Positions 1 through 64,000 of a stretch of DNA of 64,000 nucleotides are shown here, piece by piece. Within the stretch, counting starts at the first letter, position 1. Each line of letters begins with the position of its first letter. Origin of the DNA: Indioceanicola profundi (GTDB taxonomy: Bacteria; Pseudomonadota; Alphaproteobacteria; Azospirillales; Azospirillaceae); the NCBI RefSeq assembly GCF_003568845.1, contig NZ_CP030129.1, forward strand, positions 124,001 to 188,000. Direction: 5' to 3'. The translations under genes were made by a program, and so were the position numbers. The notes beneath the pieces were generated by a model. It saw only the letters and a program-made list of their open reading frames with translations, searched no databases and was not told where the DNA came from.

Positions 1-1
1 C

Positions 2-1198
2 CCATACGGCTTCATCTCGAAGAGGTGCCGCCGATACGGGGCCGATCTCTTCCTCGCGCGAATCCTGCTCCGCAAAACGATCTGCATGACCGGTCCCGAG
101 GCGGCCGAACTGTTCTATCGGCCGGATCTGTTCGTCCGGCGCGGCGCCATGCCAGGACGGATACAGAAGACCCTTCTCGGCCGGGGCGGCGTCCAGGGGC
201 TGGACGACGAAGTGCATCGGCACCGCAAGCAGATGTTCATGTCGCTCATGGCGCCCGAGCGGATCGATCATTTGCGAGAGCTGGTCGACGGCCTGTGGCG
301 CGTCTACGCTCAAAAATGGGCAACGATGGACCGGGTCGTCCTTTATGATGAGGTGCAAGAGCTGCTGACGAAAGCCGTTTGCGCATGGGCCGGCGTTCCA
401 CTGCCTGAGCCGGAGGTGAGTCGGCGCACCGCACAGCTCACGGCGCTGTTCGACGACGCGGGGGCGATCGGACCGAGGCACTGGTGGTCGCGCCTGTCCC
501 GCATGCGCTCGGAACGGTGGATCGAGGACGTCATAGAGCAGGTTCGTGCCGGCCGCCTGAACCCGCCAGAAAAAAGCGCGGCGCTTGTAGTCGCCACGTG
601 GCGGGACTTGGACAACGCGCTGTTGAGCCCACGCGTCGCCGCGGTGGAACTGCTGAACATATTGCGGCCGACCGTCGCCGTCTCCGTTTTCATCACATTT
701 GCCGCGCACGCTCTGCATCGTTTTCCGGCCTGTCGCCAGGAGCTTCGGACCGACGATGAGAGTTTGGAGTTCTTCGTGCAGGAGGTCCGGCGTTTCTATC
801 CGTTCTTTCCCGCGGTGATGGCGCGCGCAAGGCGTGATTTCGACTGGAACGGGTATCAGTTTCCGAGGGGACGGCGCGTGATGCTCGACCTCTACGGCAC
901 CAATCGCGATCCGCGAGCCTGGGACTCGCCGGAGGAGTTCCGGCCGGAGCGCTTTCGGAATTGGGATGGCAGTCCCTTCAATTTCATTCCGCAGGGAGGC
1001 GGCGACCACGACCTGAACCACCGCTGCCCCGGCGAGTGGATCACGATCGAGCTTATGAAGGTGTCCTGTAAATTTCTCGCGGCGAAGATCGATTACGACG
1101 TGCCGAAGCAGGATCTGCAGATCGATGCAACGAGACTGCCGGCCCTGCCAGAGAGCCGGTTCGTGATGAGCAACGTCAGACCCCGGAGGGAGTCGTGA
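2..1198 (+). CDS. Cytochrome P450, CYP152 family fatty-acid peroxygenase (5' partial)
   Basis: The reading frame is open from base 2, so the gene begins left of the window and about 398 codons are visible. The visible N-terminus (PYGFISKRCRRY, then KKTICM-like RKTICM) and the core match CYP152 enzymes, which use H2O2 directly to hydroxylate or decarboxylate fatty acids without a reductase. Seen motifs are HRHRKQMF, the RFYPFFP segment that supplies the substrate-carboxylate Arg-Pro pair, PEEFRPERF, and the haem-ligand loop HRCPGEWIT near the C-terminus. Few N-terminal residues can be missing, because CYP152 proteins are about 410-420 aa. The stop codon overlaps the GTG start of the exchanger gene that follows (GTGA), which suggests one operon. 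The family call is firm; the exact substrate and regiochemistry are not visible. Confidence 0.9.
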   Translation, partial: PYGFISKRCRRYGADLFLARILLRKTICMTGPEAAELFYRPDLFVRRGAMPGRIQKTLLGRGGVQGLDDEVHRHRKQMFMSLMAPERIDHLRELVDGLWRVYAQKWATMDRVVLYDEVQELLTKAVCAWAGVPLPEPEVSRRTAQLTALFDDAGAIGPRHWWSRLSRMRSERWIEDVIEQVRAGRLNPPEKSAALVVATWRDLDNALLSPRVAAVELLNILRPTVAVSVFITFAAHALHRFPACRQELRTDDESLEFFVQEVRRFYPFFPAVMARARRDFDWNGYQFPRGRRVMLDLYGTNRDPRAWDSPEEFRPERFRNWDGSPFNFIPQGGGDHDLNHRCPGEWITIELMKVSCKFLAAKIDYDVPKQDLQIDATRLPALPESRFVMSNVRPRRES

Positions 1199-2217
1199 TC
1201 GCTGTCTGGGCCGGAGTTCTTCTCGCTGCCGTATGGCTGGCGCATTGGGGGGCGGAACACCTGGCCGACCCACTAAAGAAGCTGCGGCGGCAGTGGGGCT
1301 TCTCCGTCGCCGCTGGAGGCTCGTTTATCGGACTTGCAACCGCAAGCCCGGAGATCGGCATCAACGTCACGAGCGCCATCCGCGGTGTTGCCGATATTGG
1401 ACTGGGAGCCATGCTGGGCGCCAACATCATAGTTGTGCCAATTTTCGTGGTCACCGCCTATCTTGCCACGCGGAAGAAGGAACTCGGCAACGAGCACCGC
1501 GATCACGAACGGGATCTGCGTGAGCACTTCCTGCCCGTGGACCCCGGCGCGATCACGGTGCAGGCGCTGCCTTATCTTGGCATTCTAGCCCTGGTCGCAC
1601 TGCTCACGCTTCCGGCGCCGTGGCGGGGCCTTCAGCCGGTTGACGGCTGGATTCTGCTTCTCGCCTATCTGGCTTACCTCGCGCAGGCGCTTTTGCGCGG
1701 TCGCGAGAAGGGGCAGGAAATCGAATGGACCCGGCGCGAACAATGGTTCGCGGGCGGCGGCGTGGCCGCGCTCGCGGTCGGGGCTTATTTCATCGTCTTC
1801 TCGACCGAACAGATCGTGAGCGTCCTCGGCATTCAGAAAATCGTCGGCGGATTGTTCATCACCGCACCTGTGGCGGCGCTGCCAGAGGTCTTCGCCACAT
1901 GGAGCCTTGCCCGCAGGGGGCAGATCACGGCGGCAGTGACAGACGTGATAGGCGACATGGCGGCAACAATGACCATGGCCTTCATCCCGCTGACGATCAT
2001 CGCAATGCCGATCGGTAATCTGCATCTCTACTGGGTGAGCCTGACCTTCGTGGCTGTCATGCCTGCGCTCTATGCGGCGCTTCTCTGGTGGGGCGGGCGA
2101 GAAACCGGCTTTCGGCGTTGGCAGGTGCTGATCTTCCCTGTTGTTTATGTGGTGTACGTGGTTCTGGTCGTCTTTTGGGTGCGGCCCTTCGGCGGTAGTT
2201 TGTCGCCGCAGGGATAA
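1195..2217 (+). CDS. Sodium/calcium exchanger-like (CaCA family) membrane protein
   Basis: A 340-aa polytopic inner-membrane protein with about ten hydrophobic segments. Two alpha-repeats typical of cation/Ca2+ antiporters are visible: one around ATASPEIGINVTSAI (residues about 48-62) and one around APVAALPEVFATW (about 223-235), each with the conserved Pro-Glu. A charged loop (KKELGNEHRDHERD) separates the two halves. The GTG start at 1195 is preceded by GGAGGG and overlaps the P450 stop by four bases, so translation is probably coupled. The family exchanges Na+ or H+ against Ca2+ or similar cations. Why it sits with a fatty-acid peroxygenase is unclear. The ion is not deducible. Confidence 0.8.
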   Translation: MIAVWAGVLLAAVWLAHWGAEHLADPLKKLRRQWGFSVAAGGSFIGLATASPEIGINVTSAIRGVADIGLGAMLGANIIVVPIFVVTAYLATRKKELGNEHRDHERDLREHFLPVDPGAITVQALPYLGILALVALLTLPAPWRGLQPVDGWILLLAYLAYLAQALLRGREKGQEIEWTRREQWFAGGGVAALAVGAYFIVFSTEQIVSVLGIQKIVGGLFITAPVAALPEVFATWSLARRGQITAAVTDVIGDMAATMTMAFIPLTIIAMPIGNLHLYWVSLTFVAVMPALYAALLWWGGRETGFRRWQVLIFPVVYVVYVVLVVFWVRPFGGSLSPQG

Positions 2218-2226
2218 GAAGTCCCA

Positions 2227-2248
2227 TGGAATTGGGATGACAATTCCA
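2227..2248 (+). terminator. Hairpin after the exchanger gene
   Basis: TGGAATT and AATTCCA form a perfect 7-bp inverted repeat with an 8-base loop, 10 bases after the exchanger stop codon. No T-run follows, so a terminator role is only a guess from its position. Confidence 0.35.
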
Positions 2249-2359
2249 ACAATCCTCGCGCGGCTGACCGCTTTATAGGTTATCTGGAGTCGCAATCCTG
2301 AGTCACGGAAAGGGATGGCGCAAACGCTTGGCAGCACCGCTTCGGTCGCCGAGGAGCTG

Positions 2360-2387
2360 GCCCCGCCCGGTCTGGACCGGGCGGGGC
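2360..2387 (-). terminator. Strong GC hairpin downstream of the DUF736 gene
   Basis: A perfect 12-bp inverted repeat (arms 2360-2371 and 2376-2387, CTGG loop) starts 14 bases beyond the DUF736 stop. It is the most stable simple hairpin in this part and marks the end of the minus-strand backbone block. There is no clear T-tract on either strand, so it may act as an mRNA-stabilising end or a partial terminator for convergent transcripts. Confidence 0.5.
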
Positions 2388-2401
2388 ATGGATCAGGCGG
2401 C

Positions 2402-2734
2402 TCAGTCGCCGTTGCGGCGGCTGGGGCGGGACCAGATGAGGCTGTAACTCTCCTCGCCTTCGATGACGGTGTCGTCGAACAGGTTGGCGTAGATCGGAGC
2501 GGTGAAGCTCGGATCGTCGAGCTTGAGGCTCAGATAGTCGCGGCCCTCGTTCGAGCGCTTGGACCAGGCGGCGCCGATCTCGGCGCGGCCGACGAAGACC
2601 CGGTGGCTGGGGGCGTTGCCGTTGGTCGAGCCCTCTTCGGGGACGATGCGGACGTTCTTGGTCTGGACGCTGAGGGTGACGATCTCGCCGGTGAACTCGT
2701 TGCCGGACTTCTTGAAGGTGCCGATGGTCGCCAT
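2402..2734 (-). CDS. DUF736 family protein
   Basis: A 110-aa protein beginning MATIGTFKKSGNEFTGEI and containing KNVRIVPEE, the usual DUF736 pattern and length. The ATG is preceded by AAGGAG at a good distance. DUF736 proteins are small, unstudied proteins that occur almost only on alphaproteobacterial conjugative and integrative elements. The gene follows a long structured leader (2841-2930) and is the last backbone gene of the element on this side. Family assignment is strong; molecular role unknown. Confidence 0.9.
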   Translation of the reverse strand: MATIGTFKKSGNEFTGEIVTLSVQTKNVRIVPEEGSTNGNAPSHRVFVGRAEIGAAWSKRSNEGRDYLSLKLDDPSFTAPIYANLFDDTVIEGEESYSLIWSRPSRRNGD

Positions 2735-2840
2735 TGTCGTTCTCCTTGATCTCTGCTCCGAGCCCGCACCATTGCGGCCTCGATGGCGATCGGCGGGCCG
2801 AAGGCGATCGACGGCGCACCCGCTTGCGGGCCGGAGCGTC

Positions 2841-2930
2841 AGCGGAGGATGGCGCGAGAGCGACTTTCTTGGCTCGCGAGGAATGGGCGCGCAGCGCTCA
2901 GGGGAAGAAAGTCGATCGGCGCCGTTGCGG
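2841..2930 (-). ncRNA. Candidate structured leader RNA, copy A (upstream of DUF736)
   Basis: Bases 2861-2870 (CGACTTTCTT) pair perfectly with 2905-2914 (AAGAAAGTCG) around a GC-rich inner loop. The stem is flanked by the block AGCGGAGGATGGCG (2841-2854) and by TCGGCGCCGTTGC (2916-2928). The same two blocks flank a different stem of equal geometry at 4943-5035, so the stem covaries while the flanks are conserved. Read on the minus strand it lies about 100-200 bases upstream of the DUF736 start. Apart from this motif, 2735-3310 holds nothing I can identify. Confidence 0.55.
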
Positions 2931-3310
2931 CATAGGCGATCGAGGCGCAGCCGACTTTCGGCCAGATCAGCCCATTGAGAGGCCGTTTGGAGCGGTCGAC
3001 GAGCAGGGACAACTCAAGGAGATGAAGGCGGCCATTCTCGACCAAGAACAGGTCGCGGTGACGTCGCTGACGAGATCGGCTGCCGTCCAGACCCGAAGAC
3101 GCCCGTTCACGTCCGAACCAGGGATCGGCGGTCCGGGGAACGCCTCACACCCTCGTGTCCGGTCCGCACCTTAGGAGGCTCCGTTGTCAGCGCCCGAGAG
3201 CAACGTCGTCATGAGCCTTGCTGACGATTCCGATCGCCGCGATAGCTTTGCCGACAGGATGACGGGAACGGATCGAAGGTAAGATTGAGGCGCTCGCCCG
3301 GCAAGTGCGC

Positions 3311-3751
3311 TCAGGCGCGTGCGATGCTTTGCCCCGTCGGCGCGGGCGCGGCCAAGGTCGTCACGCGCACGAATGCGGTGATGCCGACGGCGATCGCGCC
3401 GATCACGGAGAAGATGAGCTGCCACGTCTCCGACGGCATGGCGTGCTTGACGATTCCGTGCGTGGCGTAGAACCCGGCGATGGCCGCGGGTGCGACAAAG
3501 GCGAGTGCCACGCCCACGCGCAGCCAGACGGGGCGCGCCAGCATCAGGACGATCTGACCGACGAAGAGCGTCAGGAAGGCGGCCACGGCGCCGACGGCGA
3601 TGCCGCCGGGCCAGCCGGCGCCCGCGTGGTAGGCCCAGACGCCCATCGTCACGCCCGCAAAGAGCGGCAGCGCGAAGACGGCCAGCGTGAACAGGAGCCA
3701 GCAGAAGAAACCGATGGCGACGATGCTGAGAAGGATGCCGAGGATCATCAT
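3311..3751 (-). CDS. Small integral membrane protein, unknown function
   Basis: I chose the ATG at 3751 because GGAGG lies eight bases upstream; an in-frame ATG 54 bases earlier has no such site. The 146-aa product starts MMILGILLSIVAIGFF and has four to five hydrophobic helices with short polar loops and no conserved catalytic motif that I recognise. It lies between the DUF2493 gene and the leader of DUF736 and is read in the same direction, so it probably belongs to the element backbone. Confidence 0.6.
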   Translation of the reverse strand: MMILGILLSIVAIGFFCWLLFTLAVFALPLFAGVTMGVWAYHAGAGWPGGIAVGAVAAFLTLFVGQIVLMLARPVWLRVGVALAFVAPAAIAGFYATHGIVKHAMPSETWQLIFSVIGAIAVGITAFVRVTTLAAPAPTGQSIARA

Positions 3752-3896
3752 GGTGGCGGCCTCCGTGACGAAAGATCGATGGGACGCGCCTTCCACCACC
3801 ACCACGGCGCCACTGCGAGCATAGCCGAAGATGTGCGACGGCGGGAGCGGAAATCCGCGCGCCGTGCACGTTCGAGGGATTTGGGGACGGCGGCGC

Positions 3897-4832
3897 TCAC
3901 GTGCCGCCGCTGCCGAACTTCCAGACCGGGATGCCGAGTTTCCTTGCCTTGTCGGCGAGGTTCTCCTGGATGCCGGTGCCGGGGAAGACCATCACGCCGA
4001 TCGGTAGCACCTCCAGCATCGCGTCGTTGCGCTTGAAGGGGGCGGCCTTAGCGTGCCTGGTCCAGTCGGGCTTGAAGGCGATCTGCGGCACGTTCCGGTG
4101 ATCGGCCCAGCGGGCGGCGATGCGTTCGGCGCCCTTCGGCGAGCCGCCATGCAGCAGCACCATGTCGGGGTGCTTGGCGTGGACCTGGTCGAGCTTCGCC
4201 CAGATCAGGTGATGGTCGTTGAAGTCGAGCCCGCCGGTGACGGCCACCTTCGGGCCCGCCGGCAGGAGCACCTCGGCTTCGGCGCGCCTCTTCGCGGCGA
4301 GGAAGTCGCGGCTGTCGATCATCGCCGATGTCATGGCCTTATGATTGACCATGGAGCCGCTGCGTGGCCGCCAGGACGAGCCGGTGTGCCGCTCGAAGTG
4401 CTCGGCGGCCTGGTCGCGCATCAGCTCGAAGGCGTTGCGGCGCTCGATCAGGGTCTGCCCCTCAGCCGTGAGGCGCTCGAGATCGACCGATTTCACCTCG
4501 GAGCCGTCCTGTTCCCTCTGGCTGCGGCGCTGCGCCTGCTCGTTGTCGTCGAGCTCGCGCTCGATCCGGTGGACCGCGCGGTGGAAGAGATTGACAGTCG
4601 ACCAGAGCAGGTCCTCGAGGTCTGGCTCGAGGCGCGTGTCACCCATGGTGGCGATCAGGGCGTCGAAGATGTCGGCAACGGCGCCGGCGATGGCGTTGCC
4701 TTCGGGGAGCGGTCTGGGGTCGGGCTCGTTGTGGAAGGGGCGGAAGCCGTAGAGCTGGAGCTCGGTCAGGACGTGATCGGTCGGTGATGCGCTGTGGTGG
4801 GGCTCGAAGGTGTCGTCGTCTTCGTTCGTCAT
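3897..4832 (-). CDS. DUF2493 domain protein
   Basis: A 311-aa protein starting MTNEDDDTFEPHHSASPTD at an ATG with GGGAG upstream. The N-terminal two thirds are charged and helical. The C-terminal domain (about residues 180-311) begins KVAVTGGLDFNDHHLIW and contains LLHGGSPKGAERIAARWA and VMVFPGTGIQENLADKARKLGIPVW, the Rossmann-like DUF2493/SLOG-type nucleotide-binding pattern. Such proteins are regular members of alphaproteobacterial integrative elements. SLOG-type domains bind nucleotides or nucleotide-derived ligands, but no ligand is known here. A structured leader (4943-5035) precedes it. Confidence 0.85.
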   Translation of the reverse strand: MTNEDDDTFEPHHSASPTDHVLTELQLYGFRPFHNEPDPRPLPEGNAIAGAVADIFDALIATMGDTRLEPDLEDLLWSTVNLFHRAVHRIERELDDNEQAQRRSQREQDGSEVKSVDLERLTAEGQTLIERRNAFELMRDQAAEHFERHTGSSWRPRSGSMVNHKAMTSAMIDSRDFLAAKRRAEAEVLLPAGPKVAVTGGLDFNDHHLIWAKLDQVHAKHPDMVLLHGGSPKGAERIAARWADHRNVPQIAFKPDWTRHAKAAPFKRNDAMLEVLPIGVMVFPGTGIQENLADKARKLGIPVWKFGSGGT

Positions 4833-4942
4833 GGGGATGCTCCCGTGTCGGTTGGCCGCGCCCGCCGCGGCCTTCGTGGCGCCGAAAGACGGTGGGCGGA
4901 GCGGGCCTGCACTCGGGAGCGGAGCGGACGAGCTGGAGCGGC

Positions 4943-5035
4943 AGCGGAGGATGGCGGAGGCCGGTTCTTTTGCTTCGCGCTGCAAAGCGGCCCGGAGGGC
5001 TGCGGCGGAAAAGAACCGGTCGGAGCCATTGCCGG
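4943..5035 (-). ncRNA. Candidate structured leader RNA, copy B (upstream of DUF2493)
   Basis: An 11-bp perfect stem, CCGGTTCTTTT (4961-4971) with AAAAGAACCGG (5009-5019), is flanked by AGCGGAGGATGGCG (4943-4956) and TCGGAGCCATTGC (5020-5032). Both flanks match copy A at 2841-2930, whereas the stem sequence differs but stays paired. It lies in the 327-base gap between the Toprim gene and the DUF2493 gene and would form in the DUF2493 leader. Confidence 0.6.
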
Positions 5036-5159
5036 CCCGGACCGGCTGCCGTCCGGTCGCCCTCTAGAAGGCCGAGGCGCGGCCCTCTCCGGCAGCGGAT
5101 GGGAACAGCCCGCGGCGAAGAGGGTGACGCCGATCCCGCTACCCCTGCCGCCTCGCCGT

Positions 5160-6224
5160 TCAGGCCGGGACGGAGATCTCCATGAAGCGGGCAACATCCT
5201 CTGGAGAGAGCTGGACCCGCACCGATGCCCTGAGGGTGCCGAGACCATGCAGGCGGAGATCCTCGTTGAAGTCGCCCAGCCGCGGCGACAGCGTGAGCGC
5301 CTCGATCCCGGCCGCCTCGGCCCGTTCGACGAGGTGATCCCGGGCGCCGTCGCCGGCCGGATCATCGTCGCGGACGATGTAGACCCGGCGCAGCGCCTGC
5401 GGGAAGGCCAGGGCGGCGAGATGAGCCGCCGAGAGCGCCGCCGCCATCGGCATGGCGGGCAGGACGCATCTGAGCGAGAGCATGGTCTCGATGCCTTCGC
5501 CGGCCGCCATGGTCTCGCCGGCCACGCCGAAGCGCACGGCTTGCCCGAGCAGGTCGCCCATGGCGCGTCGTGGCGTGCCGATCGGCGCCTTGCCGAGCCT
5601 CGCCTCGCTGAAGCCTTCCGGATCGAGCCAGGTGCGATGCGCTCCGGTCAGGTGCCCGGCGAGATCAGTGACGGCAGCGATCATCGCAGGCCAGACCTCT
5701 GTCGGCGCGTGCTCGTCCGGCCGGTAGTAGCAGCGCGGATGGAAACGCAGCGATCCGGTTCCGTACAAAGTCGTAATCCCGCGTTTCCGGAGATACGCCT
5801 CGGCGAGGGTGCCTGCGATCGGTTGTGCCATGGCGAAAAGACGCCGTGCCGCTTCCGGCGATCCCGTCGGTGTGGGAGCTGCCTTGCGCCCTGGCACCGC
5901 CCGGTGCGGTTCGGGATGCGGCAAGCTGAGAAAGCGTCGTGCCTCGTCGGCGATGTCGTGGAAGTCGACGAGACCGAGGGCTTCGCGGATGATGTCGAGC
6001 AGATCGCCGTGCTCTCCAGTGGCGGCGTCGGTCCATTTGCCGGCCGCCCCCTTGCCGGACTCGGGTCCGGTCAAGCGGACGAACATGGAGCGGCCGGGCG
6101 TGTTGCGGACATCGCCCACCATCCAGTAACGCCCCTCGCGCCGTCCGTTGGAGAGATAGGTGCGGCACACAGCCTCGGCGTGATTGCCAAGGCGGCGGGC
6201 CAGGTCCGAGGCGTCCCGGGCCAT
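5160..6224 (-). CDS. Toprim domain protein (primase-like)
   Basis: A 354-aa protein starting MARDASDLARRLGNHAEAVC. The N-terminal part has a zinc-ribbon/DUF7146-like region (CRTYLSNGRREGRYW, GKWTDAATGEHGDLLDIIRE). The C-terminal Toprim domain shows the acidic GEGIETMLSL motif and the VRDDDPAGDGA motif that bind the catalytic metal. The ATG overlaps the upstream helicase stop by one base (TGATG), so the two are translated together. This gene pair recurs in alphaproteobacterial ICEs and probably acts in element DNA processing or replication. It was not possible to tell whether it primes DNA synthesis. Confidence 0.85.
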   Translation of the reverse strand: MARDASDLARRLGNHAEAVCRTYLSNGRREGRYWMVGDVRNTPGRSMFVRLTGPESGKGAAGKWTDAATGEHGDLLDIIREALGLVDFHDIADEARRFLSLPHPEPHRAVPGRKAAPTPTGSPEAARRLFAMAQPIAGTLAEAYLRKRGITTLYGTGSLRFHPRCYYRPDEHAPTEVWPAMIAAVTDLAGHLTGAHRTWLDPEGFSEARLGKAPIGTPRRAMGDLLGQAVRFGVAGETMAAGEGIETMLSLRCVLPAMPMAAALSAAHLAALAFPQALRRVYIVRDDDPAGDGARDHLVERAEAAGIEALTLSPRLGDFNEDLRLHGLGTLRASVRVQLSPEDVARFMEISVPA

Positions 6225-9200
6225 CACGCGACCTCCCGTTCGGCGATGCGCTCGAGCGGGAAGCGGTCCAACACCTTGGCGAGGATCGCGGGACCCGAGG
6301 CGTCCGTCGGCACGAAGAGGCGCAGCTTCCAGGAGATGATCTCGCCGAAAAGCCCATCGGCCTTGAGACGGTCGCGCATGGTCTCGGTGAAACCGGTGAG
6401 CTCGATCCGGTTTGCACCCATGACGCGGGCGCGACGAAGCTGAAGGCCCTCGGCGAGGTCGAGGACGGTGCGCCCGTCCATCACCGCAGCGAAAGCATCG
6501 GCTGGCGAGAGTGCGATCGTACCCGCCGCCGCGGCGGTCGCTGCCCAGGCCGGCGAGACCTTGCGGCCGATGATGCGCTCGCCCGTGTCGGTCTGAAGCC
6601 GGTAGACCCGCGTCGACTCGTTGGGCAGGCGCTTCCAGATCGGCAGCAGGAGGCCGGCGACGATGTGGATCGTGCTGTCGGTGAACTCGGGCACCGACGC
6701 GACCTCCTTCTCCCATGCCTGGACGAAGGCTGTGCGATCGGCCTCGACCCAATGGGTATCGCCCATGACAGAGAGCCCCACGTTAGTCGCCTCCATCGGC
6801 CGGACCAGCCGAACCCGGCGTTCGACCGAGCCATCGTCGTCGATCAGGCTCGTGGTCGGGATGCGCACCGCGGCCCGGCCGGAGCGGTCGTTCACCAGCA
6901 GCGCTGCGCGTGGGTCGGCGAGATGATCGAGCGCCTCGTCGAGCGTCACCGGCCGGTTGCGCTCGCGTTGCGCGATGGTGAGCAGCGTCGTCACCGCGCC
7001 GGTCGCCGGATGAGTGTGGATCGGCTGTCGGTCCGTGACGGTGAAGCGCTCGGCGCGCAGCGTCTCCAGCCCGATATCGTAGGTTCCGCTGGCGATCGCG
7101 CCTTCGATCCGGGCGGTGAGCAGCTGCTCGAAGCTCGCGAAGAGGACGTTCTGCAGGTCGATGGTCAGCGCCAGCACGCGGTTGAGGAAGGTGGTGATCG
7201 GCGGCAACTCGTCCCTGGCGCCGTTCGCATCGGTGAGCTTGAGCCCGGTCGTCTCCTCGAAGACCTGGAGCGGGCAACCCTCGACCTTGCCGGCGACTAT
7301 CAGCAAATAGAGCCGCCGCAGCGCATCGCGCGCATAGGCGCTCTCGAGATTGTCCTCGGCGCGGAACAGGCCCTGGCCGCCAGTCTGGCGTGCCCCTCGC
7401 GTGATCGCGCCCAGCGTGTCGAGACGCCGAGCGATGGTCGAGAGGAAGCGCTTCTCCGCCTTCACGTCGGTGGCGATCGGGCGGAAGAGCGGCGGCTGCG
7501 CCTGGTTGGTGCGGTTGGTCCGCCCGAGACCCTGGATGGCGGCATCGGCCTTCCAGCCCGGCTCCAGCAGGTAGTGGACCCTGAGCCGCCGGTTCTTCGC
7601 GGCGAGATCGGCATGGTAGGAGCGCCCGGTGCCGCCGGCGTCCGAGAAGACCAGGATTCGCTTGGCGTCATCCATGAAGGCCTGTGTCTCGGCGAGGTTG
7701 GCCGCGACGGCGCGGCTTTCGACGGCGAGGCGGTCGCCCCTGCCGTCGGCGCCCGACTTCCGGACGATGCGCCGCGAGCGGCCCGTCACCTCGGCCACCA
7801 TCTCGGTGCCAAAGCGCTGGACGATCTGGTCGAGCGCTCCGGGCACCGGCGGCAGCGAGGCGAGTTTCTCGATCAGCCGGTCGCGCCGGGCGACGGCTTC
7901 ACGGCTTTCGACCGGCTGGCCGTCACGGAACACCGGCCGCGAGCAGAGGTTGCCCTCGCCGTCGGTGAAGGGCTCGTAGAGCTGCACCGGGAAGGAGTGC
8001 GAGAGGTAGTCGAGGACATATTCGCGCGGGGTGATGTCGACCTGGACGTCGTTCCAATCCTCGGTCGGGATCTCCGCGAGCCGGCGCTCCATCAGCGCCT
8101 CGCCGGTCGAGACGATCTGCACGACGGCGGCGTGGCCGTTCTCGAGATCCCGTTCGATCGCACCGATCAGCGACGGCGTCTTCATCGCCGTGATGAGGTG
8201 ATTGAAGAAGCGCTGCTTGGCGCTCTCGAAGGCCGAGCGGGCAGTGGACTTCGCCTGGCCGTTCAGCGTTCCGGTGTCGCCGGTGACGTTGGTCGCCCGC
8301 ATGGCGGCGTCGAGGTTGTTGTGGATGATCGCAAAGGCGCCGGCGTAGGCGTCGTAGATGCGCCGCTGCTCCGGCGTGAGCCGGTGCTCGATGAGCTCGT
8401 ATTCGACACCCGCGTAGGAGAGCGAGCGGGCTTGATAGAGGCCGAGCGCATTGAGGTCGCGCGCCAGCACCTCCATGGCGGCGACACCGCCATCCTCGAT
8501 CGCCTCGACGAACTCCGCGCGCGTGGCGAAGGGGAAGTCCTCGCCGCCCCAGAGGCCGAGACGCTGGGCGTAGGCGAGATTGTGCACGGTGGTGGCGCCG
8601 GTCGCCGAAACGTAGACGACGCGCGCGTCCGGCAGCGCGTGCTGGAGACGAAGCCCGGCGCGGCCCTGCTGCGAGGCGGCCTGCTCGCCGCGTTCGCCCT
8701 TCGAACCCGCGGCATTCTGCATGGCGTGGCTCTCGTCGAAGACGATCACTCCGTCGAAGTCGGAGCCCAACCAGTCGACGATCTGCTGGACGCGCGAAAC
8801 CTTCGCTCCGCGCTCGTCGGAGCGCAGCGTGGCGTAGGTCGTGAAAAGGATGCCTTGCGCCAGACGGATCGGCGTTCCCTGGCGAAAGCGCGACAGCGGC
8901 GTGACCAGCAGGCGCTCCTGGCCGAGCGCCGACCAGTCGCGCTGCGCGTCCTCGATCAGCTTGTCGGACTTTGAGACCCAGACCGCACGCCGGCGGCCCT
9001 TGAGCCAGTTGTCGAGCAGGATGCCGGCGACCTGCCGGCCCTTGCCCGCGCCGGTGCCGTCGCCGAGGAACCAGCCGCGCCGGAAGCGCACGGCGCCGTC
9101 GTGGTCGTCGGTGGCCGCGGTGACGACATCGTAGGTCTCATCGACAGCCCAAGCGCCGGCGAGGTGCTGGGCATGGGCCTCGCCGGCATAGATGAGGCTC

Positions 9201-10567
9201 TCCAGCTGGGCGTCGGACAGCGTGCCGTCGGCGACGAGATGCGGCGGCAGGTGCGGGCGATAGCTCGGCTTGGGCGGTGCCACCGAGGCCATGGCCGCGG
9301 ATTGCACGAGCGTGGTCGGATGCGCCTGTGCGCCGGGAATGCGGATCGATTGCAGCGCGTAGTCCTCATAGAGGACGTCGGTGAGGTGCACGCCTCCGGC
9401 CGGCACCCAGTCGACGGTCTCGTAGGCGAGTTCTTCACCTCCGGATTGGAACGTCGTTGCTGTCTTCGTGGGAGTACGGGTATCGGCAGGCAGGCCGGTC
9501 TCCACACGCCGCGTAGCCTTGCAGACGGGCACCTTCTCGGGAAGCGACACCGGCGAGCGCGGCGGCACATGAGCTTCGATCCACGCGAGCAGCGTGGCGA
9601 CATCGGGCGCCGTGCCCGGCGAGGCCGGGAAGGACGCGGGATCGTCGGCCGGAACCTTGTCGATCACGGTGAGCCGCGTGTCGATTGTCGTCCCGTGCCT
9701 CGCATAGACACGGCCGTCGACGGCGGCAGTGAAGACGATGCGGCCGCACCCCTGCAGGCGGACGAAGGCGTCGCGCCATCTCGGAGCATCGGGCGCGAAG
9801 CCGGCGCCGGTGATGGCGACGAGCCGCCCGCCGGGCGCCAGGCGCGCCAGCGCCGAGGCGACATGGCGCCAGGCGGCGTCCGCCATGCGCCCAGAGACGT
9901 TCGCCATCGCCGAGAAGGGCGGGTTCATCAGCACGACGCTGGGCACGACGCTCGCGTCGAGGTGATCGTCGATCTGGGCGGCGTCGAAACGGGTGACGAG
10001 GGTGGCCGGGAAGAGTGCGGCGAGAAGATCGGCGCGGGCCCCGGCGAGCTCGTTGAGCGCGAGCGTGCCGTCGGCGATCTCGGCGAGGATCCCGAGGAGA
10101 CCCGTGCCGGCGGACGGCTCCAGCACGAGATCCTCACCCGTGATCGCAGCCGCCGTCGCTGCGGCGAAGCCGAGGGCGATCGGCGTGGAGAACTGCTGGA
10201 AAGCTTCGCCCTCTTCGGAGCGGCGTGTGTGCGACGGCAGAAGATCCGCGACCTTCGCCAGCAGCGGCAGCGTGGCGGCCGGAGAACCGGCTTTGCGGAA
10301 AATCGCCTTGCCGTATCTGCGCAGGAACAGGACAGCCGTGCCTTCGCAGGCATCATAGGCGGTCTTCCAGTCCCAGACGCCCTCGGCGTCGGACCCGCCG
10401 AAGGCGGCGTCCATCGCGGCGCGCAAGGTGGGTGCGTCGATGATGCGGCCCCGTTCGAGATGGGAGAGGAGCAGACCGGCGGCATCGAAGATGCGCGGAG
10501 CGGGGTGGATCGGAACGGCAGGGCGGGCAGCGGCGTCGAGCGCCGCCAAGGGGATCGGACGTGTCAT
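6224..10567 (-). CDS. Strawberry-notch-like helicase with N-terminal methyltransferase-like domain
   Basis: A 1447-aa protein starting MTRPIPLAALDAAARPA; the ATG has GAGG upstream. Residues about 100-300 form a SAM-dependent methyltransferase-like domain, with PSAGTGLLGI at 151-160 and the NPPF motif at about 215-218. Residues about 480-700 form the Strawberry-notch/SNF2-type ATPase, with GDGTGAGKGRQ at 502-512 and FDESHAMQN from about 610. A C-terminal helicase half contains QGLGRTNRTNQAQ. Such fusions are standard large genes of alphaproteobacterial integrative elements and phages, proposed to act in DNA modification or anti-restriction; this role is inferred. It is coupled to the downstream Toprim gene. 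Confidence 0.88.
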   Translation of the reverse strand: MTRPIPLAALDAAARPAVPIHPAPRIFDAAGLLLSHLERGRIIDAPTLRAAMDAAFGGSDAEGVWDWKTAYDACEGTAVLFLRRYGKAIFRKAGSPAATLPLLAKVADLLPSHTRRSEEGEAFQQFSTPIALGFAAATAAAITGEDLVLEPSAGTGLLGILAEIADGTLALNELAGARADLLAALFPATLVTRFDAAQIDDHLDASVVPSVVLMNPPFSAMANVSGRMADAAWRHVASALARLAPGGRLVAITGAGFAPDAPRWRDAFVRLQGCGRIVFTAAVDGRVYARHGTTIDTRLTVIDKVPADDPASFPASPGTAPDVATLLAWIEAHVPPRSPVSLPEKVPVCKATRRVETGLPADTRTPTKTATTFQSGGEELAYETVDWVPAGGVHLTDVLYEDYALQSIRIPGAQAHPTTLVQSAAMASVAPPKPSYRPHLPPHLVADGTLSDAQLESLIYAGEAHAQHLAGAWAVDETYDVVTAATDDHDGAVRFRRGWFLGDGTGAGKGRQVAGILLDNWLKGRRRAVWVSKSDKLIEDAQRDWSALGQERLLVTPLSRFRQGTPIRLAQGILFTTYATLRSDERGAKVSRVQQIVDWLGSDFDGVIVFDESHAMQNAAGSKGERGEQAASQQGRAGLRLQHALPDARVVYVSATGATTVHNLAYAQRLGLWGGEDFPFATRAEFVEAIEDGGVAAMEVLARDLNALGLYQARSLSYAGVEYELIEHRLTPEQRRIYDAYAGAFAIIHNNLDAAMRATNVTGDTGTLNGQAKSTARSAFESAKQRFFNHLITAMKTPSLIGAIERDLENGHAAVVQIVSTGEALMERRLAEIPTEDWNDVQVDITPREYVLDYLSHSFPVQLYEPFTDGEGNLCSRPVFRDGQPVESREAVARRDRLIEKLASLPPVPGALDQIVQRFGTEMVAEVTGRSRRIVRKSGADGRGDRLAVESRAVAANLAETQAFMDDAKRILVFSDAGGTGRSYHADLAAKNRRLRVHYLLEPGWKADAAIQGLGRTNRTNQAQPPLFRPIATDVKAEKRFLSTIARRLDTLGAITRGARQTGGQGLFRAEDNLESAYARDALRRLYLLIVAGKVEGCPLQVFEETTGLKLTDANGARDELPPITTFLNRVLALTIDLQNVLFASFEQLLTARIEGAIASGTYDIGLETLRAERFTVTDRQPIHTHPATGAVTTLLTIAQRERNRPVTLDEALDHLADPRAALLVNDRSGRAAVRIPTTSLIDDDGSVERRVRLVRPMEATNVGLSVMGDTHWVEADRTAFVQAWEKEVASVPEFTDSTIHIVAGLLLPIWKRLPNESTRVYRLQTDTGERIIGRKVSPAWAATAAAAGTIALSPADAFAAVMDGRTVLDLAEGLQLRRARVMGANRIELTGFTETMRDRLKADGLFGEIISWKLRLFVPTDASGPAILAKVLDRFPLERIAEREVA

Positions 10568-11181
10568 GCAGGAGACCTCGGGAGAGCGGGAACGGGCGGA
10601 GCCGATCGGCGCTCTCTCTGACCGCACCGGCTCGAACCCGTCCCGGCAGGCCTCTCGCTCTCATCACGGCATCGTCCTTCGCGTGCGGGCGCTGGCGGCC
10701 GACGGTCCCAACTCCAGCCCAGGAACTGGTTCTGATCCATCCGTTTGGAGGCTAGACTCGCCAACCAAGACAATCCGGATCCGGCCATCCCTCCGCGAGG
10801 GCGCACCCTTGGCAGAGGAGATATGACCATCACGAGGAGGTGACGATGGGAGAAGTTCGGTGGGCGTCATCGAGGTGACTGCCCTCAAGGTCGGCTTTGG
10901 GGCCCGACTCGAAATGCATTCGGTCCTGCTTTCGACGGGGCCGTCCATTGTGTGGCCGACACTTGTCCTCTATGCGGACAATCCGAGCTTTCGCTGCGGT
11001 CGCCCCAATGGCGGGTATCTGCATCTCGCGATAAAGACGATGAGACGATCGGCACGTCGGGCAAAATACAGACCGTTGCCACGCCTGCAGCCGTCGGCGC
11101 CACACTGTGCCGGCCGATTGGAGAGCAACACCGTCGATTTCAACCCAAGCGGCGGGAAAGCTCGCTCGGTTACCGGACAGA
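10568..11181. other. Non-coding gap with partial leader element
   Basis: No convincing gene is seen on either strand in these 614 bases. Positions 10586-10646 hold a weakly paired element (GCGGGAACGGG against CCCGTCCCGG) containing ACCCGTCCCGGCA. It resembles the conserved leaders of the ParB-like and ArdC genes (AACCCGTCACGGCA) and lies directly upstream of the helicase start, so it may be a diverged third copy. Confidence 0.4.
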
Positions 11182-11725
11182 TTAGCGCTGGCTGCAATGC
11201 TTAGGGATCACGCGGTGATGCGGGATCAGCGTGATGTAGCGAAGCGATGGATTGCCGTCCTCGGGTAGCCCATCAGCGATCAGGCTGAAGGCGCGGAACC
11301 TGTTGCCGTCACGATCCCTCGACGTCGAGCCAGACGGGATAATAGCGCCAGCCCGGGACATCCTCGGTCGAGTGCAGCCAGACCATGTCCCGGCGGGTCA
11401 TGCGGTAGAGCACGCCCCAGACCTCGTCGCTTGGCATGGGCGCGATGTTGGCCGGGGCCGACATGCCCTTCGGCCGGCCGTAGAGGTTGAAACGGAGTCT
11501 GTAGCCCGGCGCGCGGCCGACCCGCCATTCGAGAGGCTTCATTTTACGGCGGCCCAGAAAGACGCTGTCGTTCATGTTGGCGCCGAAGGCGAAGTACCAG
11601 ACGTCCTCGTCGGGGTAACCGTCGAGCATCAGGTCCGAGCTCCGGCACCAGAGCCGGGCCAGCGTCCAGACGCGCAGGATGACCGGGAACCAGAGACGTT
11701 TCAGGAAGCGACGAAGAGCGATCAT
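11182..11725 (-). pseudogene. Gamma-glutamylcyclotransferase-like protein, frameshifted
   Basis: The ATG at 11725 overlaps the MFS gene stop (ATGA). The first frame gives a GGCT-fold start with VWYFAFGANMN and runs for 138 codons to WLDVEGS and a stop at 11309. Deleting one G from the GGG at 11316-11318 restores DRDGNRFRAFSL...EDGNPSLRYITLI up to a TAA at 11182-11184. That continuation is what the family shows after WLDVE. The whole gene would code for about 180 aa. The lesion is a +1 insertion, either true decay or a sequencing error. GGCT-fold proteins cleave gamma-glutamyl amines or glutathione; the substrate here is unknown. Confidence 0.75.
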
Positions 11726-12993
11726 TCGGAGACTTCCGGTGCCAGCCGCGAAATGCGCATCAGCAGCGCGAGTTGCAGCAGCGCGGCGAGGATGGCGGCG
11801 AAGAAGACCGCTTGAATGGAGACGAGTGAGACCAGACCGGCGCCCAGCAGCGGCAGCAGCGCGGCGGGCGAGGCCAGCGCGTTGAAATAGGCGGAATAGG
11901 CGGGGCGACGGTCGTCGGGCGAGATCTCCATCAGGTAGCCGAGATAGCCGATGGTCATGCCGTTCATCATCGCGCCGATCACCACGAAGAGCGCCATGTA
12001 GCCGACGAGGCTCGCCTCCAGGCCCAGCAGGAGCAGGACCAGGAGCGGCGCCAGCATTCTGACGACCGCCACGGTCTGCAGCATCCTGAGTTTGCCGGCG
12101 CTGTCCCCGAGCTTGCCCCAGACCGGATTGGAGGCGAGCGCGCCGGCCGTCTGGGCGCCGAGCAGCAGCCCCACATCCGCCGGTGTGACGCCGCTCCTGT
12201 CCGCGGCGACGACATAGAAGGGCAGCGCCATGAGGGTCGCGCCGCCCAACCACTGGGAGTAGAGAAACAGGCGGAACCGGCCGTCGTTCTGCAGCACCTG
12301 CCAGCCGCCGTGGAGGAAGGCCCGCACATCCGGGGGCGCCTGCCGCTCTCCCCTGCGCAGCGGCATCGGCGGCTCTCCGACGGAGACGAAGAGCGAGGAG
12401 GACAGAACCAGGAGAAGGGCGGCGAGCCCAAAAATCAGTGCATAGGCCTGAAGGTCGGGAAGGACGTCGAGGGTCAGGCTGACGAAGGCCGCGACGCCGA
12501 GCGCGAACAGGCCGCCGCCGAAGAAGCGCCAGGCCAGCATCCGGCTGCGCGCCTCCGACCGGATCGAGCGGCCGACGATGTCGTTGTAGGGCACCGCGAC
12601 GACACCGCTGATGAAGGCATAGACCGTCCAGAGAAGCAGAAACGCCGCCCCCAGCACGGCCGGGGACAATCCGCCGCCGAACCACAGCAGGAGAGCGATT
12701 AGGCCGGCCATAAGCGCTCGGCCATAGGCGCCGACGACATAGAAGGGCAAGCGCCGCTCGGCCCGCTCGGCGAGGAAGCCCACGACGAGCTGCGGCAGGA
12801 GCCAGCCCAGCCGCAGGACGGCGCTGGCGAAACCGACTGCGAAAGCGCTGCCGGTGAGCTGGAAGACGAGGCTCGCCACGATGGTCGCCGAGTCGATCGC
12901 CGCCGCCCCGGCCTGGAACGCCGCGCCGGCGCCGGCGATGCGCCAGAACCGGCCGCGCTCACCAGGTAGGACGACCGTGTCAGACGCGGACAT
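11722..12993 (-). CDS. Major facilitator superfamily transporter
   Basis: A 423-aa protein with about twelve hydrophobic segments and the inter-helix loop VVGFLAERAERRLPFY resembling MFS loop 2-3. It starts MSASDTVVLPGERGRF and overlaps the upstream flippase-like gene by 14 bases and the downstream GGCT-like gene by 4. The three genes form a tight operon. The substrate is not visible; the neighbours suggest a lipid, peptide or envelope-related solute. Confidence 0.8.
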   Translation of the reverse strand: MSASDTVVLPGERGRFWRIAGAGAAFQAGAAAIDSATIVASLVFQLTGSAFAVGFASAVLRLGWLLPQLVVGFLAERAERRLPFYVVGAYGRALMAGLIALLLWFGGGLSPAVLGAAFLLLWTVYAFISGVVAVPYNDIVGRSIRSEARSRMLAWRFFGGGLFALGVAAFVSLTLDVLPDLQAYALIFGLAALLLVLSSSLFVSVGEPPMPLRRGERQAPPDVRAFLHGGWQVLQNDGRFRLFLYSQWLGGATLMALPFYVVAADRSGVTPADVGLLLGAQTAGALASNPVWGKLGDSAGKLRMLQTVAVVRMLAPLLVLLLLGLEASLVGYMALFVVIGAMMNGMTIGYLGYLMEISPDDRRPAYSAYFNALASPAALLPLLGAGLVSLVSIQAVFFAAILAALLQLALLMRISRLAPEVSE

Positions 12994-14089
12994 CCGTCTC
13001 CTCCGCCTCCACCCGCGCGCGGCGGATGTCGATGCCGGACTGCCAGAGCACGATGAGTCCGAAGCCCACCACCAGGATAATCGACAGCATCCAGTTGAAG
13101 AGGATCATCAGGAGCGCCTGCTCCTCGGGCACGCCCAAAAGGTTGAAGGCCAGCGCCGAGCCGATGACGAAGCCGCCCGGCACCCGCACGAAGCGCGACA
13201 GCACCAGCGAAAAGCCGGCGAAGACCATCAGGAAGAGATAGTCGAAAGGCGCCAGCACCACGCCCACCGCCAGGCCGGCCCAGAGATAATGCGTGGCCGA
13301 GACGAGCTTGGCCGCGACCGCGCCGACCAGCACGTTGAGCCGGCACCGTGGACTGCGCGGCCAGACGACGCCGTCGCAGAGCGAGCCGCGTAGAGCGGCG
13401 CCGTTCGCCCGGAACCATTTCGCCACCCAGTCGAAGAGCCGGCAGATCACCGGGCCCTCCCGCGCGAACAGAGCCCGGAACCGGAACATCGCCCAAAGGA
13501 GCGCGCCGAAGAGCACAAAGTTCAATGCCCCCGCGACGGCGAGGCCGAGCTCGAGGTTGCCCGCGATCTGTGGCACCTTGCCCGCCATCGCCACCAGCCC
13601 GGCAAAGAGGGCGAAGACGACGCCGTCGATGAAGCGGGCGATGACCGTGGTGGTCAGCACCGTCCCCATCTTCAGCGCTTCCGTCCGGGCGATCAGCCAG
13701 GAGCGCACCAGCGGGCTGATGCCGAGCGGCACCAGCACGTTGGCGCCATAGCCGGCGAGCAGCGCGCCGGTCAGCCGCAGCGTTCCGACCGGCTTCACGT
13801 CGTGCAGGATCTGGCGCCACTTCCAGCCGTTCACGAGCTGCTCCAGCAGGATGGTCGCTGCGAGAACCGCGATCCATCCGACCCGCGCCTCGCCGAGGCC
13901 GGTCACGAAGCGCCCGAAATCAAGGTCGCGATAGAGCCAGAAGATCAGCGCCAGCGCGACGGCGCTGCCCAGGACCGGGGGCAGCCACCGGGTGAGTAGG
14001 CGGCGCGCCGAAGATGTCGCGGGCGGCGCGTTGCCTGGGCCGTGGGGGCTGGGCTTCGAGGGCGCGATCGAGGTTTTGTCCTGTGTCAC
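12980..14089 (-). CDS. LPG-synthase-TM/flippase-like domain membrane protein
   Basis: A 369-aa protein with a cytoplasmic Pro/Ser-rich N-terminus (about 35 residues) followed by eight or more membrane helices. It carries the pattern of the lysylphosphatidylglycerol synthase TM-region family: LEQLVNGWKWRQIL, GYGANVLVPLGISPLVRSWLI and a terminal FNWMLSIILVVGFGLIVLWQ. This family covers the flippase half of MprF and many stand-alone relatives. It lacks the soluble aminoacyl-transferase domain of MprF. It is first in the operon with the MFS and GGCT-like genes. Confidence 0.75.
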   Translation of the reverse strand: MTQDKTSIAPSKPSPHGPGNAPPATSSARRLLTRWLPPVLGSAVALALIFWLYRDLDFGRFVTGLGEARVGWIAVLAATILLEQLVNGWKWRQILHDVKPVGTLRLTGALLAGYGANVLVPLGISPLVRSWLIARTEALKMGTVLTTTVIARFIDGVVFALFAGLVAMAGKVPQIAGNLELGLAVAGALNFVLFGALLWAMFRFRALFAREGPVICRLFDWVAKWFRANGAALRGSLCDGVVWPRSPRCRLNVLVGAVAAKLVSATHYLWAGLAVGVVLAPFDYLFLMVFAGFSLVLSRFVRVPGGFVIGSALAFNLLGVPEEQALLMILFNWMLSIILVVGFGLIVLWQSGIDIRRARVEAEETDVRV

Positions 14090-14162
14090 GTGGCGGGTCG
14101 GTTCTCCTCATCCTTCACGAAGACGTGCCAGCAGGATGCGAGGCCGCCGGCCTGTCGGGCGC

Positions 14163-14756
14163 TCAGCGTCCGCCGCCCGGCCAGGTAAGGAACGGCATGT
14201 TGACCGTGACGCCGCTGTCGCTCAGGGCCACGTCTCCTCCGGCCTCCGCCTCGCTGACCTCCTCGGCCGACTTCAGAATGCGGGCCTCCGCGCCCTCCTG
14301 CCAGCGGACGAGCACGACGCGCCTGAGCGGTGTGTAGTCGTCGGAGCCCGCCGGCCGGTCGAACACGTCGGGCTGAAAGCCGACCGGCCCGCGGGGACCG
14401 TCCGGCTGTACGCCGTTCTCGAAGACATAGACGTGGGCCAGAAGATCGGCCGGGATCTCGGCGAGCGAGGGGACGACCGGAACGGGCGAGCCCATCATGT
14501 CAGTCAGCACGCTGGCTATCTCCGGATCGGAAGCCTCGGTGTGGATGAAGTGGATGTCTTCCCCGGCGGCATAGCCGAAGACAGGCGGCACGCGCGGGAG
14601 GCTCGACATGTCCATGCCGCCCGACATGTCCATCATCGGCTCCATATCCGAACCCGTCGCCATCATGCCGGTCTGCGCCGTCGCAGGCGTTGCGGCGAGG
14701 CCGAGGATCGCAAAAACGGCGGCGATCCCTCTGTTTCTGCAACTTGTCCTGTTCAT
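14163..14756 (-). CDS. Secreted Met-rich protein under a MerR-type promoter
   Basis: The ATG at 14756 gives a typical signal peptide (MNRTSCRNRGIAAVFAILGL, cleavage after ATPATAQ) and a 197-aa precursor. The mature start is rich in Met, Asp and Ser (GMMATGSDMEPMMDMSGGMD), the sort of segment that binds soft metals. The remainder (DIHFIHTEASDPEIASVLTDMM and VYVFENGVQ) resembles uncharacterised periplasmic proteins found beside metal-resistance genes. A MerR-family promoter (14788-14819) lies directly upstream. A role in periplasmic metal binding is an inference from composition and regulation. Confidence 0.65.
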   Translation of the reverse strand: MNRTSCRNRGIAAVFAILGLAATPATAQTGMMATGSDMEPMMDMSGGMDMSSLPRVPPVFGYAAGEDIHFIHTEASDPEIASVLTDMMGSPVPVVPSLAEIPADLLAHVYVFENGVQPDGPRGPVGFQPDVFDRPAGSDDYTPLRRVVLVRWQEGAEARILKSAEEVSEAEAGGDVALSDSGVTVNMPFLTWPGGGR

Positions 14757-14787
14757 GGTGCACCCCCGGATTAGCCGATTCCAGGGC

Positions 14788-14819
14788 ACCTTAGCCGCCG
14801 TACCAAGGTACGGAGTCAA
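14788..14819 (-). promoter_or_regulatory. MerR-family promoter and operator for the secreted protein
   Basis: On the minus strand a -35 TTGACT (14814-14819) and a -10-like TAAGGT (14788-14793) are separated by 20 bases. The spacer holds the perfect dyad CCGTACCTTGGTACGG (14798-14813). The over-long spacer with a central dyad is the hallmark of promoters that MerR-family activators untwist. It sits between the end of the second merR and the secreted-protein gene. Confidence 0.8.
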
Positions 14820-14841
14820 TGGAGCCGGCAGACTTTCACGT

Positions 14842-15249
14842 TCAGGCGTTCCGCTCCAGCGCCCCGAGGATCGAGCATGCGCCGAGGTTTGCGTCGCCGG
14901 GGCAGGCGTCGATCAGTTCGTCGAGAACGCCGGCGATCCCATGCAACTGGGTCAGGCGCTTCTGCACCTCGGCGCGCTTCTGTTGGGCGAGCCTTCGCAC
15001 GTCACGGCAGGTCGCGCCCGGCTGAACCCGCAGGGACAGCAGTTCCGAAATCTCGGCCAGCGAAAATCCAATCCCCTGTGCATCCTTGATGAAGCGGATG
15101 CAGCGCACCGTGCTCGGCGCGTAGCGGCGAAACCCGCCATCGGCGGGCTTCGGCGGCCGGGCGATCAGACCTCGCCGCTCGTAGTAGCGGACCGTCTCCA
15201 CGTTCACCCCCGCGGCGCGTGCGGCCTGGCCGATCGTCATGTCATGCAT
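14842..15249 (-). CDS. MerR-family metal regulator (Hg(II)-type cysteines)
   Basis: A 135-aa regulator starting MHDMTIGQAARAAGVNVETV, with AGGAGG just upstream. The winged-helix region contains VRYYERRGLI. Three cysteines follow the mercury-sensor layout: one in the dimer-helix region (GATCRDVR) and a pair spaced by eight residues near the end (CPGDANLGAC). The gene is followed within 30 bases by a MerR-type promoter driving the secreted Met-rich protein, which is its most likely target. It is a different paralogue from the MerR at 19307, and having the operator downstream of merR instead of divergent is unusual. Confidence 0.85.
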   Translation of the reverse strand: MHDMTIGQAARAAGVNVETVRYYERRGLIARPPKPADGGFRRYAPSTVRCIRFIKDAQGIGFSLAEISELLSLRVQPGATCRDVRRLAQQKRAEVQKRLTQLHGIAGVLDELIDACPGDANLGACSILGALERNA

Positions 15250-15349
15250 GGCTCCTCCTCTGCCTGCGCCGCCCAGTGGCGAGCGTACGAACCCCGCGTG
15301 CCGATGGCTGCCCGGCATCTGCACGCGTTCTCTGGCGCGATGCGAGAGC

Positions 15350-16723
15350 CTAGAGCATCGACGATATGTCCGAGGCGCCGCTCGGATAGGCGAACATCGT
15401 GTCCGCGAGCTGATCCACAGTCAGCCCGTGCCGAACCGCGAGCGCGAAGACGTTGATCACCTCGTCGGCGTGGGGGCCGAGCAGGTGCGCGCCGAGGATG
15501 CGGCCGCTGCCATCCTCGATCAGCACCTTGTGGCCCATCACCGTCTCCGCCGCCTGCCGAGCGGTGAACCAGCCCGGCGTCCTGTCGCAGGTCACGCGAA
15601 ACGTCAGCCCCTCCGCACGCGCCTCCTCCTCGCCGAGGCCGACGCGGGCCAGCGGCGGGATCGTGAAGACCACCGAAGGAACGCCGTCGTAGTTCGGCCG
15701 GCGAGTCTGGCCCTCCAGCAGATTGGCCGCCACGACCTTGCCGTCATGGTTCGAGACCGGGGTCAGGGGCGGTCCCATCTGCGCCGCGTCGCCGGCGGCA
15801 TGGACCGCGGGGTTGGACACGCTCTGCAATTGATCGTTGAGCGCGATCCGGCCGTCCCGCAGCTCGACCCCGCCGGCAGCTAGGTCGAGGCTGTCGAGAT
15901 CCGGGCTACGGCCTGCCGCGTGGATGACGAGATCGGCCTCGAAGGTCATCTCTTCATCGTTTGCCATGGCGGTGACGACAAAGGCGCCGCCGCGCCTTTC
16001 TACCCGCGTCACCTCGGTGCCGGTACGCACGTCCACACCAAGCTCGGCGAACTTCTCCATCAGCCAGCCGACGAGATCGGGGTCGAAGCCCTTCAGCATC
16101 CGCTCGCCGTGCTGGAGGATCGTCACCTCCGCGCCAGCCCGCGCGGCGATATGAGAGAACTCGGCCGCGATGTAGCCGCCGCCGACGAGCAGGATCCGCC
16201 GCGGAAGGCTCTCCATCTCCAAGAAGGCCTCATTGTCGATCAGGTGCTCTTCGCCTTCTATCCCTAGGCGAACGGGTTCTGCTCCCGCAGCGACGACGAT
16301 GTGTTGGGCCTCCAGCCTCCTGCCGTCGACCTCGACAGCGTTCCTCCCGACAAAGCGCGCGCGTCCATGGTAGCTGTCGATCCCGGCCTCGGCGAAGCCG
16401 CTCTCCTTCTTCTCCGGCACCGGATCGGTGAAGCCGCGCTTGAACGCCATGAGATCGGTCCAGTCGATCGCGACATCGCCCGCCACGCCCTTGCCCCGCA
16501 TCCGGGTGGCATGGTCGACTGCGCTCGCACCGCCGATCAGCATCTTTTTTGGATCGCAGCCCCTGAGCGCGCAGGTGCCGCCGTAAGGGCGGAAATCGGT
16601 CACCGCCACGCTGCGGCCGGCGGCCCGCGCCTTCCTGGCCACTGTCGTCGCCGCCGTGCCGGTGCCGATCACAACCAAATCGTAGTTATTGCTCAACTGC
16701 CCCGTTCTCCCGCTACCCGGCAC
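15350..16723 (-). CDS. FAD-dependent pyridine-nucleotide disulfide oxidoreductase, MerA-like paralogue
   Basis: A 457-aa flavoprotein with the FAD motif VVIGTGTAATT, the redox centre GGTCALRGCDPKK, the NAD(P) motif GGGYIAAEFSH, the second FAD motif HAAGDAAQM and a C-terminal interface domain. The active site has the two-cysteine pattern of glutathione or mercuric reductase-type enzymes, but the C-terminus lacks the vicinal Cys pair of MerA. The GTG at 16723 overlaps the merA stop by 11 bases; a TTG at 16696 is an alternative start. It is probably the last gene of the mer operon. It may supply reducing thiol turnover or act on another metal; this is inference. Confidence 0.8.
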   Translation of the reverse strand: MPGSGRTGQLSNNYDLVVIGTGTAATTVARKARAAGRSVAVTDFRPYGGTCALRGCDPKKMLIGGASAVDHATRMRGKGVAGDVAIDWTDLMAFKRGFTDPVPEKKESGFAEAGIDSYHGRARFVGRNAVEVDGRRLEAQHIVVAAGAEPVRLGIEGEEHLIDNEAFLEMESLPRRILLVGGGYIAAEFSHIAARAGAEVTILQHGERMLKGFDPDLVGWLMEKFAELGVDVRTGTEVTRVERRGGAFVVTAMANDEEMTFEADLVIHAAGRSPDLDSLDLAAGGVELRDGRIALNDQLQSVSNPAVHAAGDAAQMGPPLTPVSNHDGKVVAANLLEGQTRRPNYDGVPSVVFTIPPLARVGLGEEEARAEGLTFRVTCDRTPGWFTARQAAETVMGHKVLIEDGSGRILGAHLLGPHADEVINVFALAVRHGLTVDQLADTMFAYPSGASDISSML

Positions 16724-18137
16724 AACAACTCAGCTTGGCCACGTCCTGATCGAACGTCTGCGCGGCGAGCTTCAGCCCTTCGACCGTCGTGAGATAGGGG
16801 AAGATCGTCGCGGCCAGATCCTCGTAGGTCATGCCCGCCTTCAGCGCCATTGCGGCGGTCTGGATGCTGTCGGCCCCCTCGGGCGCGAGGACATGCGCGC
16901 CCAATAGCCGCTTGCTCGGTCCGTCGGCCACCAGCTTGATGAGCCCACGCGTGTCCCGCGCCGCCAGCGCCCGAGGCACATGCTCGAGCGGCAGGACCGA
17001 CGTTCTGACATCATGCCCGGCCAATTTCGCGGCGGCCTCGGTGAGGCCAACGCTCGCGACCTGCGGGTCGGAGAAGACCACCGCCGGCATGGCGGCGTTG
17101 TCGTAGATCAGGCTGTCGCCGTTCATCGCGTTCTTCGCCGCGAGCCTGGCGCCGTAGGCAGCCATGTACACGAACTGGTCCCGCCCCGTGACGTCGCCCG
17201 CGGCGTAGACGCCCGCCCGGCTGGTGCGCATCCGGTCGTCGACGACGATCCCGCCCCGCGGATCGGTCTCGATGCCCGCGTGTGCAAGTGCGAGAGTCTC
17301 GGTATTCGGCGTGCGGCCCGTCGCGAGCAGAAGCTCGTCGGCGTCGAGCGTCTCCTCGCCCGCTTCGGTGTTCACCGTCAACGCGATCCGGCCTTCGCGG
17401 TCCGCGGCGCGGGCGTAGGACCGGACCGTCCGGACGTTGATGCCCTCGCCCTCGAAGGCGCGCGTCAGGGCGGCTGCGATCTCGGGCTCGGCTGCGGGCA
17501 GGAGCCCGCGCCGCGACACAACGGTGACCTTGGTGCCGGCGCGGGCGAAGACCTGCGCCAGCTCGACCCCGATATAGCCGCCGCCCATGACGATCAGCGC
17601 ACACGGCTGATCCTGAAGCTCCAGTATGGACGTGCTGTCGTGGTGGCGCACCGCATCGAGGCCGGGGATGTCGGGCACATGGCTGCGCGCGCCGGTGGCG
17701 ATGATGACTTTGCCGGCAGGGACAACCTCGCCGCCGACCGTCAGCGCGCCCGTCTCGGTGAACGCCGCGGCGCCTTCCAGATAGGCGATGCCGTTGTAGT
17801 TCGGCAGGACGCCGATGTATTTCGATGCCCGCAAGTCGTCGACCAGCGCCTGCTTCTGCCGGATGAGGGCGCCCCAGTCGGCGATCCGGGCCTCTGCCTC
17901 GATCCCCTCGAAGCGACGCGCCGCCCGGGGCGCGTGCATTACCTCCATCGCCCGGATCATCGTCTTCGAGGGGACGCAGCCAACATTGACACAGGTGCCG
18001 CCGATCACCCCGTGGCCGATCAGGGCGACGCGGGCGCCGTCCTCCGCGGCGGTGATCGCGGCCGAGAACCCGGCGGAGCCGGCCCCGACCACGGCGAGGT
18101 CGAACGTCCCGTTTCCGTTAGCGCAGCAGTCCGACAT
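16713..18137 (-). CDS. merA: Mercuric reductase MerA
   Basis: A 474-aa flavoprotein with VVGAGSAGFSA, the catalytic GGTCVNVGCVPSKTM motif, the NADPH motif MGGGYIGVELAQVF, VYAAGDVTG and the C-terminal Cys pair (KLSCCAG) that hands Hg(II) to the active site. It reduces Hg(II) to Hg(0) with NADPH in the cytoplasm. The N-terminal HMA domain found in many MerA proteins is absent; the short start MSDCCANGNG keeps only a CC pair. It lies 9 bases after merF. Confidence 0.93.
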   Translation of the reverse strand: MSDCCANGNGTFDLAVVGAGSAGFSAAITAAEDGARVALIGHGVIGGTCVNVGCVPSKTMIRAMEVMHAPRAARRFEGIEAEARIADWGALIRQKQALVDDLRASKYIGVLPNYNGIAYLEGAAAFTETGALTVGGEVVPAGKVIIATGARSHVPDIPGLDAVRHHDSTSILELQDQPCALIVMGGGYIGVELAQVFARAGTKVTVVSRRGLLPAAEPEIAAALTRAFEGEGINVRTVRSYARAADREGRIALTVNTEAGEETLDADELLLATGRTPNTETLALAHAGIETDPRGGIVVDDRMRTSRAGVYAAGDVTGRDQFVYMAAYGARLAAKNAMNGDSLIYDNAAMPAVVFSDPQVASVGLTEAAAKLAGHDVRTSVLPLEHVPRALAARDTRGLIKLVADGPSKRLLGAHVLAPEGADSIQTAAMALKAGMTYEDLAATIFPYLTTVEGLKLAAQTFDQDVAKLSCCAG

Positions 18138-18146
18138 GGATGTTTC

Positions 18147-18539
18147 CTAGATCTCGGTTGAGGTTCGGACCGCGCTGCGTCGCAGCCAGACCCAATAGGC
18201 GACGACCGCGACCGCGGCCGCGACGGAGAGGCGCAGCGCGTAGCGAAATTCGAGCCAGTAGAGCGCCACTGTCGCCACGATGACCGCCGCCGCAATCACC
18301 ACCCTCGGCGATGGGCCGGCTCGGCCATGCTCGATCCAGAGGGCGTAGGCGACGATCCCGAGAGAGCCGAAAAGCAGCGGGAACAGGACATAGTCAAGCC
18401 CACCCACTAGCGCCGACAGGCCGACCCCGGCCGTGACGATCACCAGGAACGGCGTAAAGCAGCAGATCGCCGCGATCGCCGCGCCGATCAGTCCGTTCCG
18501 GCGCAGCCGCGCCGCCTTCGTCCGCTCAGGAGCCGTCAT
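18147..18539 (-). CDS. merF: MerF-like mercury transporter, extended
   Basis: A 130-aa membrane protein starting MTAPERTKAARLRRNG. The first helical hairpin contains the CCFTP motif followed by LVIVTAGVGLSALVGGLDYV, which closely follows MerF. MerF is about 80 aa with two helices; this protein continues with two more helices (VVIAAAVIVATVALY and YALRLSVAAAVAVVAYWVW). The later cytoplasmic Cys pair of MerF is not seen. The start was set at 18539 because an earlier ATG would overlap merP by 47 bases; at 18539 the overlap is 14. Confidence 0.8.
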   Translation of the reverse strand: MTAPERTKAARLRRNGLIGAAIAAICCFTPFLVIVTAGVGLSALVGGLDYVLFPLLFGSLGIVAYALWIEHGRAGPSPRVVIAAAVIVATVALYWLEFRYALRLSVAAAVAVVAYWVWLRRSAVRTSTEI

Positions 18540-18825
18540 CGCCGACGATCCGTCCCGGGTATCCGAAGCCATCGGAGGCGGTGGCGACCGCCGCGGCGGA
18601 GGTGACGTCGTCGTCGTAGGTCACGGTGTAACGCGCGAGCTGCGCGGCGGCGTCGTAGTCGACTTCCAGAATTTGCACCGTCTCCAGGGACTTGATGGCG
18701 TCCGCTGCGATGTATGGGCAGGATGGGCAGGTCAGGCCAGTGACTTCGACGATGACGGTCTGCTCTCCAGCCCACGCGGCGGTCGCAGTCAGGGCGGTGG
18801 CAAGCGCGAGAACGATGGATTTCAT
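18526..18825 (-). CDS. merP: Periplasmic mercury-binding protein MerP
   Basis: A 99-aa precursor with a signal peptide (MKSIVLALATALTATAAWA) and one HMA domain with the metal site GLTCPSCPYIA. MerP collects Hg(II) in the periplasm and passes it to MerT or MerF. It lies 15 bases after merT and overlaps merF. Confidence 0.9.
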   Translation of the reverse strand: MKSIVLALATALTATAAWAGEQTVIVEVTGLTCPSCPYIAADAIKSLETVQILEVDYDAAAQLARYTVTYDDDVTSAAAVATASDGFGYPGRIVGDDGS

Positions 18826-18840
18826 GTCCGGGCACTCCGT

Positions 18841-19230
18841 TCAGAAGGAAAGGATGTAGGGCGTGACGTAGGGGAAAATGATCGCGATCCCGGTCACCAC
18901 ACTCGCCATCCACAGCGACCAACGCATGACCCGGCAATCGACCGGACGGGCGCAGACCGCGCCGTCGCGACACTCTCCTGCCTCGGCTCGATGCAGGCGG
19001 TAGAAGCCGTAGCCGATGAAGGCCGCGGCCACGGCAAAAGTGTACCATTTGTAGGCGTAGAGCGCCGTCAGTTGCGCGATCCAGACACCCCCGACGCCGA
19101 AACTCACCAGCAGCAGCGGCAGGATGCAGCACGAAGTCATGGCAAGCGCACCGAGAATGCCGCCGGTCGTTGCCGCCTTCGCACCGAGGTCGCCGCGCAG
19201 TGTCCGTGTCGTATCGGTTTCGGTCGTCAT
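18841..19230 (-). CDS. merT: Mercury transporter MerT
   Basis: A 129-aa inner-membrane protein starting MTTETDTTRTLRGDLGAKAA with three hydrophobic helices. The first carries the TSCCILPLLL vicinal Cys pair. A loop Cys set follows (GECRDGAVCARPVDC). An earlier in-frame ATG at 19263 is ruled out because it overlaps the -10 element of the mer promoter (19264-19269). MerT takes Hg(II) from MerP into the cytoplasm for MerA. Confidence 0.88.
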   Translation of the reverse strand: MTTETDTTRTLRGDLGAKAATTGGILGALAMTSCCILPLLLVSFGVGGVWIAQLTALYAYKWYTFAVAAAFIGYGFYRLHRAEAGECRDGAVCARPVDCRVMRWSLWMASVVTGIAIIFPYVTPYILSF

Positions 19231-19263
19231 CAGAGCCGCTTCGCTTGATCCATCCTGATCCAA

Positions 19264-19294
19264 GGCCTAGCGTCTGTAGCGACTACAGATGCAA
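19264..19294 (-). promoter_or_regulatory. mer operon promoter with MerR operator
   Basis: On the minus strand the -35 TTGCAT (19289-19294) and the -10-like TAGGCC (19264-19269) are 19 bases apart. The spacer contains the dyad CTGTAGTCGCTACAG (19274-19288). This is the standard MerR-controlled layout, between divergently read merR and merT. Confidence 0.85.
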
Positions 19295-19306
19295 CTGGAT
19301 TGTGCG

Positions 19307-19723
19307 ATGGAGGAGATCACGAACGCGCGAGGCTATCCGATCGGCGCGATGTCCCGCGAAACCGGCGTGAACATCGAGACCATCCGCTACTACGAGCGCA
19401 TCGAGCTGATGCCGAAGCCGGACCGGACGCCTGGCGGCAATCGGCAGTATTCCCACGAGCATCTGCAGCGATTGTCGTTCATCAGGCGCAGCCGCGAGCT
19501 CGGCTTCCGCATCGACGAGATCCGCGCGATGCTGAGGATGGTCGACCAGGACGGCGTCAGCTGCGGCGAGGTGCACGCGATGACCGTGGAGCACCTAGCC
19601 TCGGTCAAGGAAAAGATCGCGCAGCTGCGGAAGCTGGAACGGGCATTGTCGGACATGGCGGCGGAATGCGCTAAAGGCGACATACCAGACTGCCCGATCA
19701 TCGAGACGCTGTTTCGTGCGTGA
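19307..19723 (+). CDS. merR: Mercury-responsive regulator MerR
   Basis: A 138-aa regulator with HTH SRETGVNIETIRYYERIEL and a dimer helix. The metal-site cysteines are at VSCGEV and at ECAKGDIPDC near the C-terminus; the latter pair is spaced by seven residues as in alphaproteobacterial MerR. It is divergent from merTPF-merA and shares the operator at 19274-19288. The ATG at 19307 is preferred over one at 19289 that lies inside the -35 element; no strong ribosome-binding site is visible. Confidence 0.88.
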   Translation: MEEITNARGYPIGAMSRETGVNIETIRYYERIELMPKPDRTPGGNRQYSHEHLQRLSFIRRSRELGFRIDEIRAMLRMVDQDGVSCGEVHAMTVEHLASVKEKIAQLRKLERALSDMAAECAKGDIPDCPIIETLFRA

Positions 19724-20036
19724 AGCACTGTGCGCTCCCCGGGCCGCCGGCAGTCGCGGGTGATCGAGCAATTCCGCGATTTCATTCTCCCGGTGGTATT
19801 AGGCAGGTCTCACAGCTTGTCGTGGGCAAGCTCGCGTAGAGCTGTTCGATTGTCGGCATAATGCCTCTTTCGGCCGTTCGACTGCCGCGCAGCATCTGTC
19901 GAAAGAGGCTCAAAGCAGACCAACGCATTGGCGATCGCGGCGCAACTGATATGAGGGGGGCGCCGCGACGCCCCCTTCACTCTGGTTCTCTGTCCCACGG
20001 CAATGCGCTACCGGCCGGAGCCGCCCCGCCGTCAGG
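19724..20036. other. Gap between merR and the ParB-like gene
   Basis: No gene is seen. A perfect GC hairpin (GGGGGCG, 6-base loop, CGCCCCC; 19956-19975) lies about 60 bases beyond the ParB-like gene stop and 230 beyond merR. Both genes converge on it. It lacks a T-run, so a terminator role is only possible. Confidence 0.4.
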
Positions 20037-22148
20037 TCATTCGGCGGCGACCGCCTGCGGATCCCCGACGGCTTCGTCCTCGGTGTCCTCGTCGTCGGCG
20101 AGGAAGGCCGGAAGCGCGTCGGTGTCGCCCGCGTCACCGTCCGCCGGCTGATCGTCGACCGGCGGCAGACGCAGCGGGTCGGGCAGCCAGCCGCTGTCGG
20201 CTAGGAGCCGTTCGGCCTCCTTCGCCATCTCCGGCTTCTTCAGGTGGTCGATGAGCTGGGCGGTCTCTGCGCCCTTCGCCTCGCGCACCGCCTCGAGGAT
20301 GCGGGGCTTGGTGACGCGGCCGAGATAGTTGTCGACCGTCGGACGCCAGCCGGCCTCCACCATGTCGAGGCCGACGGCGCGTGCCAGCCGGTCCGCCTCG
20401 CGTATGCGCTGCTGGACGCCGTGCGCGGTCGGACCGGCGCCGTAGCGATCGCCCCTCTCGGAGAGCGCGTTGACGCCGTAAGAGACGCAGTGCGCGAGGA
20501 GCGCCATGCGGCTCACGTCGTCGAGCCCGTCGATCCGATCCCACAGCGCGTCATCGTCGCCCGGCAGATCGGCCTTCCAGGCCTCCTGCCGTTCGGCGAT
20601 CGCTTTGGCGGACGCGCTATCTTTGAGGTCGGCGGCCTGGATCGGGAAGAAAACGTGGCGCACTGACGCTTCCAGGCATCCCGGTGCGGAGACGTGCTGG
20701 AAGGTGTCGCGCACCAGCCTGTGGAGCAGTGCCGTCACGGCGACGTGCGGGTTGTCCGCCAGCGCGTCGCGCAGCGCGAGTGTGCGATGCGCCGTGAGTT
20801 CGGTCACCAGACGCTCGGGCAGCGGCCTGACCGTGTCGTCCTCGTCTTCGGGGACCTCGGGCTCGCCGCCGACGGTGATGATCGTGCGCTGCATGGCGCC
20901 GTCCACTCCGGTGCCGGCTGCGCCGTCAACCTCCGCCTCGCCCTCGGGCTTGCCCTCCGGGACTTCGTCCTCGGGGCGGACATAGCCGCGCTCGACCGCG
21001 AGCCGACCGTCATGGCCGATGGTAACGAAGGCGCCGGCGCGGGCGATGTCGGCGGCGTCGTAGTGGACGGGCCGATCCTCGAAGGCCTCCAGCGCCGCCT
21101 CGATCTTACCCAGTCGTTCGTCTACCGCGTCGGGCAGCTCGTCGGCCTCGGCGTATTCGGCCTCGAGCCGCTCGAGCTCGTCGCGCAACGCCTCGCGGGT
21201 GGCGCGCTCCTCGTCGGTGAGGCCGATCTGCGTGCCGACGAGCGTGCGCAGGCCGTTCGTGTGGCCGTAGGGGAAGTCGGCCGCCACCGCGATCCACTTC
21301 CAACCCTCCTCGGCGACCGTCTCCGCCTCGGCCTTGAGCCTCTCGGCGACGAGGCGCTCCAACAGCGGCACGTCCTCGACCCAGCCGCCGTCGTCGTCCT
21401 GGAATAGGTCGCGCATCACGATCCCTCCGGCCTGTTCGTAGGCCGCCAGCGTGACGAACTGCACCCGGCGATCGGAGGCGCGGACGGTGTTCTCCGTCAG
21501 CATACGACGGATCTGATAGGGCTCCTTCGACCAGGAATGCTGGATCGCTTCCCAGACCTGCTGTTGCCGCACATGGTCGGTCGAGACGGTGAAGGCCATC
21601 AGCTGCTCGAGCGTCATGCCGTCCTCGGCATAGGTGTCGAGCAGCGTCTGCGACACGGTGACGAGCCTGAGCCGCTGCTTGACGACGTTGACCGAGACGA
21701 AGAAGCGCGCCGCGATCTCCTCCTCGGTGAGGCCCCGCTCGCGCAGCGCCTGGAAGGCGCGGAATTGGTCGAGCGGGTGAAGCGCCACGCGCTGGACATT
21801 CTCGGCCAGCGAGTCCTCCTCGGCTGGGATGTCGGTGCCCGCTTCGCGCACGACGCAGGGCACGGGCGCGGTCTTGGCGAGGCGCTTCTTCGTGGTGAGC
21901 AGCTCAAGAGCGCGGTAGCGGCGGCCGCCGGCCGGGATCTCGAACATGCCGGTCTCGTTACCCTCGCCATCCAGGACCGGCCGGACGTTAAGGCTCTGCA
22001 GCAGGCCGCGGCGGGCGATGTCCTCGGCCAGCTCCTCGATCGAGACGCCGGCCTTTACGCGCCGGATGTTCGACTGGGAGAGGACGAGCTTGTTGAAGGG
22101 GATGTCTCGCGAGGTGCTCAGAGTGATCTTCTGTGTGGCGGTTGCCAT
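20037..22148 (-). CDS. ParB/RepB/Spo0J-family protein of the integrative element
   Basis: A 703-aa protein starting MATATQKITLSTSRDIPFNK. The ParB N-terminal nuclease-like fold is visible at about residues 20-130 (IPAGGRRYRALELL, SLAENVQRVALHPLDQF), followed by the HTH region (EEEIAARFFVSVNVVKQRLRL). The long acidic C-terminal half has no motif I can name. At 703 aa it is far longer than partition ParB proteins (about 300 aa), and no ParA is adjacent, so it is more likely a regulator or DNA-processing factor of the element. A conserved leader (22158-22207) precedes it. Confidence 0.85.
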   Translation of the reverse strand: MATATQKITLSTSRDIPFNKLVLSQSNIRRVKAGVSIEELAEDIARRGLLQSLNVRPVLDGEGNETGMFEIPAGGRRYRALELLTTKKRLAKTAPVPCVVREAGTDIPAEEDSLAENVQRVALHPLDQFRAFQALRERGLTEEEIAARFFVSVNVVKQRLRLVTVSQTLLDTYAEDGMTLEQLMAFTVSTDHVRQQQVWEAIQHSWSKEPYQIRRMLTENTVRASDRRVQFVTLAAYEQAGGIVMRDLFQDDDGGWVEDVPLLERLVAERLKAEAETVAEEGWKWIAVAADFPYGHTNGLRTLVGTQIGLTDEERATREALRDELERLEAEYAEADELPDAVDERLGKIEAALEAFEDRPVHYDAADIARAGAFVTIGHDGRLAVERGYVRPEDEVPEGKPEGEAEVDGAAGTGVDGAMQRTIITVGGEPEVPEDEDDTVRPLPERLVTELTAHRTLALRDALADNPHVAVTALLHRLVRDTFQHVSAPGCLEASVRHVFFPIQAADLKDSASAKAIAERQEAWKADLPGDDDALWDRIDGLDDVSRMALLAHCVSYGVNALSERGDRYGAGPTAHGVQQRIREADRLARAVGLDMVEAGWRPTVDNYLGRVTKPRILEAVREAKGAETAQLIDHLKKPEMAKEAERLLADSGWLPDPLRLPPVDDQPADGDAGDTDALPAFLADDEDTEDEAVGDPQAVAAE

Positions 22149-22157
22149 GGTGGGTTG

Positions 22158-22207
22158 CTCCGCGACGGGTGCCGAGAGCCTCTCTCTCGACTTCCAACCC
22201 GTCACGG
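22158..22207 (-). promoter_or_regulatory. Conserved structured leader of the ParB-like gene
   Basis: This 50-base segment differs at only three positions from 25033-25082 upstream of ardC. On the minus strand it reads CCGTGACGGG ... CCCGTCGCGG (9 of 10 paired) enclosing a smaller hairpin (CTCGAG-type arms). The 3' arm runs straight into GGAG, the probable ribosome-binding site ten bases before the ATG. That geometry would let the hairpin affect translation. Confidence 0.6.
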
Positions 22208-22287
22208 AAAGGGCGCAGCCCTCTTACTCTCTCGCCGCCTTGGCGGTGGACACGGCGCGCGATGCGAGGCGAACAATGGGCGCTTTG

Positions 22288-22314
22288 ATCCTGTCCCCTC
22301 CAGGGGGATAGGAT
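22288..22314 (+). promoter_or_regulatory. G/C-tract palindromic operator for DmeR
   Basis: ATCCTGTCCCC (22288-22298) and GGGGGATAGGAT (22303-22314) form a near-perfect palindrome with a G/C tract, the pattern bound by RcnR/DmeR-type repressors. It ends six bases before the dmeR ATG. Confidence 0.75.
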
Positions 22315-22320
22315 GGCTCC

Positions 22321-22587
22321 ATGAGTCACGCAAATAACCCGGAAATCATGAGCCGTCTCCGGCGGGCAGACGGGCATCTCGCTGCCGTCTTGCGGATGGT
22401 CGAGGAAGGCCGCGACGGGCTGGTGATCGCGCAGCAGCTTCAGGCCGTCATTCGCGCGCTGGAGAAGTCCAAGCAGGCGATCATTCACCACCATATCGAT
22501 CATCATCTCGGGCAGATCGCTGGACCTCTGTCTCGGGAAGTGAAGGAAAAGCTCGCGAGCTTCCGCGAGATCACAAAGTATCTTTGA
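22321..22587 (+). CDS. dmeR: RcnR/CsoR-family metal-sensing repressor DmeR
   Basis: An 88-aa all-helical repressor starting MSHANNPEIMSRLRRADGHL. The His at position 3, the HHHIDHH cluster and the absence of the CsoR Cys pair point to the Ni/Co-sensing RcnR branch. It sits just after a matching operator and directly before a CDF exporter, the dmeRF arrangement known from rhizobia and Agrobacterium. Metal binding should release the operator and induce dmeF. Confidence 0.82.
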   Translation: MSHANNPEIMSRLRRADGHLAAVLRMVEEGRDGLVIAQQLQAVIRALEKSKQAIIHHHIDHHLGQIAGPLSREVKEKLASFREITKYL

Positions 22588-22595
22588 GAAGACCC

Positions 22596-23582
22596 ATGCA
22601 TTCAAAGTCCATCGAGAACTGGCGGCACAGTCACGTCTTTCTGGGGGCGAACCACGCCCGCAACGAATGGCGCACATGGATCGTCGTCGTGCTGACCGCC
22701 GTGATGATGGTCGCCGAGATCATTGCCGGTCTTGCCTTCGGCTCGATGGCGCTGCTTGCCGATGGCTTTCACATGGCGACGCACGCCGGCGCGCTTTCGA
22801 TCGCGGGAATTGCCTACTGGTATGCGCGACGTTATGCTCAGGACGAGCGCTTCAGTTTCGGCACCGGAAAGCTCGGCGAATTGGCCGGCTATTCAAGCGC
22901 CGTCATCTTGGCCATCGTGGCATTGATGATCGGCGTGGAATCCGTGCTACGGCTCACGGCACCGATCCCGATCCGCTTCACCGAGGCGATCTTCGTCGCT
23001 GTTGTCGGCCTCGTCGTCAATCTCGTCAGCGCGTGGATACTCCATGCAGGGGCAGGCGAGCGCCACGACCACCACGATCGTCCTCATGATGATCATGGGC
23101 ATGCGGCCGCGGACGATCTTGGTCATCACCTCCACCATGGTCATGATGACCACAATCTGCGCTCGGCCTATTTCCATGTGCTGACCGACGCGCTGACCTC
23201 GGTTCTGGCGATCATCGCCCTGTTGGCGGGCCGTTTTTATGGCTGGCTCTGGATGGATCCGCTTATGGGTATCGTCGGCAGCATCGTCATCGCGCGCTGG
23301 TCGTGGAGCCTTCTCAAAGGCGCGGGCGCGGTGCTCCTCGACATGCGGCCGGACAAGGCGACGGCCGATCGCGTCCGGGCGGCACTTGAACAGAAGGGGG
23401 ACCGCATTGCAGACCTGCATCTCTGGCGTGTCGGACCGGGTCACATGGCGGCTATCGTCTCCATCGTGTCGGATCGTCCGCAGGAGCCCGCGCACTATAA
23501 GGGGAAGCTGGCCCATATCGCGAAGCTGGCGCATGTGACAGTCGAAGTGCAGCCCTGTCCTCATCTGAAGAGGGTGGCATAG
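22596..23582 (+). CDS. dmeF: CDF-family Co(II)/Ni(II) efflux protein DmeF
   Basis: A 328-aa cation diffusion facilitator starting MHSKSIENWRHSHVFLG, with six membrane helices. Metal-site motifs are LLADGFHMATHAG in helix II and HVLTDALTSVLA in helix V. A His-rich loop between helices IV and V (HDHHDRPHDDHGH, HHLHHGHDDH) and a C-terminal cytoplasmic domain are present. This is the DmeF pattern: cobalt and nickel export driven by the proton gradient. A TTG at 22584 overlapping dmeR is an alternative start, but GAGAAG sits well before 22596. Confidence 0.85.
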   Translation: MHSKSIENWRHSHVFLGANHARNEWRTWIVVVLTAVMMVAEIIAGLAFGSMALLADGFHMATHAGALSIAGIAYWYARRYAQDERFSFGTGKLGELAGYSSAVILAIVALMIGVESVLRLTAPIPIRFTEAIFVAVVGLVVNLVSAWILHAGAGERHDHHDRPHDDHGHAAADDLGHHLHHGHDDHNLRSAYFHVLTDALTSVLAIIALLAGRFYGWLWMDPLMGIVGSIVIARWSWSLLKGAGAVLLDMRPDKATADRVRAALEQKGDRIADLHLWRVGPGHMAAIVSIVSDRPQEPAHYKGKLAHIAKLAHVTVEVQPCPHLKRVA

Positions 23583-23689
23583 CGCGACAGGTTTGGGCAG
23601 AAACGCCCAAGCACTCTTGCGCTTCAACGCCGTTGTGCTCGTCCAGATGGCGGGGTTGGACATCTCGCATCGAGCGTGGACGGGAGACA

Positions 23690-24066
23690 TCACTGGCTTT
23701 TCTGCACAGCGACCGCCGCGACCTTGAGCAGTCGGTCGCTCGACACGATGCTGCCGGCCTGTCGTGCTGCTTCGGGTAGACGGAAAGCGGGAATATCCCC
23801 TCGAAGAGGATGTCCCGCTCGATACCGAGGCCGAAGGGCAAGCGCACCGAGGTGAGTTCGGCGAGGCTGCAGGAGCCGAGCGCGGGAGAACCGAAACCGA
23901 GGTCGGCGAGGCCGAATAGCGTATCGCCATCGGCCTCCATCTCGGTAATGAGCCAGGTGCCGGCGCCGACGGGATTGAAGAACTTCACCACCGGCACATG
24001 GTCGGCGCCGCGCTGACGCCCACCGGCGAGCAGCAGGTCGCACAGGTCCTCGGTCAGGAGGATCAT
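23690..24066 (-). pseudogene. DUF2958 protein, frameshifted near the C-terminus
   Basis: The ATG at 24066 overlaps the ardC stop (ATGA). The frame codes MILLTEDLCDLLLAGGRQ through LGIERDILFEGIFPLSVY, which is DUF2958. At about 23774-23778 one base is missing. The -1 frame continues with EAARQAGSIVSS as the family does and stops at 23690; uncorrected, the protein runs on in a foreign frame to 23452. DUF2958 proteins are small partners of ArdC-type genes on conjugative elements, function unknown. The lesion may be real or a sequencing deletion. Confidence 0.7.
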
Positions 24067-25025
24067 GCCACTGTCCTGTCGCAAGAGGGCTCCGCTTCGA
24101 TCGTCTGCTGCACGTCCTGCGACGCGAACGCCAAGAGCCAGTCGGCGGCCTTGCTCGCCTGGCTGGCAGCGCGAACGATGGCACGGTTGTCCTCGCGCAG
24201 GACCTCGAGCCAGGAGCCGATGTAATCGGCGTGCCGGACAGTCGGCGCGGTGCCGAGCGAGGCGCAGCAGAAGGCGGCGTTGATCTCTGCGACCAGCTCT
24301 TCGAACGCGTACTTCTTCGACCCGAACGAGCCCGAGAGGTCCCGCCCCAGGCGCGACACATGCCCGGTTGCGTGCCCGAGTTCGTGGAGCGCGGTGCGGT
24401 GCCAGTTGATCGTCTCGAAATAGGCCTGCGGCGGCGGCACCTGCACATAGTCCTGCGCCGGCACGTAGAAGGCCCGGTCACCGCCGATGCGGAAATCGAT
24501 GCCAGTCGCCTTGACCAGCGCCTCTACCGTTGGCTCGATCAGTCCCTGCGGGACTGGTGGCGCGGCCGTGGCGACATCGTCCGGCAGGTTCTCGCACTGG
24601 TCAGTGTTGAAGACGGTGAAGCGCTTCAGGAATGGGATCGCCTGCGCGTCCTCGCCGGTCTCCGCGGCCCGCCGCTTCTCGTCCTCCGGCACGAAGCGGT
24701 CGGCATAGACGACGGTGGTGCCGCGCTCACCCTTGCGGACATTGCCGCCGAGCGACAGCGCCTGGCGGAAGGTGAGCCAACTCTGGCCGCCGAAGCCGCG
24801 CTCGACCACGGCACCCCACAGGAGCAGCACGTTGATCCCGGAATAACGCCGGCCGGTCGCGGCGTTCTGCGGAAGGCCAAGCGGCGCCTTTGCCGCGGCC
24901 GTGCCCCAGGGCTGGACCCAGGGCACGCGGCCCGCCTCCAGCTCGGCGATGATCTTGTCGGTGATTTCAGAATAGAGGTTGGTCCGGTCGCGACTGGCGC
25001 CGGGCCTGCGGGCGTGTCTGGACAT
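24063..25025 (-). CDS. ardC: ArdC-like antirestriction protein (ssDNA-binding and metallopeptidase domains)
   Basis: A 320-aa protein. The N-terminal ssDNA-binding domain (residues about 15-140) shows YSEITDKIIAELEAG, PWVQPW and GINVLLLWG. The C-terminal zincin domain has HELGHATGH with a downstream Glu (FEELVAEINAAF). ArdC-type proteins protect incoming plasmid ssDNA and antagonise restriction during conjugation. GGAG lies seven bases upstream of the ATG, within the conserved leader hairpin. It is coupled to the DUF2958 gene. Confidence 0.88.
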   Translation of the reverse strand: MSRHARRPGASRDRTNLYSEITDKIIAELEAGRVPWVQPWGTAAAKAPLGLPQNAATGRRYSGINVLLLWGAVVERGFGGQSWLTFRQALSLGGNVRKGERGTTVVYADRFVPEDEKRRAAETGEDAQAIPFLKRFTVFNTDQCENLPDDVATAAPPVPQGLIEPTVEALVKATGIDFRIGGDRAFYVPAQDYVQVPPPQAYFETINWHRTALHELGHATGHVSRLGRDLSGSFGSKKYAFEELVAEINAAFCCASLGTAPTVRHADYIGSWLEVLREDNRAIVRAASQASKAADWLLAFASQDVQQTIEAEPSCDRTVA

Positions 25026-25032
25026 CGCGGTT

Positions 25033-25082
25033 CTCCGCGACGGGCGTCGAGAGCCTCTCCCTCGACTTCCAACCCGTCACGG
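25033..25082 (-). promoter_or_regulatory. Conserved structured leader of ardC
   Basis: The segment matches 47 of 50 bases of 22158-22207. The outer stem CCGTGACGGG/CCCGTCGCGG and the inner hairpin are kept. Its 3' edge supplies the GGAG ribosome-binding site of ardC. Confidence 0.6.
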
Positions 25083-25120
25083 CAAACCGATCCGCACTCT
25101 CACTCTCAAAAGGGGGTGTT

Positions 25121-25171
25121 GCGGGGGAATCCCCCGCTCGAAGGGGTCGGCCGAGGCGACAGGCTCGGCCG
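25121..25171. repeat. Two hairpins in the ardC upstream region
   Basis: GCGGGGG-AAT-CCCCCGC (25121-25137) and CGGCCGAG with CTCGGCCG (25148-25155 and 25164-25171, 8-base loop) are perfect inverted repeats. The 336-base gap 25026-25361 holds no gene. They could belong to the long ardC leader or to a terminator of the operon read toward it. Confidence 0.45.
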
Positions 25172-25361
25172 CAGGGGAAGCCTTTCCCTCTGCAATAGGG
25201 AGAATCGCATATTGGACCGAAGAACGGATCCCGGATGCCGGTGCGTGATGGCAAACTCGAGCCAACGAGGCTCGCGGCACTTCCCCTTCGCCGAAGCGGC
25301 GTGTATCGCGTGATTCCACAACCCGATGTTCGACGTCCGTCGTAGTGGAGATAGCCTGCTG

Positions 25362-26158
25362 CTAGGCGCGTGGCGGCATGTTCGCTTTGTCGAGACGCCG
25401 GTGGATCAGGGATACGATCGTCAGCAAGTCTTCCGCATCCTCTTTCCTCATCGCCCAATGAATTCGCGCCTCGTGTGCCGTGGGGTTGCGAAACATCCCA
25501 AAGGTTCCGCGCACCAGATTGGCAATGCCCTTTTGTTCGCTGTGTTCGCTCGCGGTGGTCCGCGAATTGATCGCCAGAAGTGGCGGATCGTAACCGAGGG
25601 CCCGATCGACGAGCGCGGCGCCGTCATCAGTCAATCCGGTCCGGCTGCGCATCTTGTCGGCGACGCTTTTGACGGCCTCCTGGACGGCGTGGAAGTAATT
25701 GTCGACAAGGATCTCGGCCCGACAGAATTTCAGTACGTCTGGATGAACGCCCCGTCCTTCCAGATCGGCCCGTAGATCACGCGCCCGGCGCTGCGCTTCG
25801 GGCAATGTCTGCGCGGCATCGGTCGATGGCAGGTTGCCGGCTTCGTCAACGACAAGGCAAGAAAAGGCCAGCGCCTGATTCAGGAGCGTGCGCATGGTTC
25901 GTAGCGTTCGGGCTGACGGCTGAAGCGCGCCGGCTTTATCGCGAGGCGGATGAATTCGAGGATGTTCGTGCGGTTCTTCTTGGTGTTCTGGCTGTCGACG
26001 AAAGCGTTGTAAATGCGGACACGCTTCGTGATGGGTCCAGGGTCCGTTATTTTGCTGCATGCGAGCAGTTATTGGATTTCAGTGCCGGTCAGACCGGCAT
26101 CCGTGTCGCCGAGCGCTCCGGCGATCGCCTCCAGTTGGTCCTGTGTGAAGAAGGCCAT
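25362..26158 (-). pseudogene. TIGR02391 (Ymh-type) family gene with two lesions
   Basis: The start MAFFTQDQLEAIAGALGD (ATG at 26158) and the large C-terminal part (AAQTLPEAQRRARDLRADL, ERALGYDPPLLAIN-like VDRALGYDPPLLAIN, NLVRGTFGMFRNPTAHEAR, VSLIHRRLD) match TIGR02391 proteins. A TAA at 26069-26071 interrupts the frame after TGTEIQ. The same frame continues (LLACSKITDPGP through FIRLAIKPARFSRQPERYEP), and about 26025-25885 ends in a one-base loss that shifts into MRTLLNQALAF. The family is helical and resembles HEPN/Abi domains, usually in defence contexts. It lies 47 bases after the Argonaute gene and may have been its operon partner. Confidence 0.75.
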
Positions 26159-26205
26159 CTTCGTTCTCAGTTCTTTACTGGCATCACCTGCGAGCCCAAG
26201 CAGTT

Positions 26206-27768
26206 CTAGATGTAGAACTTGAAGGGTAGCTTCGGTTCGCTGTCGATCGGCGCGGAGATGAGGACATCGCCCACGGCATTGGCGAACCGGATCGTGACCG
26301 GTAGCCGATCGTTGTGCAGGCAGGAATTGAAGTTGATCTTCGTGAGGCCGAGCACGTCCGACAGGACGGTCGTCAAGCCGCATTCGCCACGCAGGACGCG
26401 CACGGAGATCGGGTTCGGCGTTTCCGGTCCCATATAGGTGTCGAGGCGCGGCACATAGCCCGATGTCCAGAGCAGGGCGTGGCGTTCGCCGATCTGGAGC
26501 GCCGTGCCTCGGATGACCGGATATTCGCCCGGGCGATAGAGCTTGAGGTCGTCGCGCGCGTCGGCGATCTGCACGCCGACGAGATTCGTTTCATCGTCGC
26601 AACCGGCGGCGAAGCCACGCCACTCATCGTCGGTGAAAGCGGATTTGGCGTGGATGAAGAGTTCGGACGGGGGACCGTCATGCAGCCGTCTGTACTCGCT
26701 GACCACCATCTGAATGAGGTTCCTGGCGGCGTCGTGATCGAGGTGGAATTGCTTCGTGTCCGTCTGGAACCACGGTCCGAGCGCACCGCGGAAGACCACG
26801 CCTTCGCCGTCAGACAGGAACATCTGCGCCGCGCAGCAGGCGTGCCGCTTGTCGCTCGTCAGTTCGCTGCGTTTGTAGACCAGGCCGACATAGCAGACGC
26901 CCGGTCGGACATCGGCCAGCTGCCAGGGCTTGCCGCCCGCCTTGTAGTAGGCGCCGGTTCCGAGCTTCCAGGCGATCGTTGCCGGATCCTCGACACGTCG
27001 AACCGGCATTCCGCTCTCGCGGCGGAAATCGCCGGGCGCCAGGGTGGTCTCGCGGACGATCTGCGTGACGATCCGTTCCTTCAGGAGGCGTGCCTTCAAC
27101 TGGCGGCGGAAATGGGTCGCGTACTGATAGACCTCGGCCTCCCGCTCGTCGTCGCCGAACAGGGTGGGCTGGGTCTGCAGTTGCCGGGCACGGCGCTGCG
27201 AGATGGTCACCGTCCCGGCCACGCGATCGTCGCGTCTCACGGTCGATTGTGGACGACCGAGTTCATAGACCCGCTCGGGGATGACGACGAACCAGAATTG
27301 CGGCGCGCTCTCGAGGCGATTGTTTTCCGCGACGAGGCGGGACACGAAAAGGTCGACGGTGTTGCGTATCGCCTCGTGACGGTTGGCGATCAGAAGTGCG
27401 CGCTCGATCTCCGCGGCGTCTAGATCGTCGATGAGGCAGGGCGGGTCGATTGGCCAGTCGGCGTGAAAGGTTTCGGCGAAGCCGGGGAAGGGCACATGCT
27501 GGGGTTCGACCGCCCGCGATCGCGGGCCGGGCGGCGGGATGTCGATGAAGCCGGCCATCGTCGTTGCCCAGGCTCTGAAGCGTTGCACGCCGTCCGGCGT
27601 GCCGATCACGCCATAGCGGATTGCCGGCAATTGTTTCGTCTCGCCGATGGGACCGTAGAGAAAGAGGCCGTCGCGGGGGTAGACGAGACGCTGGCCGTGG
27701 CGGAACTCGAGCAGGGGTTCTTCCAGATAGAGAGTCCGAGGCTTGAACAGGCGTGGCCTAGACGTCAT
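26206..27768 (-). CDS. Short prokaryotic Argonaute (MID-PIWI), SPARTA-type
   Basis: A 520-aa protein starting MTSRPRLFKPRTLYLEEPLL with GGAGG six bases upstream. Length and content fit short pAgos, which have only MID and PIWI domains. The PIWI core contains CYVGLVYKRSEL, where the first catalytic Asp is replaced, so target slicing is not expected. ELFIHAKSAFTDDEW and LTTVLSDVLGLTKINFNS are typical C-terminal segments. It overlaps the TIR-APAZ gene by 11 bases. In SPARTA the pAgo binds a guide RNA and target DNA and activates the partner TIR to degrade NAD(P)+. Role assigned from family and neighbour. Confidence 0.85.
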   Translation of the reverse strand: MTSRPRLFKPRTLYLEEPLLEFRHGQRLVYPRDGLFLYGPIGETKQLPAIRYGVIGTPDGVQRFRAWATTMAGFIDIPPPGPRSRAVEPQHVPFPGFAETFHADWPIDPPCLIDDLDAAEIERALLIANRHEAIRNTVDLFVSRLVAENNRLESAPQFWFVVIPERVYELGRPQSTVRRDDRVAGTVTISQRRARQLQTQPTLFGDDEREAEVYQYATHFRRQLKARLLKERIVTQIVRETTLAPGDFRRESGMPVRRVEDPATIAWKLGTGAYYKAGGKPWQLADVRPGVCYVGLVYKRSELTSDKRHACCAAQMFLSDGEGVVFRGALGPWFQTDTKQFHLDHDAARNLIQMVVSEYRRLHDGPPSELFIHAKSAFTDDEWRGFAAGCDDETNLVGVQIADARDDLKLYRPGEYPVIRGTALQIGERHALLWTSGYVPRLDTYMGPETPNPISVRVLRGECGLTTVLSDVLGLTKINFNSCLHNDRLPVTIRFANAVGDVLISAPIDSEPKLPFKFYI

Positions 27769-29191
27769 TGCCAGCCTCCTCCGGACCGTCGTCGTCGCGC
27801 GGGCCGTCGGGTTCGTCCGGCTCGTCGTTGTCGCTCGGATCGTCGTCGTCGGGCTCGGGGATTTCGTCTTCGACCGGCAGGCTGATCGGAACCCGCCAGG
27901 AAATCGGCGGCAGGCCGAGCACGATCGTCTCCTCGGAGCTGACGGGCACGGCAAGGGAGCCGCGGCCCTCGGCGAGCCAATGCAGGAAGGCGAGCAGCAT
28001 GTCGCGCCAGCGGGCGTTCCGCCAGGTCTTGGCGAAGGAACGCCGCAGACGGTGCATCCTCGCAGGATCGTCGAACGGTTTGTGGCCGTCTTCCGTGAAG
28101 ATGAGGCGGCTGACGACGCGTACGTGGCGGACCGGCGCCGACCGCGCCGCGACGCTGACACCGAAGTGCCAGTTCATTTGCCGCTTGAGTGACACGCCCT
28201 GGAGCTGGCGCAGACCCGCAATGTCACCCCAGCGGAAGGAAATCTTGGTGGCGGGCGCGACATCGACGGGGGGCCACCAGGCGGTCTGGGCGCCCGAGAG
28301 CCCGTAAGGCCGAAGACCACGCGCTGCGAACAGCTTTTCGAACGCCTGGCGCGCCATATCGCTGAAGTGGTTGCGGGCGTCGCGCCGTTCGATGCCGAGC
28401 TTGGACCATCCGTCATCCAGGAAGCCCGCAACGAGCCGCTCCGCTTTTCGCTTGATGGGGAGGTTCGGTCCGAAATGGTCTTGCAGATCGTGGATGCGGG
28501 CGAAGGCGAGGAACCCCCGGCGGAAAGGCTTAAGGGGCCACGGCGCCTCGGACATGCGGGATTGCGCCTGGCGATCCGGTACCTGGCCCTTGAACTCGTA
28601 ATAGCGGATCTTTTTCGGCAGCTGATCGATCGGGAGCCAGTTCGAGATCAGCCGTTCCGGTGTCGGGACGAGCGTCTTGCCGTGGATGAGCTGGATTTCG
28701 CGCCAGATTGCGTTGCCGTCGCCGGCGTTTTGCGGGACGCGATAGGTCTCCCGGAGCGTCTCCAACAGTTCCGTCAGTCCGCGCCCCCAGCCGTGCGTGA
28801 AGTCGATGTATTGCGCGTGCGCGATGAGGAAGGGCGCCTCGAAGGGCTCCATGCGCAGCGGGATGATGAAGGCGTCGTCGCCGATCTTGCGGGCCACCTC
28901 GGTGGCGATCTGGATTTCATTGCGCACGCCCTGCTTCTCGACCGCACGGGGATTGGAGACGAGCAGCACCTTGCAGGCGCGACGGCGCAGTGCGTTTTCG
29001 AGTTTGCGTTGCCAGTCCTCGCCGCCCTTGAGCCGGAGCACATCGGCCCAGACCTCGTAGCCCATCGCGGCGAGCTTCGCGCCAAGCCAGACCGTGAAGG
29101 CGTTGTCCTCGGGCGCGGCGTGACTGATGAAGATGGCTTCGCGAGTTTCAGCGTTTGCGTGCGCGTCCGTGTTTGGAGACTGTGAACTCAA
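27758..29191 (-). CDS. TIR-APAZ protein (SPARTA effector)
   Basis: I chose the TTG at 29191: it overlaps the abiEii stop as TTGA and has GGAGG seven bases upstream, giving 477 aa. Residues about 18-150 are a TIR domain (AIFISHAAPEDNAFTVW, YEVWADVLRLKGGEDW), with the probable catalytic Glu in RKLENAL (about residue 65). The rest is an APAZ region ending in an acidic tail (EPDDDDPSDNDEPDEPDG). In SPARTA the APAZ part binds the short pAgo and the TIR domain oligomerises and hydrolyses NAD(P)+, killing or arresting invaded cells. Confidence 0.85.
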   Translation of the reverse strand: MSSQSPNTDAHANAETREAIFISHAAPEDNAFTVWLGAKLAAMGYEVWADVLRLKGGEDWQRKLENALRRRACKVLLVSNPRAVEKQGVRNEIQIATEVARKIGDDAFIIPLRMEPFEAPFLIAHAQYIDFTHGWGRGLTELLETLRETYRVPQNAGDGNAIWREIQLIHGKTLVPTPERLISNWLPIDQLPKKIRYYEFKGQVPDRQAQSRMSEAPWPLKPFRRGFLAFARIHDLQDHFGPNLPIKRKAERLVAGFLDDGWSKLGIERRDARNHFSDMARQAFEKLFAARGLRPYGLSGAQTAWWPPVDVAPATKISFRWGDIAGLRQLQGVSLKRQMNWHFGVSVAARSAPVRHVRVVSRLIFTEDGHKPFDDPARMHRLRRSFAKTWRNARWRDMLLAFLHWLAEGRGSLAVPVSSEETIVLGLPPISWRVPISLPVEDEIPEPDDDDPSDNDEPDEPDGPRDDDGPEEAGNDV

Positions 29192-30099
29192 GAGGCAGCC
29201 TCCGTGTGCGTCCAGGGACCGCCGGGCGACCACGATGCAAGCTGCTGCCGTTCCAGCACAGGCAGCAAGAATGCCCGCAGATCTTCGGTCACTTGAATGA
29301 GCGAAGCGGGCGCCGCCGCGAGTCGATCGCGCGTCAGAAAAGCACGCCACTGAGCATCCCGCTCGCCGGCAAAGGCCTCGCCGAGGCCGGAGGGCATTTG
29401 TTCGGGCCAGGATGTCCGGCGGCGGTCGAACGTCTGTTGGACAGCATTCGCGAGGACGGCGCCTTCGAAAGTGAACGTCTGCGCGATCATCCAGAGGTCG
29501 TAGAAATCCTTCATCCGGCTGTTGGCGACGCCGAGCGAAACGATCGCCTCCAGCTTTTCGGCGACCACCGTCTCGGGCGGATAGGCGCGCAGAACCGGGC
29601 GCGGCGCTTCGAGCAGCGCCGGGTACTCGATCTCAACCGGGTCGGGGGTGATGGCATCGCCGAACCCGACATCGATCTGGATGGGCATGCGCGCGCCGGC
29701 GATGGTGGCGCTGGTCCTGACACGCACGCCGGCATATTCGGCCTCGTCGCGGATTGGGGCGGCTTCGATGCCGGCGACGTCGAAGACGACGCCATCATCA
29801 GGCACCGCCACAGTGCAGATGGCCCGGACGCTCTTGGCGACCGCAGCGGGATCGGCATCGCCATGACCCAGCAGATCGAGGTCGCGGGTGGGACGGAAGG
29901 GATCGTCCCGCCATGCGGCGAAGAGCATCGCCCCTTTCAGGACAAACCGCTCGCGCTGATCGGAGACACTGAGGCGGTACAGCAGCCGCTCGAGCGCGTA
30001 GCGCGTGAGGAGAATCTGAAAATCAGTCTTCTCCGTGCGGGCTCGATCGAGAAGCCGCGCACGGACCGACGCACCGACATTGCGAACCTCACGCGCCAT
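29188..30099 (-). CDS. AbiEii/AbiGii-family nucleotidyltransferase toxin
   Basis: A 303-aa protein with the DNA polymerase beta-like nucleotidyltransferase signature: FVLKGAMLF followed by RPTRDLDLL, then YPPETVVAEKLEAIVSLG and KDFYDLW. These are the four AbiEii motifs. AbiEii toxins block growth by nucleotidyl transfer (tRNA modification in studied homologues). It overlaps abiEi by 11 bases and the TIR-APAZ gene by 4, so the antitoxin, the toxin and SPARTA appear to be one transcript. Confidence 0.88.
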   Translation of the reverse strand: MAREVRNVGASVRARLLDRARTEKTDFQILLTRYALERLLYRLSVSDQRERFVLKGAMLFAAWRDDPFRPTRDLDLLGHGDADPAAVAKSVRAICTVAVPDDGVVFDVAGIEAAPIRDEAEYAGVRVRTSATIAGARMPIQIDVGFGDAITPDPVEIEYPALLEAPRPVLRAYPPETVVAEKLEAIVSLGVANSRMKDFYDLWMIAQTFTFEGAVLANAVQQTFDRRRTSWPEQMPSGLGEAFAGERDAQWRAFLTRDRLAAAPASLIQVTEDLRAFLLPVLERQQLASWSPGGPWTHTEAAS

Positions 30100-30712
30100 C
30101 GGCGACCATCGCTTCGACGTAGGGGCGCATCACCGACCAGACGCGGGCTGCGCGCGCGAATTCCCAGAGCTGGTCTGGAGTTGCCCGCTTTGTTCGCAGC
30201 GCTTCGCGCAGCCCCTCCAGCGCGATGTCGAGACCGATCTTGTTGCGATACCGGAAGCAATCGACGATCGTCTTGGCGGGTTCGAAGATCGGCACCTCGA
30301 TGCCATCGATCAGGTGTCGCTTCACGCCCTCCTTGAGTGCGCGGCTGCTGAAGCGGACAAAACGGATCGGCGGGTATTCGACGGTGGGCTTCCAGCCGGT
30401 GCGGTCGATTGCAATCCACACCGCAGATGGCATCTGCAGTGTCAGCTCATGAAACTGCAGCGCTGATGTGAGGCAGATGACTCCTCGGGGCACGAGAGCG
30501 GAAGCCTCCGCGAAGCTGCGCCGGGCGTCCGGTATGGAGTCGGCCAGTTGGTAAAGTCCGCGTGCCACGCGCGTGATCTCGCCTTCACGAACCAGGCGGG
30601 CAACGGTCTCGGATCCGATGCCTGCTTCGCGCAGATCGCGCATACGGACCAGCCCCTTTTCGCCGAAGAGGTCGCGGGCCGTATCACGTTGGGTCCTCGG
30701 TTGGGGTGACAT
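30089..30712 (-). CDS. AbiEi-family antitoxin
   Basis: A 207-aa protein starting MSPQPRTQRDTARDLFGEKG. The N-terminal winged helix (VRMRDLREAGIGSETVARLV, ITRVARGLYQL) and the AbiEi_4-type C-terminal domain (PSAVWIAIDRTGWKP, FEPAKTIVDCFRYRNKIGLD) are clear. AbiEi antitoxins act at the protein or phosphorylation level and repress their own promoter by DNA binding. The start is preceded by ATAGGAA and by the promoter-like module at 30732-30753. Confidence 0.87.
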   Translation of the reverse strand: MSPQPRTQRDTARDLFGEKGLVRMRDLREAGIGSETVARLVREGEITRVARGLYQLADSIPDARRSFAEASALVPRGVICLTSALQFHELTLQMPSAVWIAIDRTGWKPTVEYPPIRFVRFSSRALKEGVKRHLIDGIEVPIFEPAKTIVDCFRYRNKIGLDIALEGLREALRTKRATPDQLWEFARAARVWSVMRPYVEAMVADGA

Positions 30713-30731
30713 TTCCTATGCTCTTAGAAGG

Positions 30732-30753
30732 AAGTGCAGAGGTCTTATCGCAA
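30732..30753 (-). promoter_or_regulatory. Promoter/operator-like module of the AbiE-SPARTA operon
   Basis: The core GTGCAGAGGTCTTATCGC recurs as GTGCAGAGGTTTTATCAC at 32358-32375. On the minus strand both begin with a TTGYGA -35-like element, and both are 51 bases from that element to the end of a GGAAATGTCAC start region. AbiEi antitoxins bind their own promoter, so this is a candidate AbiEi site. That role is inferred. Confidence 0.6.
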
Positions 30754-30810
30754 AATATGTAGGAATCCAAACCCGTTTCGAGCCGCTAACGGGGCGGCGT
30801 GGGTGGCGGA

Positions 30811-32202
30811 CTACTCCGCGGGCGCTTGCATGTCGTCTTCGCCTTCGATGGCGATCGCGGTCTGGGAGAAGTACGGGTGGAATTCAGGCAGGAGCGACAT
30901 GATTCCGCCATCCACTTGCAGGAGCTCGTGATTGGCTCCCGGAATCAGTGCGGGGTCGAGCGGGACGCGTGCATTCGGATTGTGGAGGACGACCATGCCT
31001 TCGACCCAGGATTCGTCATAGTCGGGAGCGTGGACGGCATGTGCGAACGGCTTTGGCGTCGGCCCGTCATCGTCGAGTTCACCGCGTCGCATGCCAGTGC
31101 GAACCATGCGGACGCGCCGGCTGCCGAAGCCGGCAAGGTGGCCCATGCGATTGAACTTCGTGATGGTCCCTTGCGGGTTGACAATGACGGCGCTGATATT
31201 CTCGGCGCCGGGTAGGAAGAAGAAGCCTGAGGCTTCCACGGAACGACCGAAGCGATGTTCGGTGATGCGCTCGATTTTTCGCCTGCCGTTCACCAAGCTA
31301 TGGCGAACACCAAAGACATATTCGGTGGTTGCCGGAACGATCATGCGCATGGATCCCAGCCCATGAAAATCTTGGACTGCCAGAAGGAATGGAATCTCTC
31401 GCAATTCCTCTGTGTCCCAATAGGGCGATGTCTTGTTGAGCTTACGTGTCAGCGCTCGCGCGATCTTTATTGGGACGTAATCCTGCAAATAGGCTTTGAA
31501 TTCATCTGGCGTGGTTGGATTTGGAGGAGGCGGCGCACCACCACCGGGAGGATTGGCGGTGGTCGCTTCGATCGCAAGCTGGCCAGGCAGGCCGGTCAAG
31601 ACAAAGTCTGGCACTGCAACTGCGGAGTCTCGAGCGTAGCCTAGCTCATTGAAGGTGGCGAAGAGGTAGAGCTCCCACAGCCGCGGGTCGAAGCCCGTCG
31701 TCTGGAACTGCTCGATGAAATTCCCGTCGGCATCTTCGTGGAACCGCATCATCGCCGCGATGAGGTCGCGAGCCGGCGAATAGCGTTCCTCCGATGTCAG
31801 TATCTTGAAGGTTGGATGCAGACGCTCGGCTGGGACGAGGGGGGTGAAGAAGTCGACGGGTGCCCGCTCGGAATCGCCTTGATGGAATTCGGTGTCCGGC
31901 GCTGCAGCGAGAGCATCCATGCGTTCAAGCAACTGCTGGCTTGCGGCATGGGCGGTTAGCAGCGAGGCATTGACCGCGACGGCCCGGAACCGCTGTTGCT
32001 CGTCACGTCCGAGCGCGACCCATCCGAAGTCGTGATCGATACGATCCCGCGTCACGACTCCGAGGACGCGCTCGTCCGAGGATGCGTGCCACTCGATCTC
32101 TTCCGCGACGAGGAGGATGAACGGTTGACGTGTGTATCCGGCGAGAGCGTCGAATCGGCGTCTTGGAAGAGGTACGGTTTGAGGATGGTCGGTGGCGGTC
32201 AA
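30811..32202 (-). CDS. Unknown protein in defence cluster, possible nuclease-like core
   Basis: A 463-aa protein if translation begins at the TTG at 32202, which overlaps the stop of the 45-aa ORF before it (TTGA). An in-frame ATG at 32295 would add 31 residues encoded within that small ORF. The N-terminus PRRRFDALAGYTR and the segment FIEQFQTTGFDPRLWELYLF look conserved-family-like. PDFVLTGLPGQLAIEATTAN (about residues 195-214) resembles the PD..E-x-T core of restriction-endonuclease folds. I know of uncharacterised homologues but no established function. The shared promoter module with AbiE-SPARTA suggests a co-regulated defence gene. Confidence 0.55.
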   Translation of the reverse strand: MTATDHPQTVPLPRRRFDALAGYTRQPFILLVAEEIEWHASSDERVLGVVTRDRIDHDFGWVALGRDEQQRFRAVAVNASLLTAHAASQQLLERMDALAAAPDTEFHQGDSERAPVDFFTPLVPAERLHPTFKILTSEERYSPARDLIAAMMRFHEDADGNFIEQFQTTGFDPRLWELYLFATFNELGYARDSAVAVPDFVLTGLPGQLAIEATTANPPGGGAPPPPNPTTPDEFKAYLQDYVPIKIARALTRKLNKTSPYWDTEELREIPFLLAVQDFHGLGSMRMIVPATTEYVFGVRHSLVNGRRKIERITEHRFGRSVEASGFFFLPGAENISAVIVNPQGTITKFNRMGHLAGFGSRRVRMVRTGMRRGELDDDGPTPKPFAHAVHAPDYDESWVEGMVVLHNPNARVPLDPALIPGANHELLQVDGGIMSLLPEFHPYFSQTAIAIEGEDDMQAPAE

Positions 32203-32336
32203 CTGACTGGGCCTCGATACCGGCGCCTCGCTGTTGCGGGAGGACCAGCGTGCGCCAGCTTGAGTGATTGGCTGCGCTCGCTGACGATGGCGCAAACAGC
32301 AATCGCTAGTGCGAAGTCGACCAACGCGCGTGACAT
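32199..32336 (-). CDS. 45-aa hydrophobic ORF coupled to the 463-aa gene
   Basis: The ORF starts ATG (32336) after GGTAAGGAA and reads MSRALVDFALAIAVCAIVSE with one hydrophobic helix, then a basic tail (ARRRYRGPVS). Its TGA overlaps the TTG of the next gene. The promoter-to-start distance and the start sequence equal those of abiEi. It may be a leader peptide or a small membrane partner. Confidence 0.45.
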   Translation of the reverse strand: MSRALVDFALAIAVCAIVSERSQSLKLAHAGPPATARRRYRGPVS

Positions 32337-32355
32337 TTCCTTACCTAAAGCATAT

Positions 32356-32377
32356 AAGTGCAGAGGTTTTATCACAA
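32356..32377 (-). promoter_or_regulatory. Second copy of the AbiE-type promoter module
   Basis: On the minus strand a -35-like TTGTGA is followed 17 bases later by TATGCT, with the core shared with 30732-30753 lying between them. The ATG of the 45-aa ORF lies 51 bases from the -35-like start, exactly as at abiEi. Confidence 0.6.
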
Positions 32378-32517
32378 GCGGGATTGGCTCGCCATAGCTT
32401 GGGGAAAAGTCCGTAGACAAGCGCAGGTGCAGCAATGGAAGAACCCGCCCGGGAAGGCCAAAGGTGCGATCGGTCCCGCGGCCGGGATGGGCGAAAATGG
32501 TAGCTCGGAGGGGCAGC

Positions 32518-33399
32518 GTGACTCGATACTTTACGGACCGCGAGTACGGTGAACGCCCCCGCACAATTGATGTGATCGATGAGCGGTTGTGGGGAGGTCT
32601 CCACAGTCTGATCGATACGCGGCTTGGGGATGGATCTTTCGGATACCGCTTTCCCGAGCAATGCCCCGATGGGTACGGTCCCTCTGGCTGTGACAGTCAG
32701 GCGTTCGCGCGGATGCTGCGGGCTGAAGTGCCGTTTGTCGAGTGGCCAGTCTCACATTCGGAACTGCCCGAGACCCCCGCCATCCTTGATCTCCTCGAGT
32801 TTTGCGCGACAGCAGTTGGCCAACCGATTGAAGGTTCGTACCATTCCTTTTTCGGGCATCACCACCTCAGCTGGGATCGCGAAGCCGGATTGACGCGCCT
32901 CGTGGGAGACGCGAACCTTCTGTTCGCTCGTAACGGTGTCGCCTATGAGCTAACAGCCGAAGGTCGAGAGCGGAGGCTCTTGCCGCAACCGTTGGCGGAC
33001 GCACTCAGTTGGACGCAGTTCACGACGGGGGATGCGGAAACCGACCGTTTGCTCGAAATCGCACGCCGGAGGATTGCGCTGCCCAAATCCGAGAATCGTG
33101 TGGACGCCTTGGAAAAACTCTGGGACGCATTCGAGCGTCTTAAGACGCTCGAGCCCGGCGCCGATAAGCGTGCGCAAGCCGACGCGTTGCTGGACCGAGC
33201 CGCTGCCCCGGGGTCGAATTTTCGGCGAGTCCTGGCAGATGAGGCCGCTGCCCTGACCAAAATCGGCAACGGATTTCGCATCCGGCATTCCGAGACCACC
33301 CAGGAGCCGCTGACCTCGCTCGATCAGGTCGACTATCTCTTCGGGCGCATGTTCTCGTTCATTCGTATGGTTCTGAGAGCAACCGGCCGTGGCGGGTAA
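32518..33399 (+). CDS. Abi-like protein of unknown function
   Basis: A 293-aa protein from a GTG at 32518, chosen because GGAGGGG lies six bases upstream; an ATG at 32497 is weaker. It begins VTRYFTDREYGERPRTIDVI and ends with KIGNGFRIRHSE ... QVDYLFGRMFSFIRMVLRAT. That C-terminal pattern (RxxH followed by a helical tail) is one I associate with abortive-infection (AbiJ-like) and HEPN-type proteins. It is divergent from the 45-aa/463-aa pair across a 181-base gap. Function is not established; defence is inferred from form and context. Confidence 0.55.
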   Translation: MTRYFTDREYGERPRTIDVIDERLWGGLHSLIDTRLGDGSFGYRFPEQCPDGYGPSGCDSQAFARMLRAEVPFVEWPVSHSELPETPAILDLLEFCATAVGQPIEGSYHSFFGHHHLSWDREAGLTRLVGDANLLFARNGVAYELTAEGRERRLLPQPLADALSWTQFTTGDAETDRLLEIARRRIALPKSENRVDALEKLWDAFERLKTLEPGADKRAQADALLDRAAAPGSNFRRVLADEAAALTKIGNGFRIRHSETTQEPLTSLDQVDYLFGRMFSFIRMVLRATGRGG

Positions 33400-33478
33400 G
33401 TCGAAGAGCAAAAGCACCGAGGCGCTGTTTGGCAGGGCGAAAGCCAAGAACCGTGGTCGCACTGCGGCTGCTAGCTAG
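33389..33478 (+). CDS. 29-aa basic small ORF (doubtful)
   Basis: A GTG at 33389 overlaps the end of the Abi-like gene by 11 bases and opens a 29-codon frame rich in Lys, Arg and Ser (MAGKSKSKSTEALFGRAKAK). No ribosome-binding site is visible. The overlap spacing equals that of other coupled genes here, which is the only support. Confidence 0.25.
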   Translation: MAGKSKSKSTEALFGRAKAKNRGRTAAAS

Positions 33479-33502
33479 CCTCCATCCAGTAGCCAATAAT
33501 GA

Positions 33503-34693
33503 CTAGGCGGCGGCATCTGCATCGCCGGCGGCCTGTTTCGGCTGGGCCGGGCGGGACAAGGCGATGGCTATTGCGTCCGACACCTGGTCGGCTGCCGCCC
33601 GGATCGGATCGGTCTTGAGATGGGCGTATCGTGCCGTGGTCTGGATTTGCGTGTGGCCGAGAAGTCTGCCGATCATCGTCAGATCCTGACCGAGCTGCAG
33701 CGCATCCGACGCGAAGGAATGGCGCAGATCATGAAGACGCAGGCCGTCGAGGCCTGCGCGCTTCCGCAGGCGGCGCCAAGGCTTCTGCATGTCCATCAGA
33801 TACTGCCCTTCGACCCTACCGGTGATGACATAGGGATTGTCTTCCAGCTTCGGAATTGCTTTGAGCACGTCGATGGCCGCCCGTCCGATCGGCACGATCT
33901 TCGCACCGGTCTTGGAGTCGGGTAAACGCAACACGCTCGCGCCGAAATCCACATACTCCCACTTCAAGGTTTGAATCTCGCCCAGCCGGCAACCGGTGAG
34001 AAGTAGAAGGCGGATACAGTTGACGGCCTCGGGTTCGCTCTCAGAATCGCGCAGCAACTGACCGAGACGGGCGAGTTCATCAGGCGTCAGATAGCGCTCC
34101 CGCTTGACCTCCTTGAAGCGCTTCACCTTCCAGCAGGGATTGACGCCGTCGGTGCGGACACCCCAGCTGTGGGCGACGGAGAACATGACGGAAAGCACGC
34201 CGAGCGTGCGATTGGCCTGATAGGGCGTGGCCTTCATGGACTGATGCAGGTCGACAACGTCGGCACGAGTTATGTCGATGATCCGATGGGAGCCCAGCTT
34301 GGGGTCGATGAACAGTTCGACCGAGCGCTTGTATTCTCCGTAGGTTGATGCCTTGCAGTGCACGGCGACATGCTCGTCGAGGAAACGCTGGCCGAACTCC
34401 CTCATTGTCGGCGACGTCTTGCGTTTATCGCGCTCCTTCGCCGGGTCACCGCCCAAGCGAACGTCGGAGAGATGTTTCATCGCCTCGGTGCGGGCCAAGT
34501 CCGGGGTCAAGGCCCCATGCAGGCCGATATTGACGCGGCGTAGTCGGCCGCCAGCCCGGAACTGGGCGAGATACATTTTTCGGCCGGACGGATAGACCCG
34601 AAGTCCAAAGCCCTTCAACTCGTCGTCCCAGAGGAAGAATTCCTTGTCGGTGGAGGTTGCTGCGTCCACGGAACGCTTCGTGATCTTCGGCAT
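33503..34693 (-). CDS. int: Tyrosine-type integrase
   Basis: A 396-aa P4-like integrase starting MPKITKRSVDAATSTDKEFF. The arm-binding DUF4102-like domain (FFLWDDELKGFGLRVYPSGR), the core-binding domain and the catalytic domain are in order. Catalytic residues are visible in LTGCRLGEI (Arg), LHDLRHS (His-x-x-Arg), LLGHTQ (His) and ARYAHL (Tyr). It lies 187 bases from the tRNA-fMet 3' fragment, the expected attachment site of such integrases, and points away from it. Confidence 0.92.
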   Translation of the reverse strand: MPKITKRSVDAATSTDKEFFLWDDELKGFGLRVYPSGRKMYLAQFRAGGRLRRVNIGLHGALTPDLARTEAMKHLSDVRLGGDPAKERDKRKTSPTMREFGQRFLDEHVAVHCKASTYGEYKRSVELFIDPKLGSHRIIDITRADVVDLHQSMKATPYQANRTLGVLSVMFSVAHSWGVRTDGVNPCWKVKRFKEVKRERYLTPDELARLGQLLRDSESEPEAVNCIRLLLLTGCRLGEIQTLKWEYVDFGASVLRLPDSKTGAKIVPIGRAAIDVLKAIPKLEDNPYVITGRVEGQYLMDMQKPWRRLRKRAGLDGLRLHDLRHSFASDALQLGQDLTMIGRLLGHTQIQTTARYAHLKTDPIRAAADQVSDAIAIALSRPAQPKQAAGDADAAA

Positions 34694-34881
34694 GAAACAC
34701 CTCGTGAACGCTGCAGATTCCGGAATCAAATCGGAATCAATCGGGGCGAAACCGTCGCGTCCTCATTCGTGGAGCAGCGTAGCTTCGTGCACGGAATACG
34801 TCAACAGAACCATATATTTATAGTGCAAATGGCGGCTCTGTCGCATGACCGGAAAACATGGCGAAAGCGGCCCTGAGCAAA

Positions 34882-34926
34882 CTCATAACCTGAAGGCCGC
34901 AGGTTCAAATCCTGCCCCCGCAACCA
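34882..34926 (+). other. Attachment site: 3' half of tRNA-fMet (CAU)
   Basis: The 45 bases run from the anticodon loop (CTCATAACC) through the T-arm (GCAGG TTCAAAT CCTGC) to the encoded CCA end (CCCCGCAACCA), matching the 3' half of an alphaproteobacterial initiator tRNA. No 5' half precedes it, so this is a displaced 3' end produced by integration into the tRNA gene. The native tRNA terminator still follows. The tRNA itself is not functional here. Confidence 0.88.
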
Positions 34927-34934
34927 ACATTATC

Positions 34935-34969
34935 AAGCCCTTAGCTTTCCCCAGAGCTAAGGGCTTTTT
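34935..34969 (+). terminator. Rho-independent terminator of the displaced tRNA-fMet
   Basis: A 12-bp perfect stem (AAGCCCTTAGCT with AGCTAAGGGCTT, 8-base loop) is followed by a T-run, nine bases after the tRNA CCA end. This is a textbook intrinsic terminator. Confidence 0.9.
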
Positions 34970-35025
34970 GCTGCGTGGAAGCGGGGTGGAAGCAGAGGCC
35001 ATCTAGAAACTTCCAGAAGAGCTAC

Positions 35026-36762
35026 CTAGATCGCAATTTCCAAGATGCTTTCATTCCCAAACCAGTCCCGAACTACTCCAAGGGCTTTGTCCGAGAGAAG
35101 TTGAGTGAACACCAGAGCAAGACGCGTTTTCGGTCGAGAGCACGCGACGTAGAACAGATTGCGATTTTTCTCATAGCTGTCTAGCCGCTCTGGCGGAACG
35201 GAACCCGGATTGGCCGAAAGCTCTAGCATTTCGTTGAAGTTATAGATGTTCCACCCGCGACCAAGCAGTACAATCACGTTTTCGAACTCGGCACCCTTAA
35301 CTCCGTGCTTTGTCTCAAACGGAGAGTGACCGTCAAGGTAACGAGCCAAGCTAATCATTTCTGAATATGGAACTGATCTAAGCTTCTCCAATTCCGCTAT
35401 TGGTCGCGGGAGCTCATCACCCGCCTCCAAAAGCCGACGTCGCAGAGTTTCCCTCTTCTGGATATTCTCCGGAATTGATGGTCGCCCGGTAGCGATAAGG
35501 TGGTCAATGACTTCGCCGACTGTCCCACTAGACCGGACCTCCAACAAGGCTGCTAGCGCCGTTGCCCACGCCTGCTTATCACTCATTCTTTTGACAGCCG
35601 GAAAGCGGCCTCCAAGGCATTCAAACATTGCACCATAGCGACGTTGAATGAAAAAATTACAGGCCGGTTCAAGCTGATCCGCAAAGAACGCGACCAATTC
35701 ATCTTCCTTCTTCGTAAACGACTCCTTGTACTGAAAAACGCCGGGTAAGCTTCCATAGCCTTGTCTTGCTGCAATCCCACGGTGCGTAAGCATGAGGATC
35801 TTGGTAACGTCCGGCGCCAAATCCCAACCGCGTGTCGTAAGATCGTCGAGTGTGAAATTTAATGCGCTTTGAGCAGCGTCAGCAGGTAGATCTCCCGCCC
35901 AATGCCCACCTTTGAGTCTGGTCCCAACCCAGGCGTTGCTATGATAGACGTAAACACTTCCAGCTGCGTCGGGATCGGCTACTTCCTGCATCAGATCAGG
36001 GCGCATTCGATTAAGGCAATTTACGACGGCCGGAACTGAGCGGAAGTTTGCCCGCTTACCGACCACCCGGAGGTTCTGATGTTCGATTTTCCCACACCCC
36101 TCGCCGTAAATGCTTTGCCAGTTATCTCCAAAGAATGCGAGTTGGAGGGTCCCTGGAGTCTCGAGGAAACACTGTTTAAGAGCCGAAACAAACTGGGCAT
36201 TAGTGTCCTGGTATTCATCAATCAAAATTACAGGAAAGCGATGACATAAGAGGCTTCGGAACTTCACATTGGACAGCAGATCAACAGCGAGGGGGATAAC
36301 GTCGTCGTGATGAATTGAAGCGACGCCTTCTTTTATCGAACGGTATCCCAGATCATAATGAACTGATGTGATAGGCGCATCAGCCTCCGCGATTTTCTCT
36401 GGCCAATACTTCAGCGTGGGAAGTAGCTTTCGAAGCTCTTTCTGATGGCTACTGATTAAGGACCAGCAAAATCCATGTGTCGTGTCGCAGTGCACGAGGG
36501 GGTCATGGTCTACGTGGCGCTCGATCTCATCTTTAGCAACATTGGTGAATGTGATGCAGGCGATCTTCTGCCTATTCTGCGTCATTGCCTGGCGCCTGGA
36601 ATCAAGAAGATGCTTTAGCGCCTTCCGTAGCGTGTACGTCTTCCCGGCTCCTGCACCTGCCTCCAATAAGAAGCTCTGGCCAGAATCGAGGCAGTCAAAC
36701 ACTTCCCGGAGTGCCACTTCGCTAGCACGTTCTGCTGGACTTGCTTCCCGTCTGACCGTCAT
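35026..36762 (-). CDS. gajB: UvrD/PcrA-like helicase, GajB of a Gabija-type system
   Basis: A 578-aa SF1A helicase. Walker A EAGAGAGKT (about residues 36-44), motif II LIDEYQDTN, motif III FFGDNWQSIYG, KGAEFENVIVLLGRGW and the closing NLFYVACSRPKTRL are all present. It overlaps the OLD-family nuclease gene by four bases (ATGA). An OLD nuclease followed by a UvrD-like helicase defines Gabija (class 2 OLD). The protein is longer than the GajB of Bacillus (about 494 aa). In Gabija the two proteins form a complex that attacks phage DNA. Confidence 0.8.
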   Translation of the reverse strand: MTVRREASPAERASEVALREVFDCLDSGQSFLLEAGAGAGKTYTLRKALKHLLDSRRQAMTQNRQKIACITFTNVAKDEIERHVDHDPLVHCDTTHGFCWSLISSHQKELRKLLPTLKYWPEKIAEADAPITSVHYDLGYRSIKEGVASIHHDDVIPLAVDLLSNVKFRSLLCHRFPVILIDEYQDTNAQFVSALKQCFLETPGTLQLAFFGDNWQSIYGEGCGKIEHQNLRVVGKRANFRSVPAVVNCLNRMRPDLMQEVADPDAAGSVYVYHSNAWVGTRLKGGHWAGDLPADAAQSALNFTLDDLTTRGWDLAPDVTKILMLTHRGIAARQGYGSLPGVFQYKESFTKKEDELVAFFADQLEPACNFFIQRRYGAMFECLGGRFPAVKRMSDKQAWATALAALLEVRSSGTVGEVIDHLIATGRPSIPENIQKRETLRRRLLEAGDELPRPIAELEKLRSVPYSEMISLARYLDGHSPFETKHGVKGAEFENVIVLLGRGWNIYNFNEMLELSANPGSVPPERLDSYEKNRNLFYVACSRPKTRLALVFTQLLSDKALGVVRDWFGNESILEIAI

Positions 36763-38813
36763 TTGTCGGTTGTCTCCAGGTTCACAGCGTTTTCGAGCGC
36801 GTTTGTTACCATAGCCAGCTTGGGATCAGGGACAGGCACGCCGATCGACGCAAGCCAGTGGAGGCCCTCTGCGATGTACGTGGGTGTCTTCCAGTCACTG
36901 ACTTCGATAGCGTAGTGAAGTGCAAATTCTGCCTTTTTGACTGCCCCAGCCTGACCGCGCGCGTTGTCTTCTTTATCGCCTCGCGTTTTACCGGCTACTG
37001 TAAAATGATCTGGGTTCGCCAGAATGAATGCATCCTCGAAGGATCGACCACACGGTCCATTTGGCGTCTCAGGAACTTGGTAAGCAATTCGTCTATTTCC
37101 TATCACCTTGTCTAATTGCGTCTTGCTAAGAAGTATATCGGGCGATAGGGATTCGCCGCTAAACCATGATTTCAGGCAAGCATTACTCGTTGCTTTTCCC
37201 AAGTGCACCGAACAAGCGGAACCCCCAGGTTTCTCCACTGAGTCAATATCAGTTATGACCAGAGAAGGGAGCTCTAGAAAATCTAGTAGATCGAAGAATA
37301 AATGAGCATAGGCGCCTCCTACTTCCATGAGAGAGTAGTACTGCCCTTGGAGAAGATGATCGTGGTTTCGCAGCATCACTGGAACCAGCAGGCGCTCGCT
37401 TGTTCCTTCCACAAGAATAGCCTTGTCCGCAAAGAAAAGATCGCATCGAGTAAGGGTCATGTATTGGTGAAGAAACTTCAGTTGCGCAGGGTCTATGCTG
37501 CTCATTCCCTGACGCAAGTCTTTCACTTTCGTATGACGGACTCCTTTCGCATCTGTCTCTGTTACATAGAGGAAGTACCTTATAGATTCAAACCCCGCTT
37601 GGTTAGCTATGTGTGATGAATGAGTCGAGACCACGAATTGGACTGGCCACCCTAGAGCGCTACCAATGGACTGACTGAGCATATCGGAGATCGAGGCAAG
37701 CTTACGGATGAATACTTCTTGCATTTGAGGGTGAAGGTGTGCCTCTGGTTCCTCGATAAATATGAGATGAGCTCCTGGCGGGGATTCATCCGCTCTGTAT
37801 TCTTTGAAGAAGCTAACTATCAGCAGCAGCATGAAAATCAGGTTGCGGGTCCCCAATCCATTATAGGACTCTGGCAGCGAAACGCCTATAACGTCTTCAT
37901 ATTTGATTTTGGTATGGTTTGTGAGTATGCGCTTTCCATCCAGTAACGTTTCAAGGCGGAGCTCCGTGCCGCCGAGACCTGGATAGCCGAAAGACTTCAG
38001 AGTGGGCATCAGCTCTTTAAGCTTATTATTGAAGTCGGAATCAATGGTGGCTTCCATATCCCGGATCGCAGCCTCAAATGCTGCAGCGACAGACTGGTCG
38101 CTTGGATCGGCATTTGGGGAAGAGGCTGTAGTAAACAGATTTTCGAATATCTTTGCCAGAATGTCTGACTCTTTCGATGTGTTGTCATCTAACCCCCGTT
38201 GGGCGTTGACGAAGCCAGTTCTCATAAGAGATTTGAGTGAGCTCTGCGGCATCGTTTTCTGGTTGTCGGGATCATTTGGATCTTGTGCCCAAACGGATGC
38301 TGAAAACAGTGCTGGTATACGTTCCTTCAATGCGCGGAAGAAAGTTTTGCGGTCCTCAGCGGATGCTATTGGAGCGGCGAATCCATCGAATAAGGCGTGC
38401 GACTTACCAGCTTCTAGTTCGTAGCGTACCACCACCAAGACTTCGGAACAGCTTTCGTCGAGGTCGACTACAAAGTCACTGAGAGCTCCAAGGGGGGCAT
38501 CGTCTTCAGGATACTGAAAATAAGCACAGAGTTGGATGAACGGCAGTGAAGGGCGAATGGTAGCATCATCGTTGCCGGCCAGTGTAAGCTCGAGGCATTC
38601 GCAAAACTGGTCGAAGCAAGAGCTCGAAAAATCTTCGAGTTGAAAGCGGGGGCTGTCAGAGCCAAACATTCGCCTCATCAACTCTGCTAAAGACGTTTTT
38701 CCACTATTGTTGCGCCCTACGATTACGGTGGTTTTAGGCTCGAGAACCAATTCTATATTCTGAAGTAGGCGGAAGTTATTCACGCGTACCCGTTTTAGAA
38801 GCATATCTTCCAC
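36759..38813 (-). CDS. gajA: OLD-family ATP-dependent endonuclease, GajA of a Gabija-type system
   Basis: A 684-aa protein. The ABC/RecF-like ATPase shows FRLLQNIELVLEPKTTVIVG with Walker A GRNNSGKTS (33-41), a signature-like SYNGLGTRNLIFMLL and Walker B IFIEEPEAHLHPQMQ. A C-terminal Toprim domain follows (ADKAILVEGTSERLLVP, LVITDIDSVEK). This is the OLD class 2 architecture. In Gabija, GajA is a sequence-specific nuclease restrained by nucleotides and freed during phage infection. Base composition here is clearly lower in G+C than the flanks, which points to separate transfer. Confidence 0.82.
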   Translation of the reverse strand: MEDMLLKRVRVNNFRLLQNIELVLEPKTTVIVGRNNSGKTSLAELMRRMFGSDSPRFQLEDFSSSCFDQFCECLELTLAGNDDATIRPSLPFIQLCAYFQYPEDDAPLGALSDFVVDLDESCSEVLVVVRYELEAGKSHALFDGFAAPIASAEDRKTFFRALKERIPALFSASVWAQDPNDPDNQKTMPQSSLKSLMRTGFVNAQRGLDDNTSKESDILAKIFENLFTTASSPNADPSDQSVAAAFEAAIRDMEATIDSDFNNKLKELMPTLKSFGYPGLGGTELRLETLLDGKRILTNHTKIKYEDVIGVSLPESYNGLGTRNLIFMLLLIVSFFKEYRADESPPGAHLIFIEEPEAHLHPQMQEVFIRKLASISDMLSQSIGSALGWPVQFVVSTHSSHIANQAGFESIRYFLYVTETDAKGVRHTKVKDLRQGMSSIDPAQLKFLHQYMTLTRCDLFFADKAILVEGTSERLLVPVMLRNHDHLLQGQYYSLMEVGGAYAHLFFDLLDFLELPSLVITDIDSVEKPGGSACSVHLGKATSNACLKSWFSGESLSPDILLSKTQLDKVIGNRRIAYQVPETPNGPCGRSFEDAFILANPDHFTVAGKTRGDKEDNARGQAGAVKKAEFALHYAIEVSDWKTPTYIAEGLHWLASIGVPVPDPKLAMVTNALENAVNLETTDK

Positions 38814-38969
38814 TCCGCCTATTTCTATTTGGAAGACGTTGGATGGCGAGTGAGGCCATTCGCAGCCTTGGGATAGCAGTCTCCCAAAACGAAAGGGTTA
38901 GCGCAAGCGTGTTAGCCGGTCAGACGGTGGAGTGTTGGCTGCGAGATGCTGCCGAGGGGTTGGTGGCTG

Positions 38970-40073
38970 TCATAGCTCGTCGGGGCGTCGGCCAATAAAG
39001 CGATACTTACGCTCCGATTTGGCACGGCTTGTGGCAAATTTTGCCGACTCTGTTTTAATGTAGTTTCTCACAAGAGAAGCGGCTTTGGTCGCTAGTTCTC
39101 CTGCATCGGGGTGAATTGAGTGTGTGATTGAATAGGTTGCGACAAGGCCTTTGATCTGAGCCTCCATTCTTTGGCGCAAGTGTGTGCGCTTGACGTCCTT
39201 GACGACGCCCGGTTCTGCGCCTGTTGTCATTTCCGCCAGGTCGTATCGTATCGTGTCTGTTACCGCGTTCCACAGCGGATGATTGGGCCAGCGGAACCGC
39301 TCCGTATCGGTCGGGTTTGGTTCGGTGTACCGGATATTGTCCAGGGCGCGATTGAACATGTCGCCCAGCTTGTCGTCCAGATCGGCCCAGGTCCGAATGC
39401 CCCAGCGTTCCTTCAGGTGATCCTTGCCCGCCCGCAATTCTACGCGCCAGACCCGTTCCTTGCCGGTCAGGGGTGAGAGCCCTTGGCGCGTGCGCGCGAT
39501 GTTCCAATGGCTCCACCATTCCGGCTTCTGCTTCGCCCGTATCTCCCGTGACTTCTCATAGACGATGATCTGCCGTCCGGGCAGCTTGCCGCAGGTGACG
39601 GACGTGCAGCGCCCGGACACGCCATGGAGCTGCTTGTCGGCATCGGCCATATGATCGGCGCGGCTGGTATGGGAGTGCATCACGAAGGCGTGGGGATCGA
39701 GCCTGAAGGGCTCTCCCGTCGCGGCCTCCATGTCCTCGGCCAGGAAGTCCAGGCAGTAGTCCACACGGGAGATGGCAGCGTCCCGCACCTCAGCGCCAAT
39801 GGCTTCCAGGAAGCGGTGCATCTCCGCCCGCACACCCCCAAGCCCCATGGCTGCCAGAGCGTTGGATTTGGTAGAGACGCGGATATTCCAATTCGTGCCG
39901 ATCTGGTTCCGGCTGAAGAACCATGTGGCTCCGGTGTGTCCCGTGTCGCAGCGGTACGCGTAGCCACCCTTGGCGCCGCTCTCTGCCACATGCATATCCT
40001 CACCCTGCCACTCCATAAGCACGGGCGCCCGGCTGTTCTGTGCCTCAGCCTTGGCGGTTTCCAGAACGTCCAC
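38970..40073 (-). CDS. Replication initiator-like protein (Rep_trans type)
   Basis: A 367-aa protein. ISRVDYCLDFLAEDM (about residues 100-114) is the beta-strand motif of rolling-circle-type Rep_trans proteins. GRQIIVYEKSREIRAK, ERVWRVELRAGKDHLKERW and WADLDDKLGDMFNRALDN follow as in plasmid and phage-satellite initiators. The first GTG (40073) overlaps the integrase remnant, so the true start may be an ATG at 40016. With the integrase remnant and attachment sites it suggests the second island was a replicating satellite or integrative plasmid. Confidence 0.65.
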   Translation of the reverse strand: MDVLETAKAEAQNSRAPVLMEWQGEDMHVAESGAKGGYAYRCDTGHTGATWFFSRNQIGTNWNIRVSTKSNALAAMGLGGVRAEMHRFLEAIGAEVRDAAISRVDYCLDFLAEDMEAATGEPFRLDPHAFVMHSHTSRADHMADADKQLHGVSGRCTSVTCGKLPGRQIIVYEKSREIRAKQKPEWWSHWNIARTRQGLSPLTGKERVWRVELRAGKDHLKERWGIRTWADLDDKLGDMFNRALDNIRYTEPNPTDTERFRWPNHPLWNAVTDTIRYDLAEMTTGAEPGVVKDVKRTHLRQRMEAQIKGLVATYSITHSIHPDAGELATKAASLVRNYIKTESAKFATSRAKSERKYRFIGRRPDEL

Positions 40074-40086
40074 AAAGGCTTGCGGG

Positions 40087-40247
40087 AACCCGCCGGGTGC
40101 GCCCGCTCATCCGGTACTGGACCACGTAGGACTTGTTCCCGTCCGCATCACCCGCATTCCGAAGCCTGGGATTTCCGTATCCCAGATGAAGTAGTCCGTC
40201 GCCTGGGGTTCCGCCGCATCGACAAGGCGCTTGGTCAGTTTGGGCAT
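40087..40247 (-). pseudogene. Integrase N-terminal remnant
   Basis: From an ATG at 40247 the frame reads MPKLTKRLVDAAEPQATDYF, IWDTEIPGFGMRVM, then shifts by one base into GNKSYVVQYRMSGRTRRV before losing similarity. This aligns with the start of the intact integrase at 33503-34693 (MPKITKRSVDAA, FLWDDELKGFGLRV, LRRV). Only the arm-binding domain survives. Confidence 0.75.
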
Positions 40248-40422
40248 GGGGTGCGCTTCCGCTTCTGTGTTTGTCGTGGAAGCTCCATGGAAGCGGAAGA
40301 TGGCGAAATCTAGCCCTTATGAGAGTGGTATGGCGCAGGCGCGCATTCCGGAAAGCAAGGCAGGGCAACGGGTTGTGGCGGGTCGGATCAATACGGCGCA
40401 ATAGGGCGCCCGCCCCGAAGCT

Positions 40423-40443
40423 AACTCATAACCTGAAAGCCGC
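40423..40443 (+). repeat. Second partial tRNA-fMet attachment-site copy
   Basis: Twenty of 21 bases equal the tRNA-fMet segment at 34880-34900 (AACTCATAACCTGAA then GCCGC). The match stops where the IS110-type reading frame takes over, so the T-arm and acceptor half are missing. It lies about 180 bases from the integrase remnant start, the same spacing as att and integrase at 34693-34882. Confidence 0.6.
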
Positions 40444-40713
40444 CGCTACCCGTCAAGCGAGACCGACATTGTGGGCGGGGTGAGCAAGGCGGGCGACGCC
40501 ATGGTGCGCACAGCACTTTATGAGGCGGCCAACGTGCTGCTGAGCCGGACGACCCGGTTCTCCGCCCTGAAGCACTGGGCGGCGGAGGTGGCACGGCGCC
40601 GGGGCGTGAAGCGGGCCAAGGTGGCCCTGGCCCGCAAGCTGGCAACCGTGCTGCACCGGATGTGGGTTGACGGCAGCGAGTTCCGCTGGGGCAAGGAGGC
40701 GGTGGCGGCGTGA
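40432..40713 (+). pseudogene. IS110-family transposase, C-terminal fragment
   Basis: The frame reads RRYPSSETDIVGG, then VSKAGDAMVRTALYEAANVL, RRGVKRAKVALARKLATVLH and RMWVDGSEFRW, the C-terminal Tnp20 domain of IS110/IS1111 transposases. Everything upstream (the RuvC-like DEDD domain) is missing; an in-frame stop lies at 40429-40431. The fragment starts inside the partial tRNA-fMet match. Confidence 0.85.
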
Positions 40714-41030
40714 CGCGGCTGCCATAGAAGGAAGTCGACGGGGCGCTCGCCCTGTCCCTGAGATGTCCCGTCGCCGGGACGCGGGAGGACAAGCTGGTCG
40801 GAACCGTGACCAACCGCGATATCGCGTGGGCTGCGTGGCGGAAGAGTCGAACCTGTAGGTCCACCACCCTTGCCCTGATGTGCGTGGCTCTCGCCACAGC
40901 AAATTTTCTTGCGATTAAAAGTCAGTCGAATTTCGGCACTGGTCGCAGCATTTCTTCGGTATGAAGAGGCCGGGATGTAGCAGCTGGACAAGAGCACGCG
41001 CGGAGAATCGCCGGGCAGCCTCTGAAACGG
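40714..41030. other. IS110 downstream end and spacer to the replicon
   Basis: No gene is visible in 317 bases. The first 190 bases probably include the 3' end of the IS110 element, because non-coding sequence of this length usually follows the Tnp20 domain. The rest is spacer after the plasmid initiator gene. Confidence 0.4.
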
Positions 41031-41933
41031 TTATTCCGTCTCGTCAGCCTCACAGAATTTATCCGCATCGTATTCCCGCCAGCGGTCGAGCCGCCAGAAG
41101 ATAACCTGCATGGACTTCAGATTGGCTCTCTTGGAGCGGCCTTGCTCGACAGCCCGGTCCACCAGTTTGAATCCGTATTCCGGCAAGGGATTCTTGCGGC
41201 TGGCGATCTTCACCATGCGCGCCTTGAAGTCCTTCAACTCCATTTCAGAGCCGACGCGTCTGCGAAGCTTGTCGAGGCCGATCTTGAACCCGGGCTGGTG
41301 GCCGCAGTGCGCTCGCGCCATCTCATAGAGCCGCTTCTCCAGCGCACCGAGATCAAAGTAGCGCGGATCGTACGTGAGCATCCGGTTGTCGTGCAGGATG
41401 GCGCGGTAAAGCCAGTCACAAAGCGTGATTGAAACCGACCGCAGGACGCGCTCGCCTGTACGCGCATCCTTCCTATATTGGGCTTTCGCGGATTGTGCCC
41501 AGCTCCAAAACTCGTCCGTTCCTTCACCGCCGGTTTCGATGTTCGTGCGAACCTGCGTGCCTTGCAGTCGCTCGAGCGCGCCTGAAATACGATCATATGA
41601 GCTTCCACCGGGGGTGACCCGCGCCACACGAAAGAAGTCATGTGCGGTGAAGGTGATCGTTTGGTTCAGCGCCTCGCCGCGATTCATCTTATCCACCAGC
41701 AGCGAGGCCGCGTAGATCAGAATCTCTTTGTCGTAAATCGTGGCAACGCCCGCCTTGGTTCCTTTGACTTCGATCCTGACCTGACCGTCGTCATACGGCT
41801 CCAACTCGGTCTTTGGCTCCTTGGACAGGCTGAAGAAGTTGTAGACCATCACGGAACGCTCGTTCTTCACCGAACCGATCAGTGGAGAGTCGAGCCCTGG
41901 CAGAGCTGGCTGCGTGGCGGTAACGCTGGTCAA
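41031..41933 (-). CDS. repA: Plasmid replication initiator RPA (PF10134-like)
   Basis: The TTG at 41933 has GGGGG seven bases upstream and gives 300 aa; an in-frame ATG at 41996 would place an iteron inside the gene. Core features are VRIEVKGTKAGVATIYDKEI, ITFTAHDFFRVARVTPGGSS, ISGALERLQGTQVRTNIETG, SITLCDWLYRAIL and LEKRLYEMARAHCG. These make a winged-helix initiator of the RPA family used by alphaproteobacterial plasmids. A cluster of iterons lies directly upstream. Confidence 0.82.
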   Translation of the reverse strand: MTSVTATQPALPGLDSPLIGSVKNERSVMVYNFFSLSKEPKTELEPYDDGQVRIEVKGTKAGVATIYDKEILIYAASLLVDKMNRGEALNQTITFTAHDFFRVARVTPGGSSYDRISGALERLQGTQVRTNIETGGEGTDEFWSWAQSAKAQYRKDARTGERVLRSVSITLCDWLYRAILHDNRMLTYDPRYFDLGALEKRLYEMARAHCGHQPGFKIGLDKLRRRVGSEMELKDFKARMVKIASRKNPLPEYGFKLVDRAVEQGRSKRANLKSMQVIFWRLDRWREYDADKFCEADETE

Positions 41934-41950
41934 TTCTGCACCCCCATAAA

Positions 41951-42469
41951 GGTGACCGTTCCGACGAGAGGCGCTGTCCCGGTACTGGCTGAACACGCTC
42001 AGGCACCCTCAGCTTTGAGCCAGTTGCCTGGATGTGTCTAGACCGACCTGAGGAAAGGCGACCGTTCCGACGAAACAGGAGGCTCGCGGGCTCGGCAATC
42101 CTCGTCGGAATGGTCGCCACGGCTCGTTGGAACGGTCGCCTGACAGGCATTCTTGACCATTCGGTCTCCCCGAATCGCTGAAATCCGAAGCTGGCTCGTC
42201 GGAACGGTCGCCTTCGGCTCGGCGGATCAGTCGCCTTCTCCAGATCCTCGTCGAATCAGTCACCATGCCCGGCGGAACGATCGCCTAGGCTCGTCGGAAC
42301 GGTCGCCTTCCAGCGATCTCGCGCCCGGCGTCCGCTCGTCGGAATGGTCACCTGATTCTGACTGTCGTCGGAACAGTCGCGTTGGCACGGCGGAACAGTC
42401 GCGCTGGCTCGGCGCTTCAGTCACCGATCCTCGTCTGGAGAGTCACCCAAACTCGGCGGAACGGTCGCC
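41951..42469. repeat. Iteron array, plasmid replication origin
   Basis: About 15 copies of an 18-base unit near CTCGTCGGAACGGTCGCC. Copies at 41951 and 42058 are inverted; 13 others start at 42101, 42123, 42195, 42218, 42247, 42268, 42290, 42335, 42363, 42385, 42408, 42430 and 42452. The last five have 22-23 base spacing, about two helical turns. An AT-rich stretch (42475-42545) follows, a likely unwinding region. The array lies upstream of the RPA gene. Confidence 0.85.
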
Positions 42470-42545
42470 GAAAGCTATAGCAGGACTTTGTTATTCCAGG
42501 GTTTTTCGGGACGGTAACGTTATAACCCGATAACAGTTTAACTTC

Positions 42546-43690
42546 CTAACAGGAGCTTCTGCTGTGCCGCGAGCAGCGGTACGGAGCGGCACCACGCGGA
42601 TCAGGACTGCTGAGCGCGTTGCTTATGGCTGCACCAATCCGCCACCATACTGGCCAACATCTTGTCTCCCAGATCTTTGCTGCAGGCCAGCTTCAGACAA
42701 TTCACGTCTGCAAAGCTGTCCCGCACCAATCAGCGCATCCCATCTCCGATGCCCTTTCCACAGGCGCTCCTTCCTATCCATTCTCAAACGCTTAGCCACC
42801 TGCCCCCCCGGAGCGCCAGTCGTTCTCAACCCGCCCACTTTCGTCAAATGGCAGTTACCATTCCAGCACACCATTGGAGGCGCGTCCCTTCGCTACGTAC
42901 CACCGAGGCAGGCCCCGCTGGATCACGTGCCTCCAGGCCGGGATTGCCCCCTGCCCTGCCCTTGACTCCGGCAGAAGCGACAACGGCGTCGTACAGGTCC
43001 GGATGAGCGCGCTCCGGCTCGGCGAGAGCCGGAAGGGTCCGCAATGCGATTCCGCCCTGAGGGGTGATGGCGCCGACCGCACCAGTCAGATTCTGGAATT
43101 CAGCACCCTGCCGCTCCAAGATCTCGGGGCCTTTCGGCAGGCCGACCTGCGAACGGGCAAAATGGTTGATGCGCGACATCACGCGCACATTGCGCTTCCC
43201 AGCCTGCATCCAGGATGCGGACGTTGGTCGTGCATCCAGCCGCTTTGAACCCATCTGGCTGCGGGCCTGAGGTCGCCTGGTCGGCTGAGACGCGGGCGCA
43301 AACGATCAGTCCCACAGGAGTGCCCCTGCAAGCTGGGTGAGCAGCGTGCTGCGCATAAACGTTCCCAAGAACAACAAGCAGAGAAAACATATCGGGGCCG
43401 GCAGCATCGATATTCACCTCTGCGGAAGCAGCGCCCGCCATCGCATTTGAGGCCACCGGATTCAGTGGATCGGGAAACTCGGCATGCTGCTGTTCGGGCC
43501 TCCCGAACCGTATAGGCGAACAGCCGGATATGGCCTAGACCCAAGCCATGCTACGCTGCTGCAAATCTGCCGCACGATCATTGCCCGAGGCTCCATCGGA
43601 GCGTTGCGCGCCGTCGCTGACAAATCCATTGCTGAAGGTGGACATAGACGAGGGAGGCGCGTCGGGGCCACAGCTAATCGAGTTTGAACA
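42546..43690. other. Region without recognisable gene
   Basis: Several overlapping frames of 80-140 codons exist on both strands, but none shows a family motif, a good ribosome-binding site or clear codon bias. I see no RNA gene or mobile element. It may be decayed plasmid DNA between the origin and parB. Confidence 0.4.
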
Positions 43691-43697
43691 GAATTGA

Positions 43698-43719
43698 GGG
43701 GCGGCCAGCCAGCCGCCCC
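43698..43719 (-). terminator. Terminator-like hairpin after parB
   Basis: GGGGCGGC and GCCGCCCC pair perfectly around a 6-base loop, 40 bases beyond the parB stop. On the minus strand TCAATTCTGTT follows, a weak T-tract. Confidence 0.55.
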
Positions 43720-43725
43720 GCTGCA

Positions 43726-43741
43726 TGTAAAACGTTTCACA
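43726..43741. promoter_or_regulatory. parS-like palindrome next to parB
   Basis: TGTAAAACGTTTCACA is a 16-base near-palindrome with one mismatch to the two perfect copies at 46221 and 46257. It lies 17 bases after the parB stop. Size, symmetry and position fit a ParB-binding site. Confidence 0.65.
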
Positions 43742-43758
43742 ATACCAGAGACCTCTTT

Positions 43759-44634
43759 TCAGCTCTGCTGAAGCATCTGGTCGATCTGCTGCTTCAAGGT
43801 CTCGAGCCGTCTGCGCTCCTCTGGCCGCAGGTCGGTTCCATGCTTGACCGCACCGGCAACGCTTTTCTCAACCCGTCCAAGTCCCCGCAGAAAGGTCACG
43901 AGCTCCAGGGGGCGGGACTCCTGTTGGACCTGGGGCTTAATCCGGCTAGCCTTCGCATCACGAACCGTAAGCTGACCGGTTTTGGCCTTTGCCCAGAGAC
44001 GGATCTGCTCCTCCTCATCGTCCAGCCGAGCAATCTCGAGGAGGGTGTTACGGGGCACGACTTTGTGAAAGGCGCCGCATTCCTGCTTGATCGCATCCGG
44101 CAGGCTCAGAAGCCTGAGGGTCATGTTTACCCAGACACGCGGCTTGCTCAGCGACTGGGCTGCCGCTTCCTGCGTCCACCCATGCTTGTCGATAAGGCGC
44201 TCGATCCCAGCTGCCTCTTCGATGGGGTTGAGATCGGCCCGCTGGAGATTTTCTACAAGCGCAATCTCGTCCGGGTCCCCCTCTGTCACCAATGCCAGTA
44301 TCTCGCTCCACCCGGCCATGTTTGCGGCCCGCCAGCGTCGCTCACCGGCTACTATCTCCCACTGACCTGATATGTCCGGATGCGGTCTGACGATGACAGG
44401 ATGGATCTGGCCAACTGATTTCAGGCTGTCGGCCAGCTCCATCATTTCGGCCTCGTCGAAATGTCGGCGAGGTTGATCGCGCCGGGGATGCAGGTGGGTG
44501 AGGTTCGCCTGGAACAGGCGCGCGACACCTTTGATGCCGAACATCTCATCCACGCTGGAGCGCGATCGGAGTGCCGGATTGGCGCCGGCTGACCCCGCCG
44601 TCTTGGCGCCGGCTGTCTTCTTGAAGCTGACCAT
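43759..44634 (-). CDS. parB: Plasmid partition protein ParB
   Basis: A 291-aa ParB. The CTPase/N-terminal domain shows PRRHFDEAEMMELADSLK, VIVRPHPDISGQWEIVAGER and the box ENLQRADLNPIEEA. The HTH region is KHGWTQEAAAQSLSKPRVWV. The C-terminal region with PLELVTFLRGLGR and LETLKQQIDQMLQ should dimerise. The ATG shares one base with the parA stop, so both are coupled. It binds parS and spreads to guide plasmid segregation. Confidence 0.92.
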   Translation of the reverse strand: MVSFKKTAGAKTAGSAGANPALRSRSSVDEMFGIKGVARLFQANLTHLHPRRDQPRRHFDEAEMMELADSLKSVGQIHPVIVRPHPDISGQWEIVAGERRWRAANMAGWSEILALVTEGDPDEIALVENLQRADLNPIEEAAGIERLIDKHGWTQEAAAQSLSKPRVWVNMTLRLLSLPDAIKQECGAFHKVVPRNTLLEIARLDDEEEQIRLWAKAKTGQLTVRDAKASRIKPQVQQESRPLELVTFLRGLGRVEKSVAGAVKHGTDLRPEERRRLETLKQQIDQMLQQS

Positions 44635-45617
44635 TACACCCCCTCCCCTGCAATCGCCTGCCCTACTGCCTCCACCATCTCTGCAAAGGGCGTGGTCACC
44701 GTGTCGCTGAGGCCGCTGGCGGCAAGGACCGGGACCCCATACTCGACCGCGTTGGCAAATGCGGTTGCCCGCGGAACCGGCGTAAACATGCGTATCTCGC
44801 CGCAGAGTTCCTTCAGGCTCGACAAGGATCTCTGATCCTGCCCTTGGCGCTGTGTGAACATTGTAGGCAGTACGCCCAGCACCGACAGCGAGGGATTGCG
44901 CATCCGTGCTCGTGTGATGTTCTCCATCAGCTGCGTAAAGCCCATCAGCGAAAGCCGCTCCGTCTGGACCGGGATCAGCACGCGATCGGCAGCGATCAGC
45001 GCGTTCATTGTCAGACGGCCGAGCTGCGGCGGGCAGTCCAGCAGGATCACGTCATAGTTTGCGCGCAAGGTCGGCAGGACCTCATCGCGCAGCCGGAACA
45101 CTCCGAACTCATCCTGGATGAGAAACTGCTCGGCGGCCGCAAGCGTGACCGCAGCCGGTAGCAGGTCGAATGCGCCCTCCATCACCGGACGCACGGCGGT
45201 GGTTGCAGCCAGCCCTTTCACCAGGACCTCGTACGTCGTCTGGCCGGCTTCTTCGCACTCGACCGGGTCTACGCCGAGGTGGACTGTCGCGCTGCCCTGA
45301 GGGTCGAAGTCGATGAGGAGCACGCGATAGTCTCGGCTTGCAAGGGCGTAGGCAAGGTTCACCGATGTCGCTGTCTTCCCAACACCGCCCTTCTGGTTGG
45401 CAACCGCAACCACGAGAGCCCCCTGCTCCCGCTGGCGCCGTGGCGCAAGGAGCGTTCCGACATCCTGGGGAATGACCTCTTTCCCGGATTCCCAACGGCT
45501 GATCCGGCTCTTGTCGTAGGCCCGGTTCATCCGCCCGTTCAGCCAATCGGCAAACTCCTGCTGCGTGCTTCCGCGGGCTTCGCGGATTCTCTTCAGCTCA
45601 ACACCGTCCATCGGCAA
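44634..45617 (-). CDS. parA: Partition ATPase ParA with N-terminal HTH
   Basis: A 327-aa protein. Residues 1-60 form an Xre-like HTH (VELKRIREARGSTQQEFADW, SRISRWESGKEVIP). The deviant Walker A is NQKGGVGKTATSVNLAYAL, with DFDPQGSATVHLG and DCPPQLGRLTMNAL downstream. ParA with a built-in HTH usually represses its own promoter (type Ia), and the operator-like repeat at 45654-45672 fits. It drives plasmid positioning with ParB. Confidence 0.92.
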   Translation of the reverse strand: MPMDGVELKRIREARGSTQQEFADWLNGRMNRAYDKSRISRWESGKEVIPQDVGTLLAPRRQREQGALVVAVANQKGGVGKTATSVNLAYALASRDYRVLLIDFDPQGSATVHLGVDPVECEEAGQTTYEVLVKGLAATTAVRPVMEGAFDLLPAAVTLAAAEQFLIQDEFGVFRLRDEVLPTLRANYDVILLDCPPQLGRLTMNALIAADRVLIPVQTERLSLMGFTQLMENITRARMRNPSLSVLGVLPTMFTQRQGQDQRSLSSLKELCGEIRMFTPVPRATAFANAVEYGVPVLAASGLSDTVTTPFAEMVEAVGQAIAGEGV

Positions 45618-45641
45618 TCCCCGTTGCTGCGGCAGGTCGTC

Positions 45642-45672
45642 ACTATGGATGCTAGTTGACGAACTGTCAACT
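45642..45672 (-). promoter_or_regulatory. parAB promoter overlapping an inverted-repeat operator
   Basis: On the minus strand TTGACA (45665-45670) and CATAGT (45642-45647) are 17 bases apart. The repeat AGTTGAC-GAACT-GTCAACT (45654-45672) covers the -35 region, so a repressor, probably the HTH of ParA, could block transcription. Confidence 0.75.
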
Positions 45673-46220
45673 TGGTGTTGCGTCTACTTTTGCGAAACCA
45701 ATTCTGTGTGCGCTCCGCCCAGCTCGCTCAAATCCGATAGGCGGTTGCACCTTGTGCTTTTATAGTGAGGTTGGTGCCGGTAGATGAATGCCGATGCTAG
45801 CCCTCGTGCGTCTCGACCGGCACAGGCCCAATCCTACTTTCATTGATAGGCGAGCCTTCCTCTATTCTGGACCGGTGAATCGGACTGCGGACAGTGCTTC
45901 GGCAACATCGCGGCACCAACAGCTGAAAGCGAATCAGGTCAGGCGGGCAATCCAGACGCATCGCGGTGTGTCTATGGTCATCTGTCCACCGGATCTATCC
46001 CGGTCCTGCAATCGGGCCCTGTTCACAATGTTCCGTAAATTCGATCTCAAGCATACTGTCCGGCACTGTCCTGTCCACCCCATTGCCCGGCTGGGGCATG
46101 GAAAAGGGTATTCGACAGGTGGGCTTGTTGGTCCCGCCCGGATATTGCAGCAGCGGTTGCTGTGGTGCCGTCCGCCAGCGGCTGAGGAGTCGGCGGATGT
46201 ACAATGGTGGCAGCACTGGC

Positions 46221-46272
46221 TGTAAAACGTTTTACATTCCCGGCGATCCTCGGCGGTGTAAAACGTTTTACA
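46221..46272. promoter_or_regulatory. Two perfect parS-like palindromes
   Basis: TGTAAAACGTTTTACA occurs at 46221-46236 and again at 46257-46272, 36 bases apart. A third variant copy flanks parB at 43726. These are strong centromere candidates for the ParAB system. Confidence 0.75.
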
Positions 46273-47188
46273 TTCTGGCGCAGCAATGACCGCGCGGGAA
46301 TCCGGGCGGGCGTCATTCCTGGATACCCTGTCCCACTCGAATTCTATTCCGAGCATCTCGACGGCCACAGAGCGGCCGACGTTGTTCTGGGCCATTTGCT
46401 TCTCGATCACCAGCCGGTCTTCGAGAACATACATTCCATGAGAGCGTCGAGCGCCGCAATCGAGGCCAGTGGTGCAGGTGCGGTGCTCTCCACGCCGGAA
46501 GGAGCCGGAGTAGAGCGGGCGGAAGATCCGGCGGACCTGGCGCATGTCAGTGGCACAGGCGCAAGAACTCGCCGATTAGCGGCGGCGTGCTTCTAGGCGA
46601 CCTACAGGCCGGGTGTTTCGGAAGGAGAAGCGTTTCTTCCGAGCGCTATTGGCCACGTTGTCCAGAGCCGGATTGTGAACACCACTGGCCAGATCAGCAA
46701 GGCGGCGGGGCAGGGGGCCAACACAATGTCGGACGGAAACACTGTCGCTGGCGAACCATCGTTCCTTGGAGGGTGGCGCTCAGTGTCCTGGTTCAGATCT
46801 TCCGGGACACGGCCAAGGGTCTGCTGTGCAAGCTGTATAAGATGCAGGGCCGGGCGCCGAGGGCGATGTTGCTTTGCAAGCAGGCCGGCTATGATTCCGA
46901 AAAGCAGCCGAATATGTTGCGTCTGTGTATGCGGCAGGGGAGGGAAGGGGACAGCGGAGTTACCGCTTAGAACCGTCGCGATTGGCGAACGCGGTTGTTC
47001 TCACCGGCGGTTCACGCGGCCTTTGGTGAGGGCGCGGCGGTCAGATGGCGGCCGCCGACCGGGAAGGGCTCGCGTTTGAACGGGGTTCCGACTTTGTCGC
47101 GGCCAATTGGTACCGGCTCTGGACCGACTTGGCGTTATCCTCGATACCGCGATCCAGAGCCGTAGGAGCCGTGGCGACACCGCCTCTT
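46273..47188. other. Region without recognisable gene
   Basis: Open frames of up to about 130 codons occur, with no family motifs or convincing starts. Together with 45673-46220 this makes about 1.5 kb of plasmid DNA between parA and the Fic gene where I see only the parS-like sites. Confidence 0.4.
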
Positions 47189-48367
47189 CTACGCGGCGAG
47201 AGGCGTTGTGCCTTCGTTGAGGATTTCCAGATAGGCCCTGTAGGCAAAGACGCGGCCCCGACGTCGGCCTGTCACCTCTTCCACGATGCCAAGCTGCTCC
47301 AGATCGGTAAGCACCGCATTCACCGTCGGCGCCGACAGGCGTGACCGCTGAACCAGCGTTCCGGCCGTGGCGTAAGGCGCCTCTTGCAGAACCTCGTGTA
47401 GCCGCAAGGCCGACCCGGCACGCTCACTTGCCTTGGCAATCTGCTCCCGGTCCCGCTTGAACAACTCGACGATCCGGGTGGCTGCTAGGAAGGCTTGGTC
47501 GGCTGTTTCGGCCACTCCCTCCAGGAAGAATTCCAGCCAGGCCTCCCAGGCTCCCTGTTCCCGCACTTCCTGCAGCAAACGGTAGTAGTCACTTCGCCGG
47601 GATTTCAAGAAGAGGCTCAGATAGAGCAGCGGCTTTTGCAGCACGCCTTCGGCGCACAGGAACAGGGTGACCAGGAGACGGCCAATCCTGCCATTCCCGT
47701 CCAGGAAGGGGTGGATGGTCTCGAACTGGACGTGCAGGAGTCCGGCCTTGACAAGGGCCGGCAAGCGAGCCTCTTGATCGTGGATAAAGCGCTCGAATGC
47801 ATCAAGACAGTGGGCGAGATCTCCCGGTGGCGGCGGCACGAACAGGGCATTGCCTGGCCGCGTCCCGCCGATCCAGTTCTGCGACCTGCGGAATTCGCCC
47901 GGATCCTTGGTCCCACCCCGGGTGCCCTGCAGCAGGCGCAAATGCATTTCGCGGATGAGGCGAAGGGAGAGCGGCAGGCTGTCCATCCGTTCAAGGCCAT
48001 ACATCAGGGCGTCCACGTAATTGGACACCTCGCGGATATCGTCGACGGGCTGCCCGGCCATCGCCTCCTGTTCAAACCGCAGCAGGTCCACAAGTGTCGA
48101 CTGGGTTCCCTCAATCTGGGACGACAGAACGGCTTCCTTGCGCACATACATGTAGAGGAACAGCTCCTGGCGTGGGAGCATCATGGTGATGCCGTCCAGG
48201 CGGCCAAGCGCCCGCTCGGCGCGGGTTAACCGATCCAGGAGGGACAGGAGATCAACGGGCGGATCCGGTGGCAGGGGCCGCGGCACATAGGCCCGCACCA
48301 TTTCTCCCGCAGCCGGCGTCTCCACGAACCTTCCAATGCGGGAACTCCCAAACTCAGACTGTGCCAT
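47189..48367 (-). CDS. Fic family protein with inhibitory helix
   Basis: A 392-aa protein with the Fic motif HPFLDGNGRIGR (about residues 218-229), which transfers AMP or a related group to protein hydroxyls. The N-terminal inhibitory motif SSQIEGT (about 82-88) is present, so this is a class II self-inhibited Fic. GGTRPGNALFVPPPP is the beta-flap. A C-terminal winged helix (AGTLVQRSRLSAPTVNAVL) may bind DNA. TTTAAG and CTTAAA half-sites around 48378-48409 upstream could be its own operator. Confidence 0.9.
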   Translation of the reverse strand: MAQSEFGSSRIGRFVETPAAGEMVRAYVPRPLPPDPPVDLLSLLDRLTRAERALGRLDGITMMLPRQELFLYMYVRKEAVLSSQIEGTQSTLVDLLRFEQEAMAGQPVDDIREVSNYVDALMYGLERMDSLPLSLRLIREMHLRLLQGTRGGTKDPGEFRRSQNWIGGTRPGNALFVPPPPGDLAHCLDAFERFIHDQEARLPALVKAGLLHVQFETIHPFLDGNGRIGRLLVTLFLCAEGVLQKPLLYLSLFLKSRRSDYYRLLQEVREQGAWEAWLEFFLEGVAETADQAFLAATRIVELFKRDREQIAKASERAGSALRLHEVLQEAPYATAGTLVQRSRLSAPTVNAVLTDLEQLGIVEEVTGRRRGRVFAYRAYLEILNEGTTPLAA

Positions 48368-48497
48368 GGCAGGATATCTTATTTAAGCAATCTGCAAATT
48401 CTTAAACAAGCGGGGCGGCTAAGTAAACTGCTTTAAGGAGCCGGATTGCCGTTCAGAACGCTGCTGAAGGATTCGAGGAGGTGCCGCGATCCAAGCG

Positions 48498-49561
48498 ATG
48501 AACGACACAGTGTGTGATCCCGTCGGGTTCGTGCGCGGGCCGGACCTGGCCGCCATTGATGGGGTGCAGCGGGGGCCAGGACTGCTGCTGGCCATCAAGG
48601 AGCAGGAGGACCGCGATCCCCGGCCGGGCCGGTTTCTGCTGACGGGATTCGCCACCTGATGGCGCTGCCGACCGTGGCCGACAGCTTGGCCGGCCGTATG
48701 GAGGCGATTCCGCTGCTCCCTCTGGCCATGCCGGAAATCGCCGGCGAGCCAGGCCGATTCCTTGCGGAGATCTTCACCGGCGCCGTTCCAAGGCCCGGCC
48801 CCGCTGTGATTGGGGAGGCGCTGGTGCAGGCCGCGCTCGGCGGCGGCTTTCCGGAGGCGCTCCGCCGCACAGTATGGCCGCGCCGGGAAGCCTGGTACCT
48901 GTCCTATGTGGACGCCATCCTCCGGCGCGACGTCCGCGACATTGCGGCGGTGGACCAGCTCGACCGCATGCCAAGGCTGCTGCGCGCACTGGCGCTGCAG
49001 CCGGGTTGGTTGGTGAACCACTCCGCGACGGGGGCAGCTTTCGGTCTCAATCATGTGACGACCCACCGCTACACGGCCGTGCTGTCGCATCTCTGGCTTC
49101 TGCAAATGGTGCCGTCCTGGCACAGCAACGCCCTGTCGCGCCTGATCAAGACGCCCAAGCTGCACTTCCTGGACAGCGGCCTGCTCGCGGCCCTGCGCGG
49201 CCTGTCTCCGGAACGGCTGGCAGCCGACCGCACCTCCTTCGGGCCGGTGCTGGAGACGTTCGTGGTTGCGGAGTTGATGAAGCAGATCGGCTGGAGCGGG
49301 CAGGGGATCGCCCTTTCCCATTACCGTGACAAGGACGGAGCGGAAGTCGACGTGGTGCTGGAGGATCGTTCCGGGCGTGTCGTAGGCATTGAGGTCAAGG
49401 CTGCGGCAACGGTCACCCGGACGGACCTGAAAGGTTTGCATCGCTTGGCCGAGGCGACAGGCGATCGCTTCGTGCAAGGGATCGTGCTGTACGACCACGA
49501 CCGCATTGTTCCCCTTGGCGAACGCCTGTCGGCAGCACCCTTGTCCACCCTCTGGACATAA
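48498..49561 (+). pseudogene. AAA ATPase/DUF4143 protein, truncated and frameshifted
   Basis: Frame one (from 48498) reads DPVGFVRGPDLAAIDGVQRG ... PRPGRFLLTG, then TGA at 48657. A missing base near 48654 joins it to frame two, which opens at 48659 (MALPTVADSLAGRMEAIPLL) and carries DUF4143 features (RRDVRDIAAVDQLDRMPRLL, LHFLDSGLLAAL, HYRDKDGAEVDVVLE). The N-terminal Walker A part of the family is absent. In frame one the usual Walker B-like AVIDEVQR has become AAIDGVQR. The gene is not expected to work. Confidence 0.78.
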
Positions 49562-49754
49562 CCGTGCAGAAATTGCCGCGGAGGGTGCTAGGCTCGCAGT
49601 CGGAACGTAGAAACGGCAGCATTTCCGTTTAGTGGAGGGCCTGAACGTCAACTCAACGCCAAGTGCGCTAGACGATGACAGACATCTGGAATGAGTGCGA
49701 AAGCTCTGTGTCTCTGGGCAGTAGCTCTGTATGGAACAGTGTGAACGCTCATAC

Positions 49755-49812
49755 ATGCTGTCAGTGAGTCAGACATGATGTCAGCGGATCACTCTTGCTG
49801 TCAGTGGAATGG
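49755..49812 (+). repeat. Three 20-base direct repeats
   Basis: TGCTGTCAGTG, TGATGTCAGCG and TGCTGTCAGTG start at 49756, 49776 and 49796, exactly 20 bases apart. Repeated TGTCAG units of this kind occur at the ends of some IS21-family elements, but no istA or istB is present. The 49562-49982 gap has no gene. Confidence 0.45.
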
Positions 49813-49982
49813 TTCCAGAACCCTGGCGCTGCCTGGGGTCTGGGCGGTGCAGCCGCCATGTGCTCCGCGCCGGGTTTGCTGCGCCCGGGCGGTCCCAGCG
49901 GCGGCGGATGGGGCGCCGCCGGCCCCCGCCAGAGCCCCGCCGCAGATCCGGCACCGGCGCGGATGGCCGGATGCGGCTCCAT

Positions 49983-50030
49983 ACGTCCGATAAGCACCCT
50001 TATCGGACGTTGCCGACGTGCAGTGTCGGC
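49983..50030. promoter_or_regulatory. Two inverted repeats upstream of the recombinase
   Basis: ACGTCCGATAAG with CTTATCGGACGT (12 bp perfect, 4-base loop, 49983-50010) is followed by GCCGAC with GTCGGC (50012-50030). They may be recombinase binding sites or a regulatory hairpin; the position 54 bases before the start allows both. Confidence 0.5.
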
Positions 50031-50083
50031 GTGTATACATCATCCGCGTGCAATCGGACCAAAGCGGCCGGCGGAGGGGGGAG

Positions 50084-51166
50084 ATGGCGGAGACAACAGG
50101 GCGCCCGGTGCTGGCCACCGGCCTGTTCGGCGACCTGGTGCTGCCCGACCCCGTCGAACCCGGCCGGGCGGCCGAGCGGCAGGCCCTGGCCGCCCAGGCC
50201 GCCGCCTACGCCGCCGCGGCCCGCAGCCCGGCCACGCTCCGGGCCTACCGCTCGGCCTGGCGGCAATATGACGCCTGGTGCCGCGATCTCGGCTTCGAGC
50301 CCCTGGCCGGGGAGGCCGGGCAGGTGGGCATGTACCTGACCCGGGCCGCCGAACGCCTCGCCGTCGCCAGCCTGCAGGTGCATCTCGCCGCCATCGTGGC
50401 GGCGCACCGGCTGGCCGGCCAGCAGCTCGATCCCGGCCATCCCAGCATCGCCCTGCTGCTGGACGGGCTGCGCCGGCGCAAGGGCACCGCCCCGGCCCGC
50501 CAGGCCGCCCCCATCACCCCGGATCTCCTGGCCCGCATGGTGCGGGCCCAGCCCTGCTCGCCCCTGGGGCTGCGCAACCGCGCCATGCTGCTGGTGGGCT
50601 TCGGGGCCGCACTCCGGCGCGCCGAGCTGGTGGCGCTCGATGCCGGCGACCTCCGCTTTGTCGAGGGCCGCGGCGTGGTGGTGCGGCTGCGCCGCTCCAA
50701 GACCGATCCCACCGGGGCGGGCCAGGAGGTGGCGATCTGGGGCGCCGCCGATCCGGACCTCTGCGCCCCCGCGGCCCTGCAGGCCTGGCTCGCCTGGCTG
50801 CAGCCGGCCCGGGGCGACCAGCCGCTCTTTGTCGGCTTCCGGCCCACCGGCGTGCCGACCGGCAAACGGCTGTCGGACAAGGCGGTGGTGCGCCTGATCC
50901 AGGCCACGGCCGAAGGCATCGGCGCGGCGGACCCCGATCTCATCGCCGGCAGCCGGGGCCCGCTCGCGGCCAGCCTGGCGCCGCGCTATTCCGGCCACAG
51001 CCTGCGCGCCGGCCTCGCCACCGCGGCCGCGGAGGCCGAGGCGCAGCTGCACGATGTGATGCGCCAGACCCGGCACAAGAGCCCCGAAATGGCAAGGCGC
51101 TACATGCGCGCCAGCGACCTCTGGCGCAACAACGTCACCGAGACGGTGCTGCGCAAGCGCCGCTGA
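50084..51166 (+). CDS. Tyrosine recombinase of the XerC/phage type
   Basis: The ATG at 50084 follows GGAGGGGGGAG and gives 360 aa. A core-binding domain (SPATLRAYRSAWRQYDAWCR) precedes the catalytic domain. Active-site residues are visible in GFGAALRRAELVAL (Arg), SGHSLRAGLAT (His-x-x-Arg), TRHKSPEMARRYMR (His and Tyr). This type is common as a stand-alone recombinase on alphaproteobacterial plasmids. It could resolve plasmid dimers or move a linked element. Confidence 0.85.
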   Translation: MAETTGRPVLATGLFGDLVLPDPVEPGRAAERQALAAQAAAYAAAARSPATLRAYRSAWRQYDAWCRDLGFEPLAGEAGQVGMYLTRAAERLAVASLQVHLAAIVAAHRLAGQQLDPGHPSIALLLDGLRRRKGTAPARQAAPITPDLLARMVRAQPCSPLGLRNRAMLLVGFGAALRRAELVALDAGDLRFVEGRGVVVRLRRSKTDPTGAGQEVAIWGAADPDLCAPAALQAWLAWLQPARGDQPLFVGFRPTGVPTGKRLSDKAVVRLIQATAEGIGAADPDLIAGSRGPLAASLAPRYSGHSLRAGLATAAAEAEAQLHDVMRQTRHKSPEMARRYMRASDLWRNNVTETVLRKRR

Positions 51167-51271
51167 TGCGCCGCAGCGTCCCCACCGCCCGCCACCCCAC
51201 CATCGCCCAGCACACAGCCGGGCTGGGCCATATGATCTTGGACTGTGCCGTCGATCGGCCCATATCCCTTC

Positions 51272-51349
51272 TATCGCTCCCAGGAACGACCGGCGGGGGC
51301 GGCAGAGAGATGCGTGTGCTCCCGCCTACCATGTCCAGGGAGCGCGCCC
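51272..51349 (+). promoter_or_regulatory. Leader repeat of the first Crp/Fnr gene
   Basis: Nearly 80 bases match 52157-52234 before the second Crp/Fnr gene. The arms GGCGGGGGC (51292-51300) and GCTCCCGCC (51318-51326) pair with one G-U, whereas the second copy pairs perfectly, so the stem is preserved. The ribosome-binding GGGAG lies in the 3' part. Confidence 0.55.
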
Positions 51350-52084
51350 GTGCCGCATTCCATATCATCTGCCCCCGGGCAGACCTGTATTCCGCTCGCC
51401 CTGCAGAACCATATCCTGCGCGCCCTGCCAGAGGCGGAGCGTGACCGGCTGCTCTCCCTCCTGGAGCCGGTGGAGCTGCGTTTTCAGGAAATCCTGCACG
51501 AGGCCGGCGAACCGATCCGCCATGTCTATTTTGTCGAGGACGGGGTTGTCTCCCAGCTCGCCATGCTGGACGGCGACCAGGAGATCGAGGTTGGTCTCAT
51601 CGGCCGTGAAGGTCTGGCCGGCTTTGCCCTGGCTCTGGGCAGCGACGCGGCGCACACGGAGGCCATGGTCCAGATGTCCGGCCATGCGTACCGGATGACC
51701 GCCGACGCCTTTTGCCAGGAAATGGCCCGCAGCAGCGCCTTCTCCAGCCTGGTGCTGCGCTTTGTGCAGACCATGTACGTGCAGGCCGGCCAGGGCGCCG
51801 CCTGCAATGGCTCGCATCCTCTGGGGGAGCGGCTGGCGCGCTGGCTGCTGGAGATGCACGACCGCGTCGGAGCCGACACGCTGCCCGTTACCTCTGAGAT
51901 CATGGCCTTGATGCTGGGGGTGCGGCGTCCGGCCCTGTTTGCGGCGGTGGGGTGTCTGGAGCGGGCCGGCATCATCAGCCAGGACCGCAGCTCCGTGACC
52001 ATTCTCGAGCGGGCCCAGCTGGCGGCAGCATCCTGTGCGTGCTACCAGGTGATCCGCCATGAGGCGGACCGAATGCTGGGATAA
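51350..52084 (+). CDS. Crp/Fnr-family regulator, copy 1
   Basis: A 244-aa protein from a GTG at 51350 with GGGAG upstream. The cyclic-nucleotide-binding-like domain (residues about 15-140) contains RFQEILHEAGEPIRHVYFVE and IEVGLIGREGLAGFALALG. The C-terminal HTH_Crp region is ITSEIMAL-like (TSEIMALMLGVRRPALFAAV). No Fnr iron-sulfur cysteine cluster is seen at the N-terminus. A close paralogue follows. Confidence 0.82.
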   Translation: MPHSISSAPGQTCIPLALQNHILRALPEAERDRLLSLLEPVELRFQEILHEAGEPIRHVYFVEDGVVSQLAMLDGDQEIEVGLIGREGLAGFALALGSDAAHTEAMVQMSGHAYRMTADAFCQEMARSSAFSSLVLRFVQTMYVQAGQGAACNGSHPLGERLARWLLEMHDRVGADTLPVTSEIMALMLGVRRPALFAAVGCLERAGIISQDRSSVTILERAQLAAASCACYQVIRHEADRMLG

Positions 52085-52156
52085 ACGGCCGCTTTATTGG
52101 GGGGAAGCCGACCGGCTCTGCCTTGTCATGCGCCGCTGCGCCACCCATACTGCCCG

Positions 52157-52234
52157 TATCGCTCCCAGGGACGACCGGCGGGAGCGGCTGAGAGAGGCTT
52201 GCGCTCCCGCCTACCATGTCCAGGGAGCGCGCCC
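52157..52234 (+). promoter_or_regulatory. Leader repeat of the second Crp/Fnr gene
   Basis: This copy of the leader at 51272-51349 has a perfect 10-bp stem (GGCGGGAGCG at 52177-52186 with CGCTCCCGCC at 52202-52211) and GGGAG before the ATG. Confidence 0.55.
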
Positions 52235-52945
52235 ATGCCGCATTCCGCTTTATCCGCTCCCGTGCAGAACCATATCCTGCTGGCCCTGCCGGCGGCGGAG
52301 CGCGACCGCTTGCTCTCCATCCTGGAACCAGTGGAGCTGCGTTTTCAGGAAATCCTGCACGAGGCCGGCGAACCGATCCGCCATGTCTATTTTGTCGAGG
52401 AGGGTGTCATCTCCCAACTGGCCCCGCTGGAAGGCGGGCAGGAGATCGAGGTCGGGCTGATCGACCGGGAGGGTCTGGTCGGCTTTGCCGTAGCCCTTGG
52501 GGCCGAGACCACCAACACGGAGGCCATGGTCCAGGCGCCCGGCCGCGCTTTGCGCCTGAATGCCGAGGCGTTGCGGGCGGAGATGGAGCGGGGCGGCCCC
52601 TTGCCGGCCGGTATCCTGCGCTTTGTGCACACCATGGTGGTGCAGACCAGCCAAGTGGCCGCCTGCAACATCCGGCACACGCTGGATGAGCGCTTGGCGC
52701 GCTGGCTCCTGATGATGCATGACCGGGTGCACGCCGACCGGATGCCGATCACCCATGAGTTCATGGCCATGATGCTGGGCGTGCGCCGGGCCGGCGTGAC
52801 GGTCGCGGTCAACACGCTGGTGAATTCGGGGGCGATCCTCCATGAGCGCGGGGCTATCACCATGCTCAACCGCGCCCGCCTGGAGGGAGCTTCCTGCGAG
52901 TGCTATGAGGCGATCCGTCAGGAAGTGGACCGGGTGCTGGACTGA
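52235..52945 (+). CDS. Crp/Fnr-family regulator, copy 2
   Basis: A 236-aa protein from an ATG at 52235 with GGGAG upstream. It has the same layout as copy 1: QNHILLALPAAERDRLL start, RFQEILHEAGEPIRHVYFVE, IEVGLIDREGLVGFAVALG, and HTH THEFMAMMLGVRRAGVTVAV. About 70 bases around the RFQEILHEAGEP segment are identical between the two genes although the rest has diverged. Confidence 0.82.
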   Translation: MPHSALSAPVQNHILLALPAAERDRLLSILEPVELRFQEILHEAGEPIRHVYFVEEGVISQLAPLEGGQEIEVGLIDREGLVGFAVALGAETTNTEAMVQAPGRALRLNAEALRAEMERGGPLPAGILRFVHTMVVQTSQVAACNIRHTLDERLARWLLMMHDRVHADRMPITHEFMAMMLGVRRAGVTVAVNTLVNSGAILHERGAITMLNRARLEGASCECYEAIRQEVDRVLD

Positions 52946-53353
52946 ACCGCCGCATGGCATCCGGAGACGCGGCTCCTGGGGGTGGCAGCCCGGCCGAACC
53001 CCGACGTGGCCATGATCTTGCCGAACATGCTGGAGACGGCCCCTGCATCGCTGGCGGTTCCCGCCGGATGGATACCGCCTGGACCGTTCCTGTGGGGGAG
53101 CGCCCCGGCTTAGGCTCTGCCGGACGGTCGGCTTGGCGACGGCGCAGCGCAAGGTTTGGCAGAGGCACTCCGCGCCGAGGGCATTTCCTTCCTGGATGAC
53201 CGGCAGGTCGCCATGGGAAAACCCATTGCGGCTCGAGCCGATCTTGCAGAAGAGCCAGAAGCCGGATTGTGTGCGGATGTGCCTAGCGTCATTCACCCCC
53301 TTTATGGACCAGCTTCTTCAGCAAGAAGCGCTTGTGCAGTCGATGAAGCCCAA
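52946..53353. other. Gap without gene
   Basis: No supported gene in 408 bases. Frames on the minus strand are antisense shadows of the Crp/Fnr gene, and plus-strand frames have no motif. Confidence 0.4.
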
Positions 53354-53809
53354 TCAACAGGGCAGTAATTCCATGCCGTGCGGCAGGGCACGCGTTCGGA
53401 GGCGCAGGTTCAGCTCGGAATCCGCCGCTGCGCAGCTGTCGCACCAGTGAAGGCCCGCCCCCAACAACGAGCCGTCCTCATGCATCTGCCGGACGGCCTC
53501 CATCACCAGCAGCACGCCAGGCGACTGCTTGGCAGCAGGGTGGTCCTGGTCATAAGCGATCTTGAACGAGAAGCTGCCGGGTGCGGCAAGCAGAGTGATC
53601 ACCATAGACACAGGCCGCCTATCGACCCGCAGTTCCAAGACCGAAACCCGCCGTTTCTCTCTCCCGCTGGCCAGAATCTCGCGCAAGGCCTCTGCCTGTG
53701 CTGGAACGCTTGCCATGGCGGTGCCGGCCTTTCCCTTCCAGCCGCCAGCCTCCAGGCGCAAAAACAGTTCCGCTACGGCGGTTCCGTTGCAAAGTTTGAC
53801 GGAGGGCAT
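53354..53809 (-). pseudogene. GNAT (BioF2/FemAB-like) acetyltransferase, truncated by IS6
   Basis: The 151-codon frame carries FLRLEAGGWKGKAGTAMAS, GSFSFKIAYDQDH and SPGVLLVMEAVRQM, the C-terminal half of the PF13480 acyltransferase domain. About the first ten codons (MPSVKLCNGT) come from the IS6 terminal repeat at 53780-53809, not from the original gene. The N-terminal half is gone. The product is probably inactive. Confidence 0.75.
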
Positions 53810-54623
53810 TAGGGGCCCTGATTGCAGCCGCGTTAGGCGGCAACACCGAACAGGCTCGCGATGAAGGTCGCCTGTATGGGCATGCTGTTGGCAGGAACAG
53901 CCCTGACCTGGTCTTTGCAGACCATGGTCATGATCTCGTAGCCGGCGATCGTCCGCCGTGCGGTGTGGAAGCTTTTGAACCCGAGTCCGGGCCGGACCAG
54001 CCGCTTGATGCGCCGGTGGTCCTGTTCAACGATGTTGTTCAGGTACTTGCGTTGCCGCAGCTTGGCAAAGCGCCATAGCTCACCGGTCCTCTTCATGGTC
54101 TTGGTCGCGCTTGGGTAGGCGGCGTTCTTGTCCACCGTGATAGTGCGCGGGTTGACCGTATGCGCCTGCTTCAGCGCCTTGCGGAAGAAGCGCCGGGCAG
54201 CCGCAGCATCGCGCCGGGCGCTGAGCAGAAAGTCGATCGTCTGCCCGCGCGCATCGACGGCGCGATACAGGTACATCCACCGGCCTTTCACGCGAATGTA
54301 GGTCTCGTCCACCCGCCAGGAACCGCTGGTCATCCGGAGGTATGGGCGCAAGCGCTTGTCCAGTTCGGGTGCGTAAGCCTGGATCCAGCGGTAAAGCGTC
54401 GTGTGATCGACCGGCACGCCGCGGTCGGCCAGCATACGTTCGAGATCGCGGTAGCTGATCGGGAATTGCAGGTACCAGCGCACCGCCCACAGGATCACTT
54501 CCGCCGTAAACTGGCGGCCCTTGAATGGGTCCTTCCCGTCGTGCATCACCTTGTCACCCCAGCCGCCGAACCGGCCGAGGTTCTACGCGATCTCCGTCCC
54601 GCCGAAAACGATGCAACAGAGCC
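53780..54623 (-). mobile_element. IS6-family insertion sequence
   Basis: Terminal repeats GGTTCCGTTGCAAAGTTT (from 53780) and, reversed, GGCTCTGTTGCATCGTTT (ending 54623) are imperfect inverted copies and match the GGCNCTGTTGCAAA ends of IS6 elements. The 844-bp length is typical. The flanking 8-mers (GCTACGGC and AGCCAAAG) do not match, so there is no target duplication; this is usual when IS6 copies have mediated deletions. Confidence 0.85.
53833..54549 (-). CDS. IS6-family transposase
   Basis: A 238-aa DDE transposase. FKGRQFTAEVILWAVRWYLQ, YRDLERMLADRGVPVDHTTL and RWIQAYAPELDKR form the N-terminal HTH. The catalytic segments are WRVDETYIRVKGRWMYLYRA (first Asp), TVDKNAAYP (second Asp) and NNIVEQDHRRIKRLVRPGLG (Glu). 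It looks intact. Confidence 0.93.
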   Translation of the reverse strand: MMHDGKDPFKGRQFTAEVILWAVRWYLQFPISYRDLERMLADRGVPVDHTTLYRWIQAYAPELDKRLRPYLRMTSGSWRVDETYIRVKGRWMYLYRAVDARGQTIDFLLSARRDAAAARRFFRKALKQAHTVNPRTITVDKNAAYPSATKTMKRTGELWRFAKLRQRKYLNNIVEQDHRRIKRLVRPGLGFKSFHTARRTIAGYEIMTMVCKDQVRAVPANSMPIQATFIASLFGVAA

Positions 54624-54711
54624 AGCCAAAGAGGTTGGCGGAACTATTCGAGGCAAGCGAGTAGAGGCCCGACAGATTAGGAGGGGAAAGACCGTTCCAC
54701 AGGAAGGGGAG

Positions 54712-54834
54712 CTAGCTGCGCAAATATTTCACCAGGGCGACAATGCTCAGAATGAGCAGCACGAGCACCAGAAGCCAGACAACGGCCATTCCGACCATCA
54801 TGCCGGCTCCCATCGCACATCCGTCCATCATCAT
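54712..54834 (-). CDS. 40-aa membrane protein next to the copper operon
   Basis: The ATG at 54834 follows AAGGAG by seven bases. The product starts MMMDGCAMGAGMMVGMAVVW, has one membrane helix and ends ALVKYLRS. Very similar Met-rich mini-proteins often accompany Cus-type copper genes. It probably sits in the inner membrane; role unknown. Confidence 0.65.
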   Translation of the reverse strand: MMMDGCAMGAGMMVGMAVVWLLVLVLLILSIVALVKYLRS

Positions 54835-54968
54835 TATTCAACTCCTTGCATGACTAGTTTCCGATTGAGCCCCTTCCCAGCACTTGCTGCAGGCAGATCA
54901 GTACGGGGCTATTCTGTTCTTGGATCCCGAGCCGCCCGGTGGAACGGCGGCTCGGGTCCATGCTGTAA

Positions 54969-55334
54969 TCAGCCCTTAGGCGCGATCGAGGTCACGACGT
55001 AGCTGTTCCCGTTCTTGGCCAGGGAGAACTCAACCTCCTGACCGGCCTCGACATTGGACAGGTCCACGCTCTCGGCGACCTGGAAGTCCATGACCATGGC
55101 GGGCCAGCCGATCGCCTCGATCGGATCGTGCGCCAAGTTGACCGTGCGCTTCTCTACGTCAACCTTTTTGACCGTGCCGGTTCCCTTGGCGTCAGCATCG
55201 GCCTGCTTGCCCATGTGCATGCCGTGCATCGAACCATGGTCCTTCATGTCCATGCCCTGCATACCCTGTGCATGAGCAGAGCCTGAGGCCACCAGGGCGG
55301 CCAGGGCGGCGGCAATCATCATCGACTTCATCAT
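54969..55334 (-). CDS. cusF: CusF-like periplasmic copper/silver-binding protein
   Basis: A 121-aa precursor with a signal peptide (ALAALVASGSAHA) and a Met/His-rich linker (MQGMDMKDHGSMHGMHMG). The CusF OB-fold domain carries NLAHDPIEAIGWPAMVMDF with the His, Trp and Met metal ligands. CusF carries Cu(I)/Ag(I) to the CusBA pump. It lies 11 bases after cusA. Confidence 0.9.
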   Translation of the reverse strand: MMKSMMIAAALAALVASGSAHAQGMQGMDMKDHGSMHGMHMGKQADADAKGTGTVKKVDVEKRTVNLAHDPIEAIGWPAMVMDFQVAESVDLSNVEAGQEVEFSLAKNGNSYVVTSIAPKG

Positions 55335-55345
55335 CTGATCTCCAG

Positions 55346-58300
55346 TTAGTCCGCCGCGCGGGCGGGAAGGGATGACGGGGAAGCCCCGTCAAGGAAGACG
55401 GCGGGCTGCTTGCGAAGCCTGGCCCGCTGCCAAACGAGAAAGACGGCCGGAACAACGGCCAGCGTCAGGACCGTGGTGGTCGCCATCCCGCCGATCATGG
55501 GGGCGGCAATGCGCTGCATGACCTCCGAACCGGTACCTTCGCCCACCATGATCGGCAGCAGACCGGCGAATATGGTGGCCACAGTCATGGCCTTCGGACG
55601 CAGGCGGAGCACAGCCCCCTCGATCACGGCCTCGCGAATGTCCTGGACGGTGACCGAACGGCCCTCCGTCATGGCCAGCTGCTCGTGGCGCTTCATCGCG
55701 ATGTTCAGGTAGACCAGCATGATCACGGCGGTTTCCACCGCGACCCCGGCGAGGGCGATGAAGCCCACAGAGACCGCGACCGACAGGTTGAAGCCGAGAT
55801 ACCAGATCAGCCACATCCCGCCCGCCAGCGCCACCGGCAGTGAGGTCAGCACGATCAGCACCTCGGCGCCGCGCCGGAAGGTCAGCCAGAGCATCAGCGC
55901 AATCAGGGCCAGGGTCAGCGGCACGATGGCGGTGAGCCGGTCCTGGACGCGCGCCATATATTCGAACTGGCCCGTCCAGGTCAGCGAATAGCCCGGCGGC
56001 AGGGTGACCTGTTCTGCAACAGCCCGCTTGGCGTCGGCGACAAAGCTGCCCAGGTCGCGATCAGCAATGTCGACAAAGATCGAGGCCGTGAGCCGGGCAT
56101 TTTCCGTCTTCAGCATGCTGGGGCCGTCCTCGATGCGGACCTTGGCGACCTCGCCCAGGGCGATGTGCGCCCCGCTCGGTGTCACCACGGGCAAGCTCGC
56201 CAGCGCCTCGGGGCTATCCCGCCACGCCTGGGCGAAGCGGACATTCACGGGGAAGCGCCGGGTGCCCTCGACAGTCTGGGTCACCTCCTCACCGCCGATA
56301 GCCGCTCGCACAACTTGCTGGACCTCGGCCACGGACAGGCCATAGCGGGCCGCCGCCAGCCGGTCGACCTCCACGTCGATGTAGCGGCCTCCCGCGGGGC
56401 GCTCGGCATAGGCCGACGTCGCACCCGGTACAGTCTTCACCACGGCTTCGATCTCAGAGGCGACCTTGCCGATGCCCTCGAGGTCCGGCCCGAACACCTT
56501 GATGCCCACGGGCGTCTTGATGCCCGTCGCCAACATGTCGATGCGGTTCTTGATCGGCATGGTCCAGGTGTTCGGCATGCCGGGGATCTGCACCACACGA
56601 TCGAGTTCTGCGCGAATGCCGTCCAGGGTCATGCCCGGCCGCCACTCCTCGCGCGGCTTCAGCCGGATGGTGGTCTCGAACATGGCGATCGGCGCCGGAT
56701 CGGTGGCCGACTCCGCCCGCCCGATCTTGCCGTGAACGGTCTCCACCTCCGGCACGGTCTTGATCAGTCGGTCGGTGATCTGCATCAGTTCCGTCGCCTT
56801 GGAGATCGACACATCGGGCAACAGACTCGGCATGTACAGCAAGTCGCCCTCATTCAAGGAGGGCATGAACTCAGAGCCTGTCTTCGAGAGCGGGTAGGCC
56901 ATGCTGGCCACCAGCAGGACAGCGGCGATGATGACCGTCCAGGGAGCCGCCAGGGCGGCGTTGAGCGCCGGGCGGTAAAGCCAGATCAGCAGGTTATTCA
57001 GCGGATTGCGCCGCTCCGGCACGATCCGGCCGCGCACGAACAGGCCCATCAGCACCGGAACCAGCGTCACCGACAGGATGGCGGACGCCGCCATGGCATA
57101 GGTTTTGGTGTAGGCAAGCGGCTTGAACATCCGGCCTTCCTGCGCCTCCAGGGCGAAGACGGGCAGGAAGCTCAGGGTGATGATGACGAGCGACGAGAAT
57201 AGGGCTGGGCCCACTTCGGCCGCCGTCTCCGACACAAGCCGCCAGCGGTTCTCGCGGGTGATCGGCTCTTGCTCAATGCGGCGGTGCAGGCTTTCAACCA
57301 TGACAATGGCGGCGTCCACCATGGCCCCGATGGCGATGGCGATGCCGCCCAGCGACATGATGTTCGCGTTCACACCCTGGAAATGCATGACGATGAAGGC
57401 CGCCAGCACGCCGAGTGGCATCGTCAGAACCACGACCAGACTGGAACGCAGGTGGAGCAGAAAGGCGGCCGATACCAGCACGACGACGATGAACTCCTCG
57501 CCGAGCTTGTGCCAGAGATTGTCGACCGCCCGCTCGATCAGGTCCGAGCGGTCATAGGTGGTGACGATCTCGACACCATTGGGCAGGCTGGGCCTGAGTT
57601 CCTCGATGCGGGCCTCCACCGCCTTGATGGCGGCAAGCGCGTTCTCCCCCTGGCGGAGAATGACGACGGCCCCGGTGACCTCGCCCTCGCCATTCAGTTC
57701 GCTGACGCCACGGCGCAGTTCGGGGCCGGTGCGAATTTCGGCCACATCCCTCAGCAGTACCGGCACGCCGCCCGGATTGGCCTTCAAGGGCACGGCTTCG
57801 AGATCCTCGACCGACTGCACATAGCCGGAGGCGCGGACCATGTACTCGGCTTCCGCCATTTCCAGCACCGACCCGCCGGAAGACTGGTTGGCGGCCTGGA
57901 TGGCCTCCTGCACGGCCGCGAGCGGGAGATCGTAGGCCCGCAGAGCGTCCGGGTCCACCACCACCTGGTACTGCCGCACCATGCCGCCGATCGGGGCCAC
58001 CTCGGCGACACCGGGCAGGGACTGGAGCTCGAACTTCAGGAACCAGTCCTGGAGTGTACGGAGTTCGGAGATGTCGTGCTGACCGGTGCGGTCCACCAGG
58101 ACGTACTGGTAGATCCAGCCAACACCCGTCGCATCGGGGCCCAATGCGGGTGTGGCCCCCACGGGCAGGCGGGGAGCTATTTGGCTCAGATACTCCAGCA
58201 CGCGGGAGCGGGCCCAGTAGAGGTCGGTGCCGTCCTCGAACAGCACATAGACGTAGCTGTCGCCGAACATGGAGTAGCCGCGCACCGTCTTGGCGCCCGG

Positions 58301-58528
58301 GACGGCGAGGAACGCCGTCGAGAGCGGGTAGGTGACCTGGTCCTCCACCACCTGGGGCGCCTGTCCGGGCCAACTGGTCTTGACGATGACCTGCACGTCG
58401 GAGAGGTCGGGGATGGCGTCGACGGGGGTGTTCCGGGCAGCCCAGATGCCCCCTGCCGCAAGGATAGCCGCGAGCAGCAGGACGATCAGCCTGTTGGCGA
58501 CGGACCAGTGGATCAGGCGGGCAATCAT
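55346..58528 (-). CDS. cusA: Heavy-metal RND efflux pump CusA
   Basis: A 1060-aa HME-RND permease. The N-terminus MIARLIHWSVANRLIVLLLA, the porter domain (VQVIVKTSWPGQAPQVVEDQ, QYVLVDRTGQHDISELRTLQ), the proton-relay helix with GGIAIAIGAMVDAAIVMVES, and EFMPSLNEGDLLYMPSLLPD are typical. The C-terminus is intact. The ATG overlaps the cusB stop (ATGA). It exports Cu(I)/Ag(I) from the periplasm and cytoplasm to the outside. Confidence 0.93.
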   Translation of the reverse strand: MIARLIHWSVANRLIVLLLAAILAAGGIWAARNTPVDAIPDLSDVQVIVKTSWPGQAPQVVEDQVTYPLSTAFLAVPGAKTVRGYSMFGDSYVYVLFEDGTDLYWARSRVLEYLSQIAPRLPVGATPALGPDATGVGWIYQYVLVDRTGQHDISELRTLQDWFLKFELQSLPGVAEVAPIGGMVRQYQVVVDPDALRAYDLPLAAVQEAIQAANQSSGGSVLEMAEAEYMVRASGYVQSVEDLEAVPLKANPGGVPVLLRDVAEIRTGPELRRGVSELNGEGEVTGAVVILRQGENALAAIKAVEARIEELRPSLPNGVEIVTTYDRSDLIERAVDNLWHKLGEEFIVVVLVSAAFLLHLRSSLVVVLTMPLGVLAAFIVMHFQGVNANIMSLGGIAIAIGAMVDAAIVMVESLHRRIEQEPITRENRWRLVSETAAEVGPALFSSLVIITLSFLPVFALEAQEGRMFKPLAYTKTYAMAASAILSVTLVPVLMGLFVRGRIVPERRNPLNNLLIWLYRPALNAALAAPWTVIIAAVLLVASMAYPLSKTGSEFMPSLNEGDLLYMPSLLPDVSISKATELMQITDRLIKTVPEVETVHGKIGRAESATDPAPIAMFETTIRLKPREEWRPGMTLDGIRAELDRVVQIPGMPNTWTMPIKNRIDMLATGIKTPVGIKVFGPDLEGIGKVASEIEAVVKTVPGATSAYAERPAGGRYIDVEVDRLAAARYGLSVAEVQQVVRAAIGGEEVTQTVEGTRRFPVNVRFAQAWRDSPEALASLPVVTPSGAHIALGEVAKVRIEDGPSMLKTENARLTASIFVDIADRDLGSFVADAKRAVAEQVTLPPGYSLTWTGQFEYMARVQDRLTAIVPLTLALIALMLWLTFRRGAEVLIVLTSLPVALAGGMWLIWYLGFNLSVAVSVGFIALAGVAVETAVIMLVYLNIAMKRHEQLAMTEGRSVTVQDIREAVIEGAVLRLRPKAMTVATIFAGLLPIMVGEGTGSEVMQRIAAPMIGGMATTTVLTLAVVPAVFLVWQRARLRKQPAVFLDGASPSSLPARAAD

Positions 58529-60285
58529 GACGGGCCTCCCGTGCGCTGGACGGCGATCACGCGATAGCCACCCGCGCCATCCTCAGCCAGCCCCACCCGG
58601 GCGCGGCTGCCTGGCGTGAGACGTGTGGTGTCCACCGCCGGGTCGAGGGCGAACTCCATGGTCATGGCGGGCCAGCCGATCTCGGGGATGGGCGGATGGG
58701 CCAGCGTGACCTTGCCCTCCACGGGAGGTGATTCCACCGTGGCATCGGTCCAGGCCACTGGCTCGCTCGAAGCGGGAGCAGCCGCAGACGCATCGTCCAG
58801 GCCCGCATGGGCCTGATGGTCACCATGGGCGAGGGAAATGTCTCCAGCCCGGTAGGCGCCGTCCGCCGCCTGCGACACGTCGAACCGGATGCTGCTTCCT
58901 TCGCTGATGCCCTCGGGCAGGGTCGCCGGGTCCACCGCGAAGTCCATGGTCATGGCTGGCCAGCCGAGCGCATCGATTGGGCCGTGCTGGATCGTCAGCT
59001 TGCCTTCGGCCTCGTTGACCGCGAGAACAATGCCCTCTGCCGTGGCGGGAGGGGCGGGGTCTGCCTCTGGTTCCTGGAGCTTTGCCAGGGCGCCGGACAG
59101 GTTGGCCTCGCTGTCGAACAGGAAGTGGGCCGAGGTCACCACCGGTGTGCCGGGTTCGACACCCTTCGTCACTTCGACCAAGCCGTCCGCGGCCAGGCCG
59201 GTTTCCACGAAGACCGGCTTGAAGCGTCCGTCTCCTAGCGAGACGACCACCCGGTTGCCGCTGCCGGTCCGGATCACCGCCTCCTGCGGCACCGCAACCA
59301 CCTGCTTCGAGGCCTCCGGCACAAGCCGGATGGAGGCGAACATGTTGGGCCGCAGGACCCCATCCCTGTTGTCGAGCGGTATGCGGAGGCGAACCGTGCG
59401 GGTGTCCTGCCGCAGGTCCGGATAGACATAGTCCACGGCCCCGGTCCATGTCCGCCCGGGCAGTCCTTTGATGGCAATCTCGGCCGCCATGCCGGGGCGC
59501 ACGAGGGCCGCCTGGCTCTCGAACACCTCGGCCATCACCCAGACGGTCGAGAGGTCCGTCACGGTCATCAAGGTCATGTCCGGCTGGATGAACATGCCCT
59601 CGGATACGCCCAGGGACGTGATCACCCCGTCCTGGTGCGCGTAGACCTTGACGAGTTCCGGAACCTGCCGGGATTTCCTGATCTCCTCGACCTGCCGGTC
59701 AGAGACGCCAAGGGCGGCCAGCTTGCGCCGGGCTCCTTGGATGCCATCCAGGCTGCCGCGCTCGAGCTCGCGCACATACTCGTAGGCGGCGCTGGCGAGG
59801 TTCGGCGAGAAGAACTCGAAGAGAAGCTCGCCCCGGGCAACGGTCTCGCCCTCGACGCGCTTATGGAGACGCTCGATCCAGCCCTCGGCCCGGACATGGA
59901 TGTCGCTGGTGCGGCTCTCGTCGAAGCCGACGGTTCCGAAGGTCCGGAGCGTGGGCGTGAGGGTTGTGAGATTCGCCTCGGCGGTGCGCACCCCCAGATT
60001 CTGCAGGGTCGCGGGCGACACGGCGACGGTCCCGGCGGGTTCGCCGGATGCGCCCGGCTCCTCGTCCTCGTAGACCGGCACCATATCCATGCCCATGGGC
60101 GACTTGCCGGGCTTATCGCTCTTGTAGTCGGGGATCATGGGATCCCACCAGTACAGGACCTTCTTATTCTGCGAGGTGGCGGGAGAGGCGGCGTCTGCCG
60201 CCAGATATTGGCGTTCCAGAAGCACGCCTCCGCCCACACCGGCGGCGGCAATGGCCAGAACAGCCACAATGGCCTGGGGCCTCAT
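58525..60285 (-). CDS. cusB: RND adaptor CusB with two C-terminal CusF domains
   Basis: The ATG at 60285 (GAGGA eight bases upstream) gives 586 aa starting MRPQAIVAVLAIAAAGVGGG, a membrane-anchored start. The YWWDPMIPDY and SPMGMDMVPVYEDE metal-binding N-terminal region and the barrel-sandwich/beta-barrel domains (RLHKRVEGETVARGELLFEF, VYAHQDGVITSLGVSEGMFI, AVPQEAVIRTGSGNRVVVSL) follow. Two CusF-like domains are fused at the end: QHGPIDALGWPAMTMDFAVD and AHPPIPEIGWPAMTMEFALD. Double fusion is unusual. Confidence 0.9.
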   Translation of the reverse strand: MRPQAIVAVLAIAAAGVGGGVLLERQYLAADAASPATSQNKKVLYWWDPMIPDYKSDKPGKSPMGMDMVPVYEDEEPGASGEPAGTVAVSPATLQNLGVRTAEANLTTLTPTLRTFGTVGFDESRTSDIHVRAEGWIERLHKRVEGETVARGELLFEFFSPNLASAAYEYVRELERGSLDGIQGARRKLAALGVSDRQVEEIRKSRQVPELVKVYAHQDGVITSLGVSEGMFIQPDMTLMTVTDLSTVWVMAEVFESQAALVRPGMAAEIAIKGLPGRTWTGAVDYVYPDLRQDTRTVRLRIPLDNRDGVLRPNMFASIRLVPEASKQVVAVPQEAVIRTGSGNRVVVSLGDGRFKPVFVETGLAADGLVEVTKGVEPGTPVVTSAHFLFDSEANLSGALAKLQEPEADPAPPATAEGIVLAVNEAEGKLTIQHGPIDALGWPAMTMDFAVDPATLPEGISEGSSIRFDVSQAADGAYRAGDISLAHGDHQAHAGLDDASAAAPASSEPVAWTDATVESPPVEGKVTLAHPPIPEIGWPAMTMEFALDPAVDTTRLTPGSRARVGLAEDGAGGYRVIAVQRTGGPS

Positions 60286-60373
60286 ATACATTGTCCTCTG
60301 AACGAGCAGGTCGAACGGACCCCGCCCGGTGCGCAAGGCAACCCGGAACGTCAGGGGTCGAGTCAGCTGGTCG

Positions 60374-60799
60374 TCAGATGGTCTGCGGAGGGCGCTGCGG
60401 TGGGGCCACCACATGCGGCGGCAGATGGCCCTGGACGTGCCATTCCGCATGCGCGGGCCGCATTGCCGCAAGCGTGACCGCCTGCGGCGGCGTGATCGCA
60501 CACATGGCGAAACACGACATGCCGTCCATCACCTGGCAGGGGGCGGAACCGTCCTCGGTGGTGTCCAAGCATGGAGGCTGGGCAGCCATTCCAGGTCCGC
60601 CCAGATCGGACATGGCGGTCATTTCACCCATGGCATCGCAGGGCATCGTCATGGTGGGAGAAGCCATCGCCGGGGCTGCAGCCCCAACCACCCCCACGAA
60701 GTGCGCCAGCACCATCGCCAGTACCAAGCACAGCCCGACGGCGCGGCGCATTGCGCTGCCCGCGGTGGTCCTGTGTCGAATGGTGGCCTTGGTACTCAT
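60374..60799 (-). CDS. Exported Met/Cys/His-rich protein of the copper operon
   Basis: A 141-aa product starting MSTKATIRHRTTAGSAMRRA, with a signal-like helix (GLCLVLAMVLAHFVGVVGAA). The mature part contains MTMPCDAMGEMTAMSDLGG and several Cys/Met residues (CQVMDGMSCFAMC). It is read with cusB after an 88-base gap. It resembles DUF2946-type or other small exported metal-linked proteins, but I cannot assign a family. Confidence 0.55.
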   Translation of the reverse strand: MSTKATIRHRTTAGSAMRRAVGLCLVLAMVLAHFVGVVGAAAPAMASPTMTMPCDAMGEMTAMSDLGGPGMAAQPPCLDTTEDGSAPCQVMDGMSCFAMCAITPPQAVTLAAMRPAHAEWHVQGHLPPHVVAPPQRPPQTI

Positions 60800-61408
60800 A
60801 CCGCCTAACATAGCGGATGAGGTCTAACTTGGAAAGTGTCCCTAAAAGAAATCGAGAGCCAGCGGTAAGCATGGCTATGCAGCGACCGCGAATGTTCCGT
60901 TAACTCGATCGAATGGAATGTGCTTCGGTCAGCAACAAGTTAGCGGATCAAACAGAACCCCCATAAGAGCGGTGAAAGCGGTGTTTTGACTATCCTTGTG
61001 CACGTCGCTTATTGGAATGCACGCAAAACGTGACCCGCATGCTTGCCGTGTTCGCATTTTCATGATGTCCATCCAAGTTCTCTCAGAGAGCCATGCAGAC
61101 TTGCTCCGCCTGAAGCCGGGTATCCGCTCGAAGACCCTATTTAGGCGTCCTGGAGCACCGCAGGTTCCGGGTTGCCCCCGCAATCCCGTTCAGGGTGAAC
61201 AGCCCTAAATCGATCCAGTCGCGTCGGCGCGCAGCAGCCGTTGGCGGGGTGCCCGCCAAATGGACGGCTACTGACGCATTCAAGGAATTCGCCTACCACA
61301 GTGCTGCTTGGTCCAAAGAGAATGAGGGCCAACAACCACGCCGTTATTGTTGACAAGAACGGACGAAACTGGATGGTTCATGGTATTCCATGAACCAGGA
61401 TAAGTACG
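60800..61408. other. Gap upstream of the copper operon
   Basis: No gene is supported in 609 bases. The stretch should contain the promoter of the copper operon (minus strand) and of the 61409 gene (plus strand). I could not identify a CueR- or CusR-type operator. Confidence 0.35.
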
Positions 61409-61921
61409 ATGCCGACGATCTTCCCCCATCTGGTCGCGATGCCGTTGGGCGAGGCCAGCCCTGGCGACTTGGTCAGGACGACCACGTTTTCCGGAACATC
61501 GCTTGCCTTCGTGGCGTGTGAGGAGGGCCGGGATGCGCGGCATTTGGTCATGCTTTCAGGCGACGGCGGCAACCAGCCGGAGCCTCCTTACGCAATTCTC
61601 AACGTGGACCAGGAGGAGCAAATCCTCAGCTACGGTCAGAATTACAGAATCGACCTGGACACCAGCGAGGAACACATTCACGTCGGCTATGTTCGGCAGG
61701 CCGAGATTAGGGGCGCGATCGGTATTAGGGGGGCAGAGCGCCTCCTGAGGGTCGGCCCTCAGCTGACGGGGCGCCCACGCACCTTCTGGTACGACATGGA
61801 AGGTGGGATATTCCGCTCCCTTCAGAACACCAACATCTGCTACGTCACGGCATGGACGTTGGGGTTGGAGGTGCCCTGGGGCGCACCGCCGATGCTACTC
61901 GCCCGCTTCGTAGCTGCCTGA
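61409..61921 (+). CDS. Unknown 170-aa protein paired with a TIR protein
   Basis: The ATG follows AGGA by eight bases. The sequence (MPTIFPHLVAMPLGEASPGD, YAILNVDQEEQILSYGQNYR, TFWYDMEGGIFRSLQNTN) is beta-rich and has no motif I recognise. It ends 14 bases before the TIR gene, so the two are probably co-expressed. It could be a sensor or immunity partner, by context only. Confidence 0.6.
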   Translation: MPTIFPHLVAMPLGEASPGDLVRTTTFSGTSLAFVACEEGRDARHLVMLSGDGGNQPEPPYAILNVDQEEQILSYGQNYRIDLDTSEEHIHVGYVRQAEIRGAIGIRGAERLLRVGPQLTGRPRTFWYDMEGGIFRSLQNTNICYVTAWTLGLEVPWGAPPMLLARFVAA

Positions 61922-61935
61922 TTTCGTGGGATGCC

Positions 61936-62928
61936 GTGACCAGCCTCTTCTTCTCCTACTCCCATGCCGACGAAACGCTGCGTGACCAGCTGGCGAAGCA
62001 TATGGCCGCAATGCGCCGCCAAGGGGTGATTGACGACTGGCATGACCGCAAGATGCTGGCAGGCGATCACATCGACGGCGAGATTAAGCGGATGATGGAG
62101 CAGGCGGATATCATCCTACTTCTCGTGAGCCCAGACTTCATCGCCAGCGATTACTGCTACGACATCGAAATGGCACGGGCTGTCCAGCGCCACGAGGCAG
62201 GGGAATGCCGGACAGTCCCTGTCATCCTACGCCCTTGCGATTGGCACGGCACCCCGTTCGGGACACTTTTGGCGACGCCCCGTGATGGAAGGGCTGTTAC
62301 TCTGTGGACCAACATCGATGAGGCGTTCCTCGACGTGGCCAAGGCCGTAAAGGCGGCTGCGGTCGACATCCGGGCCCGCAAGGGTAACTCCTCGCCTCAG
62401 CGTAAAAAGCCAAACTCCCTGTCCTCCACCCCGACGGCCGCTCCCATGCTGTCGGCGTCGGTCCCGGAAGTCAGCGCGAAGCCCAAGTCCGGGAAACGGC
62501 GCAGCTTCGGAGTACGGGCGACTGACGCCGAGCGTGACGAGTTTTTGGAAGCCGCGTTCGAAGAGATGGCGCGGCATTTCCAAGCCGAGCTCGACGCATT
62601 GTCCCAGTCGCACCGCGACGTGAGAACTGCCTTCCGTCGCGTCGATGCAGACCATTTCCTGGCTACCATTTATGTCGAGGGAAACGCTAGATGCCGCGGT
62701 AAGGTCTGGATTGGCCGGGGGAGCGTGATGGGCGGAATCAACTTCTCACAAGACCAGTCATCCAATGACAGCAGCTACAACGAGTGCCTGACCTTGAAGG
62801 ACGAAGGTGGCGAGTTGGCTTTCAACCCACTCGGACTAAACGCTTTCGGCCACGACCGGGACCGCCCGATGGACTCAGCGACTGCGGCTACATATCTGTG
62901 GTCGGTATTCACCAGGGCGCTCAGCTGA
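61936..62928 (+). CDS. TIR domain protein
   Basis: A 330-aa protein from a GTG at 61936. The TIR domain (residues about 1-130) shows VTSLFFSYSHADETLRDQLA, GEIKRMMEQADIILLLVSPD and SDYCYDIEMARAVQRHEAGE, with a probable catalytic Glu in GEIKRMMEQA. A low-complexity linker (SSPQRKKPNSLSSTPTAAPM) leads to a C-terminal domain I do not recognise (FEEMARHFQAELDALSQSHR, GKVWIGRGSVMGGINFSQDQ). Bacterial TIR domains often cleave NAD+ or make signalling nucleotides in defence. Its role here is inferred. Confidence 0.75.
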   Translation: MTSLFFSYSHADETLRDQLAKHMAAMRRQGVIDDWHDRKMLAGDHIDGEIKRMMEQADIILLLVSPDFIASDYCYDIEMARAVQRHEAGECRTVPVILRPCDWHGTPFGTLLATPRDGRAVTLWTNIDEAFLDVAKAVKAAAVDIRARKGNSSPQRKKPNSLSSTPTAAPMLSASVPEVSAKPKSGKRRSFGVRATDAERDEFLEAAFEEMARHFQAELDALSQSHRDVRTAFRRVDADHFLATIYVEGNARCRGKVWIGRGSVMGGINFSQDQSSNDSSYNECLTLKDEGGELAFNPLGLNAFGHDRDRPMDSATAATYLWSVFTRALS

Positions 62929-63106
62929 TGGACCGGCTGGAAACCTACGCCGGATCTGATCGCCGTTTCACTCGCGGACCTGTGGAACAAACCCGCTACG
63001 AGTACGACCGTCGAAGGGGTAAGGAACCCTTTGCCGAGTGCGCAAATCCTGGGGTCTACGAGATCTTGGAACAGCCTGCCAGGAGCAGGGGTGACGATCT
63101 GGACCA

Positions 63107-63577
63107 TTAAGGCGCAGCCTTGGCGGTCCGTTCCGAAATAAGCCGTTGGCGGGTCCTGATGTCCGGCGGCCAAGTGCTCTTGATGAAGGCCAGGACGGTC
63201 CGGATCTCCTCGTCATCGAGCACGCCCGCGAAACCCGGCATGTCGCTTTGGTATCCGCCTTGTACAGCTGCAGCCGGTCCATGCTTGACGATGCGGAAGA
63301 GAACCTCATCGGGATGATGCCAAGTGTGTCCGGTTTGATCGTGCGGCGGCGCTGGCAGGCGACCGTCTGGTTTCCGGGAGCGCCAGTCCGGCTGGCCTTC
63401 GAGGTCTTCGCCGTGACAAGCGGCACAGTGTGCTGCGTAGATGGCGGCACCCCTGGCTATCACAGCTGCGTCTTCTGATAGGAGCTTGGCTGGGCCCATC
63501 CAGGTCCAGGCGGCTGCTCCGGCGCCAACGGCGGCCACGATCAATAGCGCCGCAATGGCCCGACTGGTCAATGTCAT
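63107..63577 (-). CDS. Membrane-anchored monohaem cytochrome c
   Basis: A 156-aa protein with an N-terminal helix (MTLTSRAIAALLIVAAVGAG) acting as signal or anchor. The haem-binding motif is CAACHG, and the probable Met ligand is in QSDMPGFAGVLDDEEIRTVL. It is a small class I cytochrome c of the type found beside copper-resistance genes. Electron partners are unknown. Confidence 0.88.
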   Translation of the reverse strand: MTLTSRAIAALLIVAAVGAGAAAWTWMGPAKLLSEDAAVIARGAAIYAAHCAACHGEDLEGQPDWRSRKPDGRLPAPPHDQTGHTWHHPDEVLFRIVKHGPAAAVQGGYQSDMPGFAGVLDDEEIRTVLAFIKSTWPPDIRTRQRLISERTAKAAP

Positions 63578-63918
63578 GGCTCCGTCTCCAAATCATCCGG
63601 GGCTCCGGGCGACGTTACGGGCCCGCTCAGAGTTTGGGCTCGGCTGCCAGCTTGCACCGTCGGACGGGGCACAGGTTTGACCAGCAGATGCTATTCCCGG
63701 ATCGAGGGATCCATAAAGGGATGCCTCTCCCTGCAATTTTATTGCTATACAGAATTCTGCTGTTGCGAAAATGCGATAGACGAAGCCCGCAGCAGCAATA
63801 AAGCATCCAATTCGTATTGACTTGTATAGACAGGTCTGATCCGATGCCTTCCGCACGCCGCGCCGGGACGTACCGGCTTCTCCCGGCTCTCGGGACGACA
63901 ATAAGGAAGGACAGGGGC
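63578..63918. other. Divergent intergenic region
   Basis: The 341 bases between the cytochrome c start and the next start hold no supported gene. They should carry two divergent promoters; none is clear. Confidence 0.35.
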
Positions 63919-64000
63919 ATGAAGAGGCTTTCGGGGAAACTGTTGGTGGCGACTGCACTCAGCGCCGGGGTCCTGGCGGGGACGCCTGCGGTAGCCCAGC
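63919..64000 (+). CDS. Secreted protein, 3' partial
   Basis: The ATG follows AAGGAAGG and opens a signal peptide (MKRLSGKLLVATALSAGVLA, then GTPAVAQ) before the window ends. Only 27 codons are visible, so the family is unknown. Position next to a cytochrome c and copper genes suggests a periplasmic metal or redox protein. Confidence 0.6.
   Translation, partial: MKRLSGKLLVATALSAGVLAGTPAVAQ

Follow-up and report, generated by a model that had tools for sequence, protein, structure and literature searches.

What folds upstream of two backbone genes on a plasmid of Indioceanicola profundi, on which strand, and to what end? In the 64,000-nucleotide stretch of this plasmid that was analyzed (the window), two segments share their flanks and enclose stems of different sequence, one segment lying 5' of a DUF736 gene and the other 5' of a DUF2493 gene. 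The initial annotation took them for copies of a structured leader RNA, perhaps peculiar to ICEs. The comparative evidence described below fits better with a single-stranded DNA structure on the strand transferred in conjugation than with an mRNA leader.

Copies of the element and their surroundings

The two copies and their parts are listed in Table 1. As annotated, they share flanks, with the exact sequence AGCGGAGGATGGCG at 2841 and 4943 and nowhere else in the window, and enclose paired stems that differ in sequence, P1 being 10 bp long in copy 1 and 11 bp in copy 2. This flank recurs once elsewhere in the genome, at C4:121743, within a third copy (C4:121735-121839) that lies ~2.2 kb before the window, is nearly identical to copy 1, and precedes another DUF736 gene. 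The neighboring genes had also been named correctly, and both are on the minus strand.

Further genes of the leading region follow, among them an ArdC-like antirestriction gene (24129-25013), directly 5' of which no element was found. The plasmid also carries genes of other kinds. A UvrD-like helicase adjoins an AAA_15 ATPase with an OLD-like TOPRIM domain at 35026-38813 (minus strand), a pair that resembles Gabija-type (GajAB) defence. At C4:108249-111070 (L197:4249-7070), ~13-16 kb before the window and near traG, a SMODS nucleotidyltransferase and a patatin-like phospholipase resemble a CBASS pair. An AcrB-family RND efflux pump and a CusB/CusF-like membrane-fusion protein at 55346-60501 (minus strand) represent heavy-metal efflux cargo.

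Table 1. Element copies, their parts, and leading-region genes (window coordinates).
Feature	Position	Strand	Basis
Core of element copy 1, class A, upstream of DUF736	2833..2937	+	Covariance model R1, 106.7 bits, E 2.6e-19; copy is in the model seed
Copy 1 helices P0; P1; apical P2	2849-2853/2921-2925; 2861-2870/2905-2914; ~2886-2899	+	19-sequence structure
Copy 1 internal loop, conserved, with CTCGCGAGG and GGGG		+	
Larger T-strand fold enclosing copy 1: side hairpin and core within a long outer pairing	2755..2995	+	Homologue alignment, helix scan; DNA fold -66.1 kcal/mol
Core of element copy 2, class B, upstream of DUF2493	4935..5041	+	R1, 90.6 bits; copy is in the model seed
Copy 2 helices P0; P1; inner hairpin	4951-4955/5025-5029; 4961-4971/5009-5019; 	+	19-sequence structure
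Copy 2 conserved loop, TTCGCGCTG		+	
Larger T-strand fold enclosing copy 2, closed by outer pairing, e.g., GCGGCCTTC with GAAGGCCG	4845..5085	+	Alignment, helix scan; DNA fold -77.6 kcal/mol
DUF736 gene, 3' of copy 1; ATG 98 nt from element	2402..2734	-	ORF, homology; paralogue Pfam PF05284
DUF2493/YAcAr (SLOG) gene, 3' of copy 2; ATG 102 nt from element	~3897..4832	-	Pfam PF10686, homology
Toprim-domain gene, next leading-region gene	5199..6209	-	tblastn E 1.6e-85
Strawberry-notch-like NTPase, leading region	6224..10627	-	Pfam PF13872, PF13871
ParB-like protein, leading region	20037..22205	-	Pfam
ArdC-like antirestriction gene, leading region	24129..25013	-	tblastn 60% identity, E 4.5e-120

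A covarying core within a larger fold

The structure was derived from an alignment of 19 homologues. The alignment reveals a nest of three helices, 5 bp (P0), 10 bp (P1), and 4 bp (P2) long, and the unpaired residues GGA, TTG..CGCG, GG, and TTGC are conserved. Paired cells make up 95.0% of the total, compared to 77.5% in shuffles, and the covariation score is 0.521 versus 0.201. Two-sided changes affect 13 of the 19 pairs, against 7.3 in shuffles, and alignments slid out of the true register pair in only 37-57% of cells. Single-sequence folding energies range from z -0.6 to -2.3; copy 1, upstream of DUF736, is unexceptional by energy (z -0.94), and the case therefore rests on comparison.

Alignments of the two classes of element, A and B, contain extra long-range pairing outside the core. 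In class A, this pairing includes a helix of nine pairs, seven of which have two-sided changes. Together with a side hairpin, the outer pairing gives a branched fold of ~240 nt, and the start codon lies a few tens of nt from its base. The core measures ~105 nt and the whole element probably ~240 nt, the outer helix being less certain than the core.

Distribution and spacing to downstream genes

The element is found well outside the window. A blastn search of PLSDB with copy 1 matches 667 plasmid records (E up to 1), in 236 of which a single locus covers 80% or more of the query, and many matches are on plasmids of Agrobacterium, Rhizobium, Bradyrhizobium, and Sinorhizobium. The fetched homologues fall into the two related classes, A (5' of DUF736) and B (5' of DUF2493). 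Genomes were searched with the covariance model R1 at three ranks. In the taxonomic class, 18 of 240 carry the element; in the order, 31 of 82 do, and in the phylum, 33 of 299. The last figure includes four genomes of another class, which suggests a wider spread of these plasmids or ICEs. Two viral-collection contigs bearing DUF736 carry the element as well. A search of Rfam release 15 gives no match at the gathering threshold and, with the cut-off relaxed to E 5, still none at the element. The observation behind the annotation is confirmed and extends well beyond what was first described: R1 recovers many homologues with compensatory changes, and the element is uncatalogued.

Its position relative to genes is close to fixed. 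Among 154 unique contexts, 80 precede DUF736, 54 DUF2493, two ArdC, and 18 other genes, which include more DUF736-like and DUF2493-like genes. The start codon, as estimated from homology, is at a median of 95 nt from the element for DUF736 and 96 nt for DUF2493, mostly within 82-107 nt. One ArdC gene (PF08401, PF18818) begins 98 nt from the element. In another context, the product of the gene 73 nt away is SSB-like, its match to Pfam SSB (E 2.7e-4) falling short of the family cut-off. An independent test used 80 DUF736 loci recruited by protein alone among named records, and in all 80 the element is 82-122 nt 5' of the start codon; a sequence-only model likewise recovers it at such loci. The DUF736 protein has no sequence relative in the PDB. 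Its AlphaFold model is all-beta (mean pLDDT 82); Foldseek gives no match at E ≤ 0.001 and VIA-align a best Z of only 5.9, and the model therefore provides no functional clue.

The folded strand

Mispairs within helices, G.T as opposed to A.C, can tell which strand of a nucleic-acid element folds, and an mRNA-sense structure would show the opposite excess from the one observed here. Counted on the plus (gene-antisense) strand as sequences rather than events, and hence inflated by relatedness, helix mispairs are G.T in 98 cases and A.C in 15 among 137 non-redundant hits. The protein-recruited DUF736 set, whose recruitment is independent of the structure but whose alignment was made with R1, gives 49 versus 3 in the helices and 65 versus 11 in the nine-pair helix outside the core. 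C-to-T deamination of an exposed T-strand, a mutational bias, could raise the G.T count even where selection plays no part. Consensus folding with alifold also favors the gene-antisense strand over the mRNA sense (-67.5 versus -54.2, and -72.2 versus -59.7). With DNA energy parameters, the plus strand is more stable in 28 of 30 and 27 of 30 sequences (55 of 60 together). Selection thus appears to act on folding of the plus strand, which is complementary to the mRNA, the genes being on the minus strand; as a T-strand fold, this reading is well supported by the sequence comparisons. What stood of the annotation is a real covarying structure, shared by plasmids and ICEs; what finds no support is the leader RNA, whose polarity is the reverse of the conserved fold. 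If the class of T-strand promoters proposed below is real, the covariation would be the signature of a functional fold in DNA and not in RNA.

Position relative to nic and the relaxase

The folded strand can be compared with the strand that is transferred. Ti-type plasmids have traA first, followed by nic (TAATTGCGCCC or TAAGTGCGCCC), traCDG, and then the elements. All 17 elements within 60 kb of a Ti-type nic are on the nic strand, and for 16 of them the nearest nic has the element on its leading side. The remaining one lies between duplicated nics of pTi_Tun180 (NZ_KY000039.1), where three nic-traCDG units occupy 105-118 kb and a DUF736 element is between two of them. The relaxase of the window plasmid is RlxS-like (DUF3363 and Relaxase domains; C4:112776-114566, minus strand). 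Near DUF3363 relaxases, 62 of 63 elements are on the 5' side of rlxS and on the opposite strand, that is, on the leading side in one orientation. The exception (L160; G489:C6:228991-229088, minus strand) has an equal-scoring copy 3.6 kb away on the expected strand, which suggests a local inversion or inverted duplication. The window plasmid has a conserved RP4-like nic-like site, TTTATC(C/T)TGCC, upstream of rlxS, preceded there by the inverted repeat CAAGCCAtgtcagTGGCTTG, and 11 of 20 other elements have the site upstream of rlxS too. These sites are on the same strand as the folded element, and it is established that the T-strand is defined in this manner by nic sequences of the RP4 and IncQ types.

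Given these orientations to nic and rlxS, the folded strand is taken to be the T-strand of conjugation, from which the genes are read. All leading genes are read from the T-strand; orientation counts and the folding strand are therefore separate lines of evidence, the former placing the genes, and mispairs and folding telling which strand of the element folds. Leading-region position and the T-strand fold are both well supported.

A putative single-stranded DNA promoter

We propose that the element is probably an alphaproteobacterial leading-region promoter active on single-stranded DNA and similar in logic to Frpo, the promoter activity being inferred. The T-strand would enter the recipient 5' end first, and the element would then fold on it into a branched quasi-duplex made of the long outer stem, P0, P1, and P2. 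RNA polymerase may load onto this folded DNA, perhaps with a plasmid or host factor that reads the conserved loop residues. Transcription of the T-strand would proceed into the gene starting ~95 nt away, which is DUF736, DUF2493, or, on some plasmids, ArdC or an SSB-like gene. Establishment proteins could in this manner be made before second-strand synthesis. Since the fold is on the transferred single strand, before early-entering genes, it probably allows their expression to begin while the plasmid is still single-stranded.

Several observations favor this reading: the near-fixed spacing to start codons, the presence of the element at 80 of 80 DUF736 genes, its strand and orientation, and the ArdC and SSB-like genes downstream. 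Counting against a promoter are the conserved loop residues, which point to a protein that recognizes them specifically. No -35/-10 pair in the element exceeds the shuffled background; the F region before ssb, used as a control, scores just 8/12 in the same scan, which is therefore of low power. A broader proposal, somewhat more tentative and only slightly favored, is that these elements form a new class of T-strand-specific promoters, unrelated to Frpo and distributed across Alphaproteobacteria (Ti and rhizobial plasmids, ICEs, and methylotroph and marine plasmids). They would be recognized through the conserved internal loop and drive DUF736, DUF2493, ArdC, and SSB-like genes before second-strand synthesis.

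Alternative explanations

The main alternative, itself unlikely, is an ssi site, in which a primase or replisome loader would recognize the folded T-strand to begin second-strand synthesis and the position of the genes would be incidental. A T-strand fold in the leading region suits such a site, and Frpo itself, according to the title of a paper by Masai and Arai cited in PMC11541004, was reported to yield primer RNA besides transcripts. However, the tight ~95-nt spacing to the starts of unrelated genes, and the presence of the element before every sampled DUF736 gene, argue for gene expression. Less likely than a priming site, and rather improbable, is an antisense small RNA, which would be transcribed off the plus strand and span the 5' untranslated regions of the DUF736 and DUF2493 genes. 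Although a folded plus-strand RNA would create the same strand asymmetry, neither strand has a sigma-70-like promoter or an intrinsic terminator at the window copies, Rfam has no match, and the leading-region orientation would be left unexplained. The lack of a sigma-70-like double-stranded DNA promoter at the window copies is counted in favor of the single-stranded promoter.

The frequently conserved TCGCGA core and the symmetric stem could also indicate a palindrome to which a dimeric protein binds in double-stranded form, or a cruciform. This is again less likely than a priming site and very improbable: a protein-bound palindrome would keep its letters, whereas the stem varies freely with compensation, and the strand asymmetry of mispairs would be unexpected. 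The mRNA leader of the initial annotation, of riboswitch or thermosensor type for DUF736 and DUF2493, is the least probable of these readings. It would account for a covarying structure at a near-fixed distance from the start codon, but the G.T mispairs (49 versus 3) are on the other strand and the mRNA-sense fold is weaker. Two further candidates were rejected. A protein-coding repeat or short ORF (with a start-like ATGGCG...) conserves neither frame nor ATG, and the spacing of conserved anchors modulo 3 is 1, 2, and 0 in 39, 11, and 24 sequences, so no reading frame is kept. An attC-like or transposon hairpin was dropped because of the fixed start-codon spacing and the gene association.

Comparison with known systems

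In the papers found, single-stranded DNA promoters are detected by similarity to enterobacterial Frpo or by -35/-10 boxes (PMC9849209; PMC11541004), and alphaproteobacterial plasmids, including Ti plasmids, would therefore be missed. R1 would provide a defined, searchable motif for leading-region control in these plasmids, and the element marks likely establishment or anti-defence genes. Literature searches on DUF736 together with DUF2493, and on Frpo in Alphaproteobacteria, returned nothing relevant. DUF736 (msi110) is a backbone gene, often duplicated, on all Mesorhizobium ICEs of PMC8627217; the gene family is the same as here, and the passages of that paper drawn on describe no upstream element. 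Like Rfam families, the element is a covarying intergenic structure before specific genes, but it is on the wrong strand for a leader.

The closest parallel is in F and related plasmids, where non-coding leading-region DNA is described as folding, when single-stranded, into a stem-loop from which early genes, ssb among them, are transcribed ahead of second-strand synthesis; in F, ssb lies 3' of Frpo2 (PMC9849209; PMC11541004). Like Frpo1 and Frpo2 of F and the ssi/Frpo-like sequences of ColIb-P9, the element occurs in the leading region in several similar copies on a folded T-strand (PMC9849209; PMC11541004). As in F and ColIb-P9, it is upstream of establishment genes, ssb and antirestriction genes among them, that are read from the T-strand. 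Unlike Frpo, it has its own sequence and fold, with a CGCGA-containing internal loop and three covarying helices, and no evident -35/-10; a search of the F leading region with R1 finds no relative at E up to 10. The relaxases that the element accompanies are Ti-type TraA and RlxS, and it is found in bacteria those papers leave unmentioned. It shares position, strand, repetition, and gene type with Frpo, but R1 detects no homology to F and no -35/-10 signal is visible in scans of low power, and it is therefore described here as an element that would work like Frpo rather than as a member of that group.
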